From positions 73,710,659 to 73,774,658 of the forward strand of contig CM049313.1 in NCBI GenBank assembly GCA_026874595.1: DNA of 64,000 bases. Reading direction: 5' to 3'. Under the pieces are notes generated by a model, which ran no database searches, was not told the DNA's origin, and was given only the letters and a program-made list of their open reading frames with translations. The translations under genes were made by a program, and so were the position numbers. Source of the stretch: Sipunculus nudus (taxonomy: Eukaryota > Annelida > Sipuncula > Golfingiida > Sipunculidae). Shown in pieces: positions 1-64,000 of this stretch; the first letter of the stretch is position 1, and every line of letters begins with the position of its first letter.

Positions 1-2248
1 GTAGGAGGTACAAATATCGCTGTTCAATTGTCATTAAGCCTATTTCTTTCACTAAATCTAAACTTCTTTGTGTTGGGTCGTAATTTTTTGTTATTATCCT
101 AGCCGCACGACACTGCATTCGTTGGATTGCGGCACGGAATGTGCTGGGACAGCTGCCCCATACTGTTAGGCTATAATCTATTGAGGGTTGAACAAAGGCG
201 TGATATATAGTGACTAAAAACTTCTGTGGTAGCAATTTGCTGAGCCGATGTAAAAGTCCAATTTTGCAACATAGCTTTTTAAAAACGGTAGAAGTGTGAG
301 ATTTCCATGTGAGGTGGGCGTCAATGATCAAGCCAAGGTGAGAAAATTCATCGACATTCGGGACAATATCTTTATCGATAATTATTTGTAATGAATTTGA
401 TTGTTTGCGTTGCTTGGAACTCACAAGCATAGTAGCTGATTTTGTGGCGTTTACAATTAGTTTGTTTTTATTAAGCCATTTAGTAACTTGGTCTACAGCA
501 GCCTGTAACTTATGTTGTGCTGATTCGCGATCGATGCCGTCTGCGTATAGCGTGATGTCGTCAGCATAAATCGAGCATTTTGCGTCTGTTACATTATCGG
601 GCAAGTCATTAAGATATAGTAAGAAAAGAATGGGTCCAAGTACAGTGCCTTGTGGTACACCTGTATCGATTGTTTTTACCTCAGAATTATAGTTATTGAA
701 GCAGACAAACTGCTTTCGGTCGTATAAATAATTATAAAACCAGGTGTGCGAATTTCCATTTACGCCATACTGTTTTAATTTACCCAATAATATATCGTGA
801 TTAAGGGAATCAAAACCTTTTTTAAGGTCGAGAAAGCATATGGAGTTTACACGTCCGCAGTTCATAACTGTCAGCCAATTATCAACTATTCTATGTAATG
901 CAGTTTGGGTAGAGTTGTTTGCAAGAAAGGCAGTTTGTTCAGGAGATATCAAGCGTTTGTGGTTTAAGTAATTAAGGAGATGACGTTTAATGTGCTTCTC
1001 TAAGATTTTAATCACATGGCTGGTGATCGAAATTGGCCGGTAATTGTTAGTATCAGAAAGTTTCCCTTTACCCTTATAAATGGGTACCACCCTTGCACAC
1101 TTCCAGTCAGGAGGAACTATTCCTGTACTGAGTGATAAGTTAAGAATATGTGTCAGCGATGGCGCTAAGATGACCGCGGCCTCTCCAAGTAAGAACCCCG
1201 GCATATTAAGGACATCAATTCCATGTTTATTCTTAAATGCGACTAGAAGTTTCACGACATCCTGTTGGCTCATTTGAGGGATTGAAAACCGAGAATCAGT
1301 AAAATCAGGTTGGTCCTGCACAACATCTTTGGTAAATGCTTTGGTTAAATTTTTTCCAACTGAGGCAAAGAAGTCATTCAGGTCATCCGCAGTTAGATCT
1401 GGACTATCTTGACCCCGGCTAACTGGATTGATCACGTGTTTTAAAGACTGCCAAATCTCCTTGGGAGATTTTGATGACTGTGCCTTGTGTCTATAATAGG
1501 AACGTTTCAGTTGACGGATCATGCAAGTGACCCGATTACGTAACCGCCTGAACTGTGCCCACAGCTGTGGATCATTATTTGACACAGCAGATTTACGAAT
1601 GCGTTCTCGGTTATATATTAGACGCTGGATATCAGGTGACATCCAGGGATTGTGTCTATTATTTCTAACTCTAAACGTTCTAAAAGGTGCGTGTTTATTA
1701 CATATGGTCAGAAATTCATCACGCCATAGATTCCAGGCTGAGATGACATCATTTACATCGGGAAGACAGTGAAATGTTAATGATGACTGAATGGACCGCT
1801 TGAAGGCAAGGGGATCAAATTTCTTAAAGGACCTAACTCTCACAAATTTGGTTCCTTTTTGGCAACTGCCTCCTGAGAGCCGGGTAAAAATAATATAATG
1901 ATCGCTAAGTGACCACGGAATAACGCCGGATGATGAGTGAATACCGGGTGTATTTGTAAAAATCAAATCTATCGTACTGGATGAGGTTGCGGTGACTCGA
2001 GTTGGGGAGGTTATAAGTTGATGAAGGTTGTATGATGTGGCCATATTCACCAACTCAACATTTATAGACGCTTTGGGGTTATTAAAATCAATATTAAAAT
2101 CGCCTATGATCACTGTATGAACATGTTTAGCCATAGCAAGGCTAATGTTATCGAAGAGAAGTTGTAAATAACTTTTGTCAGAGTGAGGCGGTCTATATAT
2201 ACACCCGATCAGAGAGTTACGTCTGTTCCATTGAATTTGGACTTGGAA
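1..2248 (-). CDS. LINE ORF2 fragment: endonuclease C-terminus plus reverse transcriptase
   Basis: Read on the minus strand, the frame has no stop from a TAA at 2249-2251 down to base 1, about 749 codons, and continues beyond the window. Near the start is the end of an APE-type endonuclease: IYRPP (about 2180-2195), GDFN (about 2090-2105), TIDLIFTN (about 1950-1975) and SDHYIIF (about 1880-1900). The linker contains NDFFASVG. The reverse transcriptase follows: YRPISI (about 1025-1045), FLDLKKGFDSLNHD (about 795-838), GVPQGTVLGPILF (about 622-661) and the catalytic YADD box (557-568). The last visible part is the WGSCP and ARIITKNYD region typical of CR1/Jockey-type LINEs. The protein copies element RNA into DNA at a nicked target site. 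The 5' part, with the start codon and first half of the endonuclease, is missing, as usual for LINE insertions. An undamaged frame suggests a young copy. The exact clade (CR1, Jockey or a relative) is not settled. Confidence 0.9.
1..2248 (-). mobile_element. 5'-truncated non-LTR retrotransposon (CR1/Jockey-like LINE)
   Basis: The element is defined by the ORF2 fragment; homology stops near 2248, where an in-frame stop and unrelated AT-rich sequence begin. Its 3' UTR and tail lie outside the window to the left, so no target-site duplication can be checked. Confidence 0.85.
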
Positions 2249-3666
2249 TTATTGTAAGGCAACTGACGGTTTACGGTAATATCGACAACCTGATTGGCTG
2301 CACGGAACAGTTATGCTCATGATTAATCAATAAATGAATATGCTATTAAAGTCACGTAAAGTTCATGGTGAGGTCAATTAGGTCAAAAGGGCGGGGCATA
2401 AGAGCTCTGGTGGTGAGGTGACTTGACGTCAAAGGTTTGACTGGCTTGTTTATAATCAGTTCTCAGGCAAGGAATAAGTCGTAAACGCTGTAACTTAATT
2501 GTTTTGTCATATATGGATTATTTGTCTCATACAAATCAAGGCAAGGTAAGGCATTTTTTTTACACAGGTAGTCGGCGAAATAGCTCCTGCAACCAAAGGA
2601 CAAGAAAGGTTTACACTGCTTCACTTGTATGAAAAATTATTGCGTAAAAACAAGCGGACGCGGGTACTGGGACGGACTATACATTATTTATAGAGAGAAA
2701 ATCGGATTGCAGGGCTGGGAGATTAATTGGCCTAATTTTACCAGGAATAAATAGCTTACAAATTATTTAATGTATTTTATGTAATACGTTTCACAATATA
2801 TCAGCCCCATTTAATATTTTGGCCGTCAAAGTCATAGGTCACATGAAAAGAAAATACGTTTGACAGCTGCTGATTGTATGATTCATGGGAACACTCTAAA
2901 AGGTATCACCAGCTTAAACAAAGATTGCTACCGTGCTCAAACAGAGCCACATCTGAACGAGTCCAAAACAATGTAAAATTTAAAAACTGGACATTTATTT
3001 ATTTATTTATTTTATTATTTCATAGAGGGATATTAAAAGCTTTAGTTATCTGGAAAATTATGGGGGGATAAATAGTTTTTAAGAAAATCATCTCTTAAAA
3101 ATCTGTGGGCGCAGGTCAGTTGAACAAATAAAGCATAGTGACTAAGCGGAATCCTGCTACACTCTCTGAACCCATCATAATCGAAAACGGGCGTTAAGTT
3201 AGCGATAAACTCGTCTCACTAATTCAATACAGTTTGTATATATCAGCTACAGACAAGAAATTCGCTGTATAAGAAGCGTTTTATATTACAGCTCTAAATT
3301 AATCATACCATAACCTACCATTTTAATTGTTAACCGAAGTTTCGGAGATAAAGTATGTATATCATGATTTTCTGTAATTTTCTATACCCCATCGTCTGTA
3401 TAAAAACTAAACAAATTTATGGTCTTTAAATATATATGACATATAAAATGCACACTATTCGAGCAAAGCTTTGATAAAAGCTTTATAACACGGTATTATA
3501 ACCCCAAATGAACAAAGTGACATGTCATGCTGAATTTCACAAGGCACTGTACGTAATACTTGACACGTTATCTTTAGAAGGTAAACAGGCGGGAAGTCAT
3601 TGAATCTGAAAGTTTAGACAGAGCGTGTTGCACTCACTCCTGGTCATTAGAAGGCTATATTTAGTT
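2249..3666. other. No gene seen
   Basis: AT-rich sequence with several short open frames that have no recognisable domain, codon bias or splice context. A (TTTA)n-like run lies near 2995-3020. Confidence 0.6.
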
Positions 3667-4143
3667 TAGACTGGTACCCTGCTCTATTATGGCCCTCAGC
3701 CGAGCATAGAGACAGGCGTACAACGCCATCTTAAGTTCTCCCAGTTGCAACTCCTGCACGCGATCCTTGTTGAGTATCCGTGAGGATTTCTTATAAAATA
3801 ATTTTCTTTGGTTATTTCTAGTTTTCAAATATTGAAGAATGAGTTGTTCCATAAAAATTTAATAATGGATGTATAGATAATACGATATACTGAATCTTTG
3901 ATATTCCACTGCGCGTAGCACTGATTTATTATTAATATCTATTAATCCAACCATTAATGTCACACGTAATGTACAGCCAACTTCTGGTAACTTCTCTGAG
4001 CAAACGAAATGCTTATTTTTATCATATATAATATATACTGGAGTTGGAACCAGTCTGCCGGGAGTACATAACATGGCGTTGTACGCCCGTCTCTATGATT
4101 AGCATAGAGCAGCGGTGCCACAATAGAGCGGGGTACCAGTCTA
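3667..4143. mobile_element. TIR element (MITE-like), 477 bp, TA-flanked
   Basis: The two ends are inverted copies. The left arm (3667-3729) starts TAGACTGGTACCCTGCTC and ends in the sequence around CGTACAACGCCAT. The right arm (4073-4143) is its reverse complement with scattered mismatches and an extra ~8 bases. Both outer ends read TA next to GACTGGT, as expected for a TA target-site duplication of the Tc1/mariner type. The 340-bp interior encodes no transposase, only short chance frames, so it would be non-autonomous. The family assignment rests on the TA flanks alone. Confidence 0.75.
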
Positions 4144-4296
4144 ATATTAAGTTTTGATAATGAATTGTAACCTGCGAGGGATGCCTACTATGTGCAGATA
4201 TTAAATGAATTTCTTCTTGTATTATTGTTTATGCCACTATAAAAATTTAATTAATTCATTCATTCGTTATTTCACACAGCAACAAATTTGCATGTC

Positions 4297-4373
4297 TAGA
4301 CTGGTTTAAACTGTCATTTTTACTGTCCAGTACCTTTTTGGTTCGGATACATTAGGACACGTGGACCAGTCTA
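4297..4373. mobile_element. Short 77-bp inverted-repeat element with the same tips
   Basis: It begins TAGACTGGT (4297-4305) and ends ACCAGTCTA (4365-4373), the same terminal nine bases as the 477-bp element 150 bp to its left. The arms match only at the tips. It may be a strongly deleted relative. Confidence 0.5.
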
Positions 4374-4539
4374 AATTCACCTCAGAACGAACCGCAAATG
4401 AGTGACTTTATGAAATGCGAAAGCAGACTAAAATACTATAATGTCAGAAGTGCCGATTTACATTTCCTTTATATATAGCTATCATTCTGTTTCAATAAAA
4501 TACACCGTTATTTGCTCAGCTGCTATAATTCATCTGAGA

Positions 4540-4960
4540 TATAGTCGTGGTCCTTTGTCCGTCCGTCCTTCCGTCCGTCCGGCCGTCCGTCCGTTAACAG
4601 GGCACGTTTTAAAACCGTTGGACCTACGAATCCAAAATTCTGCATACCAAAAGATGTCCCCAGAATCTCCTACCATACCAAAAATTGGGTCATTAGGACT
4701 TCGTTCCTTCGAGATATTAAGGAAAAACCTCCCGTTTTCCATTAAAAAGCCATTGTTACACTTCAAAGCTGCCTAATATCAAAACCACTGATATGTTTTT
4801 GATCATATTTAGTATTCTTATTTTTCCATACATTTTCTGTGCACATACCAAAAATTGGGTTAGTATTGGGTATTATTTTGAAGTTATGGGCCCAAATATA
4901 ATGCAGTTTCTTAAAAATTAGGAAATGTATTTGCTCACTTAACATGAGAATTGCTGAAGC
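4540..4960. repeat. (GTCC)n tract and flanking low-copy repeat
   Basis: 4556-4595 is an imperfect (GTCC)n/(CCGT)n microsatellite. Downstream, the string ACCAAAAATTGGGT occurs near 4677 and again near 4847, so the 4600-4900 segment is internally repetitive. No coding evidence; open frames on both strands come from the repeat. Confidence 0.6.
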
Positions 4961-4969
4961 TGGAGACCT

Positions 4970-6134
4970 TTTTTTCAGGAATATAACTTTACTTAATCAA
5001 GATTCAATTGTTTACCCAAAATTAGATCTGAATTTTGCAAATTTTTCAAGTTATTAGCATAAATAAAAAATCAATACCTTAAATTTTGTCCAACTTTGGC
5101 AATGGCACGTTTTTCCCGGTAAGCACTGTTGATTTAATTTTCGTAGCATATATTCATAAGGATTTAATCTTTTAAAATCTGAAATTTCAAAGGAATTGTT
5201 TGAAAAGAATAGCTTTTATTCAAGTTTTCATACACCATGTCAAGTGTTGTTTACATGTGGCCCACCTAGTAATACAGTCTTACTTGCATTATGTAACCCA
5301 CCCCAGGCAGCTTGCCTTGGCTTACCTTGGCCACTACCAGCAGGCTTCCCCTCTGCCCTGCACTCCCCCCCCCCCAGCTGGTGCATAAACTAGATGAATG
5401 TTATAATTTTTCTGTATTTTATTTTATTTTTGGCTATGCTACATTTTAGATTTTGTATTGTACTACCAGGGTTACAATGATTAAAGTGCACATTTAATTG
5501 TGTCCACAAAGTGATGTATTGCTATGAAAGTGTGGATGTTCATCAGAGTGCTCATTAAAGATTTTAATTTGTTTGACTTATAACTCATGGTTGTATTAGT
5601 TGTTACATGATACTGGCTAAATAATCAAAATTTATATTGCTGATCCTTTATTTCAGTTCATAAAATTTAACATTCCTAACTCCAGTTTGCTCCTGGTATA
5701 ATATATTGGGTGTTTTGATCCTTGGATTAATTTTAACACATGTATTAGTTTCTTTGTTGATAATACTTTTTTTTTCCTGATACCATTTAAAAAAATATAA
5801 ATATTTAAATTTTTCCTGTTAGTGCTGTGGATTTAATTTTCACAGCATGTACACATTAGCATTTTATTTGTTAAAATCTGAAATTTGAAACTAATTGATC
5901 AAAAACTGTAGATTTTATTCAAGTTTCCAGGTACCAAGTCTTCATTGTTTACATCAGGTCAGTATAAATGCAATGTACTGGGCAGTTACATAACACCTTC
6001 AGGTCTGACCTACTGCCACTGTGAGTGTCTGGGTCAGGCTAGGTCAGGCAGTAATTACCAGAGAGCCTCTCTTTCTCTCTCTCTTTCTCTATCTCTCTCT
6101 GGCAGTCCAGCTCTCTCTTTCTCTCTTTCTCCCT

Positions 6135-6189
<55 letters not shown>

Positions 6190-6600
6190 CCTTATTGCCT
6201 CCCTTCCTCCCTCCATCCCATTATGTTGACCGGTACTATAAACTAGATACATTAGCTATAAATGTTGATGCAATTTAGAAATGTGAATCCACTGAAATAT
6301 GCACAATCACATGTATGTTATACTGTAAATTTATAATAACATTCGTAAACCTAGATAAAAATTATGTAATGAAAAAAAGGAATAAATGCAAATATTGTTA
6401 ATTTTTTATTGGCTCAGTAGAATTGGGAAAAAAATGATTTGCTTTGTTTCTCCATCCTTCTGCCTGTTTTAAATATTTAATGTTCATGAATAAACTTTTT
6501 TTTATAAGCACTGTTGAATTAAATTTCATATCCTGTATGTATATGCAAGGGTGATGTAACTCTCACCATCCCCTTCTTCATCCCACTGAGGCTTTGCTCC
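4970..6600. repeat. Three diverged tandem copies of a ~700-bp unit
   Basis: A block reading roughly AGCACTGTTGATTTAATTTT occurs near 5123, 5820 and 6508. In the first two copies it is followed by TTTTAAAATCTGAAATTT-like sequence and by TTATTCAAGTTT, and then by a block ending in a pyrimidine-rich stretch. Spacing is 690-700 bp. Divergence between copies is high, so this is an old duplication. It encloses the (CT)n tract. Confidence 0.65.
6068..6183. repeat. (CT)n microsatellite
   Basis: An interrupted CT/CTTT tract; the last ~40 bases are nearly pure (CT)n. It produces Leu/Ser and Arg/Glu repeat frames on both strands that are not genes. Confidence 0.95.
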
Positions 6601-6702
6601 TTGGCACTGTGAACAACAGTTCTATGGCTATAGCATAAAATTTAATAATTAAAGAAAATATCTACAGAGAGACAGAGGCGTTGTAACTCTGATCATAACA
6701 CC

Positions 6703-6720
6703 CCCCCCCCCCCCCCCCCC
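6703..6720. repeat. C homopolymer
   Basis: About 18-19 consecutive C, preceded by a short A-rich stretch. A comparable short run occurs near 5368-5377. Confidence 0.9.
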
Positions 6721-7533
6721 AAATCAAGTAATTGCACCTGTGGAGTGGGGACGTTATGGCAACTGTATACATATCATAAAATTGATAAATAAGGTTTCCC
6801 AAATAAATTGGATCTCATCAGACAAATGTGTAAACTGTTGAACTGTCAACAGCTTATCAAAATGTAACCAATGGAAAGGCAAGGTCAGATCTCAAATATT
6901 ATTTGCAACATTTTCTTCAAACATATAAACCAATCATGGCCCAAATTACCTATTCCTCTCAAACTTTATCTACATTTCATCATATTTTTAATATTTTAAC
7001 CTTCTAGGTGGTTCAGTACTGTTGACCATTTGTCCATAGGTACCTATGTACATGCCAGAAATTATGTCAATATTGTATAATATGTAGACGTGAGGGTCAT
7101 CAAAATAATGTACCTTGTCAAGACCGATCTTGTCAAGATATCATGTCATACAGTCACAAATTCATAAATCCCCTCATCAGCATAGTTTTTCATAACCTTG
7201 TATCTGTCAAATTGAAATCTTGCAGTTTTTCATACACTATAGATCCTTCAACAAATGGCCTTATCATCATTATACCACTGCTTAGTATACTGTCATTGAA
7301 TTCATATTAGCTCAAATAAATTGTTTTTTTCGAACCCTTCCAAATAAATAAAAAATAAACCACTTTATTTTTCTCCATATTAATCCATCAGTCAGATTAT
7401 TTCATATATCATTTACTCACATATTACATTATATCTCTTTATAAAAGCCCAACATGACCATGATATTCATAAGCTTTTTCTACTTAATATAGTATAACAA
7501 TGGTGATACATTTATAGTCCAATCATGATCAGC
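6721..7533. other. No gene seen
   Basis: AT-rich, with no long open frame and no recognised repeat apart from the short direct repeat CTTGTCAAGA near 7115-7140. Confidence 0.55.
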
Positions 7534-7565
7534 TGAGCGCCGTGACCCATGGGTCCCTTGTATAG
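7532..7565 (+). repeat. Short dispersed repeat, copy 1
   Basis: The stretch containing CAGCTGAGCGCC and TGACCCA recurs in inverted orientation at about 43306-43340. About 30 bases match with few changes. It is probably the end of a longer dispersed family. Confidence 0.5.
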
Positions 7566-7704
7566 GTTAACTTTTGACAGAGTATGTACACTCTGTACAC
7601 GGCCCTTCGGCCCTACCTTGTGTACATCGTGCCTTTCTGTTCCCTGGGATGTATACTGAGTAATGGATTTAAACTATGGTACATATCGCTCATAATGAAT
7701 TTAT

Positions 7705-8110
7705 TACCCCCCGCCAGGTAGGTGGCGCCACCTGCCACAAAATCCAGAAAGTTATCCAAGTTGTATACAATGCAAAATTTTAGGCAGATAAGTCAAACCA
7801 GTCCTGAGATGTAAGCCTGAATGTCTGCAGCCTGAACGTGAAAGTAGGTGGCGCCACCTGCCATAAAATCGAGAAAGCTATCCAAGATGTATATACATGC
7901 AAACTTTTAGGCAGATACGTCAAACCACTGCTGGGATATGAGTGATTTTATCCCACTGCAGACAAACAGATGGACGCTGTGCAAAATTGGTTGCAGGTGG
8001 CGCCACCATTTTTCATGTATGTTATTAAGCTATCCAAGAGCTACATTTTATTCTTATTGGTCAAACGAGTCCGAAGATATATGGGTTAATATGTCAAGAC
8101 AGACGCACAG
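7705..8110 (+). repeat. Tandem units centred on GGTGGCGCCACC
   Basis: The 12-bp palindrome occurs at 7721-7732, 7847-7858 and 7996-8007. Each copy is followed by an ~80-bp block with AAGCTATCCAAG, then GGCAGATA and GTCAAACCA, so the unit is about 125-150 bp and repeats three times with moderate divergence. The last copy continues into a block with AGACGCACAGATGGACGC. Confidence 0.8.
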
Positions 8111-8399
8111 ATGGACGCACTGGACAGAAGAAAGGTCAGAGGTCAACGCAAAATATTTTGGCACCAGTTCACCTGTGACCCGATAATCGTGTAAAGTTTC
8201 GGAAAAAATCTGTTCAGTGGTCTCAGAGTTCTATTCCGGAAACGAACTCGGCGGCAGGGGCGGAACCCGGTCAAAAACACAGTATCAGCAAAAATTTTTT
8301 TTTGGCGGATACAACTATAACGGATATAAAGAATATGATTTTTTTTTAATTTCGTAAAACCCGTGATATGGCGATGAAAATGTATACAAACCAATAGGA

Positions 8400-8645
8400 T
8401 ATCCTTACCGGTTTAAACCCGTGTTCGGTATAATTGGGCGGGATTCTATGGTGACGTCTGGGTCTAACTCGGAACACCTCGCCTCATCATCTGGTGGTTT
8501 CAGTAGAATACGAATGCAGCCGAGGAGTTCCGAGTGGTCCCGGTTCATATGGTCCGCCAGGTTTGTATACAGCGGTTGCCTCGAAGCCACTGAAGAAGCG
8601 TCATTGCATCATTGTCTCAATAGATCTTGACCCTGTGTGGAGGTT
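8400..8645 (+). repeat. GC-rich dispersed repeat, copy 1
   Basis: This block matches 56425-56640 in the same orientation. Shared landmarks in order are CACCTCGCCTC, GAGGAGTT, CGAGTG, ATGTGGTCCG-like sequence, GTTTGTATAC, then TTGTCTCAATAGAT and TTGACCCTGTG with GGAGGTTGC. It can form a hairpin: CTCGGAAC near 8468 pairs with GTTCCGAG near 8527. It has no tRNA-like boxes and no coding frame. The class is unknown; it could be a MITE, the end of a larger element or a SINE body. Confidence 0.7.
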
Positions 8646-8738
8646 GCTTTCTTCTTTCATTATTATAAATGAGAGAGGTACGACTAACTGAAAACAAGGG
8701 CTTTTACTCTTTATGCCCGAGTAGTTTTCCTGTATTTA

Positions 8739-8752
8739 GCATGCGCATGCTG
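8739..8752. other. Palindrome AGCATGCGCATGCT
   Basis: A perfect 14-base palindrome that contains the NRF1-like core GCATGCGC. No CpG island or transcript support is visible, so a regulatory role is only a possibility. Confidence 0.3.
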
Positions 8753-9177
8753 TAAAATGCAAACCGAAAACACTGTTCCAGACGTCAAAACCCATATCTA
8801 AAAATAAATTAAAAATAAATCCTTTAATTCTTTGCTAAATTTCTCTCTAATGTTTATTACTGCTCGTGATTGTTTTACCCAGTTCACGAAGATAAGGAGG
8901 GATAGACCTGTCTAAAAATAAACTCCTTTGCGCTTCTTTTACACCTGTCACTCTCAGCGATCTGTTTTGCTTTTATCCTATGGCGAAGTTGTGGTTGTAT
9001 TATCTTGGTGACTTAAGGATTGAGTAAGTCCTTGAAACTTTAAAACTTTGCTTATTCCGGATGAACATCACAGTCTCACATATACTAAACAGAACAATCG
9101 CAGAAGACAGCTCTTGGTCCAAATTGATGGTCATAACTTCCTCCGGTAACAAGTTGAGATGGCGATCCATAACTTAC
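8753..9177. other. No gene seen
   Basis: Anonymous AT-rich sequence between a dispersed repeat and a MITE. Confidence 0.5.
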
Positions 9178-9604
9178 TTAAAGGAGCCCAATCACCTATC
9201 TGACCGTTATAAACTAAAGGTAATCCCATGGAGCTTTAAAAAAAAACAGGCAAGAAGAAGGCTGCTTGTTTTGTTTACAAAGTGTTTATAATATCTGGGG
9301 CCCCGCCAAAATAAAACAAAGGCATCCGGCAGCAAGTCAGATAAACCAGAGCTTTGCAAATGGTGTTTTGCAACAAACGATCTCTCTACCTCCGCATACA
9401 TGCAACCTAGCCACCTTAGGTTACATGTATTTCCCCTTTGTCAACTAGCTGTGTTTACAAACATTTTATTAATAAACAAGTTCACACATCCTTCACGAAG
9501 GCTTGATAAGAATTTTTCACAACCAAGATTACCGTAAGAGAATTAATATGTACACAGAGGAAGCCAGAAATCTTATCTTTTTCAAAAGGTAGGTGCACCT
9601 TTAA
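9178..9604 (+). mobile_element. TTAA-flanked MITE, family 1, copy 1
   Basis: A 427-bp block that matches 39787-40205 in inverted orientation over its whole length. TTAA lies at both edges (9178-9181 and 9601-9604), followed inward by AGGAGCCCAATCACCTA on the left and, in reverse complement, AGGTGCACCTACCTTTT on the right. TTAA target sites are typical of piggyBac-type transposons. The two copies agree on boundaries and TIRs, which strongly supports one mobile element. No transposase is encoded, so it would be moved in trans. Confidence 0.85.
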
Positions 9605-10445
9605 GTGATACCGAGCATGCAACCAGTTCTATCCTAGTGTGCCAAACGTACACCAGATGTCCTTCAAGGGATGACAGATATGCACAAGGTGCACATCTCT
9701 GTCTCCTAGCTCTTCTCTATGTCTGGAGTTTCAATCCTTATACATATTTATTTGGTCATGATATATTTGATAACTAATCAACTAAAATGCTTTGATTATT
9801 GCTTACAGCACAAGTATGAACATCCCTCCGCCTGACTGGCATAATACACATAGGTATGATTTGCTTTATAAGATTCATTTGCCATTCCCTGAACTGTTAA
9901 TAAGCTCTGACCAAAGTGCCATCCTGCCTGAACGTTGGCTTCACTGAACTGCTAATAAAACCTACAGGTAATATGTCGTTTAGGGACAGATTCAAAATAA
10001 CAGAAAAATCTAACGTACACTTTCTAACATTTACCACCAAGAAATACATTGGTAACATCACCTGTGTCATGCATTGAACGGGATTATTAAATTGATAATT
10101 ATAAACATAGGAATTGTGCTGCCATATTGTGAGAATTCAAATACAGATAACACCCAAAAATACTTAAAACCTGAATTTACCGAGCATGTTTAAAAATGTT
10201 ACGGACAGTGTTAATTTTAAAATCTCTCAGGTACACCCTTTTAACATGTAACCTCACATATAAAAGGTTAACCATTTTAAACATTTTCTAATCACTTTCT
10301 GAAAAAAAATAATTTCCTGTTGGTCACACTTTTTTTATGAATTCTGTGATGAAAATTTATGCCATCTCGAAAAATGACAACAGTCTCCGCCAGAGGGCTC
10401 TCCTTGTTTATCACTGCGTTTAAGCCAAGCCAAAAGAAGTATACG
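9605..10445. other. No gene seen
   Basis: AT-rich sequence without a recognised repeat or a coding frame longer than about 60 codons. Confidence 0.55.
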
Positions 10446-10771
10446 CTCATCGAGCAGCTACAGGTTGCTGCGGTCAAGACCTCAGCCCTATGCGCTCCTT
10501 AAGCATGTGCTCTGTGCCAACAGCCGCAGTGCCACGCCAAGCCATGCAGGGAGCCGTAGAGGGCGTCATCGTCTCTCCTGGGCTGTTGTCCTTGTTAGAA
10601 AGCTACAGCATCCACAGCCACAAAGCCAGGGGCAACCCGCATTCCCTCCACCGATCCCAGAAGCGGAGACCCAGCCATTCCACTCGAGAGCCGAACTCGA
10701 TCCTTGTGAACGACCTTACTTCGAGACCCAAAGCCCTTTTACTTACGATTTCGGTCATTTGGATCGTTTAA
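10446..10771 (+). repeat. GC-rich dispersed repeat B, copy 1
   Basis: This matches 63672-64000 in the same orientation at roughly three quarters identity by eye. Shared landmarks are TCGAGCAGCTACAGGTTGCT, GGTCAAGACCTCAGCCCT, GCGCTCCTTAAGCATG, AAAGCTACAGCATCCACAGC, GCGGAGACCCAGCCAT, and a final TTCGGYCATTTGGAYCGT. Open frames of 93-123 codons cross it but are not conserved between copies. It ends about 85 bp before the LINE fragment, so it could be upstream sequence of that element, although the 63.7-kb copy is not followed by enough sequence to test this. Confidence 0.75.
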
Positions 10772-10854
10772 CCGGTTTCCCGGTTATGCAAGTTTTTTTT
10801 CGTCATTGGCAAACTGCGTTAAAGCTGGGAAGCTGATAAATCCATGAACAGTAA

Positions 10855-12092
10855 GAACTTGTCTTTAATAAGTTATATGACTACATGTTGGAAAATAACC
10901 TGTTGAATCCATATAATTCTGGATACAAGAAACACCATAGCTGTGAATATTTACTGGTTAAACTGTGCCATGATATTTACACAGGATTTGAGAGAGGATA
11001 TGAAACCAGGATGGTCTGTCTCGATGCATCTAAAGCTTTTGACAGGGTCTGGCATCACGGATTAGTATATAAATTAAAATCATTAGGAATCGAAGGATGC
11101 ATCTTAACATTTATTATAAATTACCTGAGTCATAGGCGACAACGTGTTGTAATTCAAGGACATATATCAGAAAGTTTGGCAATCAATTCCGGCGTTCCCC
11201 AAGGATCTATTCTTGGCCCTCTACTATTCCTAGTTTATGTCAATGATATTCATCTCGGCTTAGAAAATAATATATTAATATACGCCGATGACAGCTGTAT
11301 TTATTCATGCAAAGATGACCCCAGAACAGCTGCAGCTTCACTCAATAGGGACTTGGAACGTCTAAGTAGCTGGGCTGGAAAATGGTATCTGAAATTTAAC
11401 GCAGAGAAAACTCAGACAATTTGTTTTTCTAACAAGAAAAGGAACATTTCACGACCACCATTGTATTTTATGGGACAGAAACTGACTGATACAAGTAGTC
11501 TGTCATATTTGGGAGTCACCTTAACTGATTCATTTTCCTGGCAGGAAAACATAAACATAATGTTTTTGAAAGCCAGTAAACGTTTGGGAATTTTGAAATA
11601 TTATAAAATCCATTTCTCTATGAAAGTCTTAGATCATATGTATAAATCATTAATATGGCCAGTACTGGAGAATGATAATTTAATATTTAGCAATTGTTCG
11701 GTCAGACATATCAACTAGAGAGTACTCAACGGAAAGCAGCTTTAACATGTACTGGAGCGCTCTCGACTACCAGCACTGGTGTTATGTTAAAAGAGTTACG
11801 ATGGTCAAGTCTAAAAACAAGAAGAGAGCAGGCTATACTATCAGTATTATATAATATGGTTAATAGACATGCTCCAGATTATCTGCTTAATATAATACCT
11901 CAAAATCTGTATCACGCTCAGCCTTACAGTCTGCGCAAATCGCATTTGCTAAGGATACCGAGGTTCATATGGAAAGACTGTCGCTCTTCTTTCCTTTCAA
12001 CAGCCTGCAAACTCTGGAACAGTTTCCCAGTTCCAATAATTCAGTCTACTTCAATAGACTCTCTTAAGAAAAATGTGCATTACTGCACGTAG
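10855..12092 (+). pseudogene. LINE reverse transcriptase fragment with a frameshift
   Basis: The open frame at 10855-11718 encodes a reverse transcriptase core. Motifs in order are CLDASKAFDRVWH (about 11020-11055), GVPQGSILGPLLFLVYVND (11191-11250), YADDS with the catalytic aspartates (11281-11295), FNAEKTQ and YLGV. It stops at 11716-11718. Matching C-terminal sequence (ESTQRKAAL, then LKELRWSSLKTRREQ, then CKLWNSFP) continues in another frame up to 12092, so a single indel near 11690-11705 broke the gene. The endonuclease and fingers are missing: an in-frame TAA precedes 10855. It is a 5'-truncated, inactive CR1/Jockey-type LINE, different from the one at 1-2248 and in the opposite orientation. 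It encodes no host function. Confidence 0.9.
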
Positions 12093-13266
<1,174 letters not shown>

Positions 13267-13777
13267 TTAAAGGGACATAATCAGGAGAAATATTATGCCT
13301 ATTCTTTCACATTATCAGTTTAGTATTGCTTTCTACATAAGTTTCCCCAGCGAAACCATCCAAGCAGACAGTCTCAGTTCCTCGGATAAAGATGTTTAAC
13401 ATTTTTTAATGGCTCTGCGTGTAGGGAAATATAGTCCACGTGTGTCTGTTTACCATAACAAGGCCTCATGACATGGGGTCCGATTGTGAGCTGCAACACG
13501 ATGTGAGCCGCGAAGTATCAGCCAGCGGGAACATGTATTATATTTTTCTGGCCCAAGTCAGCCAGGGCATCTGATTGGTATGAGTTTTAGCACAGACGAT
13601 GCACGCTCTGTGTTTATGTTGACACCTGTGATCATTCCCGGTCCATTGTTTCTAAACACTCGTTTACTGGAGTAAGCAAAGGGTTTCAGGGCAATATTTT
13701 GGCAGGTACAAATTATTTTAATTGGCAATTTTATTGTGTTTATTCAACATGTTTTATACGTGATTAGGCCCCTTTAA
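13267..13777 (+). mobile_element. TTAA-flanked MITE, family 2, copy 1
   Basis: 511 bp with TTAA at 13267-13270 and 13774-13777. Inward of these are AGGGACATAATCAGG on the left and, in reverse complement, AGGGGCCTAATCACG on the right. A shorter copy in the same orientation lies at 17381-17751. Shared interior landmarks are CACATTATC, GTCTCAGT, CTCTGCGTGT, CCACGTGTGTCTGTTTAC, ATGTTGAC and CCGGAGTAAGC-like sequence. The 5' arm tip resembles family 1 (AGGnGCC-AATCAC), so both families may use the same transposase. No coding capacity. Confidence 0.8.
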
Positions 13778-14689
13778 ATATAACTATTATTTTTTCAAGA
13801 ATTTCCCGAAGAAATTTTTATTTATAAACGATGGCTGTATGAATTGCCTTGCAATTTTGTCTTATTTTTCGTTATCGAGATTACTCCCGTCTGCTTTTTA
13901 GGTTGGGCAAAGTCCAAAGTCACCATTGCCTTTGGTTACCTAGTCAATGCTGTTGTCTATGGTATCAGATTTACACGTTGTACAAGTATGTGGCGTCATC
14001 TTCAATTAAATATTTCCTTTAAACACGCTGGTCTTATTACAGATAAATAGTTCGCAATAAAGAATATCTAAAAAGAATTTTGCCTAATCCACACTTTTAA
14101 TGCTTTAGCCATTACAAAATTTAGACGAACGTCGTATACTTGGGAGGAAATGGCCAACTGCCAATTATGCCTTATAATAATTGGTCAGTCTCCACGTTGG
14201 TTTATAAACAGTTTCCAGTAGTTTGTCGATAAAACGGGGCTATATTTTAAATGGCATTGGTTTGTTAAACACTTGTGAGAAGGGACAGATGTTACATCTG
14301 GAAATATATGGTATAAGTGAAAGAAATTGATTATTACGATCACACATTTATCGATTGGAATTAATTAATACCTGTCAAAACGAGTGGAAAATGTGACAAC
14401 ATAATTATTCACATATGCACTTTATTGTAACTTAACCGATCATGTTAATAATCAAACCCTCATAAAAGTATCCGAGTTTCTTATAACAGTCATTTTGTTA
14501 ATAATTGTTCAACAGTAGCTCGCCAAAAAAAAAAAAAGTTTGAAGAATTCTGGAGAGATCCACTTTTTTAGCAATCCTGTGAGCTTATACGATAGTGTAG
14601 CGTCGTCCGTGGTCTGTACGTTAATCCCTACCATCTCAAACTCAGCAGGAGCAGTCATCACCAAATTTTATGCAAAAAAATAGTCATCA
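13778..14689. other. No gene seen
   Basis: AT-rich. The 68-codon frame at 13844-14050 has no recognisable feature. Confidence 0.55.
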
Positions 14690-15440
14690 AAAGACTGTAT
14701 CGGATTTTGCTTATTTTTTATTATTATTTTTTTTTGCCATCTGCATTTACTTAGATTTTATAAAAGCTGGAAACAGTTTTTAAAAATCTTTCTTCTCCGA
14801 AACTGCACAGCTAAATTGTTCTATATTTCACAGAATAATCCCTTAAACCATCTCTCTCAAGTTTATTCGAATGGTTCTAGTTCATTGAATTTTGACCGAG
14901 TTACAGGAAGCTTAACTTAGTCATTTGGCCAAAAAAGGATACTAAAGTTACAATATCAGAAACAGCTGGAGCTATCTTTATCAAATTGTATGCAAATGTT
15001 GGTCACATGAATCATATATGGATTTGAGGTATTGTTGGCGCCACCTGCATCAACCTTTTTTGTACGAGGGTCATCGGTTAGTAGTACATTAACCCAAAAG
15101 TTCCCAGGAAAAGAGGAGCTAGCATCCCCAAATTTTATGAAAAAATCTGTCACATACCAAATGTTTTGGATCGGGCGTTTTGTGGCGCCACCTGAATTTA
15201 CTTAAATCTCATTAACTTTGAAAACTATTCAGCCCAATATTTCATTGTCTCACAGAAATGATATAAGAGATAAGCTCTATCAAGTTTGTACAAATGGTTT
15301 GGCTTTGTTGAATTTTGGCAGAGTTACAGGAATTTCAACTAAATCATTTGGCCATTTAATCATACTGACTTAAGAAATGTTGGTCACGTGACTTATATTT
15401 GAAAATGCAGTTATTGTGGCGCCATCTACATCAATCTGTT
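14690..15440 (+). repeat. Tandem repeat field with GGCGCC cores
   Basis: Related blocks recur: GTTACAGGAA-STT-AACT followed by TCATTTGGCCA near 14906 and 15325; CAAATTTTATG near 14663 and 15129; TTGGTCACRTGA near 14999 and 15380; and TGGCGCCACCTG or TGGCGCCATCTA near 15036, 15183 and 15417. The unit is about 400 bp with internal halves. The GGCGCC core is shared with the 7.7-8.0 kb array, although the flanking sequence differs. Confidence 0.7.
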
Positions 15441-16138
15441 TTTTTTTACGGACAAAAACACTCATAATTTAAGCCTCTTTCAGTTTAAAAATGGTTTTTG
15501 ATGAAAATGTAAAAATGAATCATTAATATCATATAAATATTATACATATAGGCCTACTTGAAAAGTAATGGTCCAGCAATGTAGCATTATACCTAGAGTA
15601 TAAACAATAACACTAGTTCGCGTTAGGCCTGTAGGCTTTGTTATATTGTGCATTATTATCTTTATTTGTTAAACCGTATTTAACCTGAGAGTATTAAAAA
15701 TATACCTTCCGATGTGGAACGAGCTATCATAAGAGAAGGGTTCTCTGGCCTGTGGTACCCCGCTCTGCCCATCAGACTCGGATCGACGACAAACCCATTT
15801 AACAAGTTACTTAGATATCCCTAAAGCCTACTAAAAAAACTTTTAACAAAAAGTGAAAGCAGTTCAATATTAATTACTTGCAAAGATAACAACCTTTTAC
15901 TCAATTAACCTATATACAATGAGCACGCCAGAAGCACCGATTATACTTCACTGCCAGGGCCCACGTGTTAATGCGTTCAGTATTGAATAACTTGACACAG
16001 GAAGACCTCTGATGTAACTTGTCACGTATGTGATCCAACATGAGTCAATTTATAGATAACGCCAAAACTCCTATTGTAACAAGATAAACTAAGTTAGGGG
16101 ATGTTCTGCGAAATAAAAATCGCTTTTTACACCGAGTG

Positions 16139-16196
<58 letters not shown>

Positions 16197-17165
16197 TAAT
16201 ATAGAATAGAGTATATCTGTAAAATTTTATATATATAATTTACATAAGGCAATGGTCTCAAGTGCCCAGGGTCTTTTTGTCTTCTACTTTATTTAATTTT
16301 TGCCTTTACTCCAATGAGAGAACCCCGGGTTGAATATATTTTGAATTCGATTATTTTATTTATTATATAAAAATATTTAAATACAGAAAAAAATGTCCGT
16401 TGTCATGGTTAAAGAATTTTAGTGAGATGTGCGTGACGTGTCGCCTATAGGTTATACGGGAAATTTGGGGGGAAACAGAGAGATGCAGTTACCTGTGCTA
16501 TATGTATTTCGTTTATCTAGACATTTGTGCAAACTCTGCAGTAGGGACACATAAATTCAAATGAATATTCACTGCTTAGCGCTAGTGAGAACTGGCAGAT
16601 GGTAGAACAAGAAAGATATGATTGAGAGGGAGACACTGGTATACAGTGACACACTGATCGATTTAGTAGGTTTTTATAACCAACAACACGCGCAGAAGGA
16701 GGCAGGAAACACGAAGTAGCTTGCATATGCAGTTTATTGTTTATTTAACCGATTTTACCATTTTTTATTTTATTAATAATAAAGTATATATTGATACAAC
16801 ATCCGCTACCAAGAGTATCGTTTGGGTGCGGGAAGATCAACATTCATTTAGCTATCATTGGTCAAAATGAACAATACCATGTCCAGAGAATATAGCTAAT
16901 TATTCTTGAAGATTAAGCGCACGATCCCTTTGGAGGTGCGTCGCATTGCATTGCTAATAGAGTCAAAATGTCTTTAAAATGTCTTCGTACGATATGCAGG
17001 CCTTTTTGAAACCGATATCATTTGACAAAAAGGACGATTTAAAATTAAAATTTTGCTTTTCAGTCAGTAAACTAAAAACTGTAAATTTTAGAAATATGTT
17101 ATATATATATATATACATATTAATTTATATATTTATACATGTATATTTGTCGTATAGATTTCAGC
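15441..17165. other. No gene seen; (AT)n at 16141-16198
   Basis: Long anonymous stretch with one imperfect (AT)n tract. The 69-codon minus frame at 16517-16726 has no support. Confidence 0.6.
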
Positions 17166-17325
17166 TAACTACAGAATGTGTACATTTTATGGTCAAACCA
17201 TTGAATGTATACATTCCATTGCAAGACCATGGAATGTGTACATTCTATGGACTGCTTAAACAGAATGTATACTTTCTATGGGTTAAGCGAAGGAACGTGT
17301 ACATTCAATAACACCAGCCATAGAA
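17166..17325. repeat. Palindromic minisatellite, part 1
   Basis: About five imperfect units of 30-37 bp, each containing GAATGTRTACATTC or a near relative. The core is self-complementary, so the array reads nearly the same on both strands. Related units appear again at 18290-18385, on the far side of the 17.38-kb MITE. Confidence 0.75.
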
Positions 17326-17380
17326 TATAGAAAGGGCTCAATGTAAACCAGCAAATGGCTAGTAGTGCTCATTAGGAATT

Positions 17381-17751
17381 TCAAAGGGACATATTCAGGA
17401 GCAATATTATGCATATATATTTTCACATTATCTGTTCAGTTTTGCATTATACAAATGTTTCCCAACATTTTCCCATCCCAGGACACGGTCTCAGTACCTC
17501 AAATTCAGCTGCTCAAGACTGTGTTATGGTTCTGCGTGTGAATAAACACCATCCACGTGTGTCTGTTTACCTAGCACGTGGAGTTCGCGCTATGTCTATG
17601 TTGACGTCAGTGATCGCGCCCGGTTCACTATTAAAACTGGTGTATACCGGAGTAAGCCAACCGTTTCAGTACATTAATTTTTCAGGTACCATTTTATTTC
17701 AAATTTATTTTATTTTACTCAACATACTTTATACCTGATTAGGTATCTTAA
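17381..17751 (+). mobile_element. TTAA-flanked MITE, family 2, copy 2
   Basis: A shorter, diverged copy of 13267-13777, missing about 140 bp of the middle. The right edge keeps TTAA (17748-17751); the left edge reads TCAA, apparently a point change. Confidence 0.75.
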
Positions 17752-18289
17752 GCAGTCAAACGAACATTTGGTTAAAAACTACTCAAGGGAACTAAACATA
17801 TTAAAAAAAATCAATGAAACAGAATTCCGGAAGGTACAGGTATTATATATTCCCGAAGTGTTGAACATATCATTCGGCTTCTATCAAACTGTAAACATGT
17901 TATAAAAAAAATAACTATATTTAAACCTGTGTATCTCATTTTTTTTACCGATATCGAGTATCGATATCAGTTATTTTTATTTCTACATGCACTGTATCAA
18001 CTAATTATAATTAGTTTATATATTTAACGTTTTTACAACAAGATTATTGTGATTATATTTCTACACCAAAACATCAAGATATAAATAAGGTTAGTGGATA
18101 AAGATATTCAATTAATTGAGTATATCCCAATATTTATTCTCCACGAGAGTATTGACATTAAGGTATATTTTTTACACTATACAGGTGTTACGCGAAGAGA
18201 CATGTTCGTCAAACAGGTCTCTTTCAACGTTTATTCTCAACGATTAAAGTATTGATATTAGGATTAGGGTATATTCAGTGATATTATAC
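17752..18289. other. No gene seen
   Basis: AT-rich sequence between two patches of the palindromic minisatellite. Confidence 0.5.
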
Positions 18290-18385
18290 ATATTCCATGA
18301 CCCTGGCTGTGGAATGTACATATATTCCATGACTTGGGTCAAATAGAATGTATACATTCTATAGAGAATCCACAGAATGTATGCG
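18290..18385. repeat. Palindromic minisatellite, part 2
   Basis: Three to four units of the same GAATGTATACATTC-type motif as 17166-17325, ending directly before the SINE. Confidence 0.65.
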
Positions 18386-18421
18386 TTCAATTCCTGTGAC
18401 TTGTGCCATATATTGTACGTG

Positions 18422-18710
18422 CAGTGGCTTGGACAGCCGAGCGGTAAAACGCCCGGCCCTCTCCGCTGACGACCTGGGTTCGATCCCAGGAGTTGCCATG
18501 AGAGTGGGTTGTAGTGGCCCGCCCATGCAAGGTCGGTGGTTCTCTCCGGGTTACTCGCCTTCCTCTCACTATATTGGCGTAACTTTGATCTATGTCAACT
18601 CGCCTTCAAGCCCGAACCTTCCATTACAAAAACTCCAACTGTCAAACTTCTGGTTGAGGAAGCGGTGCAGACATAGCTTCGGCTATGCGTTAATAATAAA
18701 AATAATGCAT
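18422..18710 (+). mobile_element. tRNA-derived SINE with a 3' UUCG stem-loop
   Basis: The head has RNA polymerase III promoter elements: an A box CAGCCGAGCGG (18434-18444) and a B box GGTTCGATCCC (about 18478-18488), in a Leu/Ser-tRNA-like context. The body follows, with GGTTCTCTCCGGG and CTTCCTCTCAC near 18538-18570, a type of block I associate with invertebrate SINEs without being able to name the family. Near the end, CATAGC-TTCG-GCTATG (18672-18687) forms a perfect 6-bp stem with a UUCG loop, followed by an (A/T)-rich tail with TAATAATAAAAATAAT. Such a 3' hairpin may be the recognition site of the partner LINE. It is not a functional tRNA: acceptor pairing is absent. Confidence 0.8.
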
Positions 18711-19984
18711 ACACTTTCTTTAGATATCTATATTATATATGTTATGGACGTGTGTGTGTGTGTATGGGTGTGTGTAACACACATATACATTTTAAAGAAT
18801 ATTGGGAATATTCTTTCTGAAAAAAAAAATCAAAGGAGAAAAAGTATATGAGTATTTTATCTTGTAAATCCCTTTCTTGGTAAAGAAAAACAAACACCAA
18901 GGTATTATTTTGTAATAGGTTTTACTTTTCAATTACCCCTAACAAGTGTATGTGATATAAATATGTTTAAGCCTGAGATCTTATTCTGTATAGCCATAAT
19001 TATGTTCTTTCATTCCTTCAGTGAAACTTGATCTTGTATAAAATACATATATTCATTAAATCGCAACAGTTTGGCGAGGAACCACGAGAACCAGTAGGAA
19101 TTCATCAGGCAGATAATAAAAAAGATTTGATATTATTATATACAATTTAATCTTTGATTTAAAGGTAACATTAAAAATATGTTATTATTTTTAATATCAA
19201 TCTTTTGCCCCACGACTTATCATTTACGCGATAAATTCCCTTTTGTGAATATCTCAAATCTGAAATCGTTGGGAACAAAAGTATTCGGCAACAAAAGTAT
19301 TTGTATGGCGGCGGGCTCCGGAAGGAAACCCTGCAGACCAAGTCCTAGAAGTTCCTGGTTTCAACGTCACTGGATCAATCTCTGTACAAATACACGCATA
19401 AGGTCTTCTTCACTTTGTCATATATTGTATATCTGCCCCTGTTCATTTCCGTAACCATACCGGCGTCATACCGTTATGGAAACGAAGATTCAAACGAATA
19501 TGTCATATCCATTTCGATCAGCTAATAGTACAATGGTGCATACCTCGGGGAACTGACTCTTAATGGTATAAGTGTTTATATAGTAAAATATTTGAATAAA
19601 CCAATTAAGAATCTGGACAAAGAAATGCAACGTAGGGCACGGTGACAGTGAGCGCTTTTTGGTCCGTCATTTCCAACTTGAATTATTTTCATAGATCATG
19701 CTTAATGGGATAATGATCATGCTGAAGTTATATTGGTTCATTATTGTTGTATTGCAGTTTCCTGCAAAATCCGTAATGAAGCAGGCCCAGCATATTACAG
19801 TACAATGCAGTAAACGTGCGAAGTCGCTACACGCGCATGCACTGACATTGAGTCTGTTCAGTAGATTACAAGATAACTTTTGTTGCATATAATAATACTA
19901 CCTTACATAATCGCCAGTGTTCAGGTACTTTTCACAAATTTATCTGTTATCTTTATAGTTACTGCACACGCTACGTCCCAAGAA
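18711..19984. other. No gene seen
   Basis: A short (GT)n lies near 18750-18775. Otherwise AT-rich anonymous sequence with a modestly GC-richer patch at 19300-19390, without convincing splice sites. Confidence 0.55.
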
Positions 19985-20200
19985 GGTACCGGAAGGGGGG
20001 GGGGACAGGAACCCCCCCCCCCCCCCCCCCACACTATTCTGTCGCCGCAACTTTTTTTAAAGGGTTCAGACCAAATTTTGCGCCCTGCCCCCCCCCCCTT
20101 CCGGACCTTGGGACCTCATTATTCTTCCGGGGTTGGACCCTCCTTTTCCCAAATCCTTGACCCGCCCATGGTCCCCGATTTAGACTATATGGTTCTCACA
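19985..20200 (+). repeat. Dispersed repeat with C/G runs, copy 1
   Basis: Runs of G (about 19996-20004) and C (20010-20030, 20088-20098) lie in a block that matches 48385-48600 in the same orientation. Landmarks are GCCGCAACTTTTTTT, CAGACaAATTTTG, TTGGGACCT and GGGTTGGA/GAACTC. The tail TTTCCCAAATCCTTGA resembles the C-run units near 30.7 and 47.7 kb. Confidence 0.65.
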
Positions 20201-20684
20201 TGCACCTAATGACAACGCACATAAAAAAAAAATAGTGTACCGAATGATTTTCGACTATACATATGGATGGAGTACAGTATTGAGTACAACGTTCAGAGTG
20301 ATACCTACTTATCGTCTGAGTCGAGTATTCCATGTTGTGTACATGTTATAAATCAAACAATTCTAATGATTGTCGGTCATGCCGTGACAACAACATGTAA
20401 CCATCCGTGCATGTGCGTTCTTCACGATAACCTACATGGATATGTGAATTGCACGTTTCATTCTCGGCATATAAATATACCGGTATATATTCTAGTATAT
20501 GTGAATACTTTGCTGACTTAATAACAAAAGACAAAATCCATCATCTTTCCTATTAATCGGCCCAGGCACGGATTTTCATACGGACACGGATATGATTAAG
20601 CGGTTTTGCTTGACCGGTAGATTACTAAATTTAACTGAAAGTTTAAGGTCTTTACCATATTCATATTTCTTTATTCAATTATTG
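20201..20684. other. No gene seen
   Basis: Anonymous; the 84-codon frame at 20267-20521 has no recognisable feature. Confidence 0.5.
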
Positions 20685-20686
20685 AA

Positions 20687-20726
<40 letters not shown>

Positions 20727-20748
20727 AATATATATATATATATAATTA

Positions 20749-20803
<55 letters not shown>
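20685..20803. repeat. (ATT)n and (AT)n microsatellites
   Basis: (TTA)n at about 20688-20720 followed by two (AT)n tracts. Confidence 0.95.
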
Positions 20804-20808
<5 letters not shown>

Positions 20809-22074
20809 GACCATATTTAGATAAAATAATTTAATTTTCTCTTCATCCTCCTGAATGTCCTGATAGACATGCGTGTTTTCATATTCATTAGTAGTACAGG
20901 ACTCAGGTTTTAACATTTATCACAAAAAAATATTTCGTCGATACAGTCGATTTTAATGTATTTTTATTCAAAATATCGGGGGATCTGTTTTTGCGGATAC
21001 AAATATACTCCTGGCTCCAGGAAAGAAGTGTTCATCGTAAATTAACAAGATTACTTCTGTTTTATTATTTAGTCAAGGGGGCCAAGCTCTGTACTGTGCA
21101 AAAATAGGGTTGTACCTTCCAGCCTCAGATATAAAATTTTACACCCCTTACATGTTTAGAAGATCCACCCTAGAGGTTGAAAAGTAATGTTGGCAGTCTC
21201 AATACTCTTGCAAAAGTACTTTCAGCATTGCTTTTGTTTCAGAAGGTTGAGTAATTTTATTACTTTTTTGCTACCTGCTTCTGATCCATTTTTAATTCAC
21301 AGATGCTTCTTGCTTGTATATATTTTCACAAATATGGTACCATTGATTAGCTTAGAACTAGGCCTTCGACTTTTAGTAAGAATTTTTATGACAATGCTTA
21401 TATGTCAGCGATTGTGAGACCTTTAACCTACCCCCACCTCTCAAATTATCCAAAATTCTTGATTTTTTTTCTTTGTACGTACATTTGTTTCAGCTAAGGA
21501 TTAATTTTGATTATTATTCAATTGCCATGGGATTTTTCTATCAAATGCATGTCTATTCTTACTGAAATCTTCATGTTTTCTTCAATTTGCTTCAAATAAG
21601 AAAAATTGTTTATACGATTGTAATTTTCAGCACGTCAGCGCCCTTCTGCTGGTTATATTCAAGATAACCTCAGAAACACAGATACAAAAAGCACAAATAC
21701 AGAAAAAGTGGTTTTGATCCTCCCGACAGTCTCAGGCAACACATATATGCACTGACAAAGCCAGACCTCAGAGCACTACCTCTAACAGAGGAGGCGTTAT
21801 TATTTCATGTTCTCATGTACTTTATATTTATAGCACAAAGGGGCACAAGTAACCCAGATCTGCCACCGCCAACAGAGTTTGGCCAGACCATAGATAAAGG
21901 TAAACTTTTACCAGTAATGATGTCCAAATTAGCAAAGCCAGACATTATCAAAACTGTCCTGTAAATGTAGGACATCAAAATGCTTAAAAGGATGTTCCTG
22001 CATGCGTGACACGGAAACTGTACACTATACAATTATTTTATATTTCTCATTCGACACAAATTTTTTTGCTCTCC
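20804..22074. other. No gene seen
   Basis: No repeat recognised; open frames up to 76 codons without supporting features. Confidence 0.55.
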
Positions 22075-22076
22075 TC

Positions 22077-22156
<80 letters not shown>
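22075..22156. repeat. (AT)n microsatellite
   Basis: Imperfect (AT)n with AAAT interruptions. Confidence 0.95.
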
Positions 22157-25100
22157 CATGTAAATAAAAAGAAAATGCAAGAACAAATTGAAGTAGGTGG
22201 CATCATGTACAAGCTTTAGCATGCAGTACATCGCAGTTTTAAGAAATGGCTTTTTTCCTCATACTGAACTAGGATGTTAAAATTTAATCCATGTAACTAC
22301 TGTTTGGAAAATGGTTATATATGTGCGAATTTTAATTCAAGGTGGTCCAGTTATACTATAATGCGTCTGACTGAAATTTTCTAATTCAGTTTTGTGGTCT
22401 GATGCTAAATATAAAATGACCACGAATAACTGTAGAATGGTTTTATTTGATATATTTATAATTTTCAAAATGACTAAATATTGAATATTTTTTTTCCGTT
22501 TAATGGTTGTCATCATTTTTCTTTCAAAGGATAAAGTAGATTCAAGATCAATACGTTTAGTCAATTCAAGGTCAATTCATGCTATACCCATTTACGGAAT
22601 TCATTTATTAAGAAATGAAAAAAAAAAATGAATATGCCTATAAACCGAAGTGTACCATCCAAATTGAAATTTTACAACTCTTGGCAAATATTGTAAAGAA
22701 AGGGTCGCCTTGAATTTATTCAAACTTCATTTTTATGATCCATTGCAAAATATTGAAAAAACTGAAAGTAAACTCTGAAGAAATATTTGCCAAACTCAAT
22801 TGAAATAACTTAAAAAAGTAGTACAAATATACAAAAACACAAGCCTAAAGAATCATGTCCCTAAACTGATCAGCATAAAGTGATCGTATAAATCCAAAAC
22901 CCTCTGAGAGAGGGACAAAAATGAAGATAATGGGCAGAACGGGAGAATTCTGTTAAAGGAAACTTAAAAGTTATTTCGAAAAATTAAAGAGATGCTCTTA
23001 AGAGTTCAGGACATTGTTAAATATCCTGAATGGTATGCAAACTTGAAATATAAACATGAACTAAACAACTATGCAGGATAAATAGCCAGTACAAAAATAA
23101 CGATTTCAAGCCTCAAGTTGGAATGTTTAGGAGAAGGGTAACAGTCTAACTTATATAGCACAAGGGCGCCCCCTATTTGCTGATGTCATGCAAAGCAGCC
23201 ATGTTTAACCAGACGACAGGCTGTCTCTGAGTAGTCAGTTTGTTTCAGCCCCTCAAACAAACAAGTATAAAAATTAAGCCAACTAATTTTAATGTAAACC
23301 TGCTGTGGATAAATCAACCAAACAGACTAAATAGACTTTTTATGCTGACATCATCCAGATAAAAGGTGAGAAGCTGTCAGTTTAAAAGTTAGTTCTAACT
23401 TTTTTGTTTAGGTATCGGAGTGTATGGACCTGTATACCACTACAAGCAATGTCAGGTCTGCTTGTATGGTATGTATACCGCTATCTCCAAACCAGCTTTT
23501 TGCCCGGCACGAATTGTTATTTGTTGTTATTTAATGATGGTTTGTATCCAAATTATGATAATAATGAAACAAAAATTCAGGTTAAGCCACAGACCTACTG
23601 CCAAAGATGAATCTATCCAAGATCAAGGTTTATTTGATCTGATCATCAGCCCTTAATGATTTTGTACTAAATATGATGATGCCATATTAGTCTGAAAGCA
23701 GGGTTGTAAAATTCATGACGGCAATACTTGTGTTAATGCGGTCCATTAGTTCTTATATAGAAAGCAAGGCAATTTATTTATTAAACAACCTGGGTACAAA
23801 GAGAGGCGTGACTTCGAATGTGTTTCATATTATGTGTCCATACCTTGAACCCATAGAATATAAATTCCTGTGACCCGTGTTCTTTCAAGAAGAATCAGTT
23901 AACATCTGATTAGAGGTTTGACAAGAATATTCTTGGTCTGGTAGATACGATTTGTTCCCTGCCGATAATTTTTATTTATATACACTAATAAATGATACCA
24001 CACTTCGGTATTCATGTGACTCGCTCCTACGACCAAGGAGGTTATGTTTTCAGATCGGTATGATTATTGCTTGCTAGAATATTTGAATCGCCCGGCCTAT
24101 GGTTCAGTTGACTCAATTCGTATTTACATCTTCATCTTATTTTGTCTGTTTGTTTATCTGTACAGACTCTACATATCACACGTTTGATATTAATCAAATG
24201 TAAATATCAGATTATTTTCAAGCAGGTTCATCTGGGATGTATATCACTGAAAACTCGCACTGGGTTAGCGCTGGACTTTAGATCGTCTAAATCGTAGCTA
24301 TATCATCAAGACCATGCATAAAACAGACTGAACTGATTTTCACGAAATTTTGTGGAGTGCCAGGCATGAAATATAAAAAAAATCATTGAATATTGGTACA
24401 AAGCGCATTACGGATCCAGTGGGTTATTTTGCATTGGAAGAGGTTTTATGCAATAATATGTGCCCTCTAGTTAAAGGATTTAAACATCTGTTACATTTTC
24501 TACAACTAGTTCTTTATTGAACTGGAGGTGATGTGCACATCTATTAAACTAATACCATATATATTAGGAGATAAATAATGTGTCCATACATACTGTATCA
24601 TGATAGAGAGATAAACCGCACATTCATATACTACATTTTATTGAATTTACATACACCTGGCTGCAGTAAAATATTATCTATAACTTATCAATGGAATTCT
24701 ATGTTGTCTTCAAGTAAAAAGATATCCCAAGATTAATTATATGTATTTTCTGAATCGGTCCTGATTTAAAAATAAGACGAGTCTAAAAACACAGCAAAAA
24801 CGGTTTTTGTTACAACTCAGTTAGCTCCGTCATCAATTACCCAACCTTAATTTGGATACTGGCATCAGGCAGACTTAAACTAGATACCAATACGAACATT
24901 TTTTACATATTTTGGTGCCACTTTCTCCTTAAATATGGCCCTTTTCAAAGGTCCCCTACAGTCATGTATAAGATACTATAAACAGTTTAAACCTGAACAA
25001 CGTTTTAGTTTTTCTCATCCATTGGTAGGTTTTAGCACATCTCCGCTCAGATATAGTTGTATTTAAATCAATCTAAAAGGGGAAACTGATCTTGGTAGAG

Positions 25101-26037
25101 TGATTTTCATTTTTTTTATTAGTTATTTTTATGCTTACAAATGTAAGAAGTTTCGTATGAATATATTTTTAAGTTAATTCCTCGTTGTCTGCCGTTACCT
25201 GTTTTAGTGATCATTTTCATGAATAAGGGGGTAGGGGTACAAAAGGCATTGCTACATATCTGTCTTTCACCTCATCAACTTATGCATGTCGCTAAAAGAA
25301 AGAGGAATAATCATATAAAATCTTAATGCTTTGAAAAGGTCTTTGTGTAAAAGCATACAGAAACTGTGTTTACTTATGTGAGATTGCTCGAAAGAAATTT
25401 GGTTTTATTTTGGTTCGTGTAAGCTACAATTTTTCACATATATGAATGAAGGTTTTTTTTTTAAATCAACTTTGTGTATCTTATTATGTTTGTGCATATA
25501 AATACCTACATTTAAAGATATCACTTGCTGTTTTAGTTTATTGGGGGACTGAGAGAGCCAAATTGGGCTTATCACGCAATAATGTAACAGCTCGTACAAA
25601 AAATGCTCCTTGCAATGTTGTGCAAGAGTGTCCTGATTGCCAACATTGGTTTTCTGATTCCCAAGATGTCTACCTCTACGAAAAATAAAGTGAAAATTTT
25701 ATATCAGCCCGGGCATTTTTTTTTCAAAATTACCTGCTTTGGCCCCCTGACTAATTGTACATATCAAGCTCTTTCAGAAAAGAGCTATGCGTGAAAGTCC
25801 GTGATCTGGAATCGTGCTGCTACAGACCATATGATAAATATTTCACTTATCCCCAATAAAGTATACATAAACAATTCTTAATTTCTGAAAATTTCAGCCA
25901 ATTTGTATCCAAACTTAACCAACAACGTATCTTTACTTATTTTTTTGGGCCAAGGATTATGATAAGGTTGGTTATTTTATCATTATAGGCATTTTAATGT
26001 AACAAATTTGTAAATTTACTCAAATGTGTATAAGTAG
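22157..26037. other. No gene seen (3.9 kb)
   Basis: The longest anonymous stretch outside the 42-48 kb element. AT-rich, with no long reading frame, no internal duplication noticed and no microsatellite over about 20 bp. Frames of 60-86 codons lack splice context. It may be intronic. Confidence 0.55.
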
Positions 26038-26510
26038 AAATCTGTATTCTATAGGGAATGCAAGCTTCGGCATACATGTGCTTATTATGGAAGGTTCCCA
26101 AAACTGTGTTTGCATACACTTATTCCGCCAATATTTCCGGGTTCAATCGTGCATTCGTCTCCGGAAAAGGTACGTGGTTAATGTATATTTACTTTATCTT
26201 AAACTAGAAATCTGGATAATAACGAATCCAACCCTCCTGCCATTCACTTATTCAGCCCATATTCTAGGTTTCTTTTGTTCCTAAGTGATTGCACATTTGT
26301 AAATATTCCTTGATGACGTTTCTGAATCTGGATCATGTGCCGGATCCACACAAAATCTAACTGATTCTCAACCGGCCCATTCTCGAAATGCCCTGAAAGT
26401 TCCGTTCACGATTGCGTGATTTATGTGGTGAACAAACACACACACACACACAGACAGACACATGCACACTCGTACCGGGATGAACACATACTCTCCTGGC
26501 CATGAATATT
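26038..26510 (+). repeat. Dispersed repeat C, copy 1 (with extra internal segment)
   Basis: This matches 34680-34995 in the same orientation. Shared landmarks are ATAGGGAATGCAAGC, GTGTTTGCAT, GCACATTTGTAAATATTC or TACATTTGTAAATATTC, TCATGTGCCGGATCCACAC, GATTGCGTGA and TGTGGTGAACAAAC. This copy has about 150 extra bases in the middle and an (AC)n-(AGAC)n tract near 26437-26460. Confidence 0.75.
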
Positions 26511-27379
26511 ACCTTTTAAAAGTAGTTATTTAACTTGTATATATTTCTTGAGTAAAGTTAAATATTATAAAGGGGGATGCAAGCAGCAAAAGTCAGGTTA
26601 TAAATGAACATACACACTCTTTTGATATTCAAATTGATCGAATACCGATCGTGTTTTCCTTTATGAATCAATCCTCTTGTACAACGACCCAGTTACATTT
26701 TATTCACACAATGTTTTCATGAACGAGGACCATGATAGTTCTTTTTTTTTTACATTTTGATTTGATAAGACTTTTTGTCAGTCATGCGTTAATGATGCTT
26801 CATGGATGTGCAGGTTCTTGCATCATATCGGAAGGAAAGCCTGAGCAGAAAATGGATGTTAAATGCTTTATGTAAGATATGTAAATTATACCTTTTTCTT
26901 TTAAGTAAACTACCCAGTTTACAGAAGATTTCCAAGTAAGTTTGAATATACATGACATATAGACTCAGATTAGTACAATACTAGCCTTATCATAATCCTT
27001 GACCCTGATTTTACATTCATTAATTATCAGTCAAGTTTGGATGTGCATATTGTCCAAGCAACTTAGAAAAAAAGATTTCCCTATGTACACTTTACTGGGT
27101 GTATAAGTGAAAATCTGTTTGCTTGGGTCTGTCGCAAAGTGTTTCAAGATTACTGTAACTGAATGTTTCCTAAAAGACCTTGATATGGACAACGAATAAA
27201 TCGGGGTTACATGGTACATTTAAAAAAGACATCATCTCCCTCTGGAGCCATTGCAGGGGTTATAATTGATAATCGCCAATTTGAAAGTCCAACATTGCCG
27301 ATAAGGTAAATCTTCATTGGGATCTATACAAATTTGAGACTGTCAAGCAGATTTTTTTAATATGGTTGATCATGTATAA
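26511..27379. other. No gene seen
   Basis: Anonymous AT-rich sequence. Confidence 0.5.
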
Positions 27380-27745
27380 CACTAAAACCATGAGTTACAT
27401 TGTACATTGTGGATGGGAACGATTCAAACGAATTCTCCTCTGCATGGGAATTGTGTCCAAACCCGTGGCCGAACAAGTGAAAATAACAGCCTGGCAAGGT
27501 CACAACCGGTGGGATCACGAATTATCGATCAGTATGCTTTAATCAGATAACTTTCCAAGAAAGGGTCACATATGTTGGAGTACACTGATCAAATGCGTGC
27601 TTGTCTCAAAACTAGTTACGTGTGGGTCATCGTAACCTCAGTTTACTTGTCAGGTTGAACCTGGTCGTGTACACTGTCCCGGGTATATCCCACTATATTG
27701 AGGATGACACGATCTAGATATCTAAATTTGTCTGAACAAGGCTTA
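27380..27745 (+). repeat. Dispersed repeat D, copy 1
   Basis: This matches 29340-29680 in the same orientation, best in the last 150 bp: CAGTTTACTT, then CCTGGTCGTGTACACTGTCCC against CCCGGTCATGTACACTGTCCC, then CACTATATTGAGGATGACACG and AGATATxTxAATTTG. Confidence 0.7.
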
Positions 27746-28150
27746 TTTGGAGACGATTAAATGGACCTGTTTTACCTTATGAATTTTGGAATGTTATTGT
27801 ATTTATAAACTCCATATTAAATTAGTATCAAAATTATAGTTATGATGATTAATATATTCATACTCTAATAAATTTATCACCAAAAGTATAATCAGGAATT
27901 AAATACGTAGAATAAATAAAGTACAAATGAAACTAAACCCTTATTTTAAGAATATTTAAGAGAGTATGTATGTATATGTCAATATTGTTTTAATATTTGA
28001 TATCTGAGGAATACTGGTATCAGTATAGTTTATTTAATAATCTTCATGTAATACACTTAATTGTTTTATATATGGTTACTAGCATTATATATGTACTTTG
28101 TCCCAAATACATCTTTCCCAAAAGAAATGTTATTTAATACATAAATAATT
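27746..28150. other. No gene seen
   Basis: Very AT-rich anonymous sequence leading into the (AT)n tract. Confidence 0.5.
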
Positions 28151-28152
28151 TA

Positions 28153-28153
<1 letters not shown>

Positions 28154-28237
<84 letters not shown>
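28154..28237. repeat. (AT)n microsatellite
   Basis: About 80 bp of nearly perfect (AT)n. Confidence 0.97.
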
Positions 28238-28240
<3 letters not shown>

Positions 28241-28256
28241 TCATCCGTTAATGGTA

Positions 28257-28659
28257 TAAAGCTGTGTTTCCATGTATCCGTAAATCTCGTACGTCTCGTA
28301 CGCAAAAAATCGGATCCCTCTTTTTAAAATGAACTGTTTCCATATGTACGTTTTAACGTGCTCCGCATGCGTATCCACAAAAACGGACAGCTTCGAAACG
28401 GATCGGTGAGCGATTCATCCGTTTTGCGGATGGCAAAAATGCCTGCATTTCCCAACAGTGCCCCGGCGCCAGGTGTGACGAGACATATTGACCTTCTTCC
28501 TGCCTGTCGTCCTTGCAGTTTCAAAAGAGGCACGTTAAAGGGTATCCGCAAGAAAAACGTACGTACTTATGGAAACAGTTTTTGCCGACTGCGCGATATG
28601 GAACGTACGTACGTCTTTTGCGGATACGATTTTTGCGGATACATGGACACACAGCTTTA
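28257..28659. mobile_element. Foldback MITE, 403 bp
   Basis: The ends are inverted copies: TAAAGCTGTGTTTCCATG on the left, and in reverse complement TAAAGCTGTGTGTCCATG on the right, with a single mismatch over about 24 bases. Subterminal copies of CGTACG and TTTGCGGAT continue the inverted symmetry for a further ~60 bp. The GC-rich interior carries open frames on both strands (75-100 codons) caused by the palindromic structure, not by coding. TIRs of the type GCTGTGTTTCCATG are seen in PIF/Harbinger-like and some hAT-like elements, but target-site duplications are not clear enough to decide. Confidence 0.8.
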
Positions 28660-28710
28660 GACGTTTCGTCACTACAGGCGTCTAGCCTAGTCCTGAACCA
28701 CCAGTCTTTG

Positions 28711-28780
28711 TTGGGGGGGGGGGGGGGGGGGGGCGAGGCGGTTAATGTCACTCTTTAGGGAGGTGGGGGGGGGGGGGGGC
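28711..28780. repeat. Two G homopolymer runs
   Basis: Runs of G at about 28711-28733 and 28763-28779. A further pair lies near 29131-29139 and 29199-29213. They are capable of G-quadruplex formation on the plus strand. Confidence 0.9.
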
Positions 28781-29330
28781 AAAATAAATTTTGTTCCCCT
28801 CACTCCTTTGGGGATTCAAAACATAATTTTCTATTTTATTTTGAGAGATAATTCCCTCAATCAGTATATATAGTTTCGTCATATTTCCTCAATATTCTTT
28901 CATTTATTCATCTCATATTGAGAATATTTAGGTTTTTAATGTATCAGTTGCTTATTGAATTGACATAAGCGTTACCCTGATTTTGAACGTTTAAATCAAA
29001 AGAAGTATATTGTAAACTGAGCTTAAATCATTTTCATATGATAAAAATACATATCCGGTAGAATATGTAGTGAAATTTAAGAAAATTATAGTTTTTTGGG
29101 CAAGTGGTTTTGTCCTGCTTATCTTAAAAGGGGGGGGGGATATTCTGAGATTTTAAAAAGAGGTAACGGGGTTTCGAATATTCGAACAGGAGAATGTCGG
29201 GGGGGGGGGGGGGGACGAGGCTTCTCTCGGTACTCTCTTGGATTATCCCTCTCACATATTCTCAATAATGAAGGCCCGTATCCTGAACTATGCATTTAAA
29301 CACTCCTATCTTGACTTATTTATTTTCCGA
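28781..29330. other. No gene; G-run repeat
   Basis: AT-rich sequence with the second pair of G runs. It may be an inverted relative of the C-run repeats at 20.0 and 30.7 kb. Confidence 0.4.
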
Positions 29331-29339
29331 CCCATACCG

Positions 29340-29680
29340 GTGTCCGTGTCCGGGCACGTGAAACCACAGTTGAGCAAGGTCACCACAGGGGAAAGGGGAG
29401 GCGTGCTATTATGCATTGGACAGATGAAACTCCAAGAACTAGCCACGTCTATACAACAGAATACATAACTGTACATTTACCATATCCATGGGGTGTGTGT
29501 GTCTCAAAACAGGCTATTCTTATCCGTGAAAGTCAACTTAGCCTAGCTCAGTTTACTTTGAAGGTGTAACCCGGTCATGTACACTGTCCCATGGGCCCGG
29601 GGTGACCTCACTATATCGAGGATGACACGATCAACCAGAGATATTTGAATTTGGCTAGACAAATCTCATTTTCGTAAAAT
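29340..29680 (+). repeat. Dispersed repeat D, copy 2
   Basis: Partner of 27380-27745. The two copies are 1.95 kb apart in the same orientation with the foldback MITE between them. Confidence 0.7.
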
Positions 29681-30229
29681 AAGCTTTTTGAAAAGTGTAA
29701 TATGACTGCAGTTTTAATATGTAACTGTCGAATTTTCGAAGGGCGTTTGAATTTATATTATCTGACATGTCTATAACTATTTTAAAATCATAATATAATT
29801 ATAAATAATTTGATATGCTATATTTTAAATTTATATCGTATTATAAGTAAGATGATATAATGTAGTTTATCATATTATAATCAAGATTCAAGTATTTTTC
29901 ACCCTTTCCGCGCCAGAGGTCGACTCTACTGCAAATGAAACTCTTCCAACTGGGAATTGTGGGATGGGCGGGACAACTTGTCTCCACTGTCAAACGTTGA
30001 AATCAACATTTGTTATAAACATACCTTTTTACCTATCACATGCAGTATGCTTACAAAATATTAATTTTCCATGATGTTCTTAACGAAAAAAAAAATCTTG
30101 TTTATACCGACTACATTACCTTCTGCACTACATATATATTATCACCGGTTGGAATTTTATGTTTGTTGTCGGTGATATATTGTTGTTGTTTGGGAGATCC
30201 AGGAGCAGCAGACTTGTTGACAGCTGTCG
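29681..30229. other. No gene seen
   Basis: AT-rich anonymous sequence. Confidence 0.5.
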
Positions 30230-30244
30230 GTGTACCTTGCCCCT

Positions 30245-30300
30245 GAATGATTGTTTACGCATGCGCGACAGCCAATAGCGTCAGGTTAGACCAGGTGAGC
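30245..30300 (+). promoter_or_regulatory. Possible promoter: NRF1-like site plus CCAAT
   Basis: ACGCATGCGCGACAG (about 30256-30270) contains an NRF1-like core, and AGCCAATAGCG follows directly. About 20 bases further, ACCAG|GTGAGC could be a splice donor, and the next 200 bp are GC-richer than the surroundings. No transcript or downstream exon can be shown, so this is a suggestion only. Confidence 0.25.
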
Positions 30301-30600
30301 ACGGAAGGCCACGTGTGAGCGTGCTATGGTCAGATTTTATTCCGAGAATCGGCCGAACCTGCCAGACACGTCATTGACCTCCCATTGACCATATGCGGTG
30401 TTTGTGCGTCGCGGAATTGGATACCAGAGTGAAGATCATAAGGTCCTTGACAAGTGTAAGAGGCCGACCTCGTTGTGTCAAGGACGAAACAATCCACTCT
30501 GGATTTTCAGAGGGGGATGGACAAAACTCATTACGGTTGATAGGTGTACTATGATTGTATGTTAAAAACTTTAGGGGGAGGGGATATGGACTCACTCCTC
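30301..30600. other. Moderately GC-rich, no gene assigned
   Basis: Contains an imperfect inverted pair: AAGGTCCTTGACA near 30440 and TGTCAAGGAC near 30476. No supported coding frame. Confidence 0.4.
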
Positions 30601-30639
30601 TTTTAAAGGATTTAAAAAAAAAACCTTGATCCTCCCCTT

Positions 30640-30787
30640 TTCTAGACCAAGGTACCTTATATATATATATATATTTTTTTTTTCATCATTCTTCCTGGCT
30701 AAGACCCCCCCCCCCCCCCCTTCCAAAATCCTGGATCCAACCCGCTTAGATATCATTGTACATATACAATTTTTTATCGTAACTTAT

Positions 30788-30873
<86 letters not shown>

Positions 30874-30875
30874 AA
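30640..30875. repeat. C-run repeat and (AT)n tracts
   Basis: (AT)n at 30658-30674, a run of about 18 C at 30704-30721 followed by TTCCAAAATCCTGGATCC, and long (AT)n at 30789-30870. The C-run with CCAAAATCCTG also occurs near 47692-47720. Confidence 0.85.
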
Positions 30876-30977
30876 GTAAGGGATGATGTAAACATTGGCT
30901 TGTTTAAATGAAACCAAATAAGCGACTTAAATGGTGATTAACAATGTATGTGACATTTTCAATATATATATATATAT

Positions 30978-31700
30978 ACATTGTTACAGATGTCTTTTTT
31001 ATTATGTGTGACACGGGCGTAACTCGTGTTGTAGCGGCCTCGCCTGGCCGGGTGTTGCACTCTCAGTTTAATCCGTACTGGTTGAACTCTCGCTGTCAGC
31101 TTGTCTGGGGCTTTCTCGCCTGGCCGAACGGGACCGGCTAACGTGTTAACCCTGACATGTATAGACACAGCGTTCTTTTTCCAAATGTTTCCTGTAACGC
31201 GTGTGTACTGTGTATCATGTTAGATTCTTTGGATTTTTCGAGAAATGGAAAGTTCTCGGCTTGAGATGAGGAGCTATATATAGGGGCTGTGTTACAGAGC
31301 CGACGGAGAGGTGAGAGAATATTCCAGCTTACACAGAAGCGTGTAAGTCAGTTTGTGGGACCTATTCCGATAAGTTCGGCAATTATAGATTTTCTACTGG
31401 ATTTGTGACAGATCTCAGGAACTTCACTTTGGGATTATGGTGGATTGATTTTGTGAATGAACTGGACTGTTATTCTCTGAGAGGATTTGTGTGAACAGTT
31501 CATCTGGATTATGTGCTTTGAAGGATTTGTCGCTGTGACCGGTGGTATCCAGGTACTGTGCACTTTGTTTATTAGGCTGTGTGATTGTATTGATTTGCTG
31601 TTGTACTGTTGTTGTACTGTGTAATTGTTTTGATTTTGTTTATTGTAATGTTAGGGTTGTTTTAAGAATAAAACATGGTTATTTGTTAGCAAAGAACCAC
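30978..31700 (+). mobile_element. LTR-like repeat, copy 1
   Basis: A ~720-bp block that matches about 33760-34455 in the opposite orientation. It starts near TGTTACAGATGTCT, has a TATA box in GCTATATATAGGGG (31273-31286) and a polyadenylation signal AATAAA at 31667-31672, about 385 bp further. That order (U3, TATA, R, poly(A) signal, short U5) fits a solo LTR of a retrotransposon. No gag or pol sequence is adjacent. The ends are not confirmed: a clear TG...CA with target-site duplication was not found. The alternative is the long terminal inverted repeat of a ~3.5-kb foldback element. Confidence 0.6.
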
Positions 31701-31834
31701 TGACTTCGTTGTTTATTCCCCTAGGCATTTCACGCTGCCTAGTGTTGCAGAATCTGATTTGTGTGTGTGTGTGTACACTCAGACAAGGTAATGCATATTA
31801 AGCCCCAATACTCCCCGAGTTTAAAGAATATATA

Positions 31835-31841
31835 TATAAAC

Positions 31842-31901
<60 letters not shown>
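31835..31901. repeat. (AT)n microsatellite
   Basis: Near-perfect (AT)n, preceded by (GT)n at about 31760-31774. Confidence 0.95.
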
Positions 31902-31904
<3 letters not shown>

Positions 31905-32159
31905 TATGTATATGCATTTATATGAATTTTTACTCGGTCTACGGTTAAAGTACAGATAGGTGCCGTGGATAACAACAGTAACTATATGTATAGACACACT
32001 AGACTTCTATATAATCGTTTGTGTTATCTTGCGATAAGGGGTTAAGTGGGTTTCCATAGAATCAGTGTCAGACATGCCACAATCCAACGTGAATACACCC
32101 ATGGTCATTGAAGGTCTTTCTCTGGCATTAACTCATGTAAGGTTACCAAATATAAAGTT

Positions 32160-32257
32160 ACATATATATATAATATATATATATATATTCTTATTAATAC
32201 TCTTTCAATCAGGATTTAAGTTTCATTTGTATATAAATGATATATATTGCACCCGCA

Positions 32258-32342
<85 letters not shown>
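32160..32342. repeat. Interrupted (AT)n microsatellites
   Basis: Three (AT)n tracts separated by short unique sequence. Confidence 0.95.
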
Positions 32343-32344
<2 letters not shown>

Positions 32345-33759
32345 TAAGCACAAAGTAGGGTTAACTTCCACATAAGGTTTTTAACTATTGAAAAAAGTAT
32401 AACCTTTAATTTCCAGAGTAGAAAAATAAGTATACATCATCTGCTTAAAACAGATTTTAGCATCTCTATGCAGTGGCTTGATTCAGAATATGAGCTAAGG
32501 AACCTCCTTTGATATTATGAATTCTTTTCTGTCTTATCTTCTATCTCTACCTAGCAAGACCCAGATCCAGGATACAGAACTTTCCTTACTTTCTCCGTTG
32601 GGGAATGGGAGACGTATGTCTAGACATGCAATAAATCATGCTCTGCAACCAATTTCTTATCGTCTCACAACTGAAAAAGACCAATAAAATATTACCCGTA
32701 CTTTTTAACCCACTCCTTAAACCGTGAGGGGGACATGTCCCCGTGTCCCCAGCCCCCTAGCTGAAACGAGGCAGGTGGTAACCAAGGTTACATGTAGGAT
32801 GATTTTATTACGCTATTACTGTAACGCCGAAAATCAGGTGGTTTTCTCAGACACATTTTTTCACAAATCAATGCATTTGGGGGGGGGGGGCTTATTTTTT
32901 CAACTTTTTTATTATTACTAACAAAAGGATTTTTTTCGCAATTTTGTCATTTTATTTTGGCTGCAGCTAAAAATCAGTAACTGTAAATCCAAATATATTT
33001 AGTTGATGTGGGTGGTTGTTCAAAATTGATGTGCTGGTGCCTGAAAAGCTAGCCTATTTATTGGTCTTATCAATGCTATACATAGGCCCCCCTGTAAAGC
33101 CCCCCAGGAAACAAATTTCAAATACATAGCGGCCACATTCACTTGTGCATGAAATATGACTCTGCTTGACTGAACGGACGGTCAACGACCGAAGCTCTAA
33201 TATATTCAAAAACACGCAAAGGCCGTTTGGTGGTTGAACCCACCGTGCATAGGTCAAATTATACACTAATATGTCTACTCTTTGGGCAGCTTGTGTTACA
33301 TTAAATTTTCCTCACAATGCACTCTGCAAATATACAAGTTCTATGACCTCCACGGAGAGATATGTTAACTATATATATATCATGTGTAAGGAATCAAACG
33401 ATTGTAAACATCGTGTTTACTAATTAGTTTCGTACCGTTGTACGGTACTCTTCAGAACGGTATGATTGAAGGGGTTGTACATTGAACAACTGGTTGTTCA
33501 CTGGAGCGTGTTTGTGGTTATTACAATGTGGATTTGTACAACGTGCCTAATCTGGATTACTCTTTGTGCTGAGTTTACGTAACAGGAATTTGTTAGCGTG
33601 TCTACAACTTGTTACAAGTTCATTTCGTTTGTTAAGCGTGGCCATGTTTTGTTTACATAAAATGAAATATTTCTCCCACAGGCATAAGTTTCATCCGTTA
33701 ATTTCTGGGGGAATGTGCTTTGGCTTTTCTGAGTATTTTCCACTGTATTTCAAATTTGA
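32343..33759. other. No gene seen
   Basis: Spacer between the two inverted LTR-like copies; a G run at about 32880-32890. No gag, pol or transposase frame is present, which argues against an intact element here. Confidence 0.55.
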
Positions 33760-34455
33760 CGTTCTTTTTGGTTAACAAATAATTATAATTTATTCTTAAA
33801 ACAATCCTAACATTATAATACACTAAATCAATACAATTTCACAGTATGACAACATTAGAACAGCAAATCAACACAAGTAATTAAATAAAGTGTACAGTAC
33901 CTGGATACCACCTCTGTCAAAGCGACAAATCCTTTAAAATGCATAAACCGGATGAACAGTTCTCACAAACCTTCTCAGAGAATAACAGTCCAATGTAATC
34001 ACAAAATCAATCTACTGTAGTCCAAAACTGAAAATCCTGGCAGTGATCCGAAAGGTAAACTGAAGACTATATAAAATCCGTCATAAATTTGAAGAAACTC
34101 TCTAACTGCTGCATGTATCGGAAAAGGTCCAACTCTTCTGTGTCCGCTGGAATATGCTCTCACTTGTCTCTCTCGGCTCTAAAACACAGCCCCTATTCAT
34201 AGCATCTCATCTCAAGCCGCGAACTTTCCATTCCTTGAACAATCTTAAGAACAATACATAATACACAGTACACACGCGTTACAGGAAACATCTAGAACAA
34301 CATCGTTGTGTCTCTAAATATCAGGGTTCAAACGTTGGCCGGCCCGGCTCGGCCAGGCGATGCTGTCCTGTCAACGAGCCATATGCGTGCTACACGAACC
34401 AAATGTCAACAACACATAGAACATCCCTGCACATAGACATCTGTAACAATATATA
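33760..34455 (-). mobile_element. LTR-like repeat, copy 2 (inverted)
   Basis: Reverse-complement partner of 30978-31700. On the minus strand it runs TGTTACAGATGTCT (about 34440-34450), CGCCTGGCCGAGC, TAACGCGTGTGTACTGTGT, a decayed TATA region (GCTATGAATAGGGG, about 34187-34200) and AATAAA (33789-33794). Divergence is about 20-25 % by eye, so the copies are not from one recent insertion. Confidence 0.6.
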
Positions 34456-34679
34456 CATAAACTGTTAACAATATAATAATAGAATCTTGCTCTCCGAGTA
34501 AATCGGTTGATGTAGCCACGAAATAGAATATATGTTAATATGTTCGGGATATAAATCGACTCAAAGTGAAAATTTAACAATTGCAAGAGAAGACAAATTA
34601 TATACTGTATATCTAAGTAAAGTATCAGTAAAGTATAAGTAAAGAATACCTTCCGAATACTGGAATGAGACAAGAAATC

Positions 34680-34995
34680 TAGAAATATGCATTATAGGGA
34701 ATGCAAGCCTCCGGTGCACTATGTGGGGGTCCCTGTTGTGGTATATCACAAACCGTGTTTGCATTCACATAATCGGCCCATACTCCGAGGTACATTCGTG
34801 TATAAATGACTGTACATTTGTAAATATTCTTTCCTGACGTTCCTGGATTAAGCTCATGTGCCGGATCCACACCAAGACCTGTAAATTTCAGGAGATTCCG
34901 TACAGGATTGCGTGAGTTGTGTTGTGAACAAACCAGTTTATATAAACACACGAACGGGGATGGACACACACCCTCCAAGCGAAGGCAGTAAATAC
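34680..34995 (+). repeat. Dispersed repeat C, copy 2
   Basis: Partner of 26038-26510; shorter in the middle and lacking the (AC)n tract. Confidence 0.75.
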
Positions 34996-35310
34996 CAATA
35001 AATTGGTTCGTTAGGACCCCCATGCTCAACATATGGGGCAGACCCCGCCCGCAGTTAATTACTTAAAGTTGTTCCCCTGTTTGGTAAATTAAAGAATCAG
35101 CGAAGAAAACCTTTTAAAAATAACTTTTATTTAGCGTAGCACAGTGCAAACATGCATGGTAGAACGACTTCTCGTATCTATTTGATTCGTATAAACAATA
35201 GGACATAAAATGGCACTGAGACCGCCAATGACAGGTCGTAACTGGTTTGAAGACAATAACGAAAAATTTGGCCATATACACGCTCGTCACAGTAGATCTG
35301 AGAAACTGAC
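34996..35310. other. No gene seen
   Basis: Anonymous sequence leading into the tandem array. Confidence 0.5.
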
Positions 35311-36562
35311 CTCGGTGACGTAAGGCCTTGAAAGATTACTCTTCTTCAAGTACCCCGGATAACTTCAGATCTTGGCCGCAGTTCAAACTGAAGCCTCTGG
35401 CCAAGATATTTATATCGGTATCGCTCCAGACGCTATATGTGTCCTAATTTATTTATAATAAACAACATCTGTTGGAATAAGGAATATATATAATATATTC
35501 AGTAAAAAAGGTACATTTAATATTTCTCATATATATATATATATACAGGTTCTCCTGTATATACTTTATATAAACCATATGTAAAGATTTATTTCTTTAT
35601 AGATATATATTATGTGTTTATTATGTAAATTTATGTCCATATCATATAGTAACTATATTACATATACCTCGGTGACGTATGTGGCCTTGAGCGATAAGTC
35701 TCCTTCAAGGATCCCTGATGATATGCAGGCCCTAAATATCTGTATCTGCTCTAGATGCTATATTTGTCCTAATTTATTTACAATATACAACATCTGTTCG
35801 ATTAAGGAATATATAATATGTATTTTGTACAAAAATGGTATATTTAATATTTCTCATATATATATACAGGTTCATATATTTTATATACATTTTTTAAAAA
35901 CCTTATGTACGGAGATATGTTTTGATAACACTAAACGAAAGTTTTATTATTCATGATATAATGCTTTGTCAAAATTTATTTCTTCATAGATATATATGTG
36001 TGTTTATTATGTATATTTATGTCCATATCATATACATTGTGCAATAACTAAATTATATACACCTCAGTGACATGTAAGGCCTTGAGAGATAAGTCTCTTA
36101 AACAGGATCCCTAATAATTTGAGATCTTGGCCGCAGTTCAAACTCAAGCCTCAGGCCAAGAAATTTATATCGGTATCGCTCCAGATGCTGTATATGTGTT
36201 CTAATTTATTTATAATATACAACATCTGTTGGAATAAGGAATATATAAAATATATTATGCAAAAAGGTACATTTAATATTTTTTATCATATATATACAAG
36301 TTCTCCTGTATATGTACTTTATATAAAGCTCATGTCAAAATTTATTTCTTTATAGATATATATTATGTGTTTATTATGTAAATTTATGTCCATATCATAT
36401 AGTAACTATATTACATATACCTCGGTGACGTATGTGGCCTTGAGAGATAAGTCTCCTTCAAGGATCCCTGATGATATGCAGGTCCTATATCTGTATATGC
36501 TCTAGATGCTATATTTGTCCTAATTTATTTACAATATACAACATCTGTTCGATTAAGGAATA
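35311..36562. repeat. Dimeric tandem repeat, ~752-bp period
   Basis: Four related units start at 35311, 35668, 36063 and 36421 with CTCRGTGAC. Units 1 and 3 share GATCTTGGCCGCAGTTCAAACT and units 2 and 4 share CTGATGATATGCAGG, so the array is A-B-A'-B' with A to A' 752 bp and B to B' 753 bp. Each unit contains TATCGGTATCGCTCCAG-like or CTGCTCTAGATGC-like sequence, then CAACATCTGTT, GGAATATATAA and an (AT)n patch. Unit 4 breaks off at about 36562; a fifth partial unit resumes at about 38067. Confidence 0.85.
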
Positions 36563-36850
36563 CAGTCAAGCCCACTTTGTGTCATATCGGTTAATAGAAA
36601 ATCCCGCTTATTGTTACATCAATCTGAAATCCCTAACCATTTCCTATATAAACAAATGTAAATCTGACCGTTTAATGTCATGGAATATTGTCATAATCCC
36701 GTTTATTGTCACAGTTGGAACCCTTGACAGTGATACCAGTTCGCAGTTAATATCACATCAAACGCCCACACGGCAATCAAAGAGGCCAAGAGCCTGTAAT
36801 CGGTCAGGCGTATCAAACGATCGCATCACCCACCTGTGTGCGGCAGGTAA
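36563..36850. other. Interrupting segment with a transposon-end-like motif
   Basis: It starts TA-CAGTCAAGCCCACTTTGTG, a form reminiscent of pogo/Tigger-type ends. AATCCCGCTTATTGTTACA near 36601 is repeated as AATCCCGTTTATTGTCACA near 36696. At 36843-36852 the sequence reads GGCAG|GTAAGTG, a consensus-quality splice donor, but no open frame with support leads into it. Confidence 0.35.
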
Positions 36851-37436
36851 GTGCAGTGATGCATGCGAGTCACTCCTCGTCACTTAGCTAATTAACATCT
36901 TAAGATACCACGTTAATCCAGATCATAGCTTTTCTTCGTACATTAACAAGGGCGATGTTTACGATCACATATTATACATAATTAACTCCTGGCCTTTGAA
37001 AGGCCGCAGTTTAAACTTCAGTGACATTTCGCCGAGATGATATAAAGCACACGATCTAAACGTTGCTTACGACTGGGAATCCCCTTTACGGGTCAACGAA
37101 AAGCTGGAGGATTTGTGAACACTGGATGAGATACCCGGTCAAAAACCTCAATCGCGGCGAAACTTCAGAAAGTTGACAATGGCATGACGATGTCCGCTCC
37201 CTGAACAGTCCTATCATTAAGACGTGCATGGAAGTTTTAGTTATTTTAAAAGATATCCGGAAAATAAGGCGCAATAGTCGGGAAAAGAATTTTTTTGTAC
37301 AATAGTTTTGTTACAAATAACGTTATAACTGTTATATTTCCAGAAATTTTACCTCATGACCCAAACGCTACGTCTCTTTCTGTTTGCAAGTCGGATTTTT
37401 GTCAGTTATTGCGGCATGCGGCTTAGGCCAAAAAAA
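36851..37436. other. No gene seen
   Basis: Anonymous, part of the 1.5-kb interruption of the tandem array. Confidence 0.5.
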
Positions 37437-37745
37437 TTAAAGGTATGGTTCTCAGGCACCGCCCGCATCAATTTTAAACCCCCGCATCAAAAATTTTTAT
37501 TTTGATTTAAAAAAAAAAAAAACTTTCCAAATTTGAGCTGCTGTCGCTCGGACATTTCTTTCAAGAAGATAAAACCATACAATTTCCTTTGTTTTGTAGT
37601 GCTTTTACTTATTTAGCAAAATAAAACTGTTATTTTCATGATATTCCCTTATCATTTGACATTTTTATCGAAACATACCAAAAAATTTAAAATAAAAAAA
37701 GCGCCCGCCCGCATTGATTTCTGAAAGAAGTGCCTGAGAACCATG
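37437..37745. mobile_element. Foldback MITE-like element
   Basis: Inverted arms ATGGTTCTCAGGCAC (37445-37459) and GTGCCTGAGAACCAT (37730-37744), preceded on the left by TTAAAGGT. The right half (from TCATTTGACATTTTTAT through CGCCCGCCCGCA to the right arm) recurs in the same orientation at about 58890-59035. No coding capacity. Confidence 0.7.
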
Positions 37746-37837
37746 TCTTTTTTTTATTTTGGCCTTAAAACTTACAGAAAATAAATTTTCAGGTGTTCAT
37801 AAAGGTAATTTTACGGTGGCTGATTTAGGACACAGAA

Positions 37838-38062
37838 AAAAATATTTATCTCGAGATTTCGAGATAACATTTCGAGATCTCGACAGAATTTCGCAAAAAA
37901 AAAATCTAGCAAAAAAAAAATTTTAGAAAGCAAAAAAAAAATTTTAGGAAGCAAAAACAAAAATTTAGGAAGCAAAAAAAAATTTTAGGAAGAAACAGAA
38001 AAAATTTTAGGAAGCAAAAAAAAATTTTTTAGGAAGCAAAAAAAATTTAGAAAGCAAAAAAA
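37838..38062. repeat. TCGAGAT palindromic cluster and A-rich minisatellite
   Basis: 37848-37882 holds several overlapping TCTCGAGAT/TTCGAGAT motifs. 37895-38062 holds about seven units of 20-24 bp of the form TTTTAGGAAGCAAAAAAAAA. Confidence 0.9.
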
Positions 38063-38066
38063 TAGC

Positions 38067-38188
38067 TTATGTACGGAGATATGTTTTGATATCGGTATCG
38101 TTCCGATGTTATATTTGTCCTAATTATTTTACAATGAACAACATGTGTTGGAATAAGGAATATATAAAACATATTAGCTAAGAAAATG

Positions 38189-38248
<60 letters not shown>

Positions 38249-38359
38249 ATTATATATATACACACACACACAGGTTCTCCTTTATATATTTTAAGTTTTA
38301 TTATTTATGATATTATGCGTTGTCAAAATTTATTTCTTTATAGATAAATGCGTTTTTAT

Positions 38360-38414
<55 letters not shown>

Positions 38415-38430
38415 ATATCATATCATAACT
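38067..38430. repeat. Fifth, partial unit of the dimeric tandem repeat
   Basis: It has TCGGTATCGTTCCGATG, CAACATGTGTTGGAATAAGG, ACAGGTTCTCC and GTCCATATCATA in the same order as the 35.3-36.5 kb units, with expanded (AT)n at 38196-38250 and 38364-38410. Confidence 0.75.
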
Positions 38431-38469
38431 ATATTTATAATTGTCTGTTTGTATGCCTAATTGTCTGTC

Positions 38470-38760
<291 letters not shown>

Positions 38761-38921
38761 TAATAATATATAGATATCAATTATATATCTTCTATATCAA
38801 TTATTTATATATTTTCTCTGACACGTGATATATATAGATAATGTAACGGATACAATGTGAAAAGTTTTTTCAGCACTCAGGGTCGAGTCAACAATTTTAT
38901 ATATATATAAAGAATTTAGAT

Positions 38922-38975
<54 letters not shown>

Positions 38976-39786
38976 ATGTATATTATATTTTATATGATTA
39001 TGAACCAATTAAGATAACCTGTTTATCCATAAAATATCCAATACTCATCTGAAAAGTAATTTTGTGTATGAGTGGACCAAAGGCCCACAAAGGCCTATAG
39101 ATCTAACTCCCTGCGCTCGCTGTGTTCATAGCGTTTCTCGTTTCTCAGAACTGGTCAGGCACCCATTGCAAGACAGAGAATGATTAGGGATTAAGGTGTG
39201 TCAGGTACGATCAAACATCAGTGACAATATCACATGTACCTGAGTAGCAGGCCCGGGCCAGGATTCGGCCAGTGATTAGAGCCTTGTGATCAAACCTCCA
39301 TGTCACAATAAAGGAATTTGTCGTTGTAGAACCGCGAAGAACATGCCGGCGATTGATCAAGTTCGAAACTCATTTCTGTTACCAATAAATAAACAGCTTC
39401 TCCTACATATAGTCCATATAAGTAACCATTTTGTGTGTTTTAATATATGCTTTCCAATAAGTCGTATATACTAGGTTTAAACACTTTTGAGAAATCACAT
39501 CTCAATAATATAAAGAACGAGCCAATTTTACGGAATCGTGCCATGGATTACAACGATGGTATATTTAAATCATGTTCAGTGTTTATTTCGTCATTTACTT
39601 ATTTGGTGATTTTTTTTCCTTCGTTTGAAAATGTGGCATCATAAGTACTGCTTTTAAACATTGGATTCTTTCATGCCAACAGTTAAAGCCTGGGATTATA
39701 ATATATTATATTCTAACTCATTCATGGACTATTTTCATGTTAGGATTTACAATTGGCATGAAAGAGAATCAACCCTTCCTTATTTT
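38761..39786. other. No gene seen; (AT)n at 38930-38973
   Basis: Anonymous sequence; frames of 62-85 codons without support. Confidence 0.55.
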
Positions 39787-40205
39787 TTAAAGGTGCCGAT
39801 TCACCTACCTTTGAAAAGAATTTATGTGATTTTTGGTTTTCTCTGTGTATATATAAATGATCTAAGGGTAATTCTGGTTATTAAAAGTTTTTATAAGGCC
39901 TTCGTGAAGGATGTATGAATTGTTTATCAACAAAGCAATGTTGCGTATATGTCGAGGTAGTAAAGGTCACTTGTTGAAAATGCCATTTGTAATGCTCTGC
40001 ATGGCTTATCGGACTTGCTGCCAGAAGCCCTTGTTGAATATGTTTTGATTATTTTAGCGGGCCACCAGATATTATAAACACGTTGATATAAACAAAACAA
40101 GCAGCCTGTGTGTGGTGATATCCATGTTTTCTGGCTTATTTTTATAAATGCTCCAAGGGATCACCTTTAGTTTATAAAGGTCAGATAGGCGATTGGGCCC
40201 CTTAA
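39787..40205 (-). mobile_element. TTAA-flanked MITE, family 1, copy 2
   Basis: 419 bp, inverted relative to 9178-9604. TTAA at 39787-39790 and 40202-40205. In element orientation it begins TTAAGGGGCCCAATCGCC and, from the other end, TTAAAGGTGCCGATTCACC, giving better-matched TIRs than copy 1. Confidence 0.85.
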
Positions 40206-41149
40206 AAGGGGAGGGCTGTGTCGTTACCACATTTCCCAAACAGCACAGTGTTTCGATCGTGTGAATTAACAAGCTCTTTTACATATGATAATTGTTCTAC
40301 TTTGTTTGGGAACGACCATACGGAATATGAGCTACTTCTCTACAAATGATAAATTTATCATCGTCAGATCTATACTTGTATAGTTAATATCCCACATGCA
40401 CTTGTTGAACACATGCGCTTGAATTGCTATTAGTGCAGATATATCGGCAAGATTTGTTATTTTCTGGGTCATTTCCTAATAACTAATACTTATCTGACAA
40501 ATTTTAGAATATGAAGTAAATTATAAAGAGATAGGCCATATAATGCGAAAAATACAAGGAAAATGTCAGATAAGTAAATAATATATAATGATTTTAATAT
40601 TCTTACTATTTACATCATATCTTCACCTAAATATGAAATACAAATAATTGTTGATGCCGTATACATTGTATTATGTGATCTATCTGTCTCGCCAGCTGGT
40701 TACCGCCCTATAGCTGAAAGCATTATATGGTTGGAACTTTTAAGTAGGTGAGATTTCTGTCCAATCCATGGCTTGGATTCACCAATTTTTTTAACAGGGG
40801 CGTTTTCTCGTCACTTTTAATGGGTCGGGAGGGTGTGTGTACTCATCCCTCACTTTATATTTACTTTTATACTTCTTATCAATTAGTTTTTAATTAAGTG
40901 AAAGTTTGAAAGATAACATAGAAATTTTTAGCAGTAAAGTAATTTCTGGAGATTTAATGACTTATTCATGTATAATGAGCTAAACGTCCCCCAAAGGCTA
41001 ACCTAAGACTATCTATCTAAAACTAATTCAACACACAGTATGGGAATGAAATAATGATCTAATTCTCTCCTCCAAGTAATGCACTGGCTCATGTAAATAC
41101 ACATAACACATACATATATTTTTATGTATATTTTTATGTATATACACGC

Positions 41150-41150
<1 letters not shown>
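40206..41150. other. No gene seen
   Basis: Anonymous AT-rich sequence. Confidence 0.5.

Positions 41151-41213
<63 letters not shown>
41151..41213. repeat. (AT)n microsatellite
   Basis: Nearly perfect (AT)n ending in TA directly before the CAGTGGGACC motif. Confidence 0.95.
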
Positions 41214-41215
<2 letters not shown>

Positions 41216-41290
41216 TGGGACCCCACAATAACGAACATCTTGGGGACTGACAAAAGTTCCACTGTAACTTAATTGTATCGTTCACACAGC
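41212..41290 (+). mobile_element. Possible pogo/Tigger-like transposon end
   Basis: TA followed by CAGTGGGACCCCACAATAAC, then TCCACTGTAAC and CGTTCACACAGCG. The pattern CAGTnnnACCnC at a TA site is typical of pogo-type DNA transposon ends. No matching right end was found within a few kb, so this would be a fragment. Confidence 0.35.
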
Positions 41291-42125
41291 GTGAATTCAA
41301 TACATCGCGGTGATAGTGCTCTACCGTAATGGAGCGTTTATAAATAATTAAAGTACGGTTAGTTTGTCTTCATCTGTTTCGTGGGAGCAACATTCAAGCC
41401 GGCTCACTCTTCAGGTACAAACTCGAGTGAACAGATATCTGGGTGAAGTTTATCATAATAGGTAGGATTAATCTGGGGGTTACTAGGTTCGGTGAGGCAT
41501 GTATTTAAAAGTTTTTGTTATGTTTGTGAATGGGGGTTAGTGGGTGCCTGGCTTATTGTACTGTATTAGGACTATTATGAAGCGTTCGAGGATCTGTTTT
41601 ATATACTAGCTGATAGACCCGGTATACCGGGCTTATTACTGGGGTTGGGGAGCTTTATTAACAAGAGACGTGAAATGTTGGCTCATTTTTTTATTCTAAA
41701 AGTTAACAGAAAATATAGGTTTTCAGTGGGAAACTGTCTCCATAAGATATGTATAAAGGTTTCAGCACGCCTGCAGAATAACTCACGCACCTCTCTGAGG
41801 CACAACACTTCTGTTAACAGAAAACGTTTCTATGTACAGCTGCTTGTATCTTAATTTTGCTACTTATTTTAAATTACATGAATCCTTAACATCATACCGT
41901 CCGTCTGTATAAACTCAAAACCCGGATGGAGACAGTGCGTGAGTGATCCTGCAGTCGCTCCAATATTTTTAACATTTATTTTGTGGGGCTGTCCTCGTGG
42001 CAAGAAATTTATACCCCGGTATGTTTACCTTGATGACCTGGTCAGTGATGGTGCTGACATTGCGAATTCAGGTTTTCGATGATATTTGACTGGATTCTAT
42101 AGGTGGACGTATAAAGATATAGGTT
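41291..42125. other. No gene seen
   Basis: Anonymous. A short palindromic stretch GACCCGGTATACCGGGC lies near 41617-41633. Confidence 0.5.
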
Positions 42126-42144
42126 CACTCTAAAAACTGAGGAC

Positions 42145-42790
42145 ATGTTTCATGTTTCTATTTAAAACACTATTTTGTCCCATTTTTCGAAACATGTTTC
42201 CAGCATGTTTCATGACTCTTGCACTGATGTTTCATAGGCCAAAACATGTTTTTAATCCTCTTGAAACATGCTTTTATATAAAACATGTTTCGCAAACGGA
42301 GAAAATTTCATGGACAGTAAGGTAAAACATGTCTCTTTGTTACATGTTTTTATATGAAATATGTCGCATATAAGACATGTCTTAAGACATGTTTCATTTT
42401 TCATAAAACATGTAACTATCTAAAACGTTTGTTTAGCCTAAAACGTGTATTTGTCCCATTTTTCGAAACATGTTTTCTCCTTAGAAACATGTTTTAAACT
42501 AAGAGTAAAACATGTCTCAGTGTTACATGTTTTTATAAAAAATATGTCGCATATAAGACATGTCTTAAGTCATGTTTCATTTTTCATAAAACATGTAACT
42601 ATTTAAAACGTTTGTTTAGCCTAAAACGTGTATTTGTCCCATTTTTCGAAACATGTTTTCTCCTAAGAAACATGTTTTAAACTAAGCGTAAAACATGTCT
42701 CAGTGTTACATGTCTTTATATGAAATATGTAACATATAAGACATGTTTTAAGACATGTTTCATTTTTCCAAGGAAAAATATATAACATTT
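42145..42790. repeat. Subterminal AAACATGTTT repeat, ~183-bp units
   Basis: Units starting CATAAAACATGTAACTAT occur at about 42402 and 42585, with a partial unit before and a decayed one after. Each contains CATTTTTCGAAACATGTTTT, AAACATGTTTTAAACTAAG, a TTACATGT block and ATAAGACATGTCTTAAG. Many positions are self-complementary. Confidence 0.85.
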
Positions 42791-45700
42791 GCCCATCAAA
42801 GGCACATTTGCATTTGCATCATGTCTCAAAAATGTCTACAAAATAAAACATTTTGAAAAATATTTAAGGTCACAGAAAATGTTATTTGTTGTTTGTCTTT
42901 TTGGTTTGATGCAACCATTGTGAAAACCTGACGATTCGCTTATGATGAAAGAACTCACAAATTTACTGGATTGGATTGCATAATACAGACCTATATCAGA
43001 AAAGGTCAGGTTAATGATATTTGAAATACACAGTTTTGTGTAAGTCTTCTTTTATAATAGATGTAGTCATGCACATCAAGAGCAACCTAACTACTATTTA
43101 CATGACAGACCATGATTAAGTAAGATCAGATTTATTTAGTATATATTATATCTGTTGTCTGCATGTAATATTTATCATATCAATACTGATTGTACCAGAA
43201 CTGGTACAATTTTGTCTTCCCCATAGCTGTATACACAAATATTATGAACTATGAATTACAACAATAATTAATCTAGCAAACCAAATCTGAACTGCTGCAC
43301 AATGATTAACAAGGGACTTGTGGGTCATGGCGCTCAGCTGGAATTGGAAACGAAAATATCTGTATAAAATCCTAGTAAACGGAAATGAGGCAATATTTTA
43401 TGTTTTATTAATATTTTAAAATGTTCAGCATATAAATATACACTATATGCTCTACTGAGTTGTATTACTTACACATTTGGTGTGTTTGGTGTGGACTGTA
43501 CAATTTTATGAACAACATGAAAGATGCAGGAGCCTCCCATGATCACACATTTGTATAAGTATCAATATTTCAACTAGCTGACCGTAATATGCATGTAATA
43601 ATACCCACTGGGACTGTATGAAACCCTTTGAAATATGTAATAAGGAAGAAAGTGGAGGTGAGCTAAAGGATAATAATACACATTTAATTTAATAATTGCA
43701 ATAAGGTAAAAAGTTTGGTGATGAAACGATCCATTTGATTAAGAAAAAACTTAATAAATAAATATTTCTAAAAACTGGTTAACATATTGCCAGTTTAGCT
43801 AAAAATGAAATAATTTGAACGTTTACTCAATATACCTGATTGCGAGCACCAGTGTTATGCACACTAATGCCTAGCTAGATAAAGGGATTTGAATGAAATT
43901 CTATAATGTATACACCCATTTGCAAGTTTTATTTCAATATTTTATTTCAGAAATTTCATTTTATTTAGGAATTCAACTTAGTTGACAATTCAAGAGAAAA
44001 CAGATACAAAAAAATTAAATAATGGCTCAAAGTAGTTGCTCTCATAGCTTTAATTTATTATAAATAAAGTTAAACCTATTACAATTTACAACTGAAAATT
44101 TAAAATACAGCTTGTAGAAAACAGGCATTTAATTCTAAACACATAAAATCCAAGGAGTCTTAGTCAGGGAGCTAAAAACTGTAAAGTTGAACAATTATTT
44201 TATAAAAACCTCTTTAAAAGCTGCACTTGAATTTTCTAATAGCTACAAGGACATTTTAGTGTATCATTTCAAATATTTCTTAACATTAACATTTCTTTCT
44301 TCTTTCAAAAGAAATTTTGAAGCATGCATTTTGTTTACGAGTATTCAATTTTTATATGGACTATAAATTCCTTTTTTATATATTTTTTTATATTGGACAG
44401 TTTTCTAGAATCTGACTAAACACATCCTGAAGCAGAAAACAACTTAGGATTACCTGCATAATATCTTTTTTTATAAAATGCAAATTATATGTACCGATAC
44501 ATTAAATTTTTGCATGCACTGTGTATAACAACTGCAAATATCACAATTATATTAAGTTGACTGTATAATATTTTATATGTTTTAGAAGGTAGCAACACTG
44601 ATCTCAGATCTTGAAAGAGCATTTACATAATTAAGACATGCCGATACATTCACTTTCAGTGTTTCTAGCTTCAGTCTGACTGCAGCAAATATTTACAGCC
44701 AAAAAGTGTAAAGTAAAATGCAGAAAAGACTGGCATCAACAAAGTCTCCCATGACTGAAGATTTCTCAGCAATGCAGCATAGTTGAGAGGCACATCAGCT
44801 GCTACTCAGATTAGTGTATCACAAGAATCAGAACAATACTGAGAGCACCTTAATTAAACACCTAATATTTTCATAATACCAAATCCTTGGTTTGTATTAC
44901 TTACATAAAAATTTTAATTTGGAATCCTAAAACAAGGCCCCTGTCTGTAAATACTTAAAGCTTCATAAATTTACAATAATGCAATTGACCATTACAATTA
45001 AATACTACAAATTACCATATTGCCATATACAGCCTGTACCATCACATATGGAACATTAACATAATCACAAGATCAGTGCAAATGAAGCCTCATACAAATA
45101 ATGAAATACATGATAAATCATAAATCATGAATGGTACAAGATTAACTAACTGCTGTATGTTCACAGTGATTCATCATACACTGTGACACTTAACTTTTCT
45201 AAAAGTTGGTAAAATTCAATTACCATAAAAAAGAGTGAAACATTTTACATATGTGAATACTGAAATTCTTAAAAAATTTCTTAGAAAATATGAAAAATAC
45301 TAAGGCTGTAACAAAAGAATCAAATACTAAATTATTTTAATGCAGCCACAAACTGTGGAAGAAGCTTGTAAGAAGTTGACTTGTCCTTGCAAGACACTTT
45401 ATTTTCAAGACACTCTTCCTGAAGTGGGTTGAAAGGTTGCATGTATTGTGCTGGGTAAGCCTAGAAGCAAGTATGAGGTTTTCCATACTGAACCATTCTT
45501 CAATAAATATATGTTCATGGAGTCACTCAAAATAGCACTTAGACCTCACTTCTCCATTGTCTTTGATATAACAGGTGTTGGTTCTGTACCCTCTTGTGTA
45601 CAAAATAAATCTCCTTTGACAGCTTTCTGAATAAAGTGTAGCAATTGATTAAAGCTAAATGGTATTATTTGCATGTTGAGTTTGGAGAAAAAGAGAAAAT

Positions 45701-46215
45701 ACTATTAACTGTCAGCAGCACAGCTGACAATTCTTCCATGCCGCTGCAAGGAATACAATGACATCAACTAGATATTGACACAAGTCTAACAAGAATTAAT
45801 AACAGCTATTTATATGGAGGGTTCTTTATAAAATGAAAATGTCTACTTCTCACATTTTATTCAAATACTGTTTACACGAGGTAACATAATGATAATATTT
45901 AAGAATGAGACCTCTAATAGTTATACCTTTCTACTGTAATAATATGTATCTGTTGCAAGCATCTATTATTTATTTATTCAGTGGCATTGACAAGAACAGA
46001 ATAAAAACATCACATGTACTATATATTTAATTGAGGATTAAAAATATATATATTTTAAATATATTATATGCAAATATGCTAACAACAAAACAACAACTAA
46101 TACCAAATATTGTACAGGAGGGAAAAATTTGCATATTTGTGTAAAAATCCAAAATTTGGATAAAGTGAAGCAAGAATTGCTTAATTGAATATTCATAATA
46201 TGCCCTAATTCACTC
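42791..46215. other. Interior of the putative element, no gene recognised
   Basis: About 3.4 kb of AT-rich sequence with no microsatellite and no long frame. The inverted partner of the 7.53-kb short repeat lies at 43306-43340. On the minus strand, ATGCAG|GTAATC near 44450 resembles a splice donor, but no coding exon could be assembled. Confidence 0.45.
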
Positions 46216-46239
46216 CAACTTGGGTAATCTGGAAACCAC

Positions 46240-46915
46240 TAAACCACCAATACCACCCATATACCCACATCCATCCTTGGTACCCTGGAAACCATACCAC
46301 CATCAATTTTTACCCATCCAGCCTTGGTATCCAGACCAGTCCCAGCACCAACACCCATGTTCACACATCCAGCCTTGGTACCCTGGACCCCATTCCACTA
46401 ACACCAATGTACTCATCCAGCCTTGTTACCCTAGATCCTAGTCCACTAACACCCATGTACACACATCCAGCCTGGGTACCCTTGACCACATTCCACAAAC
46501 ACCTATGAACACAAACACAGCCTTTGTACCCTGAAACCCAGTCCACCACCAGTCATGTATTCACACATCCAGACTTGGTATCTTGAATCCCATTCCACAA
46601 GCAACACCCATATACATGCATCCAGCACTGGTACCCTGGACCCTATCCCCCTCCACTACCAATGTTCACACATCCAGCCTTGGTACCCTGGACCCCATTC
46701 CATCCACCTCCATGTAACACATCCAGCCTTGGTACCCTGGACCCCATTCAACCATCATCCATGTACACACATCCAGCCTTGGTACCCTGGACCCGAATCC
46801 ACAAGCACCACAAATGTGCACACATCCAGCATTGGTAACCTGGACTCCATTCACACATCCGGCCTTGGTACCTTGGAACCCATTTCATCACCAATGTACA
46901 CACATTCATCCTTGA
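46240..46915. repeat. ~50-bp minisatellite, about 13 units
   Basis: Units share CACATCCAGCCTTGGTACCC followed by TGGA-CCCATTCCAC. Spacing is mostly 48-53 bp. Units diverge by 10-30 %. Frames of 62-135 codons cross the array on both strands because stop codons are rare in the unit; coding is not supported. Confidence 0.9.
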
Positions 46916-48104
46916 TCAGATGCATAAATTACCATTTTGTTAACTATGTACCCATGAGGTAGTGTTTGAACATGCTGCCTACAAATATGATACTGCACAT
47001 TGTTACAGGTTTTTAATTTGCTAATTTTATCATTCTAATCACAAATTACTTATGTCTTCCTTATTCATCTTCAAATGCTTTCTTTCAGTAAAATTGCCTT
47101 GAAAAATCTTACAAAATTATCTTTGCATAGCGTACTTCTTGAAACAGCAAAATTTTTATCACACGTCACATGTGATCAAGTGCTGTTAAAATAAATATCT
47201 TACCTACTGAGCAGTCTATACATGTAAACTAGGGTCCACAATGCTCGTTCCAGCATCTGTTCCTAAAGGTCTCTCAAAGATGTCTCACGGTTTTGCTGGA
47301 CTACATTGAATATTGTACAGTAGTTTCTAATAAAAAGCTGCTAATGATCACTTGCTTTACTTAAAAAAAAATATAAAAACAACATGTCAATTTTAAAGAA
47401 ACTTTTTAAAATATAAAAACACTCCAAATTCCAAAGACTGCTACAGTTATTAACATTCCTGCTTACCTGATTGCCCCCTCTTAAATGTACTTACTTGAAG
47501 GGGCATCAATATAGGGGGAGGGGGTCCTTCCCCCACCCTTGGAGATTATTTGATGCTACTGCTTAATTGTGTGCTGTACTCACATGGAATAAGTGCACTG
47601 GAAAGTCTTATATTCAGGGGCATATGTGTGTGTGTGTGTGTGGATGGGGGGTATCCCACTCGCTTTTGAAAACTAAAGACTTCTTTAGATCCCCCCCTCC
47701 CCTTTCCAAAATCCTGCACATAACCCTGTATAGGATTTGTCTACTTACTGTATTTGAAGGGTGGTTTGTACTTTCGCATGCATATTTATTCTGTTGAAGT
47801 AAAAATGTCGTTGTAATGTAAAAAAAGCATGAATAAGTGTTCTCAATGAGCGATATTATACATATACATATTGTTCACAAACTTAACGTTTGACTCGATC
47901 ACCTTTTAATTTCTGGCAAATTATATTTTGGGTTGCTACACTGCCTACAGGAAACCTTCTCTGCGCCCAAGACTGAACATCATCCAAGGTGGACTTGGTA
48001 ATTGCTCAAAATCACTTTCCGTTTTCTCGGGGGATTATATCCGGTCACGTGACCAGTGGCAAAAAATAACGGCAGTTAAAACAAGTAAAATGTAATTTCT
48101 CGCG
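46916..48104. other. Element interior, right part
   Basis: (GT)n at 47622-47642 and a C-run unit with CCAAAATCCTG at 47690-47720. On the minus strand there are several donor-like sites (AG|GTAAGA near 47202, CAG|GTAAGC near 47465). At 48040-48100 lie GTCACGTGAC and CGCGCGAG, a CpG-containing patch that could be a promoter for leftward transcription. No coding exon was identified. Confidence 0.35.
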
Positions 48105-48285
48105 CGAGACATGTCTAAAAACATGTATTACACATGTTTCACACATGTAACGACCTAACATGATGTTTCAATGGACCCAATTTTGAAAATAACGGTGAAA
48201 CATGTTTTGAAACATGTTTAAATTTGAAACATGTTTGCATACAAAACATGCTAAACATCATGTAAAACATCTGTGAAACGTCATT
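48105..48285. repeat. Right subterminal AAACATGTTT cluster
   Basis: About ten AACATGTTT/ACATGTTTC variants within 180 bp, mirroring 42145-42790. Confidence 0.8.
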
Positions 48286-48384
48286 TTTTAGAGTGTTAAT
48301 GTGAGGAACACATGAAAGATTAATTATATGTACGTTGCAAGGAAACTTTTCCTGAAGAAGGAAACAGAAATATGCATACATCGT

Positions 48385-48600
48385 AAGCAGCAGAAGCGGA
48401 CCCAGCGGGACTCCATGCAGTGGGTCAGTATCCCATTTTCAGCCACCGCAACCTTTTTTTCATCGTATCAGACAAATTTTGAGGCCTGAAACCCCCGCCA
48501 CCACCCTAGCCCTGGTTCTGAAATTGGGACCTTGAGTTAGGTTTTGTCATTAATCCTCCTGGGTTGAACTCTCCATTTCATAAAGTGAGAAACATGTGTT
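48385..48600 (+). repeat. Dispersed repeat with C run, copy 2
   Basis: Partner of 19985-20200; C runs are shorter here. It begins about 90 bp outside the right end of the 6.2-kb element. Confidence 0.6.
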
Positions 48601-49252
48601 TTTCTCTTTTACTGACCACGCAGGTGGATCAAATCTCTCATTGAAAGCAAACGTTATTCATATGAACAATAGTCCTTAGTGTTAGAGGTTAAGTGATCAC
48701 GATGCACGCATTCCGGGGATTGCCGAAGGCAGTTCGGCTGTGCTCGGTAAAAAACGGAAAAATCACTCAAAATTATATGTAAATTAAAAATTATTTATTT
48801 TCATATCGCCTATGTCACTGCGGGGATAATAACCTTTAAAATGATTTATGGCACAATATTGTACACAACGCGGTTTTAGAGAACATTGGGAACAAACGTG
48901 AACCGAATTCCTTTTATAAGTATTAGATACCTACAGCTGATGTATATCAGTGTATCTAAGAACTATTACTGGTCAAGGACCTTCATGCATACATAGGCGA
49001 TACATGCACCATGCACCTGTGTAGGAGTGGTCAAGGAACACGGACACAGCAGTGTTGTTTGTACAGTAGAACAGCAGTCCGGGCCTTCCTTCAGTCAGGA
49101 AAGGCTCTAATGAGAGTCAGAACAGTTAATATTTTTTTTTGGTCACTGAATCAGTGTCAATAATATACCAGTCGTGCTACTAAGGCATAACTCCTATATT
49201 TATGTACCAATACAGGTATAACTCTTCTGACACAGTTGTACGTTCTTGCTAT
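48601..49252. other. No gene seen
   Basis: Anonymous sequence. Confidence 0.5.
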
Positions 49253-49294
49253 TACTAATTATTATCATTATAATAATAATTATTATTATTGTTA

Positions 49295-49334
<40 letters not shown>

Positions 49335-49362
49335 TAATCAAATAATAATAATAATAATAACT
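49253..49362. repeat. (ATT)n/(AAT)n microsatellite
   Basis: (TTA)n followed after a short gap by (AAT)n; the two parts are partly complementary. Confidence 0.95.
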
Positions 49363-50382
49363 AATAAAAACAAAAATGAATGATTCAATAAGAAAATTGA
49401 ATTAAAGTAATATGAAAGTGTGAAACTCATTAGAAATATTTACAACATTTATTCTATTAACCCCGAATACTACTTCATTTATACTAATTATTGCTAATAC
49501 TATGACAGGTCGAATACTAATATAGTAATAATACTATGTGTCGAATCAGAGGGAGAAACTCTTCCCTCATGCACAGGTGATCGGACTCCATTCCTGAATG
49601 TTGACTGAATGTTCGGGCTTCATGCATTTAAGAAAAGGCGTGGGCATCGGCCTTCATTCCGTAAACTGTAAAAAATAATTCCCTTTTATATCAGGTTATT
49701 AACGACAGACAGTGCTGGATTTAGGCGGCGGGAGGCCCTGCATGGGCATCTAGACCCAAATAATCAAAAAGGAAAAATTTTTCCTTAAGTAATTGCCTGA
49801 AATTATTTCATTGACAAAAGAGCCATTTATACATTAATTACACTTAATAATTTAACAAGAGTATGGTATTAATAAGGATATTCATAGCTGCTCAAGTCTC
49901 TACATATAGTCATTTCACTGTTTCTGCATGTATAGCCCAATTTCCATGCAAATTTATCAATGATTTTTATCAAAATCTGTATCTCGTACAAATCTCAGGC
50001 ATGAACCTTAATTCGATCTGGTTTGGTATCATTACAAACGAAATAAATGAATGGAACATTTTAATTATGTAAGCGGGAAGACGAGGCCCCAAGTAGATTG
50101 TTGTGATCCTGGGCTGCAGGCCGCTCAGACCATTTGTAAATCAGGCACAGGTAACAGACAGAAAGAGAAACAGACGAACGGCCGCTCGAATGCACAGTCA
50201 TAAAGAAAAACATCGAAAATAGAGGGTATCTGTATTGAAAAAGCATAAATTTGTAATGAAGTTTAACAATTCTACAGGCCTATATTAAGACATAAAGACA
50301 TATTTCCTTTAGTGGACAGGGAAGTGAATAATGGCCTCGAAAAAAACATACATATTAACCTTGATACATACCAAGTCAGTTC
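49363..50382. other. No gene seen
   Basis: Anonymous; frames of 60-69 codons without support. Confidence 0.5.
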
Positions 50383-50672
50383 TTTATTTTATTGGAACAA
50401 ATACAGGATATAACAGTCAAATAACCAGTTCTTTGGGTCACATGGCCAGAAAATCCGTCCTGACCTGCTTCCGTTTCCGACTACCCTTATTAGCTGGTTT
50501 GTCAGCTTGAACCTGGATAGCCAGCATACTACAGAGGGAGGCGCCGACAATAATCCTTGTCCCAGACCCATCGTTTCTCTCCTTTGTGTAATAATTTGCC
50601 CATGAGACCCTTCATCTGAGCAAACCGTAAGATATCAAGAGCCAGTATGGTACTTCTCGCTGGATTAATACG
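50383..50672 (-). CDS. Candidate terminal exon of an unidentified gene
   Basis: On the minus strand a splice-acceptor-like CAACCTTGTTAG ends at 50673. The frame then runs from 50672 to a TAG at 50529-50531: 47 residues, including ILALDILRFAQMKGLMGK, an amphipathic helix-like stretch, and HKGEKRWVWDKDYCRRLPL at the C-terminus. A 3' UTR of about 150 bases follows, with overlapping AATAAA signals at 50383-50393. The combination of acceptor, open frame, stop and poly(A) signal in the right order is what a last coding exon looks like. I do not recognise the protein. An alternative frame (stop TGA at 50438-50440, ending KRKQVRTDFLAM) is also open across most of the exon. No upstream exon was found; if the gene is real, its intron spans the plus-strand frame at 51.0-52.4 kb. 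Confidence 0.45.
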
Positions 50673-51032
50673 CTAACAAGGTTGCCTAGTGCAAGTAGTT
50701 CAGATGATGTTTGCCTGATTTTCGCTCGGCACGCTGCCCGCCCACGGTACAAGTGTACCGCTCCCGATACCAGCCTCATCACGTTTGGGGGCCGCTATAT
50801 TCCGGTCCAGATAGCACGCAACTGAGGTTAACTACTAGCATTGTGCTGGGCCTGGCTCATAATATAGCAGGTGCCCAAGGGACCTACACTGCTATCATAT
50901 ACACCGCGTTGTCTCGCATACAACATCTAGTTAAGATAGTGTGCGGAGTCCAACGAATTCACGTGTGAATCAACTTAGTAGGACTTTAATCGCAAACGCT
51001 TGGGATATTAATTTGTTTTCACGCCAGGAAAG

Positions 51033-52373
51033 ATGTTTCCGTTATGGGGACCGCTCTGTGTTGACAACAGGACATTTATGGAAATGCCTAACCGTGACAA
51101 TCAGTGTTTTACTTCAGGTGGGCTCGTGATGCCAGATACCCCTGTCAGGTCTGCAGGAGTTCATTTTAATCCACAGCAACATGACATTGTCCGTCCAAAG
51201 CAAACATTGCCAAACCAGATACCCGACCTCATCAGGGCAACGGACATGGAGATGAAAAGACCTGAGAAAAAGACGTCCATTGTCGGGAAATCCAAAGGTA
51301 AGCGCAGACACGCTTCAGCCGCCAGCGAAGAAGCTTGGCAGAGCTTTGTTAATGATCTGCTACAGCACAGCCACAAGAAAAGGACAACTCAAGCAGTTTC
51401 CGGGCCAACAGTCCAGCCATCAGGTCAAGAAACAGTTATGCCAGCAGTGACTCACTTGAGTAAAGAGAGGCTGTCACCAGGAAGATTACCTGAACGCGCA
51501 GTGCCATCAAACATTTTATTATCCCGACCACAAAAACATTTTCCGTTAAAATCAAGAGGCGATTCCCACTTGTTCCATCCTTATAGAATGTCCAGCTCTG
51601 GGATAGCCCAAGAAGAATGTGACATTGTACGACCAAACCTGTATGTACGTGATCTATCCCCGAGAAATTCTGACGGAGAAACAGAATATGAGACCATCAG
51701 GAGCGGAAACAACAGTGAGTATTCAGATGGTGGTGGTGAATCTCCTACGAGTGCAGTTTCAGAACAGTCCCACATGTTTGACAGGACAAACGCGCTCGAT
51801 TTGACAATGCCAAAGGCAAGTCGCACCGTCACAAATGGTACAGAAAAAGGACAAATACTTTCCAACTCAAGGTGCTCTAGTGTTGATATACGTTATAGCC
51901 GCCACAGCATTGAGCGTCCTTTGCCAGCCTTAATTCCAGAAACAAGACATTCCAGCCGTATTGGTCGCCCAGAATGCCAGCAGTATGGGACAAATACATG
52001 TTGCACTGCTGATGATCGAGGGCCACCGGCTCTGATACCCATAGCGGACTTAATCGAAGACGAGTCGCCAGTTTTAACAGAGTCACCTGTTTTACGTCGT
52101 GAGGAACCTTTAATGTCCTATGCTGCCCTACACGAGAGAAAAAGAACAGCAACTGTAAAGACAACAAATGACTCTGAATCCATAAAACATGATTATTCAG
52201 CTTTTACACAATCCGGTCGTTTCGACGCTTCTGCTTCTAAATGGACAAATGTGAGTAACCTAAGATACCCCGAAAGGTGTCCAAATACTGTGGAAACAGC
52301 GAGTAAAATCTCTTTGGCGGGTATGGCAGAAATCATAGTAGAAGTGGCCTTAAAAAGCAAGACAAATGTATGA
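51033..52373 (+). CDS. Uncharacterised 446-residue protein or terminal exon
   Basis: This is the longest host-type frame in the window and is clearly less AT-rich than its surroundings. An in-frame TAA lies 24 bases before the first ATG, so 51033 is the earliest possible start; a splice-acceptor-like TTTACTTCAG at 51109-51118 offers an alternative beginning of the exon. The protein is hydrophilic and probably disordered: Ser, Thr, Pro, Arg and Glu rich, with no signal peptide and no membrane segment. It has a basic cluster KSKGKRRH (residues 86-93), a helix-like AWQSFVNDLLQ (101-111), an acidic Ser-rich region (212-240), ALDLT (254-258), which resembles CtBP-binding PxDLS motifs, and short internal repeats DIVRP (51, 197), PALIP (298, 332) and SPVL (345, 351). 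This suggests a nuclear regulator, but no family is recognised. AATAAA signals follow about 490 and 520 bases downstream. Confidence 0.65.
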   Translation: MFPLWGPLCVDNRTFMEMPNRDNQCFTSGGLVMPDTPVRSAGVHFNPQQHDIVRPKQTLPNQIPDLIRATDMEMKRPEKKTSIVGKSKGKRRHASAASEEAWQSFVNDLLQHSHKKRTTQAVSGPTVQPSGQETVMPAVTHLSKERLSPGRLPERAVPSNILLSRPQKHFPLKSRGDSHLFHPYRMSSSGIAQEECDIVRPNLYVRDLSPRNSDGETEYETIRSGNNSEYSDGGGESPTSAVSEQSHMFDRTNALDLTMPKASRTVTNGTEKGQILSNSRCSSVDIRYSRHSIERPLPALIPETRHSSRIGRPECQQYGTNTCCTADDRGPPALIPIADLIEDESPVLTESPVLRREEPLMSYAALHERKRTATVKTTNDSESIKHDYSAFTQSGRFDASASKWTNVSNLRYPERCPNTVETASKISLAGMAEIIVEVALKSKTNV

Positions 52374-52900
52374 AAATGTGAACGATCATATCCTAAAAAA
52401 TAATATTTCGGAATCTCACTTAACGTTTTTGAATGTTCTTTTAATTGTTTGTATGACCGAAAAAAGGAGTGTTATGTGAATGTGTGGCAATCATGTGTTA
52501 GAAGCGGTATTGTACACATGTAAATTCGAGAAAACATGCAAGCATGAAGATATACGTCTCAATAATTTCTCTCGATTTCCAAAAACCGTGTCGCAAATAA
52601 CAGACCATGTTTTAAACAGGTCTTATGCTGTAAAGCATTCAATCTCTTTTTGTCAATATTTGAATTCTTCCTCGGCAACGATAAACTTTTCTGCAGGACC
52701 AAGCGTTCACGATCTTTCAGGAATAAATGTAATATATTTTTAATTTTGACATGTGGATATTTCCTCACTCTATCAGTTATGATATTTATGCTTTATCACG
52801 TGACAACCCTGCAAAGACCTTTAAGAACGTCACACATTATTTCTAAAAGCTAAAGCCGTAATAAAAAATTAAGACATGTTTAATACAGTGTGACAATAAA
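52374..52900 (+). other. Likely 3' UTR with polyadenylation signals
   Basis: AATAAA occurs at about 52859-52866 and 52892-52898. The intervening sequence has no coding frame of its own that can be supported (87- and 67-codon frames are unremarkable). Confidence 0.4.
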
Positions 52901-53590
52901 TACAAATTTTATGTTTGCTTAATATATATTTCAAACGGAAAATGACTTCTAACGTTAACTGCATTCTGTGACTCCAAAGTCTGAGGAATGAAGATGTATT
53001 TGTGAAGAGGTTTTCTTATGTGTTTTGCTTGTATGTGTCTGGGTTGCTCATCAGCAGTAAATGTTTATAATGTGACCATATGAGTTTACATATAAACAAT
53101 TTAACATGTCATATATTGAATACGTTTATATGAGTGATTCCTGTCAATGTAATTGTGGTACGATATGATAACGATTCAGATTATAAAAATACAATAAAAC
53201 AATCAGTAATCAGTAGAAGTAACCAATTACCATTTTTTATAAAGTTAGTCATCGGAACTCTCATGGTTACACGTCTAAATATTATTATCAAATACAAAAT
53301 TACACACTGTTCTCTAGTTCAAATGCCTTTGATATATTTCTTAAAGGAAAAATTCGTTCTGAAAAAAATAACTAGTTGTTATTCCTTACGTTGTAAACAG
53401 CAACGTAACAGTACTAAGACTTAGGAAATCGAGTTCCATAGAATGCTAAAAATACATCGCGGAGACGCTGGATGGACCTTTATCGTTCAGTATAGGAATT
53501 ATGAAAGAAACTGAGTCATGTATTTATTTTTAGAGATGATTCGCATCATGTCAGGATCAAGTTTGTAAGCATGCGATCAAGCTAATTGTA
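52901..53590. other. No gene seen
   Basis: AT-rich; the 96-codon frame at 53134-53424 lacks recognisable features. Confidence 0.5.
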
Positions 53591-54975
53591 TCCCCGGACA
53601 TGATTTCATGACGGTATCGCCGCTGCCGCCGCCGCATATAAATATTGATAACTCAAAATAATATTTCATCGATCTTTACCAAACTTGGTATATGTATAGA
53701 TATGGGTCAGAGGACGACGCCTTTTCAAAATGTGGACATGACCTTTACTAGGAGTGTGTCCTTGACCTTGAATAGGTCCAATTTTGGGGGAAATCACACA
53801 AATTCTTGAATATCTCAAGAAAGATCATGGATGGGGTTGTCATGTTCCAGATACTGGTGGCGCAACCTATTATTCTTTACTTGTTTTCGTGCCTTTAAAT
53901 GCCCCCAAAATTGCCACTTGACAGTACTGTGAGCATTATAAGTCAAGAACTAATGGACAGATTTCTTTATATAATGCATATACATAGATATGGGTTATGG
54001 GATAATGTTAATTTAAATTGGGGTTATGACTGTTCCCATGAGAGTGGCCTTGACCTTAAAAATTTTTCCCATATTTGGTAAAATTCACACAAAATCTTTA
54101 AAAACCTCAGTAAGTGATACATGGAATAATTCAAAAATCAAATTTACCGAAGAAGAATGTAAGAATTTGAGGTACAGTCACCAAACCCACACGCTTGATG
54201 CATCTTATCAACGGCTAGGTCAATTTCGAACATGGAGGACCTTGACGCATTTTTTCAAGGTCACAACAGCGATTATGCTAAAATGATATTAGGGCAATAA
54301 CTTTGTAAGAATTTGTGGTACAGTCACCAAAGCTACAGTTTAGATGCATCTTATCAAGGGCTAAGCCAAGTTGGAATATGGGTGACCTTGATGCATTTTT
54401 CAAGGTCACAGAGGCGATAATGCTGAGTTTGGTAAAGATCCGTGAAATATTTTTTGGGTTATCGCGCCAACAAGGTTTATATGCGGCCACCTTGTGTCAT
54501 TTTCTTGCTTTTGCACCTGTTAATACCCTACCATTGCCACTTGACAGCGCTGAGAGCATGATCAATTGAAAACTGAAGGACAGATTTTTTTAAATCTGGG
54601 ATTGTTTTGTCTTTGTGTTATTTTCTTGCTTTCGCACCTTGTAATACCCCACCATTGCCACTTCATAGCACTGTGAGCATGATAAGTTGAAAAACTAATG
54701 GACAAATTTCTTTCATATCATGTATATAGACATGGATTACGGAATGAGATATATTTCAATTTTGATTGTGACCTCTCCTATGAGAGTGACCTTTACCTTA
54801 AATATGCCCATACTTATAAGAAACCATGGTGGCTTGCCAAGTGTCAGTCTCTGCATCTGAATTCAAGATGGGATCCTATTCTTCGAGGCTGGGGGGAGGG
54901 GGGGGGGATTAATTGTCTGGGGATACTATGGCACCTGCGACGCCAAGATATATCTAGTTCAAACTTGGCTTGTGT
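53591..54975 (+). repeat. Field of diverged tandem repeats
   Basis: Two kinds of block recur. One has CATTGCCACTTGACAG or a variant, then GAGCAT-ATAAGT, AACTAATGGACAGATTTCTTT and ATAGATATGGGTTA (near 53912, 54530 and 54652). The other has ATTTGTGGTACAGTCACCAAA, GATGCATCTTATCAAGGGC, GACCTTGATGCATTTTTCAAG and GGTCACA (near 54165 and 54310). GGTGGCGCAACC at 53857-53868 is close to the palindrome of the 7.7-kb array. Several 60-94 codon frames are repeat-derived. G run at 54897-54908. Confidence 0.75.
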
Positions 54976-55259
54976 CCAATGATTCGTGCGATACCGAGCA
55001 TTTATAAAAACAATATAAATGTAACCTTTTTTCCTATATATAAAATTAAGAAATTTGAGCCAGGCACCAGGTATGTACTTACTAAGATAAAACTAAAATA
55101 CTATATGCACACGTTTCACCTGTGGTTTGAATTATTCTCTGCACTTATTTTATACAATGTTAAGAAAATGGTTAATAACCTGAATGGGTCAATTTACGAA
55201 TTTCTGATTTGTATTTTTTTTAAACTCTTAATAACAGTCCTACTACAATACAGGAACTA

Positions 55260-55441
55260 ACATTATATGTTATATTTAGTTACAATGTCCTACACATATA
55301 TGTTTACTTTCATGTTATATAATACTGTCATGCTATTTGTTCATGTTTGAAATTTAAATTACTATCAGGGCCTTGTGGAAGATCAGTTTATTCTGAACAA
55401 GTCACTCTTAATAAAGATATATTAATAAATAAATAAATAAA
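55260..55441 (+). mobile_element. LINE 3' tail
   Basis: The block containing GGGCCTTGTGGAAGATCAG and TTTATTCTGAACAAG, then AATAAAGATAT and a (TAAA)n tail (55424-55441), looks like the 3' UTR end of a CR1/Jockey-type LINE: short tandem tail, no poly(A). Upstream sequence has no reverse transcriptase, so the copy is severely 5'-truncated. Confidence 0.55.
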
Positions 55442-56424
55442 TAGTAACATAGATGTGTTCCTTCAAGCATTTATAATAAGCATTTTTATTGCTAATAATA
55501 TATAGTATATCATGGTTATAAAATTATTATTAGTAGTAGTAGAAGTATTAGTATAAATTTTGTTATTTTTAATAATCTCTTCGGGGGCAAATGTGTTATG
55601 TTTATGTAGGTAGTTGACCTATTTGGTTAAGTAAATCAAGTTCATATGTCAGTTAGTATACAACTTTTCATCGGGGTCATGTGGCGGCCGCTGTTATAAG
55701 CAGTGGTGCAGCGCAGAGCGTTGACCCTGTAACTAACCAATCAGGGCCTCATACACGCAGACATTTGTACTTAACAAAGTTCTTGTGTCCCTGCAAAAAA
55801 AGAGGCCTTTGTAAACTGATCGAGTGGATGACTTCGCAGTATGTTTTATAAAGTGTTAGTCTCTATTTATCACAGTGTTGGCAAAGAAGGTAGGCCTCGC
55901 CGGCAGGACGTTCACCTTGCCCTATAAAAAAAGAAATAGGTGAAACTAATTAAGGACCTTGACAGTGAACGTGAAGACACGTTCACCCATTAGGACAGCA
56001 AAGCTGGTGGTAGATAAATATACTCTCTTGCCGAGTTCTGTTAAAGTGACACTCGGATTGATCTGCGCCGGTTCGCCCGGTTTGCTTCAAAGGTCCTTCA
56101 CTAAATAAAAGAAGATCATTCTCCACACAGAAGGTCTATCTATAAACAATGAAACATCATAAATAAACCTCCTAGAAACGGGCTTGCGCACGACACCCTA
56201 TAGTATACAGCGAAATCGTGTTGCGGCGGCTTGGAATTGTAAATTGCAATAATTAAGTCAAAAGTCCAAATAGAGAGCACACATTGACAATAATAATGCC
56301 AGATATAAGAGTTAAAAAGAATATTATTGTTTTGGTGTTTTAATTTTGTAAAACTTGGGGAACTACATTGCAGCGGGATACTGGATACGTGGCGTTGTAA
56401 ACGTAAACAAACAATACCATGCAT
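55442..56424. other. No gene seen
   Basis: Anonymous. The 94-codon minus frame at 56140-56424 abuts the dispersed repeat and has no support. Confidence 0.5.
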
Positions 56425-56640
56425 ATGCCACCCGGTTTAACCGGTAAACGTCCTGGTGCTACTCGGATCACCTCGCCTCCTCTTCGGGTGGTGTACGAAT
56501 TCGGCTGAGGAGTTTCGAGTGATCCGGATCCATGTGGTCCGTCATGTTTGTATACGTCTCGAGTAGCGTCGCGTTTGCACAAGAATTGTAGGGTCCTGTC
56601 ATTGTCTCAATAGATTTTGACCCTGTGCGGAGGTTGCAAG
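56425..56640 (+). repeat. GC-rich dispersed repeat, copy 2
   Basis: Partner of 8400-8645. Here CGGATCAC near 56464 can pair with GTGATCCG near 56518. Confidence 0.7.
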
Positions 56641-57480
56641 ATGTTAAGGGATGTCCATGTACCCGGTACCATATAAGCCTAGAGTCCTCCCTTGTGGAGA
56701 ATAGGCCTATATATGTGCATGCAGTTTTCAGAACTATTTATATATGCAGAAATCTACGGAAATTCGAATGACCTCCAACCCCCCCCCCCCCCCTTTGGCA
56801 TAACAGAACAGGTACCCTTTAGAGTTTTAAGATAGTCAACAGCCATCCTGATATAATTCAAGTTACAATTACGAAATCTCCTCCAGGTGCACCCTAAAGT
56901 AAAAACTACACCCGGATCCTGCATTTATCAAAATGAGAAATATACTGAATGTGCCTGTACATGTATGTACCAAATATATTTTTTAGACGAAGTTGGGCAC
57001 ATCTTCAACATATGCAGTTTCAAATTCATCAGTTTATAGTTTTTCACACTTATGTAAAATGTGTCAAGTTTCCTCTAAAAAGAGTGTTTTTGAGGTAGCC
57101 TGGATAAATTCCACGATTATTAATTATCCTCCCTGACATCATCTAAAGCAGAATGATCGAAATAAATATGTTATCTATTTACAAATTTAAAATTAACAAA
57201 GAACTAATTAGACATATATCGTTGGCGGATTCGGAATTATGGATTATTTACCGGTAAAGCCATTGTAATTTACATAGTATTTAAAGTGCTACTGATGGTT
57301 TTGTTGACCTGAGCCCTTATACAAAATATTTAATACGTCATTGACACACTAACAAAAAATCGTGGATCCGTCCCTGCCCTGCTATGGTCTGGCTGACAAA
57401 TGGCACGCTTACATTTATATATATAATTATACGAAGTGTCCGCCTTGGTTCACTGCGTGATTGTACTCGTGTAAAGCGTA
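56641..57480. other. No gene seen; C run at 56790-56803
   Basis: Anonymous sequence. Confidence 0.5.
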
Positions 57481-57481
57481 C

Positions 57482-57531
<50 letters not shown>
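57481..57531. repeat. (AT)n microsatellite
   Basis: About 50 bp of (AT)n. Confidence 0.95.
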
Positions 57532-57533
<2 letters not shown>

Positions 57534-57569
57534 CATTATCTGTATTCCTGAAATATGCTGCAGTGCGAT

Positions 57570-57800
57570 AAAAAATATATGATAAATGTACGTCTGTTAC
57601 AAAATGTAGGCATGCGCTTTTGGTTTTCTGTAAAAAAAGGAATGACTGATGGAGACTCTGAATACATGCAACTATAACGGCGTGTTACTCATTGAAAAAT
57701 GCTGTACCCTGAACCTCTGGCGACCTGAATGGCGTTCATAAAGAGTGACCGTCTTGGCTCACTGGTCTGCTGTTCGGCACGTGTATGTCACTGTCCACTG
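57570..57800 (+). repeat. Dispersed repeat E, copy 1
   Basis: This resembles 59590-59860 in the same orientation: TACGTCTGTTACAA, then TGTACCCT, and AGTGACCGTCTTGGCTCACT against AGTGACCGTCTTGGCTTACT. A further remnant, GTGTCCGCCTTGGTTCACT, lies near 57436. Confidence 0.6.
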
Positions 57801-58889
57801 CCAGTAGTGTACCAGAAGTGATGACTGAAGCCTACATACCCATGTATATACTTAAAGGAGCCTCTCCCGATATCTGACGTGTTTTAAATAAAGATAGTCT
57901 CTTTAATGTTTTATAAGAATGAACCAAAAGCGCCGATGCCATTGAATACAGGCTGCCCGTGTTTAAACATATGGCGGGTCATCCAAAACGGCCGCCCATC
58001 GAATCATAACTTGTCCAACAAGAGCTTTGGTGGCATATCAAACGACAAAAGAAAGCGTTACCTCTCATGCTCTCTGTAACAGGGACAGGTGACATTCGAC
58101 TCATTAATGCAAGCTTACCTAAGTATATATACATCTGCAGAATTCTATTCCGGCACGGACATCTTGACAGGACAGTATCACACGCTCCTTCTCATTTTAT
58201 ATCCTGGTGTTAAACAGACCCGGTGTCTACTGTACCTGCGGACCCTTAGTGTGTAATCGTCCCCATTACAGGGTCATACCACCGACGTAACCCTCTAGAG
58301 GCGCACTCAGTTGTAAATGAAGCAGGGCCGTTGGGCACGACCTTCCCATTTAGCCTTCAGATCGCTCACCCTGGATGGAGGCCGACCGTGATAAATCATA
58401 CCGCCTCGGCTCGATCTCCCGGCTTTGAGTCCTGCAATCTGCCCCTGGGCAACAGTTGCTCGTTTTTTGCTTAGCTGAATGAACATAATTTGTCAGCTAA
58501 TTGGGCCATACAGACATCCCTATAATCAATCAAGTGTACAAGTTTCCTCTATCATATAGTTCAATGTTTACCTAATTTGTTTTACACGCAACTTGCAGTA
58601 GTGCCCCTGCAAGGCCTAAACAAAGATCTTTATTGCGCCCTTAAAGTGTCAGTCCTGGTCCTGTTGTGTTCTACTGTTTCATGTTTCAGAGCTTTTCAAT
58701 ATAATTCTCACTATTTTAGTTTCTATAACTGCCTCGCTTGCTTGTCATTTATTTTAATTTATGGACATTAAAGGTATAGCTAGAGACAGCTAGCAAATAG
58801 CCAATATCTAATAGCTAATTTTCAAGAGATCTGCATGGTATGTGAATTAAATTTTAAGCAGCTTCATTTAGCTGTCAGTTAACGTGAAG
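57801..58889. other. No gene seen
   Basis: TTAAAGGAGCC at 57852-57862 resembles the tip of MITE family 1, but no body homology follows. 58300-58460 is GC-richer without recognised features. Confidence 0.45.
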
Positions 58890-59035
58890 ATAACTCGAAT
58901 GGGCATGTTATTTTCATTCTTTACCCCGATCATATGACATTTTTATTAACATACAAAACAAGGTCAAAAGTAAAATATCGCCCGCCCGCACTGATTTCTG
59001 AAAAAAAGTGCCTGAGAACCACACCTCTTTTGCCC
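58890..59035 (+). repeat. Half copy of the 37.4-kb foldback element
   Basis: This matches the right half of 37437-37745, including CGCCCGCCCGCA, TGATTTCTGAAA and GTGCCTGAGAACCA. The left half is not recognisable. Confidence 0.65.
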
Positions 59036-59589
59036 TAAATTGTAACATGTATCCTCATGAATTTGGTGATATTCCTTACTTTAAAAGAATGCATAGGCTT
59101 ATACGTAAACATGATCGATGCATTCATAGGATTGTCATAGGTTTAAAAGATGCATAGGCCACGGTGAAATGCTTCAGTTTGGTCTGAACTCGTGGGTTTC
59201 AGCTATGGTTTTTACAATGCCTCCAGTTCGGTTGAGTAACTTCAATCTGTTCTTCAGTGATTTTCTTTCACAACAAATTTATTTTTTATCATGTGTACAT
59301 TTTAATAAAATCAAGCCATAAAGTTCTGTAGTATTAAATAACTATATGCATATACACAAATGTATATTATTATATATGCAGCAAGGTTCCACAATCACCA
59401 AAAACGAACCCTCCTACTCTGACGTCAGCCAACGGGCCTGTGGTTCATTTCATTGATCTACTGAATGATAGCTTAGTTATAAACTAACATATAATCTGTT
59501 GACCTGAAATCTAATACAATAAATAAAATTTTTAAAGTTAATTTTAAAATTATAATTATATAAAAAAAAGTATTAAAAATATAATAATA
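59036..59589. other. No gene seen
   Basis: Anonymous AT-rich sequence. Confidence 0.5.
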
Positions 59590-59860
59590 GTTATACGTCT
59601 GTTACAATGTATAAGCAAGCAGGTTTGATGTTCTATCTTCAATCAGAAGATTCGAGCATTAACTCTACTATGCAATTAATAGTGTATTGTACTCCCTTGA
59701 AAAGGGTACCCCCTGACTGTACCCTAGACTTCATGGTACATGAAGTATAGTGACCGTCTTGGCTTACTGGTCTGAAATTAATGTTGCTATTTGTAAAAGC
59801 CCACTGGCCTTAGTTCACGTGAAGCGATGCAAGGTATACCCCCTCGCCACACAACACAAT
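59590..59860 (+). repeat. Dispersed repeat E, copy 2
   Basis: Partner of 57570-57800. Confidence 0.6.
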
Positions 59861-61710
59861 GAACCTGTCACATAAAAATGGTTTTCTATCCCACCCCCAA
59901 TCCCGTTTTTAGGTAGGGAACATGTAAATGGACATCCAATCCCCTTTACCCAAAACTCAGTGAATCTAAATAAAAGGGTAATGATAACCTGGGTTCAGTA
60001 TAAATGTCAAATCACCGACTCCAGTCATCCGAAATAAGCTTATTCATTTTTCTGATGTAATGAAATTCTTTTCAATCCTGTCATCTCAGACCATGTTTTA
60101 TTATCTTCATTCCTTATAATTTTTTTGCAATTCGTTCAATTTTTTAAAAAAGGGATTTTAAAACGAATAATTACTGTGAAACCACTTTAACGTCTCAGCG
60201 CCAACTTTTTTTTGTCCATTTAGTGATACGTAACCTGTCAGCGAGACATTCGTTTCGACAATTCAATAAATGGATTTCATGCATTCTTAGGGGTTTACAC
60301 TGAAACACACTGAAATATGATTTGAGCTGTAGTAACTTATGTAAATGATTTTTTAGTCATTTAATTCGTTTCAAGTTTAAATTCTGGATGACGCAGAGAA
60401 GCAAAAGCGGCATTGCCGTAAATAACAATCAAGTTTCAAAGTTTCCTAAGTTTTTATTCCTATTCGCTTTGAAATGTTGATTTATTTTACGGCTGTCGAT
60501 ACAGCTGTCCCCAAGCTGGTTGTTTAATAAGTTTAAACATGCAAGGTTAACCTGGGGCTGTGGCCAGTGCCCTGCATTGTCTCGTTGCCTTAATTGCTGT
60601 TGTTTTCATGCGAGTGACAGCTGACTTATTTACAGCCATAACCAGTTGCATAATGGGTAACAATGAAGGTTAATAGACGCCCACGTGCTGGTGCGCACGA
60701 TTGTCTTAACTTGGCCAGTCGAATAATTGAAGCTTGGTGTTATTGGAATTCTATTAAAGAAATGTGAATATACTGTTCAAAATACAAGTCATAATGAAAT
60801 TAAGGAAAGATTAAAGGCAAATGAACCTTTAAGTTGTAATTGTACGATGATCGTGTTTCTGAATTCGGTCATATATATATCGCGGTCATCGCACTCCCTT
60901 GCAAGCACATGTTTGATAGCTTAGTGATTTATTTTTGGCTTATCTTGTGACAGAAAAAGATGTCATTACGGAATGGTGCATAAATATTCATGCTGAATTA
61001 GGTCAGGCCCAAGGTCAAGTATTGCTTTTGAGTATGCCCGTGTTTATGTTTAAAACACTAAAGGCTACGGGAAACGAGCTATACAAAACATGCATGTACT
61101 GTTTAACTCTTACCTGCCGTATCAGTATATGTAACAGTAATACATTGCTCATAATAATAATACCTCAACCAGGAAATATTTTGTTTTTACTGTTGTTTGG
61201 ATGGTTGATTGATTGTTGGAATTGACTGTCAATTATATTTTGCTGACGGTTAGGAAAACACACGAGGAGCAAGACGTTAATATTTCGAGCCAATCTGGTT
61301 CACCATTATATTTTTTTAAAAGGGGTTCTTTATCATCCCCGAGATTTTTTACCCAATCTGAGGGCGAGTTATACATTTGTATCAGGGACCGCCTGTATTC
61401 TAGAAGGTAGAGCTGACCTGTGATGCCATTAACCGATAGGTAAACCGTGACACACACTTCTCGGCGATTATCGACACATATCCATCTTCGTTGTGCTATC
61501 ACATGCCAAAGCTGGATCACATTTTTTGTAACATTTCGGATATGTTGGCGAAGGTATATACGCATTATGACTGTTCTTTAGATTTAAAATGTCACATTTC
61601 CTGTCTATTAATAATAAAATATTTATAATACTACGATGATACGATGATCTTACTACATAAATTATATTCATTTAATAATACTACAAATAATTAAAATAAT
61701 CATCATTTTA
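59861..61710. other. No gene seen
   Basis: Anonymous. Frames up to 110 codons (61233-61565, minus) and 96 codons (60935-61225, plus) show no domain or splice support. Confidence 0.5.
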
Positions 61711-62045
61711 GCCCGGCTTCTGAGGCCGGGAGGTCGTGAGTTCAAATCTCAACCGAAGAGCAGTAAGATTTTCACGGTGGATCCCAACCCAGGGTGAGCG
61801 CTGTGCAGGCTTAAAAGGAAGGCTGTACCCCACAGCAATGTGTGACTCACAAATGAGTATACCTCTTTGGGAGGTCCCTTGGTGTTATGACCCAGCAATG
61901 GGGATGATTACACACCCAGGACCTGCAGGTGCGGTAGACATCGGGAAAGGATGACACCAGGATAAAAAATGAAAATAACAGGAAGCGCGTGCTAACGCCC
62001 AGTCACGTAGATTGGAGGCGGTTACCTCCACCAAATAAAATGTTT
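61711..62045 (+). mobile_element. 5'-truncated tRNA-derived SINE
   Basis: 61712-61730 folds like an anticodon arm: CCCGGC, a 7-base TTCTGAG-type loop and GCCGGG. It is followed by a short variable segment and a T-arm-like TGAG-TTCAAAT-CTCA containing the B box (about 61737-61751). The D arm and A box are missing, so it is truncated and not a tRNA gene. A ~250-bp body follows. Near the end TGGAGG-CGGTTA-CCTCCA (62013-62030) forms a perfect stem-loop before CCAAATAAAAT, an arrangement parallel to the 18.4-kb SINE although the sequences differ. Confidence 0.6.
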
Positions 62046-62852
62046 AAAAGGGTCATCGTATCAATTGTCTCTACAGCAATATTATATTAACTCACCTTAC
62101 AAATACTGTAACAATGGGACATAATTCCAACTGCGAACTGGCTGAAGACCATGAATAAACAAATAAACAAACTGATAATGAAATTATGCAGCCATATTGT
62201 TAAATGTTCGTATGTTCCTAATAAACACTGAATTTCCATAAAAATTTAAATTTCTAAATACATTTAATTAGCTATATTGTTGTTGACAAAACACCTCAAA
62301 TTATACTGATTTTAATTACACACAGGTTGAATAATTAAAACCTTAAAAATAAGAATATAAGAAGTGAACATGATGCTACAACTCTATATATACTGCATAT
62401 CTCTCAACCCAAAGAAATCTCTTGACTCACGAACAGACGTGTGTGTTTATGTGCGAGCCCATAATTCACCAGCCCATAATTCAGATGGTTCTCCTTAGGA
62501 GTCCAATCAGATTCTTACTCCATGGTTCTCCGCGGTATGAACTTGTACTAAGAGAACTAACTGGAACCATCTAGTTGCGTCATCAAAACAAGAGTGAACA
62601 CGCATTAGGAACTCAACAGCTATCAAGTATTACGCTGCTAGCAGTTCTTTTTCACTGCGCTTCCTGTTAAGAAATGTTTCTCTCGAATCCTGCGTACATG
62701 TTTCCTGGGAACCGGTAGCAGGTCTATACAAGATCACCTAGTACATCTATTTCACGACATTTCAGAAAGTCCTTAACAAGGAACCGCTTATTTTTTTTTT
62801 ATTTCCTTTATGGCGGTAACCACATCTTTCTCAAGTCTCTTTCCGCTTTTAC
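62046..62852. other. No gene seen
   Basis: Anonymous. On the minus strand TTGTAAG|GTGAGT near 62094 is a consensus-quality splice donor, without a supported exon. Confidence 0.45.
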
Positions 62853-63045
62853 CTACGAATGGTCATATGCGGGCTTCCTTGCGACATGGGCCAGTCGGGT
62901 GACTTCCTTGCAAATGTTGGCATACTGCAACTATGCCAGGTGTCACCCTGGAACAGCCAACACTGGATTATACCCACTGGCACGCCCTGTGTTCTTCCAA
63001 GAGAGACCGACCGTGCCGTGAAGGCATCAGTATCGTCGAAAATCC
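62853..63045 (-). CDS. Candidate internal exon, function unknown
   Basis: A GC-richer island in AT-rich surroundings. On the minus strand an acceptor-like TTTTAAATATAG ends at 63046 and a donor CGTAG|GTAAAA lies at 62853/62852. The 193-base segment is open in one frame (DTDAFTARSVSLGRTQGV near the start, DTWHSCSMPTFARKSP later). The plus strand is also open (89 codons from 62859) but lacks good splice sites. No family is recognised; the pyrimidine tract before the acceptor is weak. Confidence 0.3.
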
Positions 63046-63204
63046 CTATATTTAAAATCAATCCAAAAGAGGTTTGTATTCATAAAAGACCCCAAAAAGT
63101 ATACATTATTTTAAACCTAATACAGTGATCTCTCTGATGGTATAGATATTTTATATATTTTCCTCCATTTTCACATGATTTTTTAACATTTATTTTTTTT
63201 AATT

Positions 63205-63545
63205 CAAAAGGTACGCTATAGTAAGTAACAGTACTTCACTTTTCCGTGGACTTATATATAACTACATGATAATACCTGAAAAAAAACATTCTGTGTTCAC
63301 TCTATCATGTTTCTTTCTTATCTAAAACTAAAATTAAAAATTTATTCAATTTAAAATTTTAAATTTCAATTATTTTAAAAGGTACGCTATAGTTTGTAAC
63401 AGTAAATGACTTTTTAGTGGACTTTAATAATACAACATGATGATATCTAGATAAAAAAAAACTTTCTTGTGTTTACACTGTCATGTTTCTATCTAACCTG
63501 AAACTGAAAATTAAAAAATTTGATTCAATAAAAAAATTAAAATTT
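63205..63545. repeat. Two tandem ~172-bp AT-rich units
   Basis: Both units contain AAAGGTACGCTATAGT, GTAACAGTA, TTTT-GTGGACTT, ACATGATRATA and TCATGTTTCT followed by CTGAAACT or CTAAAACT. They start at about 63209 and 63381. Confidence 0.8.
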
Positions 63546-63671
63546 CATTTTTCAATAAGAAAAGACAAAGTAGTTTGCCTGGAGATGTAACCACTCTCGT
63601 CCCCATTAGGCCGGGGCAAGCACCGGACTGGACAGCAGAACTGTCCGATAATCAGCAGCAGCAAAAGTTTA
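63546..63671. other. Short spacer
   Basis: GC rises from 63575; this may be unshared upstream sequence of the repeat that follows. Confidence 0.4.
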
Positions 63672-64000
63672 AGCTCGTCGAGCAGCTACAGGTTGCTGTG
63701 GTCAAGACCTCAGCCCTGCGCGCTCCTTAAGCATGTTGTCTGAGCAAAAAAAGCCGAGATGCCACACCAAGCCAAGCAGAGAGCCGCGAGAGGTCGCCAC
63801 CGTACATCCCGAACCGGTGACCTTTTAGGAAAGCTACAGCATCCACAGCCGCAAAGGCAGAAGCAACCTACATTCCCTCTACCGATCCCAGCAGCGGAGA
63901 CCCAGCCATGCAATTCGAGAGCCGAACCCGAACTTGTGAACGACAGTGTTTCGAGACGCATCGCCTTTATACTTGCAGTTTCGGCCATTTGGACCGTATT
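63672..64000 (+). repeat. GC-rich dispersed repeat B, copy 2
   Basis: Partner of 10446-10771, running to the window edge. The 92-codon minus frame at 63710-63988 is not preserved in the other copy and is probably not a gene. Confidence 0.75.

Follow-up and report, generated by a model that had tools for sequence, protein, structure and literature searches.

The stretch at positions 42126-48295 of the window, the 64,000 nucleotides of Sipunculus nudus DNA analysed here, is probably one old, non-autonomous, cut-and-paste DNA transposon, a reading to which we give a probability of about two in three. Its anatomy is best read as a single element with facing tips and arrays of binding sites just inside them, and transposon status is inferred. 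The likeliest working type is CACTA/CMC-like, which is not intended as a family assignment. In such an element, a transposase supplied from elsewhere would bind the palindromes of the arrays as a dimer, and the many sites would load protein onto both ends, bringing the tips together. After cleavage, the tips would be joined to a short target, with duplication of TT.

Element boundaries

The tips are exact, inverted copies of CACTCTAAAAA at 42126-42136 (+) and 48285-48295 (-) with no further exact copy anywhere in the window, in agreement with the original prediction that matching tips face each other 6.2 kb apart. At up to one mismatch, the window holds four matches against 2.17 expected and 23 of 100 shuffles reach that number, so what is rare is the placement of the tip and not the tip sequence by itself. 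Both tips form the outer edges of the arrays (the nearest CATG is 18 and 33 nt from the outer end of the tip), and this placement of exact, facing tips counts for a transposon. When the 150-nt stretches that lie beyond the outermost CATG on either side are compared, no inverted exact match is longer than the 11-mer tip, which extends to 15 of 17 bases, as read from the end sequences, if two mismatches are allowed. Two separate small elements are disfavoured because an exact tip accompanies each array at its outer side and not at its inner side.

A possible 2-bp target-site duplication adjoins the tips, with TT at 42124-42125 on the left and at 48296-48297 on the right. This is the whole of the flank duplication seen: the left flank is GGTT and the right flank TTAA, and the two sides agree at 2/2 bp (TT/TT), 1/3, 0/4 and 4/8, and nothing is intact at 3 bp or more. 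The TT pair counts for a transposon, and against it counts the frequency of about 7% with which two such bases would agree by chance at the local base composition (by arithmetic).

Subterminal arrays

Inside the tips lie a left array with 27 CATG-centred sites (42138-42770) and a right array with 10 (48107-48266), the first four of the latter being spaced at 12, 11 and 11 bp. All ten exact copies of AAACATGTTT in the window fall within these arrays, seven on the left and three on the right, which bears out the earlier claim that the same palindrome is arrayed inside each tip and is otherwise rare. Together with its absence from a 172-kb sample of the genome (18 stretches), this confinement also counts for a transposon. 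None of 1000 dinucleotide-preserving shuffles of each array attained the observed AAACATGTTT count, and at up to one mismatch there are 31 copies in the window against 8.55 expected, a number reached by none of 100 shuffles. Similarly, ACATGT occurs 21 times in the left 645 nt and seven times in the right 216 nt, against maxima of four and two at those window sizes outside the element and of three per 645-nt window in the genome sample. Helical phasing of the motifs is weak, with a vector length of 0.17-0.24 (25 spacings, four periods).

The interior

The interior (42771-48079) encodes no recognised protein. A Pfam scan in six frames, with stops read as X and E up to 1, returned no families, neither a transposase nor a captured gene, as had been anticipated for the transposase; the lack of any match to a DDE transposase with C(2)C and H(3-4)H motifs in that scan is expected of a non-autonomous copy. 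Apart from a stop-free stretch of 158 aa in a minisatellite with a unit of about 50 bp (46254-46884, +), the longest is 86 aa, and Rfam gave no matches over the window. The three minus frames, searched against PDB sequences, produced a match to RGLG5 at E 0.22, which became 0.011 when the search was narrowed to 45500-46000 (two further chains at 0.32 and 0.33). This match was judged to be chance because the region was picked after the first match, the match is short and stops are crossed.

The interior is also depleted in CpG, a feature missing from the original prediction. CpG o/e is 0.14 in a block with maximum-likelihood ends at 42,941 and 47,760 (start range 42,660-43,380, end range 47,620-47,880), compared to 0.76 over the remainder of 38,000-52,000 (delta logL 38), and TpG/CpA o/e is raised to 1.25-1.43 at 43,001-46,000 from 1.15 window-wide. 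In the next kb, which includes the CA-rich minisatellite, TpG/CpA o/e is 1.69. The CpG loss is read as the scar of long germline methylation, and the interior may be dead element sequence or a dead transcription unit, or alternatively captured host or gene-body DNA. Beside the right array, a strip of normal CpG content with a GGTCACGTGACC palindrome (47880-48080, -) is a possible promoter reading leftward.

Capture of part of a methylated host gene body, perhaps with its promoter at 47,880-48,080, would make this a Pack-type element, which is compatible with the transposon reading, as both can hold together. The depleted block with its raised TpG/CpA suggests such an origin, as does the mosaic state of the sampled genome, in which CpG o/e is 0.18-0.38 in 6 of 17 10-kb stretches and 0.59-0.97 in the other 11, and Pack-TIR elements are known from animals (PMC8277862, in its accessible part). 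However, the same part of that source gives a median of 224 bp for captured stretches, far under 5 kb, the interior has no coding match in the Pfam and PDB searches, and the element's own methylated transcription unit would leave an identical scar, so that we regard capture as possible but rather unlikely. In genomes with mosaic methylation, a CpG-poor interior amid CpG-normal flanks may be a cheap mark of DNA that was captured or once transcribed.

One element or two stretches

The two arrays are not alike in every respect. Within the left array, a unit of 183 bp is repeated 2.5 times in tandem (42318-42768, +; 94% matches), confirming that units of this length occur on the left only, and the strict 12-mer RARACATGTYTY is found 15 times on the left and once on the right, where 4 of 1000 shuffles of the array also give one. 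A search for a long inverted terminal repeat gave a negative answer: the right array scores 96 inverted against the doubled unit and 112 against the whole left array, compared to a maximum of 112 in 1000 motif-kept shuffles (95% at 93). Direct alignments score 116 and 114, respectively, a slight lean, short of a decision, towards the right array running in the same direction as the 183-bp unit.

The one-sided unit and the single strict 12-mer on the right count for two unrelated motif-rich stretches, one satellite-like on the left and a different one on the right, whose tips would match by chance. Among 2000 random pairs of 150-nt pieces drawn from the window, 25 (1.25%) had an inverted match of at least 11 bases, and the 172-kb sample, from a genome of about 1.4 Gb, gave no hit for the left or the right end, which also counts against a transposon. 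This sample is so small that hundreds of copies would still be compatible with seeing no second one. Two stretches, which we consider improbable, fit poorly with a rare motif shared by the two sides, with inward-pointing tips at both outer edges and with the CpG-poor block between them. For the interior, the sample gave one 33-bp match at 88% (E 1.2e-4). The left end had no match among phage records at E up to 0.001, and ten stretches of viral contigs with tip and motif contained no array; a triple motif was absent from the viral contigs searched.

A possible link to p53-family proteins

The array motif matches the DNA site read by the p53/p63 family, a likeness likewise missing from the original prediction, and this match could be meaningful or coincidental. 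In the accessible parts of two reports, AAACATGTTT serves as half-site both in a p63-DNA crystal structure and in the ced-13 site of the worm (PMC9091270, PMC4323202), and AAACATGTTT-TG-AAACATGTTT at 48198-48219 (+) departs from the crystal 22-mer (PMC9091270) at a single base, the spacer being TG where the crystal has TA. The arrays might be putative response elements of a host p53/p63/p73-family protein that switches on or restrains the element at its ends, for example in DNA-damaged germ cells, with the transposase perhaps reading other sequence. The distribution of sites is consistent with this: the arrays, 861 bp in all, contain 21 of the window's 30 RRRCWWGYYY decamers (14 after dropping repeated units) against 0.17 expected at the sampled-genome rate. 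Furthermore, all 10 pairs of these decamers with a spacer of 0-13 fall in the arrays and none occurs in the 172-kb sample, and 15 of 20 p63-SELEX-type sites (WWAC[A/T]TGTTT) are also in the arrays. A precedent is the zebrafish EnSpm-N6_DR, which carries p53 sites; half of 27 tested sequences responded, as described in the available text of PMC3485254.

Against this stands the uniformity of the arrays, in which all 21 decamers have a CATG core, unlike the mixed cores of the sampled genome (15 CATG, 14 CAAG and 5 CTTG; n=34) and of the rest of the window (6 CATG and 1 each of CAAG, CTTG and CTAG; n=9). RRRCGTGYYY, with the core preferred by p63 in one study, occurs five times in the window and never in the arrays. 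Moreover, the motif extends one base past the decamer: 25 of 28 flanks have a purine there, a preference that is no part of the p53 consensus. By arithmetic, 16 of the 1024 perfect 10-bp palindromes fit RRRCWWGYYY, and with the many factors known a coincidental p53 match is easy. ACATGT is bound by other factors too, including Iroquois. A p53-family role for the arrays is for these reasons quite doubtful, and it is a long shot that a transposon turned both of its ends into dense p53/p63-type arrays through which a germline DNA-damage guardian would gate or restrain its expression and movement.

Among the matches listed from open-licence papers, none beyond EnSpm-N6_DR describes a transposon with p53-type arrays in subterminal position. 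Searches with the letters of tip and motif listed no transposon paper by title and brought up the p53 and p63 reports, and none of the matches listed for p53, EnSpm and subterminal was on topic by title. If the arrays are transposase sites only, the ends are marked clearly enough to help in tracing the autonomous partner within the genome. If a host p53-family protein binds them, they would provide a physical handle, at both ends of one element, on the restraint of transposons by p53 proteins (reviewed in PMC5031199, in its accessible part).

Comparison with known transposons

The superfamily had been called unknown, and none is assigned here because no transposase was recognised in six frames; nevertheless, the CAC..GTG ends, the possible 2-bp duplication and the subterminal arrays point, short of proof, towards a CACTA/CMC-like type. 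Plant CACTA elements also have short repeated motifs just inside both ends, and CACTA-type tips usually have A or G at the fifth base. The canonical CACTA core is absent here, the tip being CACTCT with C at the fifth base. CMC/CMCT termini are given as 5'-CA..TG-3', with CAC..GTG in EnSpm (PMC12730594, accessible part), as found in this element, and a target-site duplication of 2-5 bp is expected of the CACTA-like CMC/CMCT group. According to the available parts of PMC1636069 and PMC4298943, animal CACTA relatives have 2-bp duplications, but their tips are CCC in place of CACTCT; EnSpm families have 3-bp duplications. The present element differs from CACTA/EnSpm in having no 3-bp duplication, no transposase found and a motif that is a palindrome. 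Counting against the reading as a transposon of this type are the tip bases, the missing 3-bp duplication, the lack of any transposase trace in six frames, the near-chance number of one-mismatch tips, the single strict 12-mer of the right array and the TTAA of the right flank.

Short tips and subterminal motif clusters are shared with hAT elements with subterminal repeats, such as Ac/Ds and Hermes, but the 8-bp duplication of hAT is absent (4/8 bases agree) and the tip presumably lacks the usual hAT form. The piggyBac Kenshin family has CACTAGA tips (a table in the accessible part of PMC4298943), which share CACT with the tip here and diverge at the fifth base. TTAA follows the right tip as in TTAA elements, but unlike in piggyBac and Kolobok it is present on the right only, the left GGTT agreeing at 0/4 bases. 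Animal Pack-TIR elements, as described in the portion of PMC8277862 available, likewise hold non-transposon-like DNA between transposon ends; the interior here is far longer than their 224-bp median and capture is hinted at by CpG composition only.

As far as the available text of PMC3485254 describes it, EnSpm-N6_DR is a non-autonomous, CACTA-type element with working p53 sites. It is much smaller, at 346 bp, and its 210 copies have two sites each, compared to 6.2 kb here with 21 decamers divided between the arrays of the two ends, and its p53 response was measured, whereas the sites here are predicted and the likeness is one of description and motif fit. Both elements are non-coding, the zebrafish one being assigned to EnSpm, and both carry decamer pairs that fit RRRCWWGYYY.

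Ends of the probable transposon

The segment at 42126-48295 is probably a single transposon, a reading to which we give a probability of roughly two in three, and the case for it rests on combined features rather than on the tip alone. Tips and arrays are positioned as in the original prediction, and the tip CACTCTAAAAA has just two exact copies in the window, at 42126-42136 (+) and 48285-48295 (-). Taken alone, the tip is weak evidence: at one mismatch the window holds four matches against 2.17 expected, and 25 of 2000 randomly drawn 150 x 150 comparisons gave an inverted match of at least 11 nt. The inverted repeat proper is limited to this tip (exact over 11 bases, or matching at 15 of 17), which starts CAC and ends GTG. 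Agreement between the flanks is limited to TT/TT, with a chance probability of about 7%; the 8-bp hAT duplication is absent there, and a TTAA duplication fails, the left flank being GGTT and the right TTAA.

Subterminal arrays and the protein that may read them

All ten exact copies of the palindromic decamer AAACATGTTT in the window lie within the arrays (seven in the left, 42138-42770, and three in the right, 48107-48266), which bears out its predicted rarity elsewhere, and these counts were reached in 0 of 1000 dinucleotide-preserving shuffles of each array. Overlaying both strands of 37 CATG-centred sites gives RARACATGTYTY, a 12-bp palindrome whose strict form is common in the left array (15 copies) and occurs once in the right. 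The left array also carries 2.5 copies of a 183-bp unit, as had been anticipated, and 21 copies of ACATGT, against at most three per 645-nt window in 172 kb sampled from the same genome (18 stretches). Neither AAACATGTTT, nor the exact tip on either strand, nor a blastn match to either element end was found in this sample, which makes up roughly 0.01% of the genome's 1.4 Gb (in 17 contigs of 61-111 Mb) and is compatible with hundreds of copies. The two arrays are alike beyond the motif (direct 116 and 114, inverted 96 and 112, against a maximum of 112 in motif-preserving shuffles), with direct orientation appearing slightly the better.

The arrays are also rich in p53-type decamers (RRRCWWGYYY), since 21 of the window's 30 fall within their 861 bp, where the sampled-genome rate predicts 0.17, as do all ten decamer pairs with spacers of 0-13. 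Structures of the p63 DNA-binding domain have been determined with AAACATGTTT and with a 22-mer in which 2 bp separate two such half-sites (PMC9091270); 48198-48219 differs from that 22-mer by one base. The worm ced-13 site consists of two AAACATGTTT halves 28 nt apart, with modest activity in yeast with Cep-1 and none with human p53 (PMC4323202). A host p53/p63-family protein might gate or restrain the element via the arrays, but we consider this quite unlikely. All 21 array decamers have a CATG core, whereas the 34 in the sampled genome include 14 CAAG and 5 CTTG, and none of the window's five RRRCGTGYYY copies lies in the arrays. Conservation extends beyond the decamer, with a purine just outside it at 25 of 28 flanks of 14 RRRCATGYYY sites and at 42 of 52 flanks across all 26 CATG-centred sites (repeated units dropped in both counts). 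Coincidence is also easy, as by arithmetic the consensus admits 1.6% of perfect 10-bp palindromes. These points favour one dedicated protein that would read the 12-bp palindrome, most simply a transposase. Reported p63 SELEX preferences differ, with A/T-rich flanks in one study and a CGTG core in another (PMC9091270).

CpG-depleted interior

No protein family matched the interior in six frames, in agreement with the original prediction that it holds no recognisable transposase. A block at 42,941-47,760 (likelihood ranges 42,660-43,380 for the start and 47,620-47,880 for the end) has a CpG o/e of 0.14, compared with 0.76 across the remainder of 38,000-52,000. Depletion is seen neither in the arrays (0.88 and 1.12) nor in the flanks (0.78 each). 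TpG/CpA is in excess, with an o/e of 1.25-1.43 in the successive kilobases of 43,001-46,000 compared with 1.15 for the window. Six of the 17 sampled ten-kb stretches have a CpG o/e of 0.18-0.38 and the other 11 of 0.59-0.97, with 0.73 in the 2-kb stretch; such a two-class pattern is expected from mosaic methylation in invertebrates. Given these classes, the interior has a CpG-poor scar inside CpG-normal surroundings. Either the element's own unit was transcribed and methylated over a long time, or the interior is captured DNA from a host gene body. Adjoining the right array, a CpG-normal strip (47,880-48,080) would act as promoter for a leftward-reading unit. A second strongly depleted block lies at 4,751-7,500 (0.03-0.18 in 1-kb windows), so such depletion is no special mark of the element.

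Other features of the window

A reverse transcriptase at 10855-11718 (+; Pfam RVT_1, E 4e-27), which we read as probably of non-LTR type, is overlapped at its end by an open frame at 11691-12092 (+) that lacks a Pfam match, as does a 453-aa frame at 51012-52373 (+). Paired inverted blocks of 203, 124 and 112 nt at 31116-34360 (81-84% complementary, 2.1-2.8 kb apart) are possibly another long-TIR element, and short tandem arrays of 146-bp and 171-bp units lie at 54158-54424 and 63199-63547.

Comparison with known systems

CMCT-clade elements are described with mostly CA..TG ends and duplications of 2-5 bp (PMC12730594), and the animal relatives of CACTA combine duplications of 2 bp with CCC tips (PMC1636069, PMC4298943). 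EnSpm shares the CAC..GTG ends of our element but makes 3-bp duplications (PMC12730594), whereas flank agreement here stops at TT. In zebrafish, the p53 sites of EnSpm-N6_DR, assigned to EnSpm, were functional in half of the 27 sequences examined, and EnSpm-N1, -N4 and -N7 are given as having no p53 sites (PMC3485254). EnSpm-N6_DR carries p53 sites with a measured response, whereas the p53-type sites of the Sipunculus nudus element are known from sequence.
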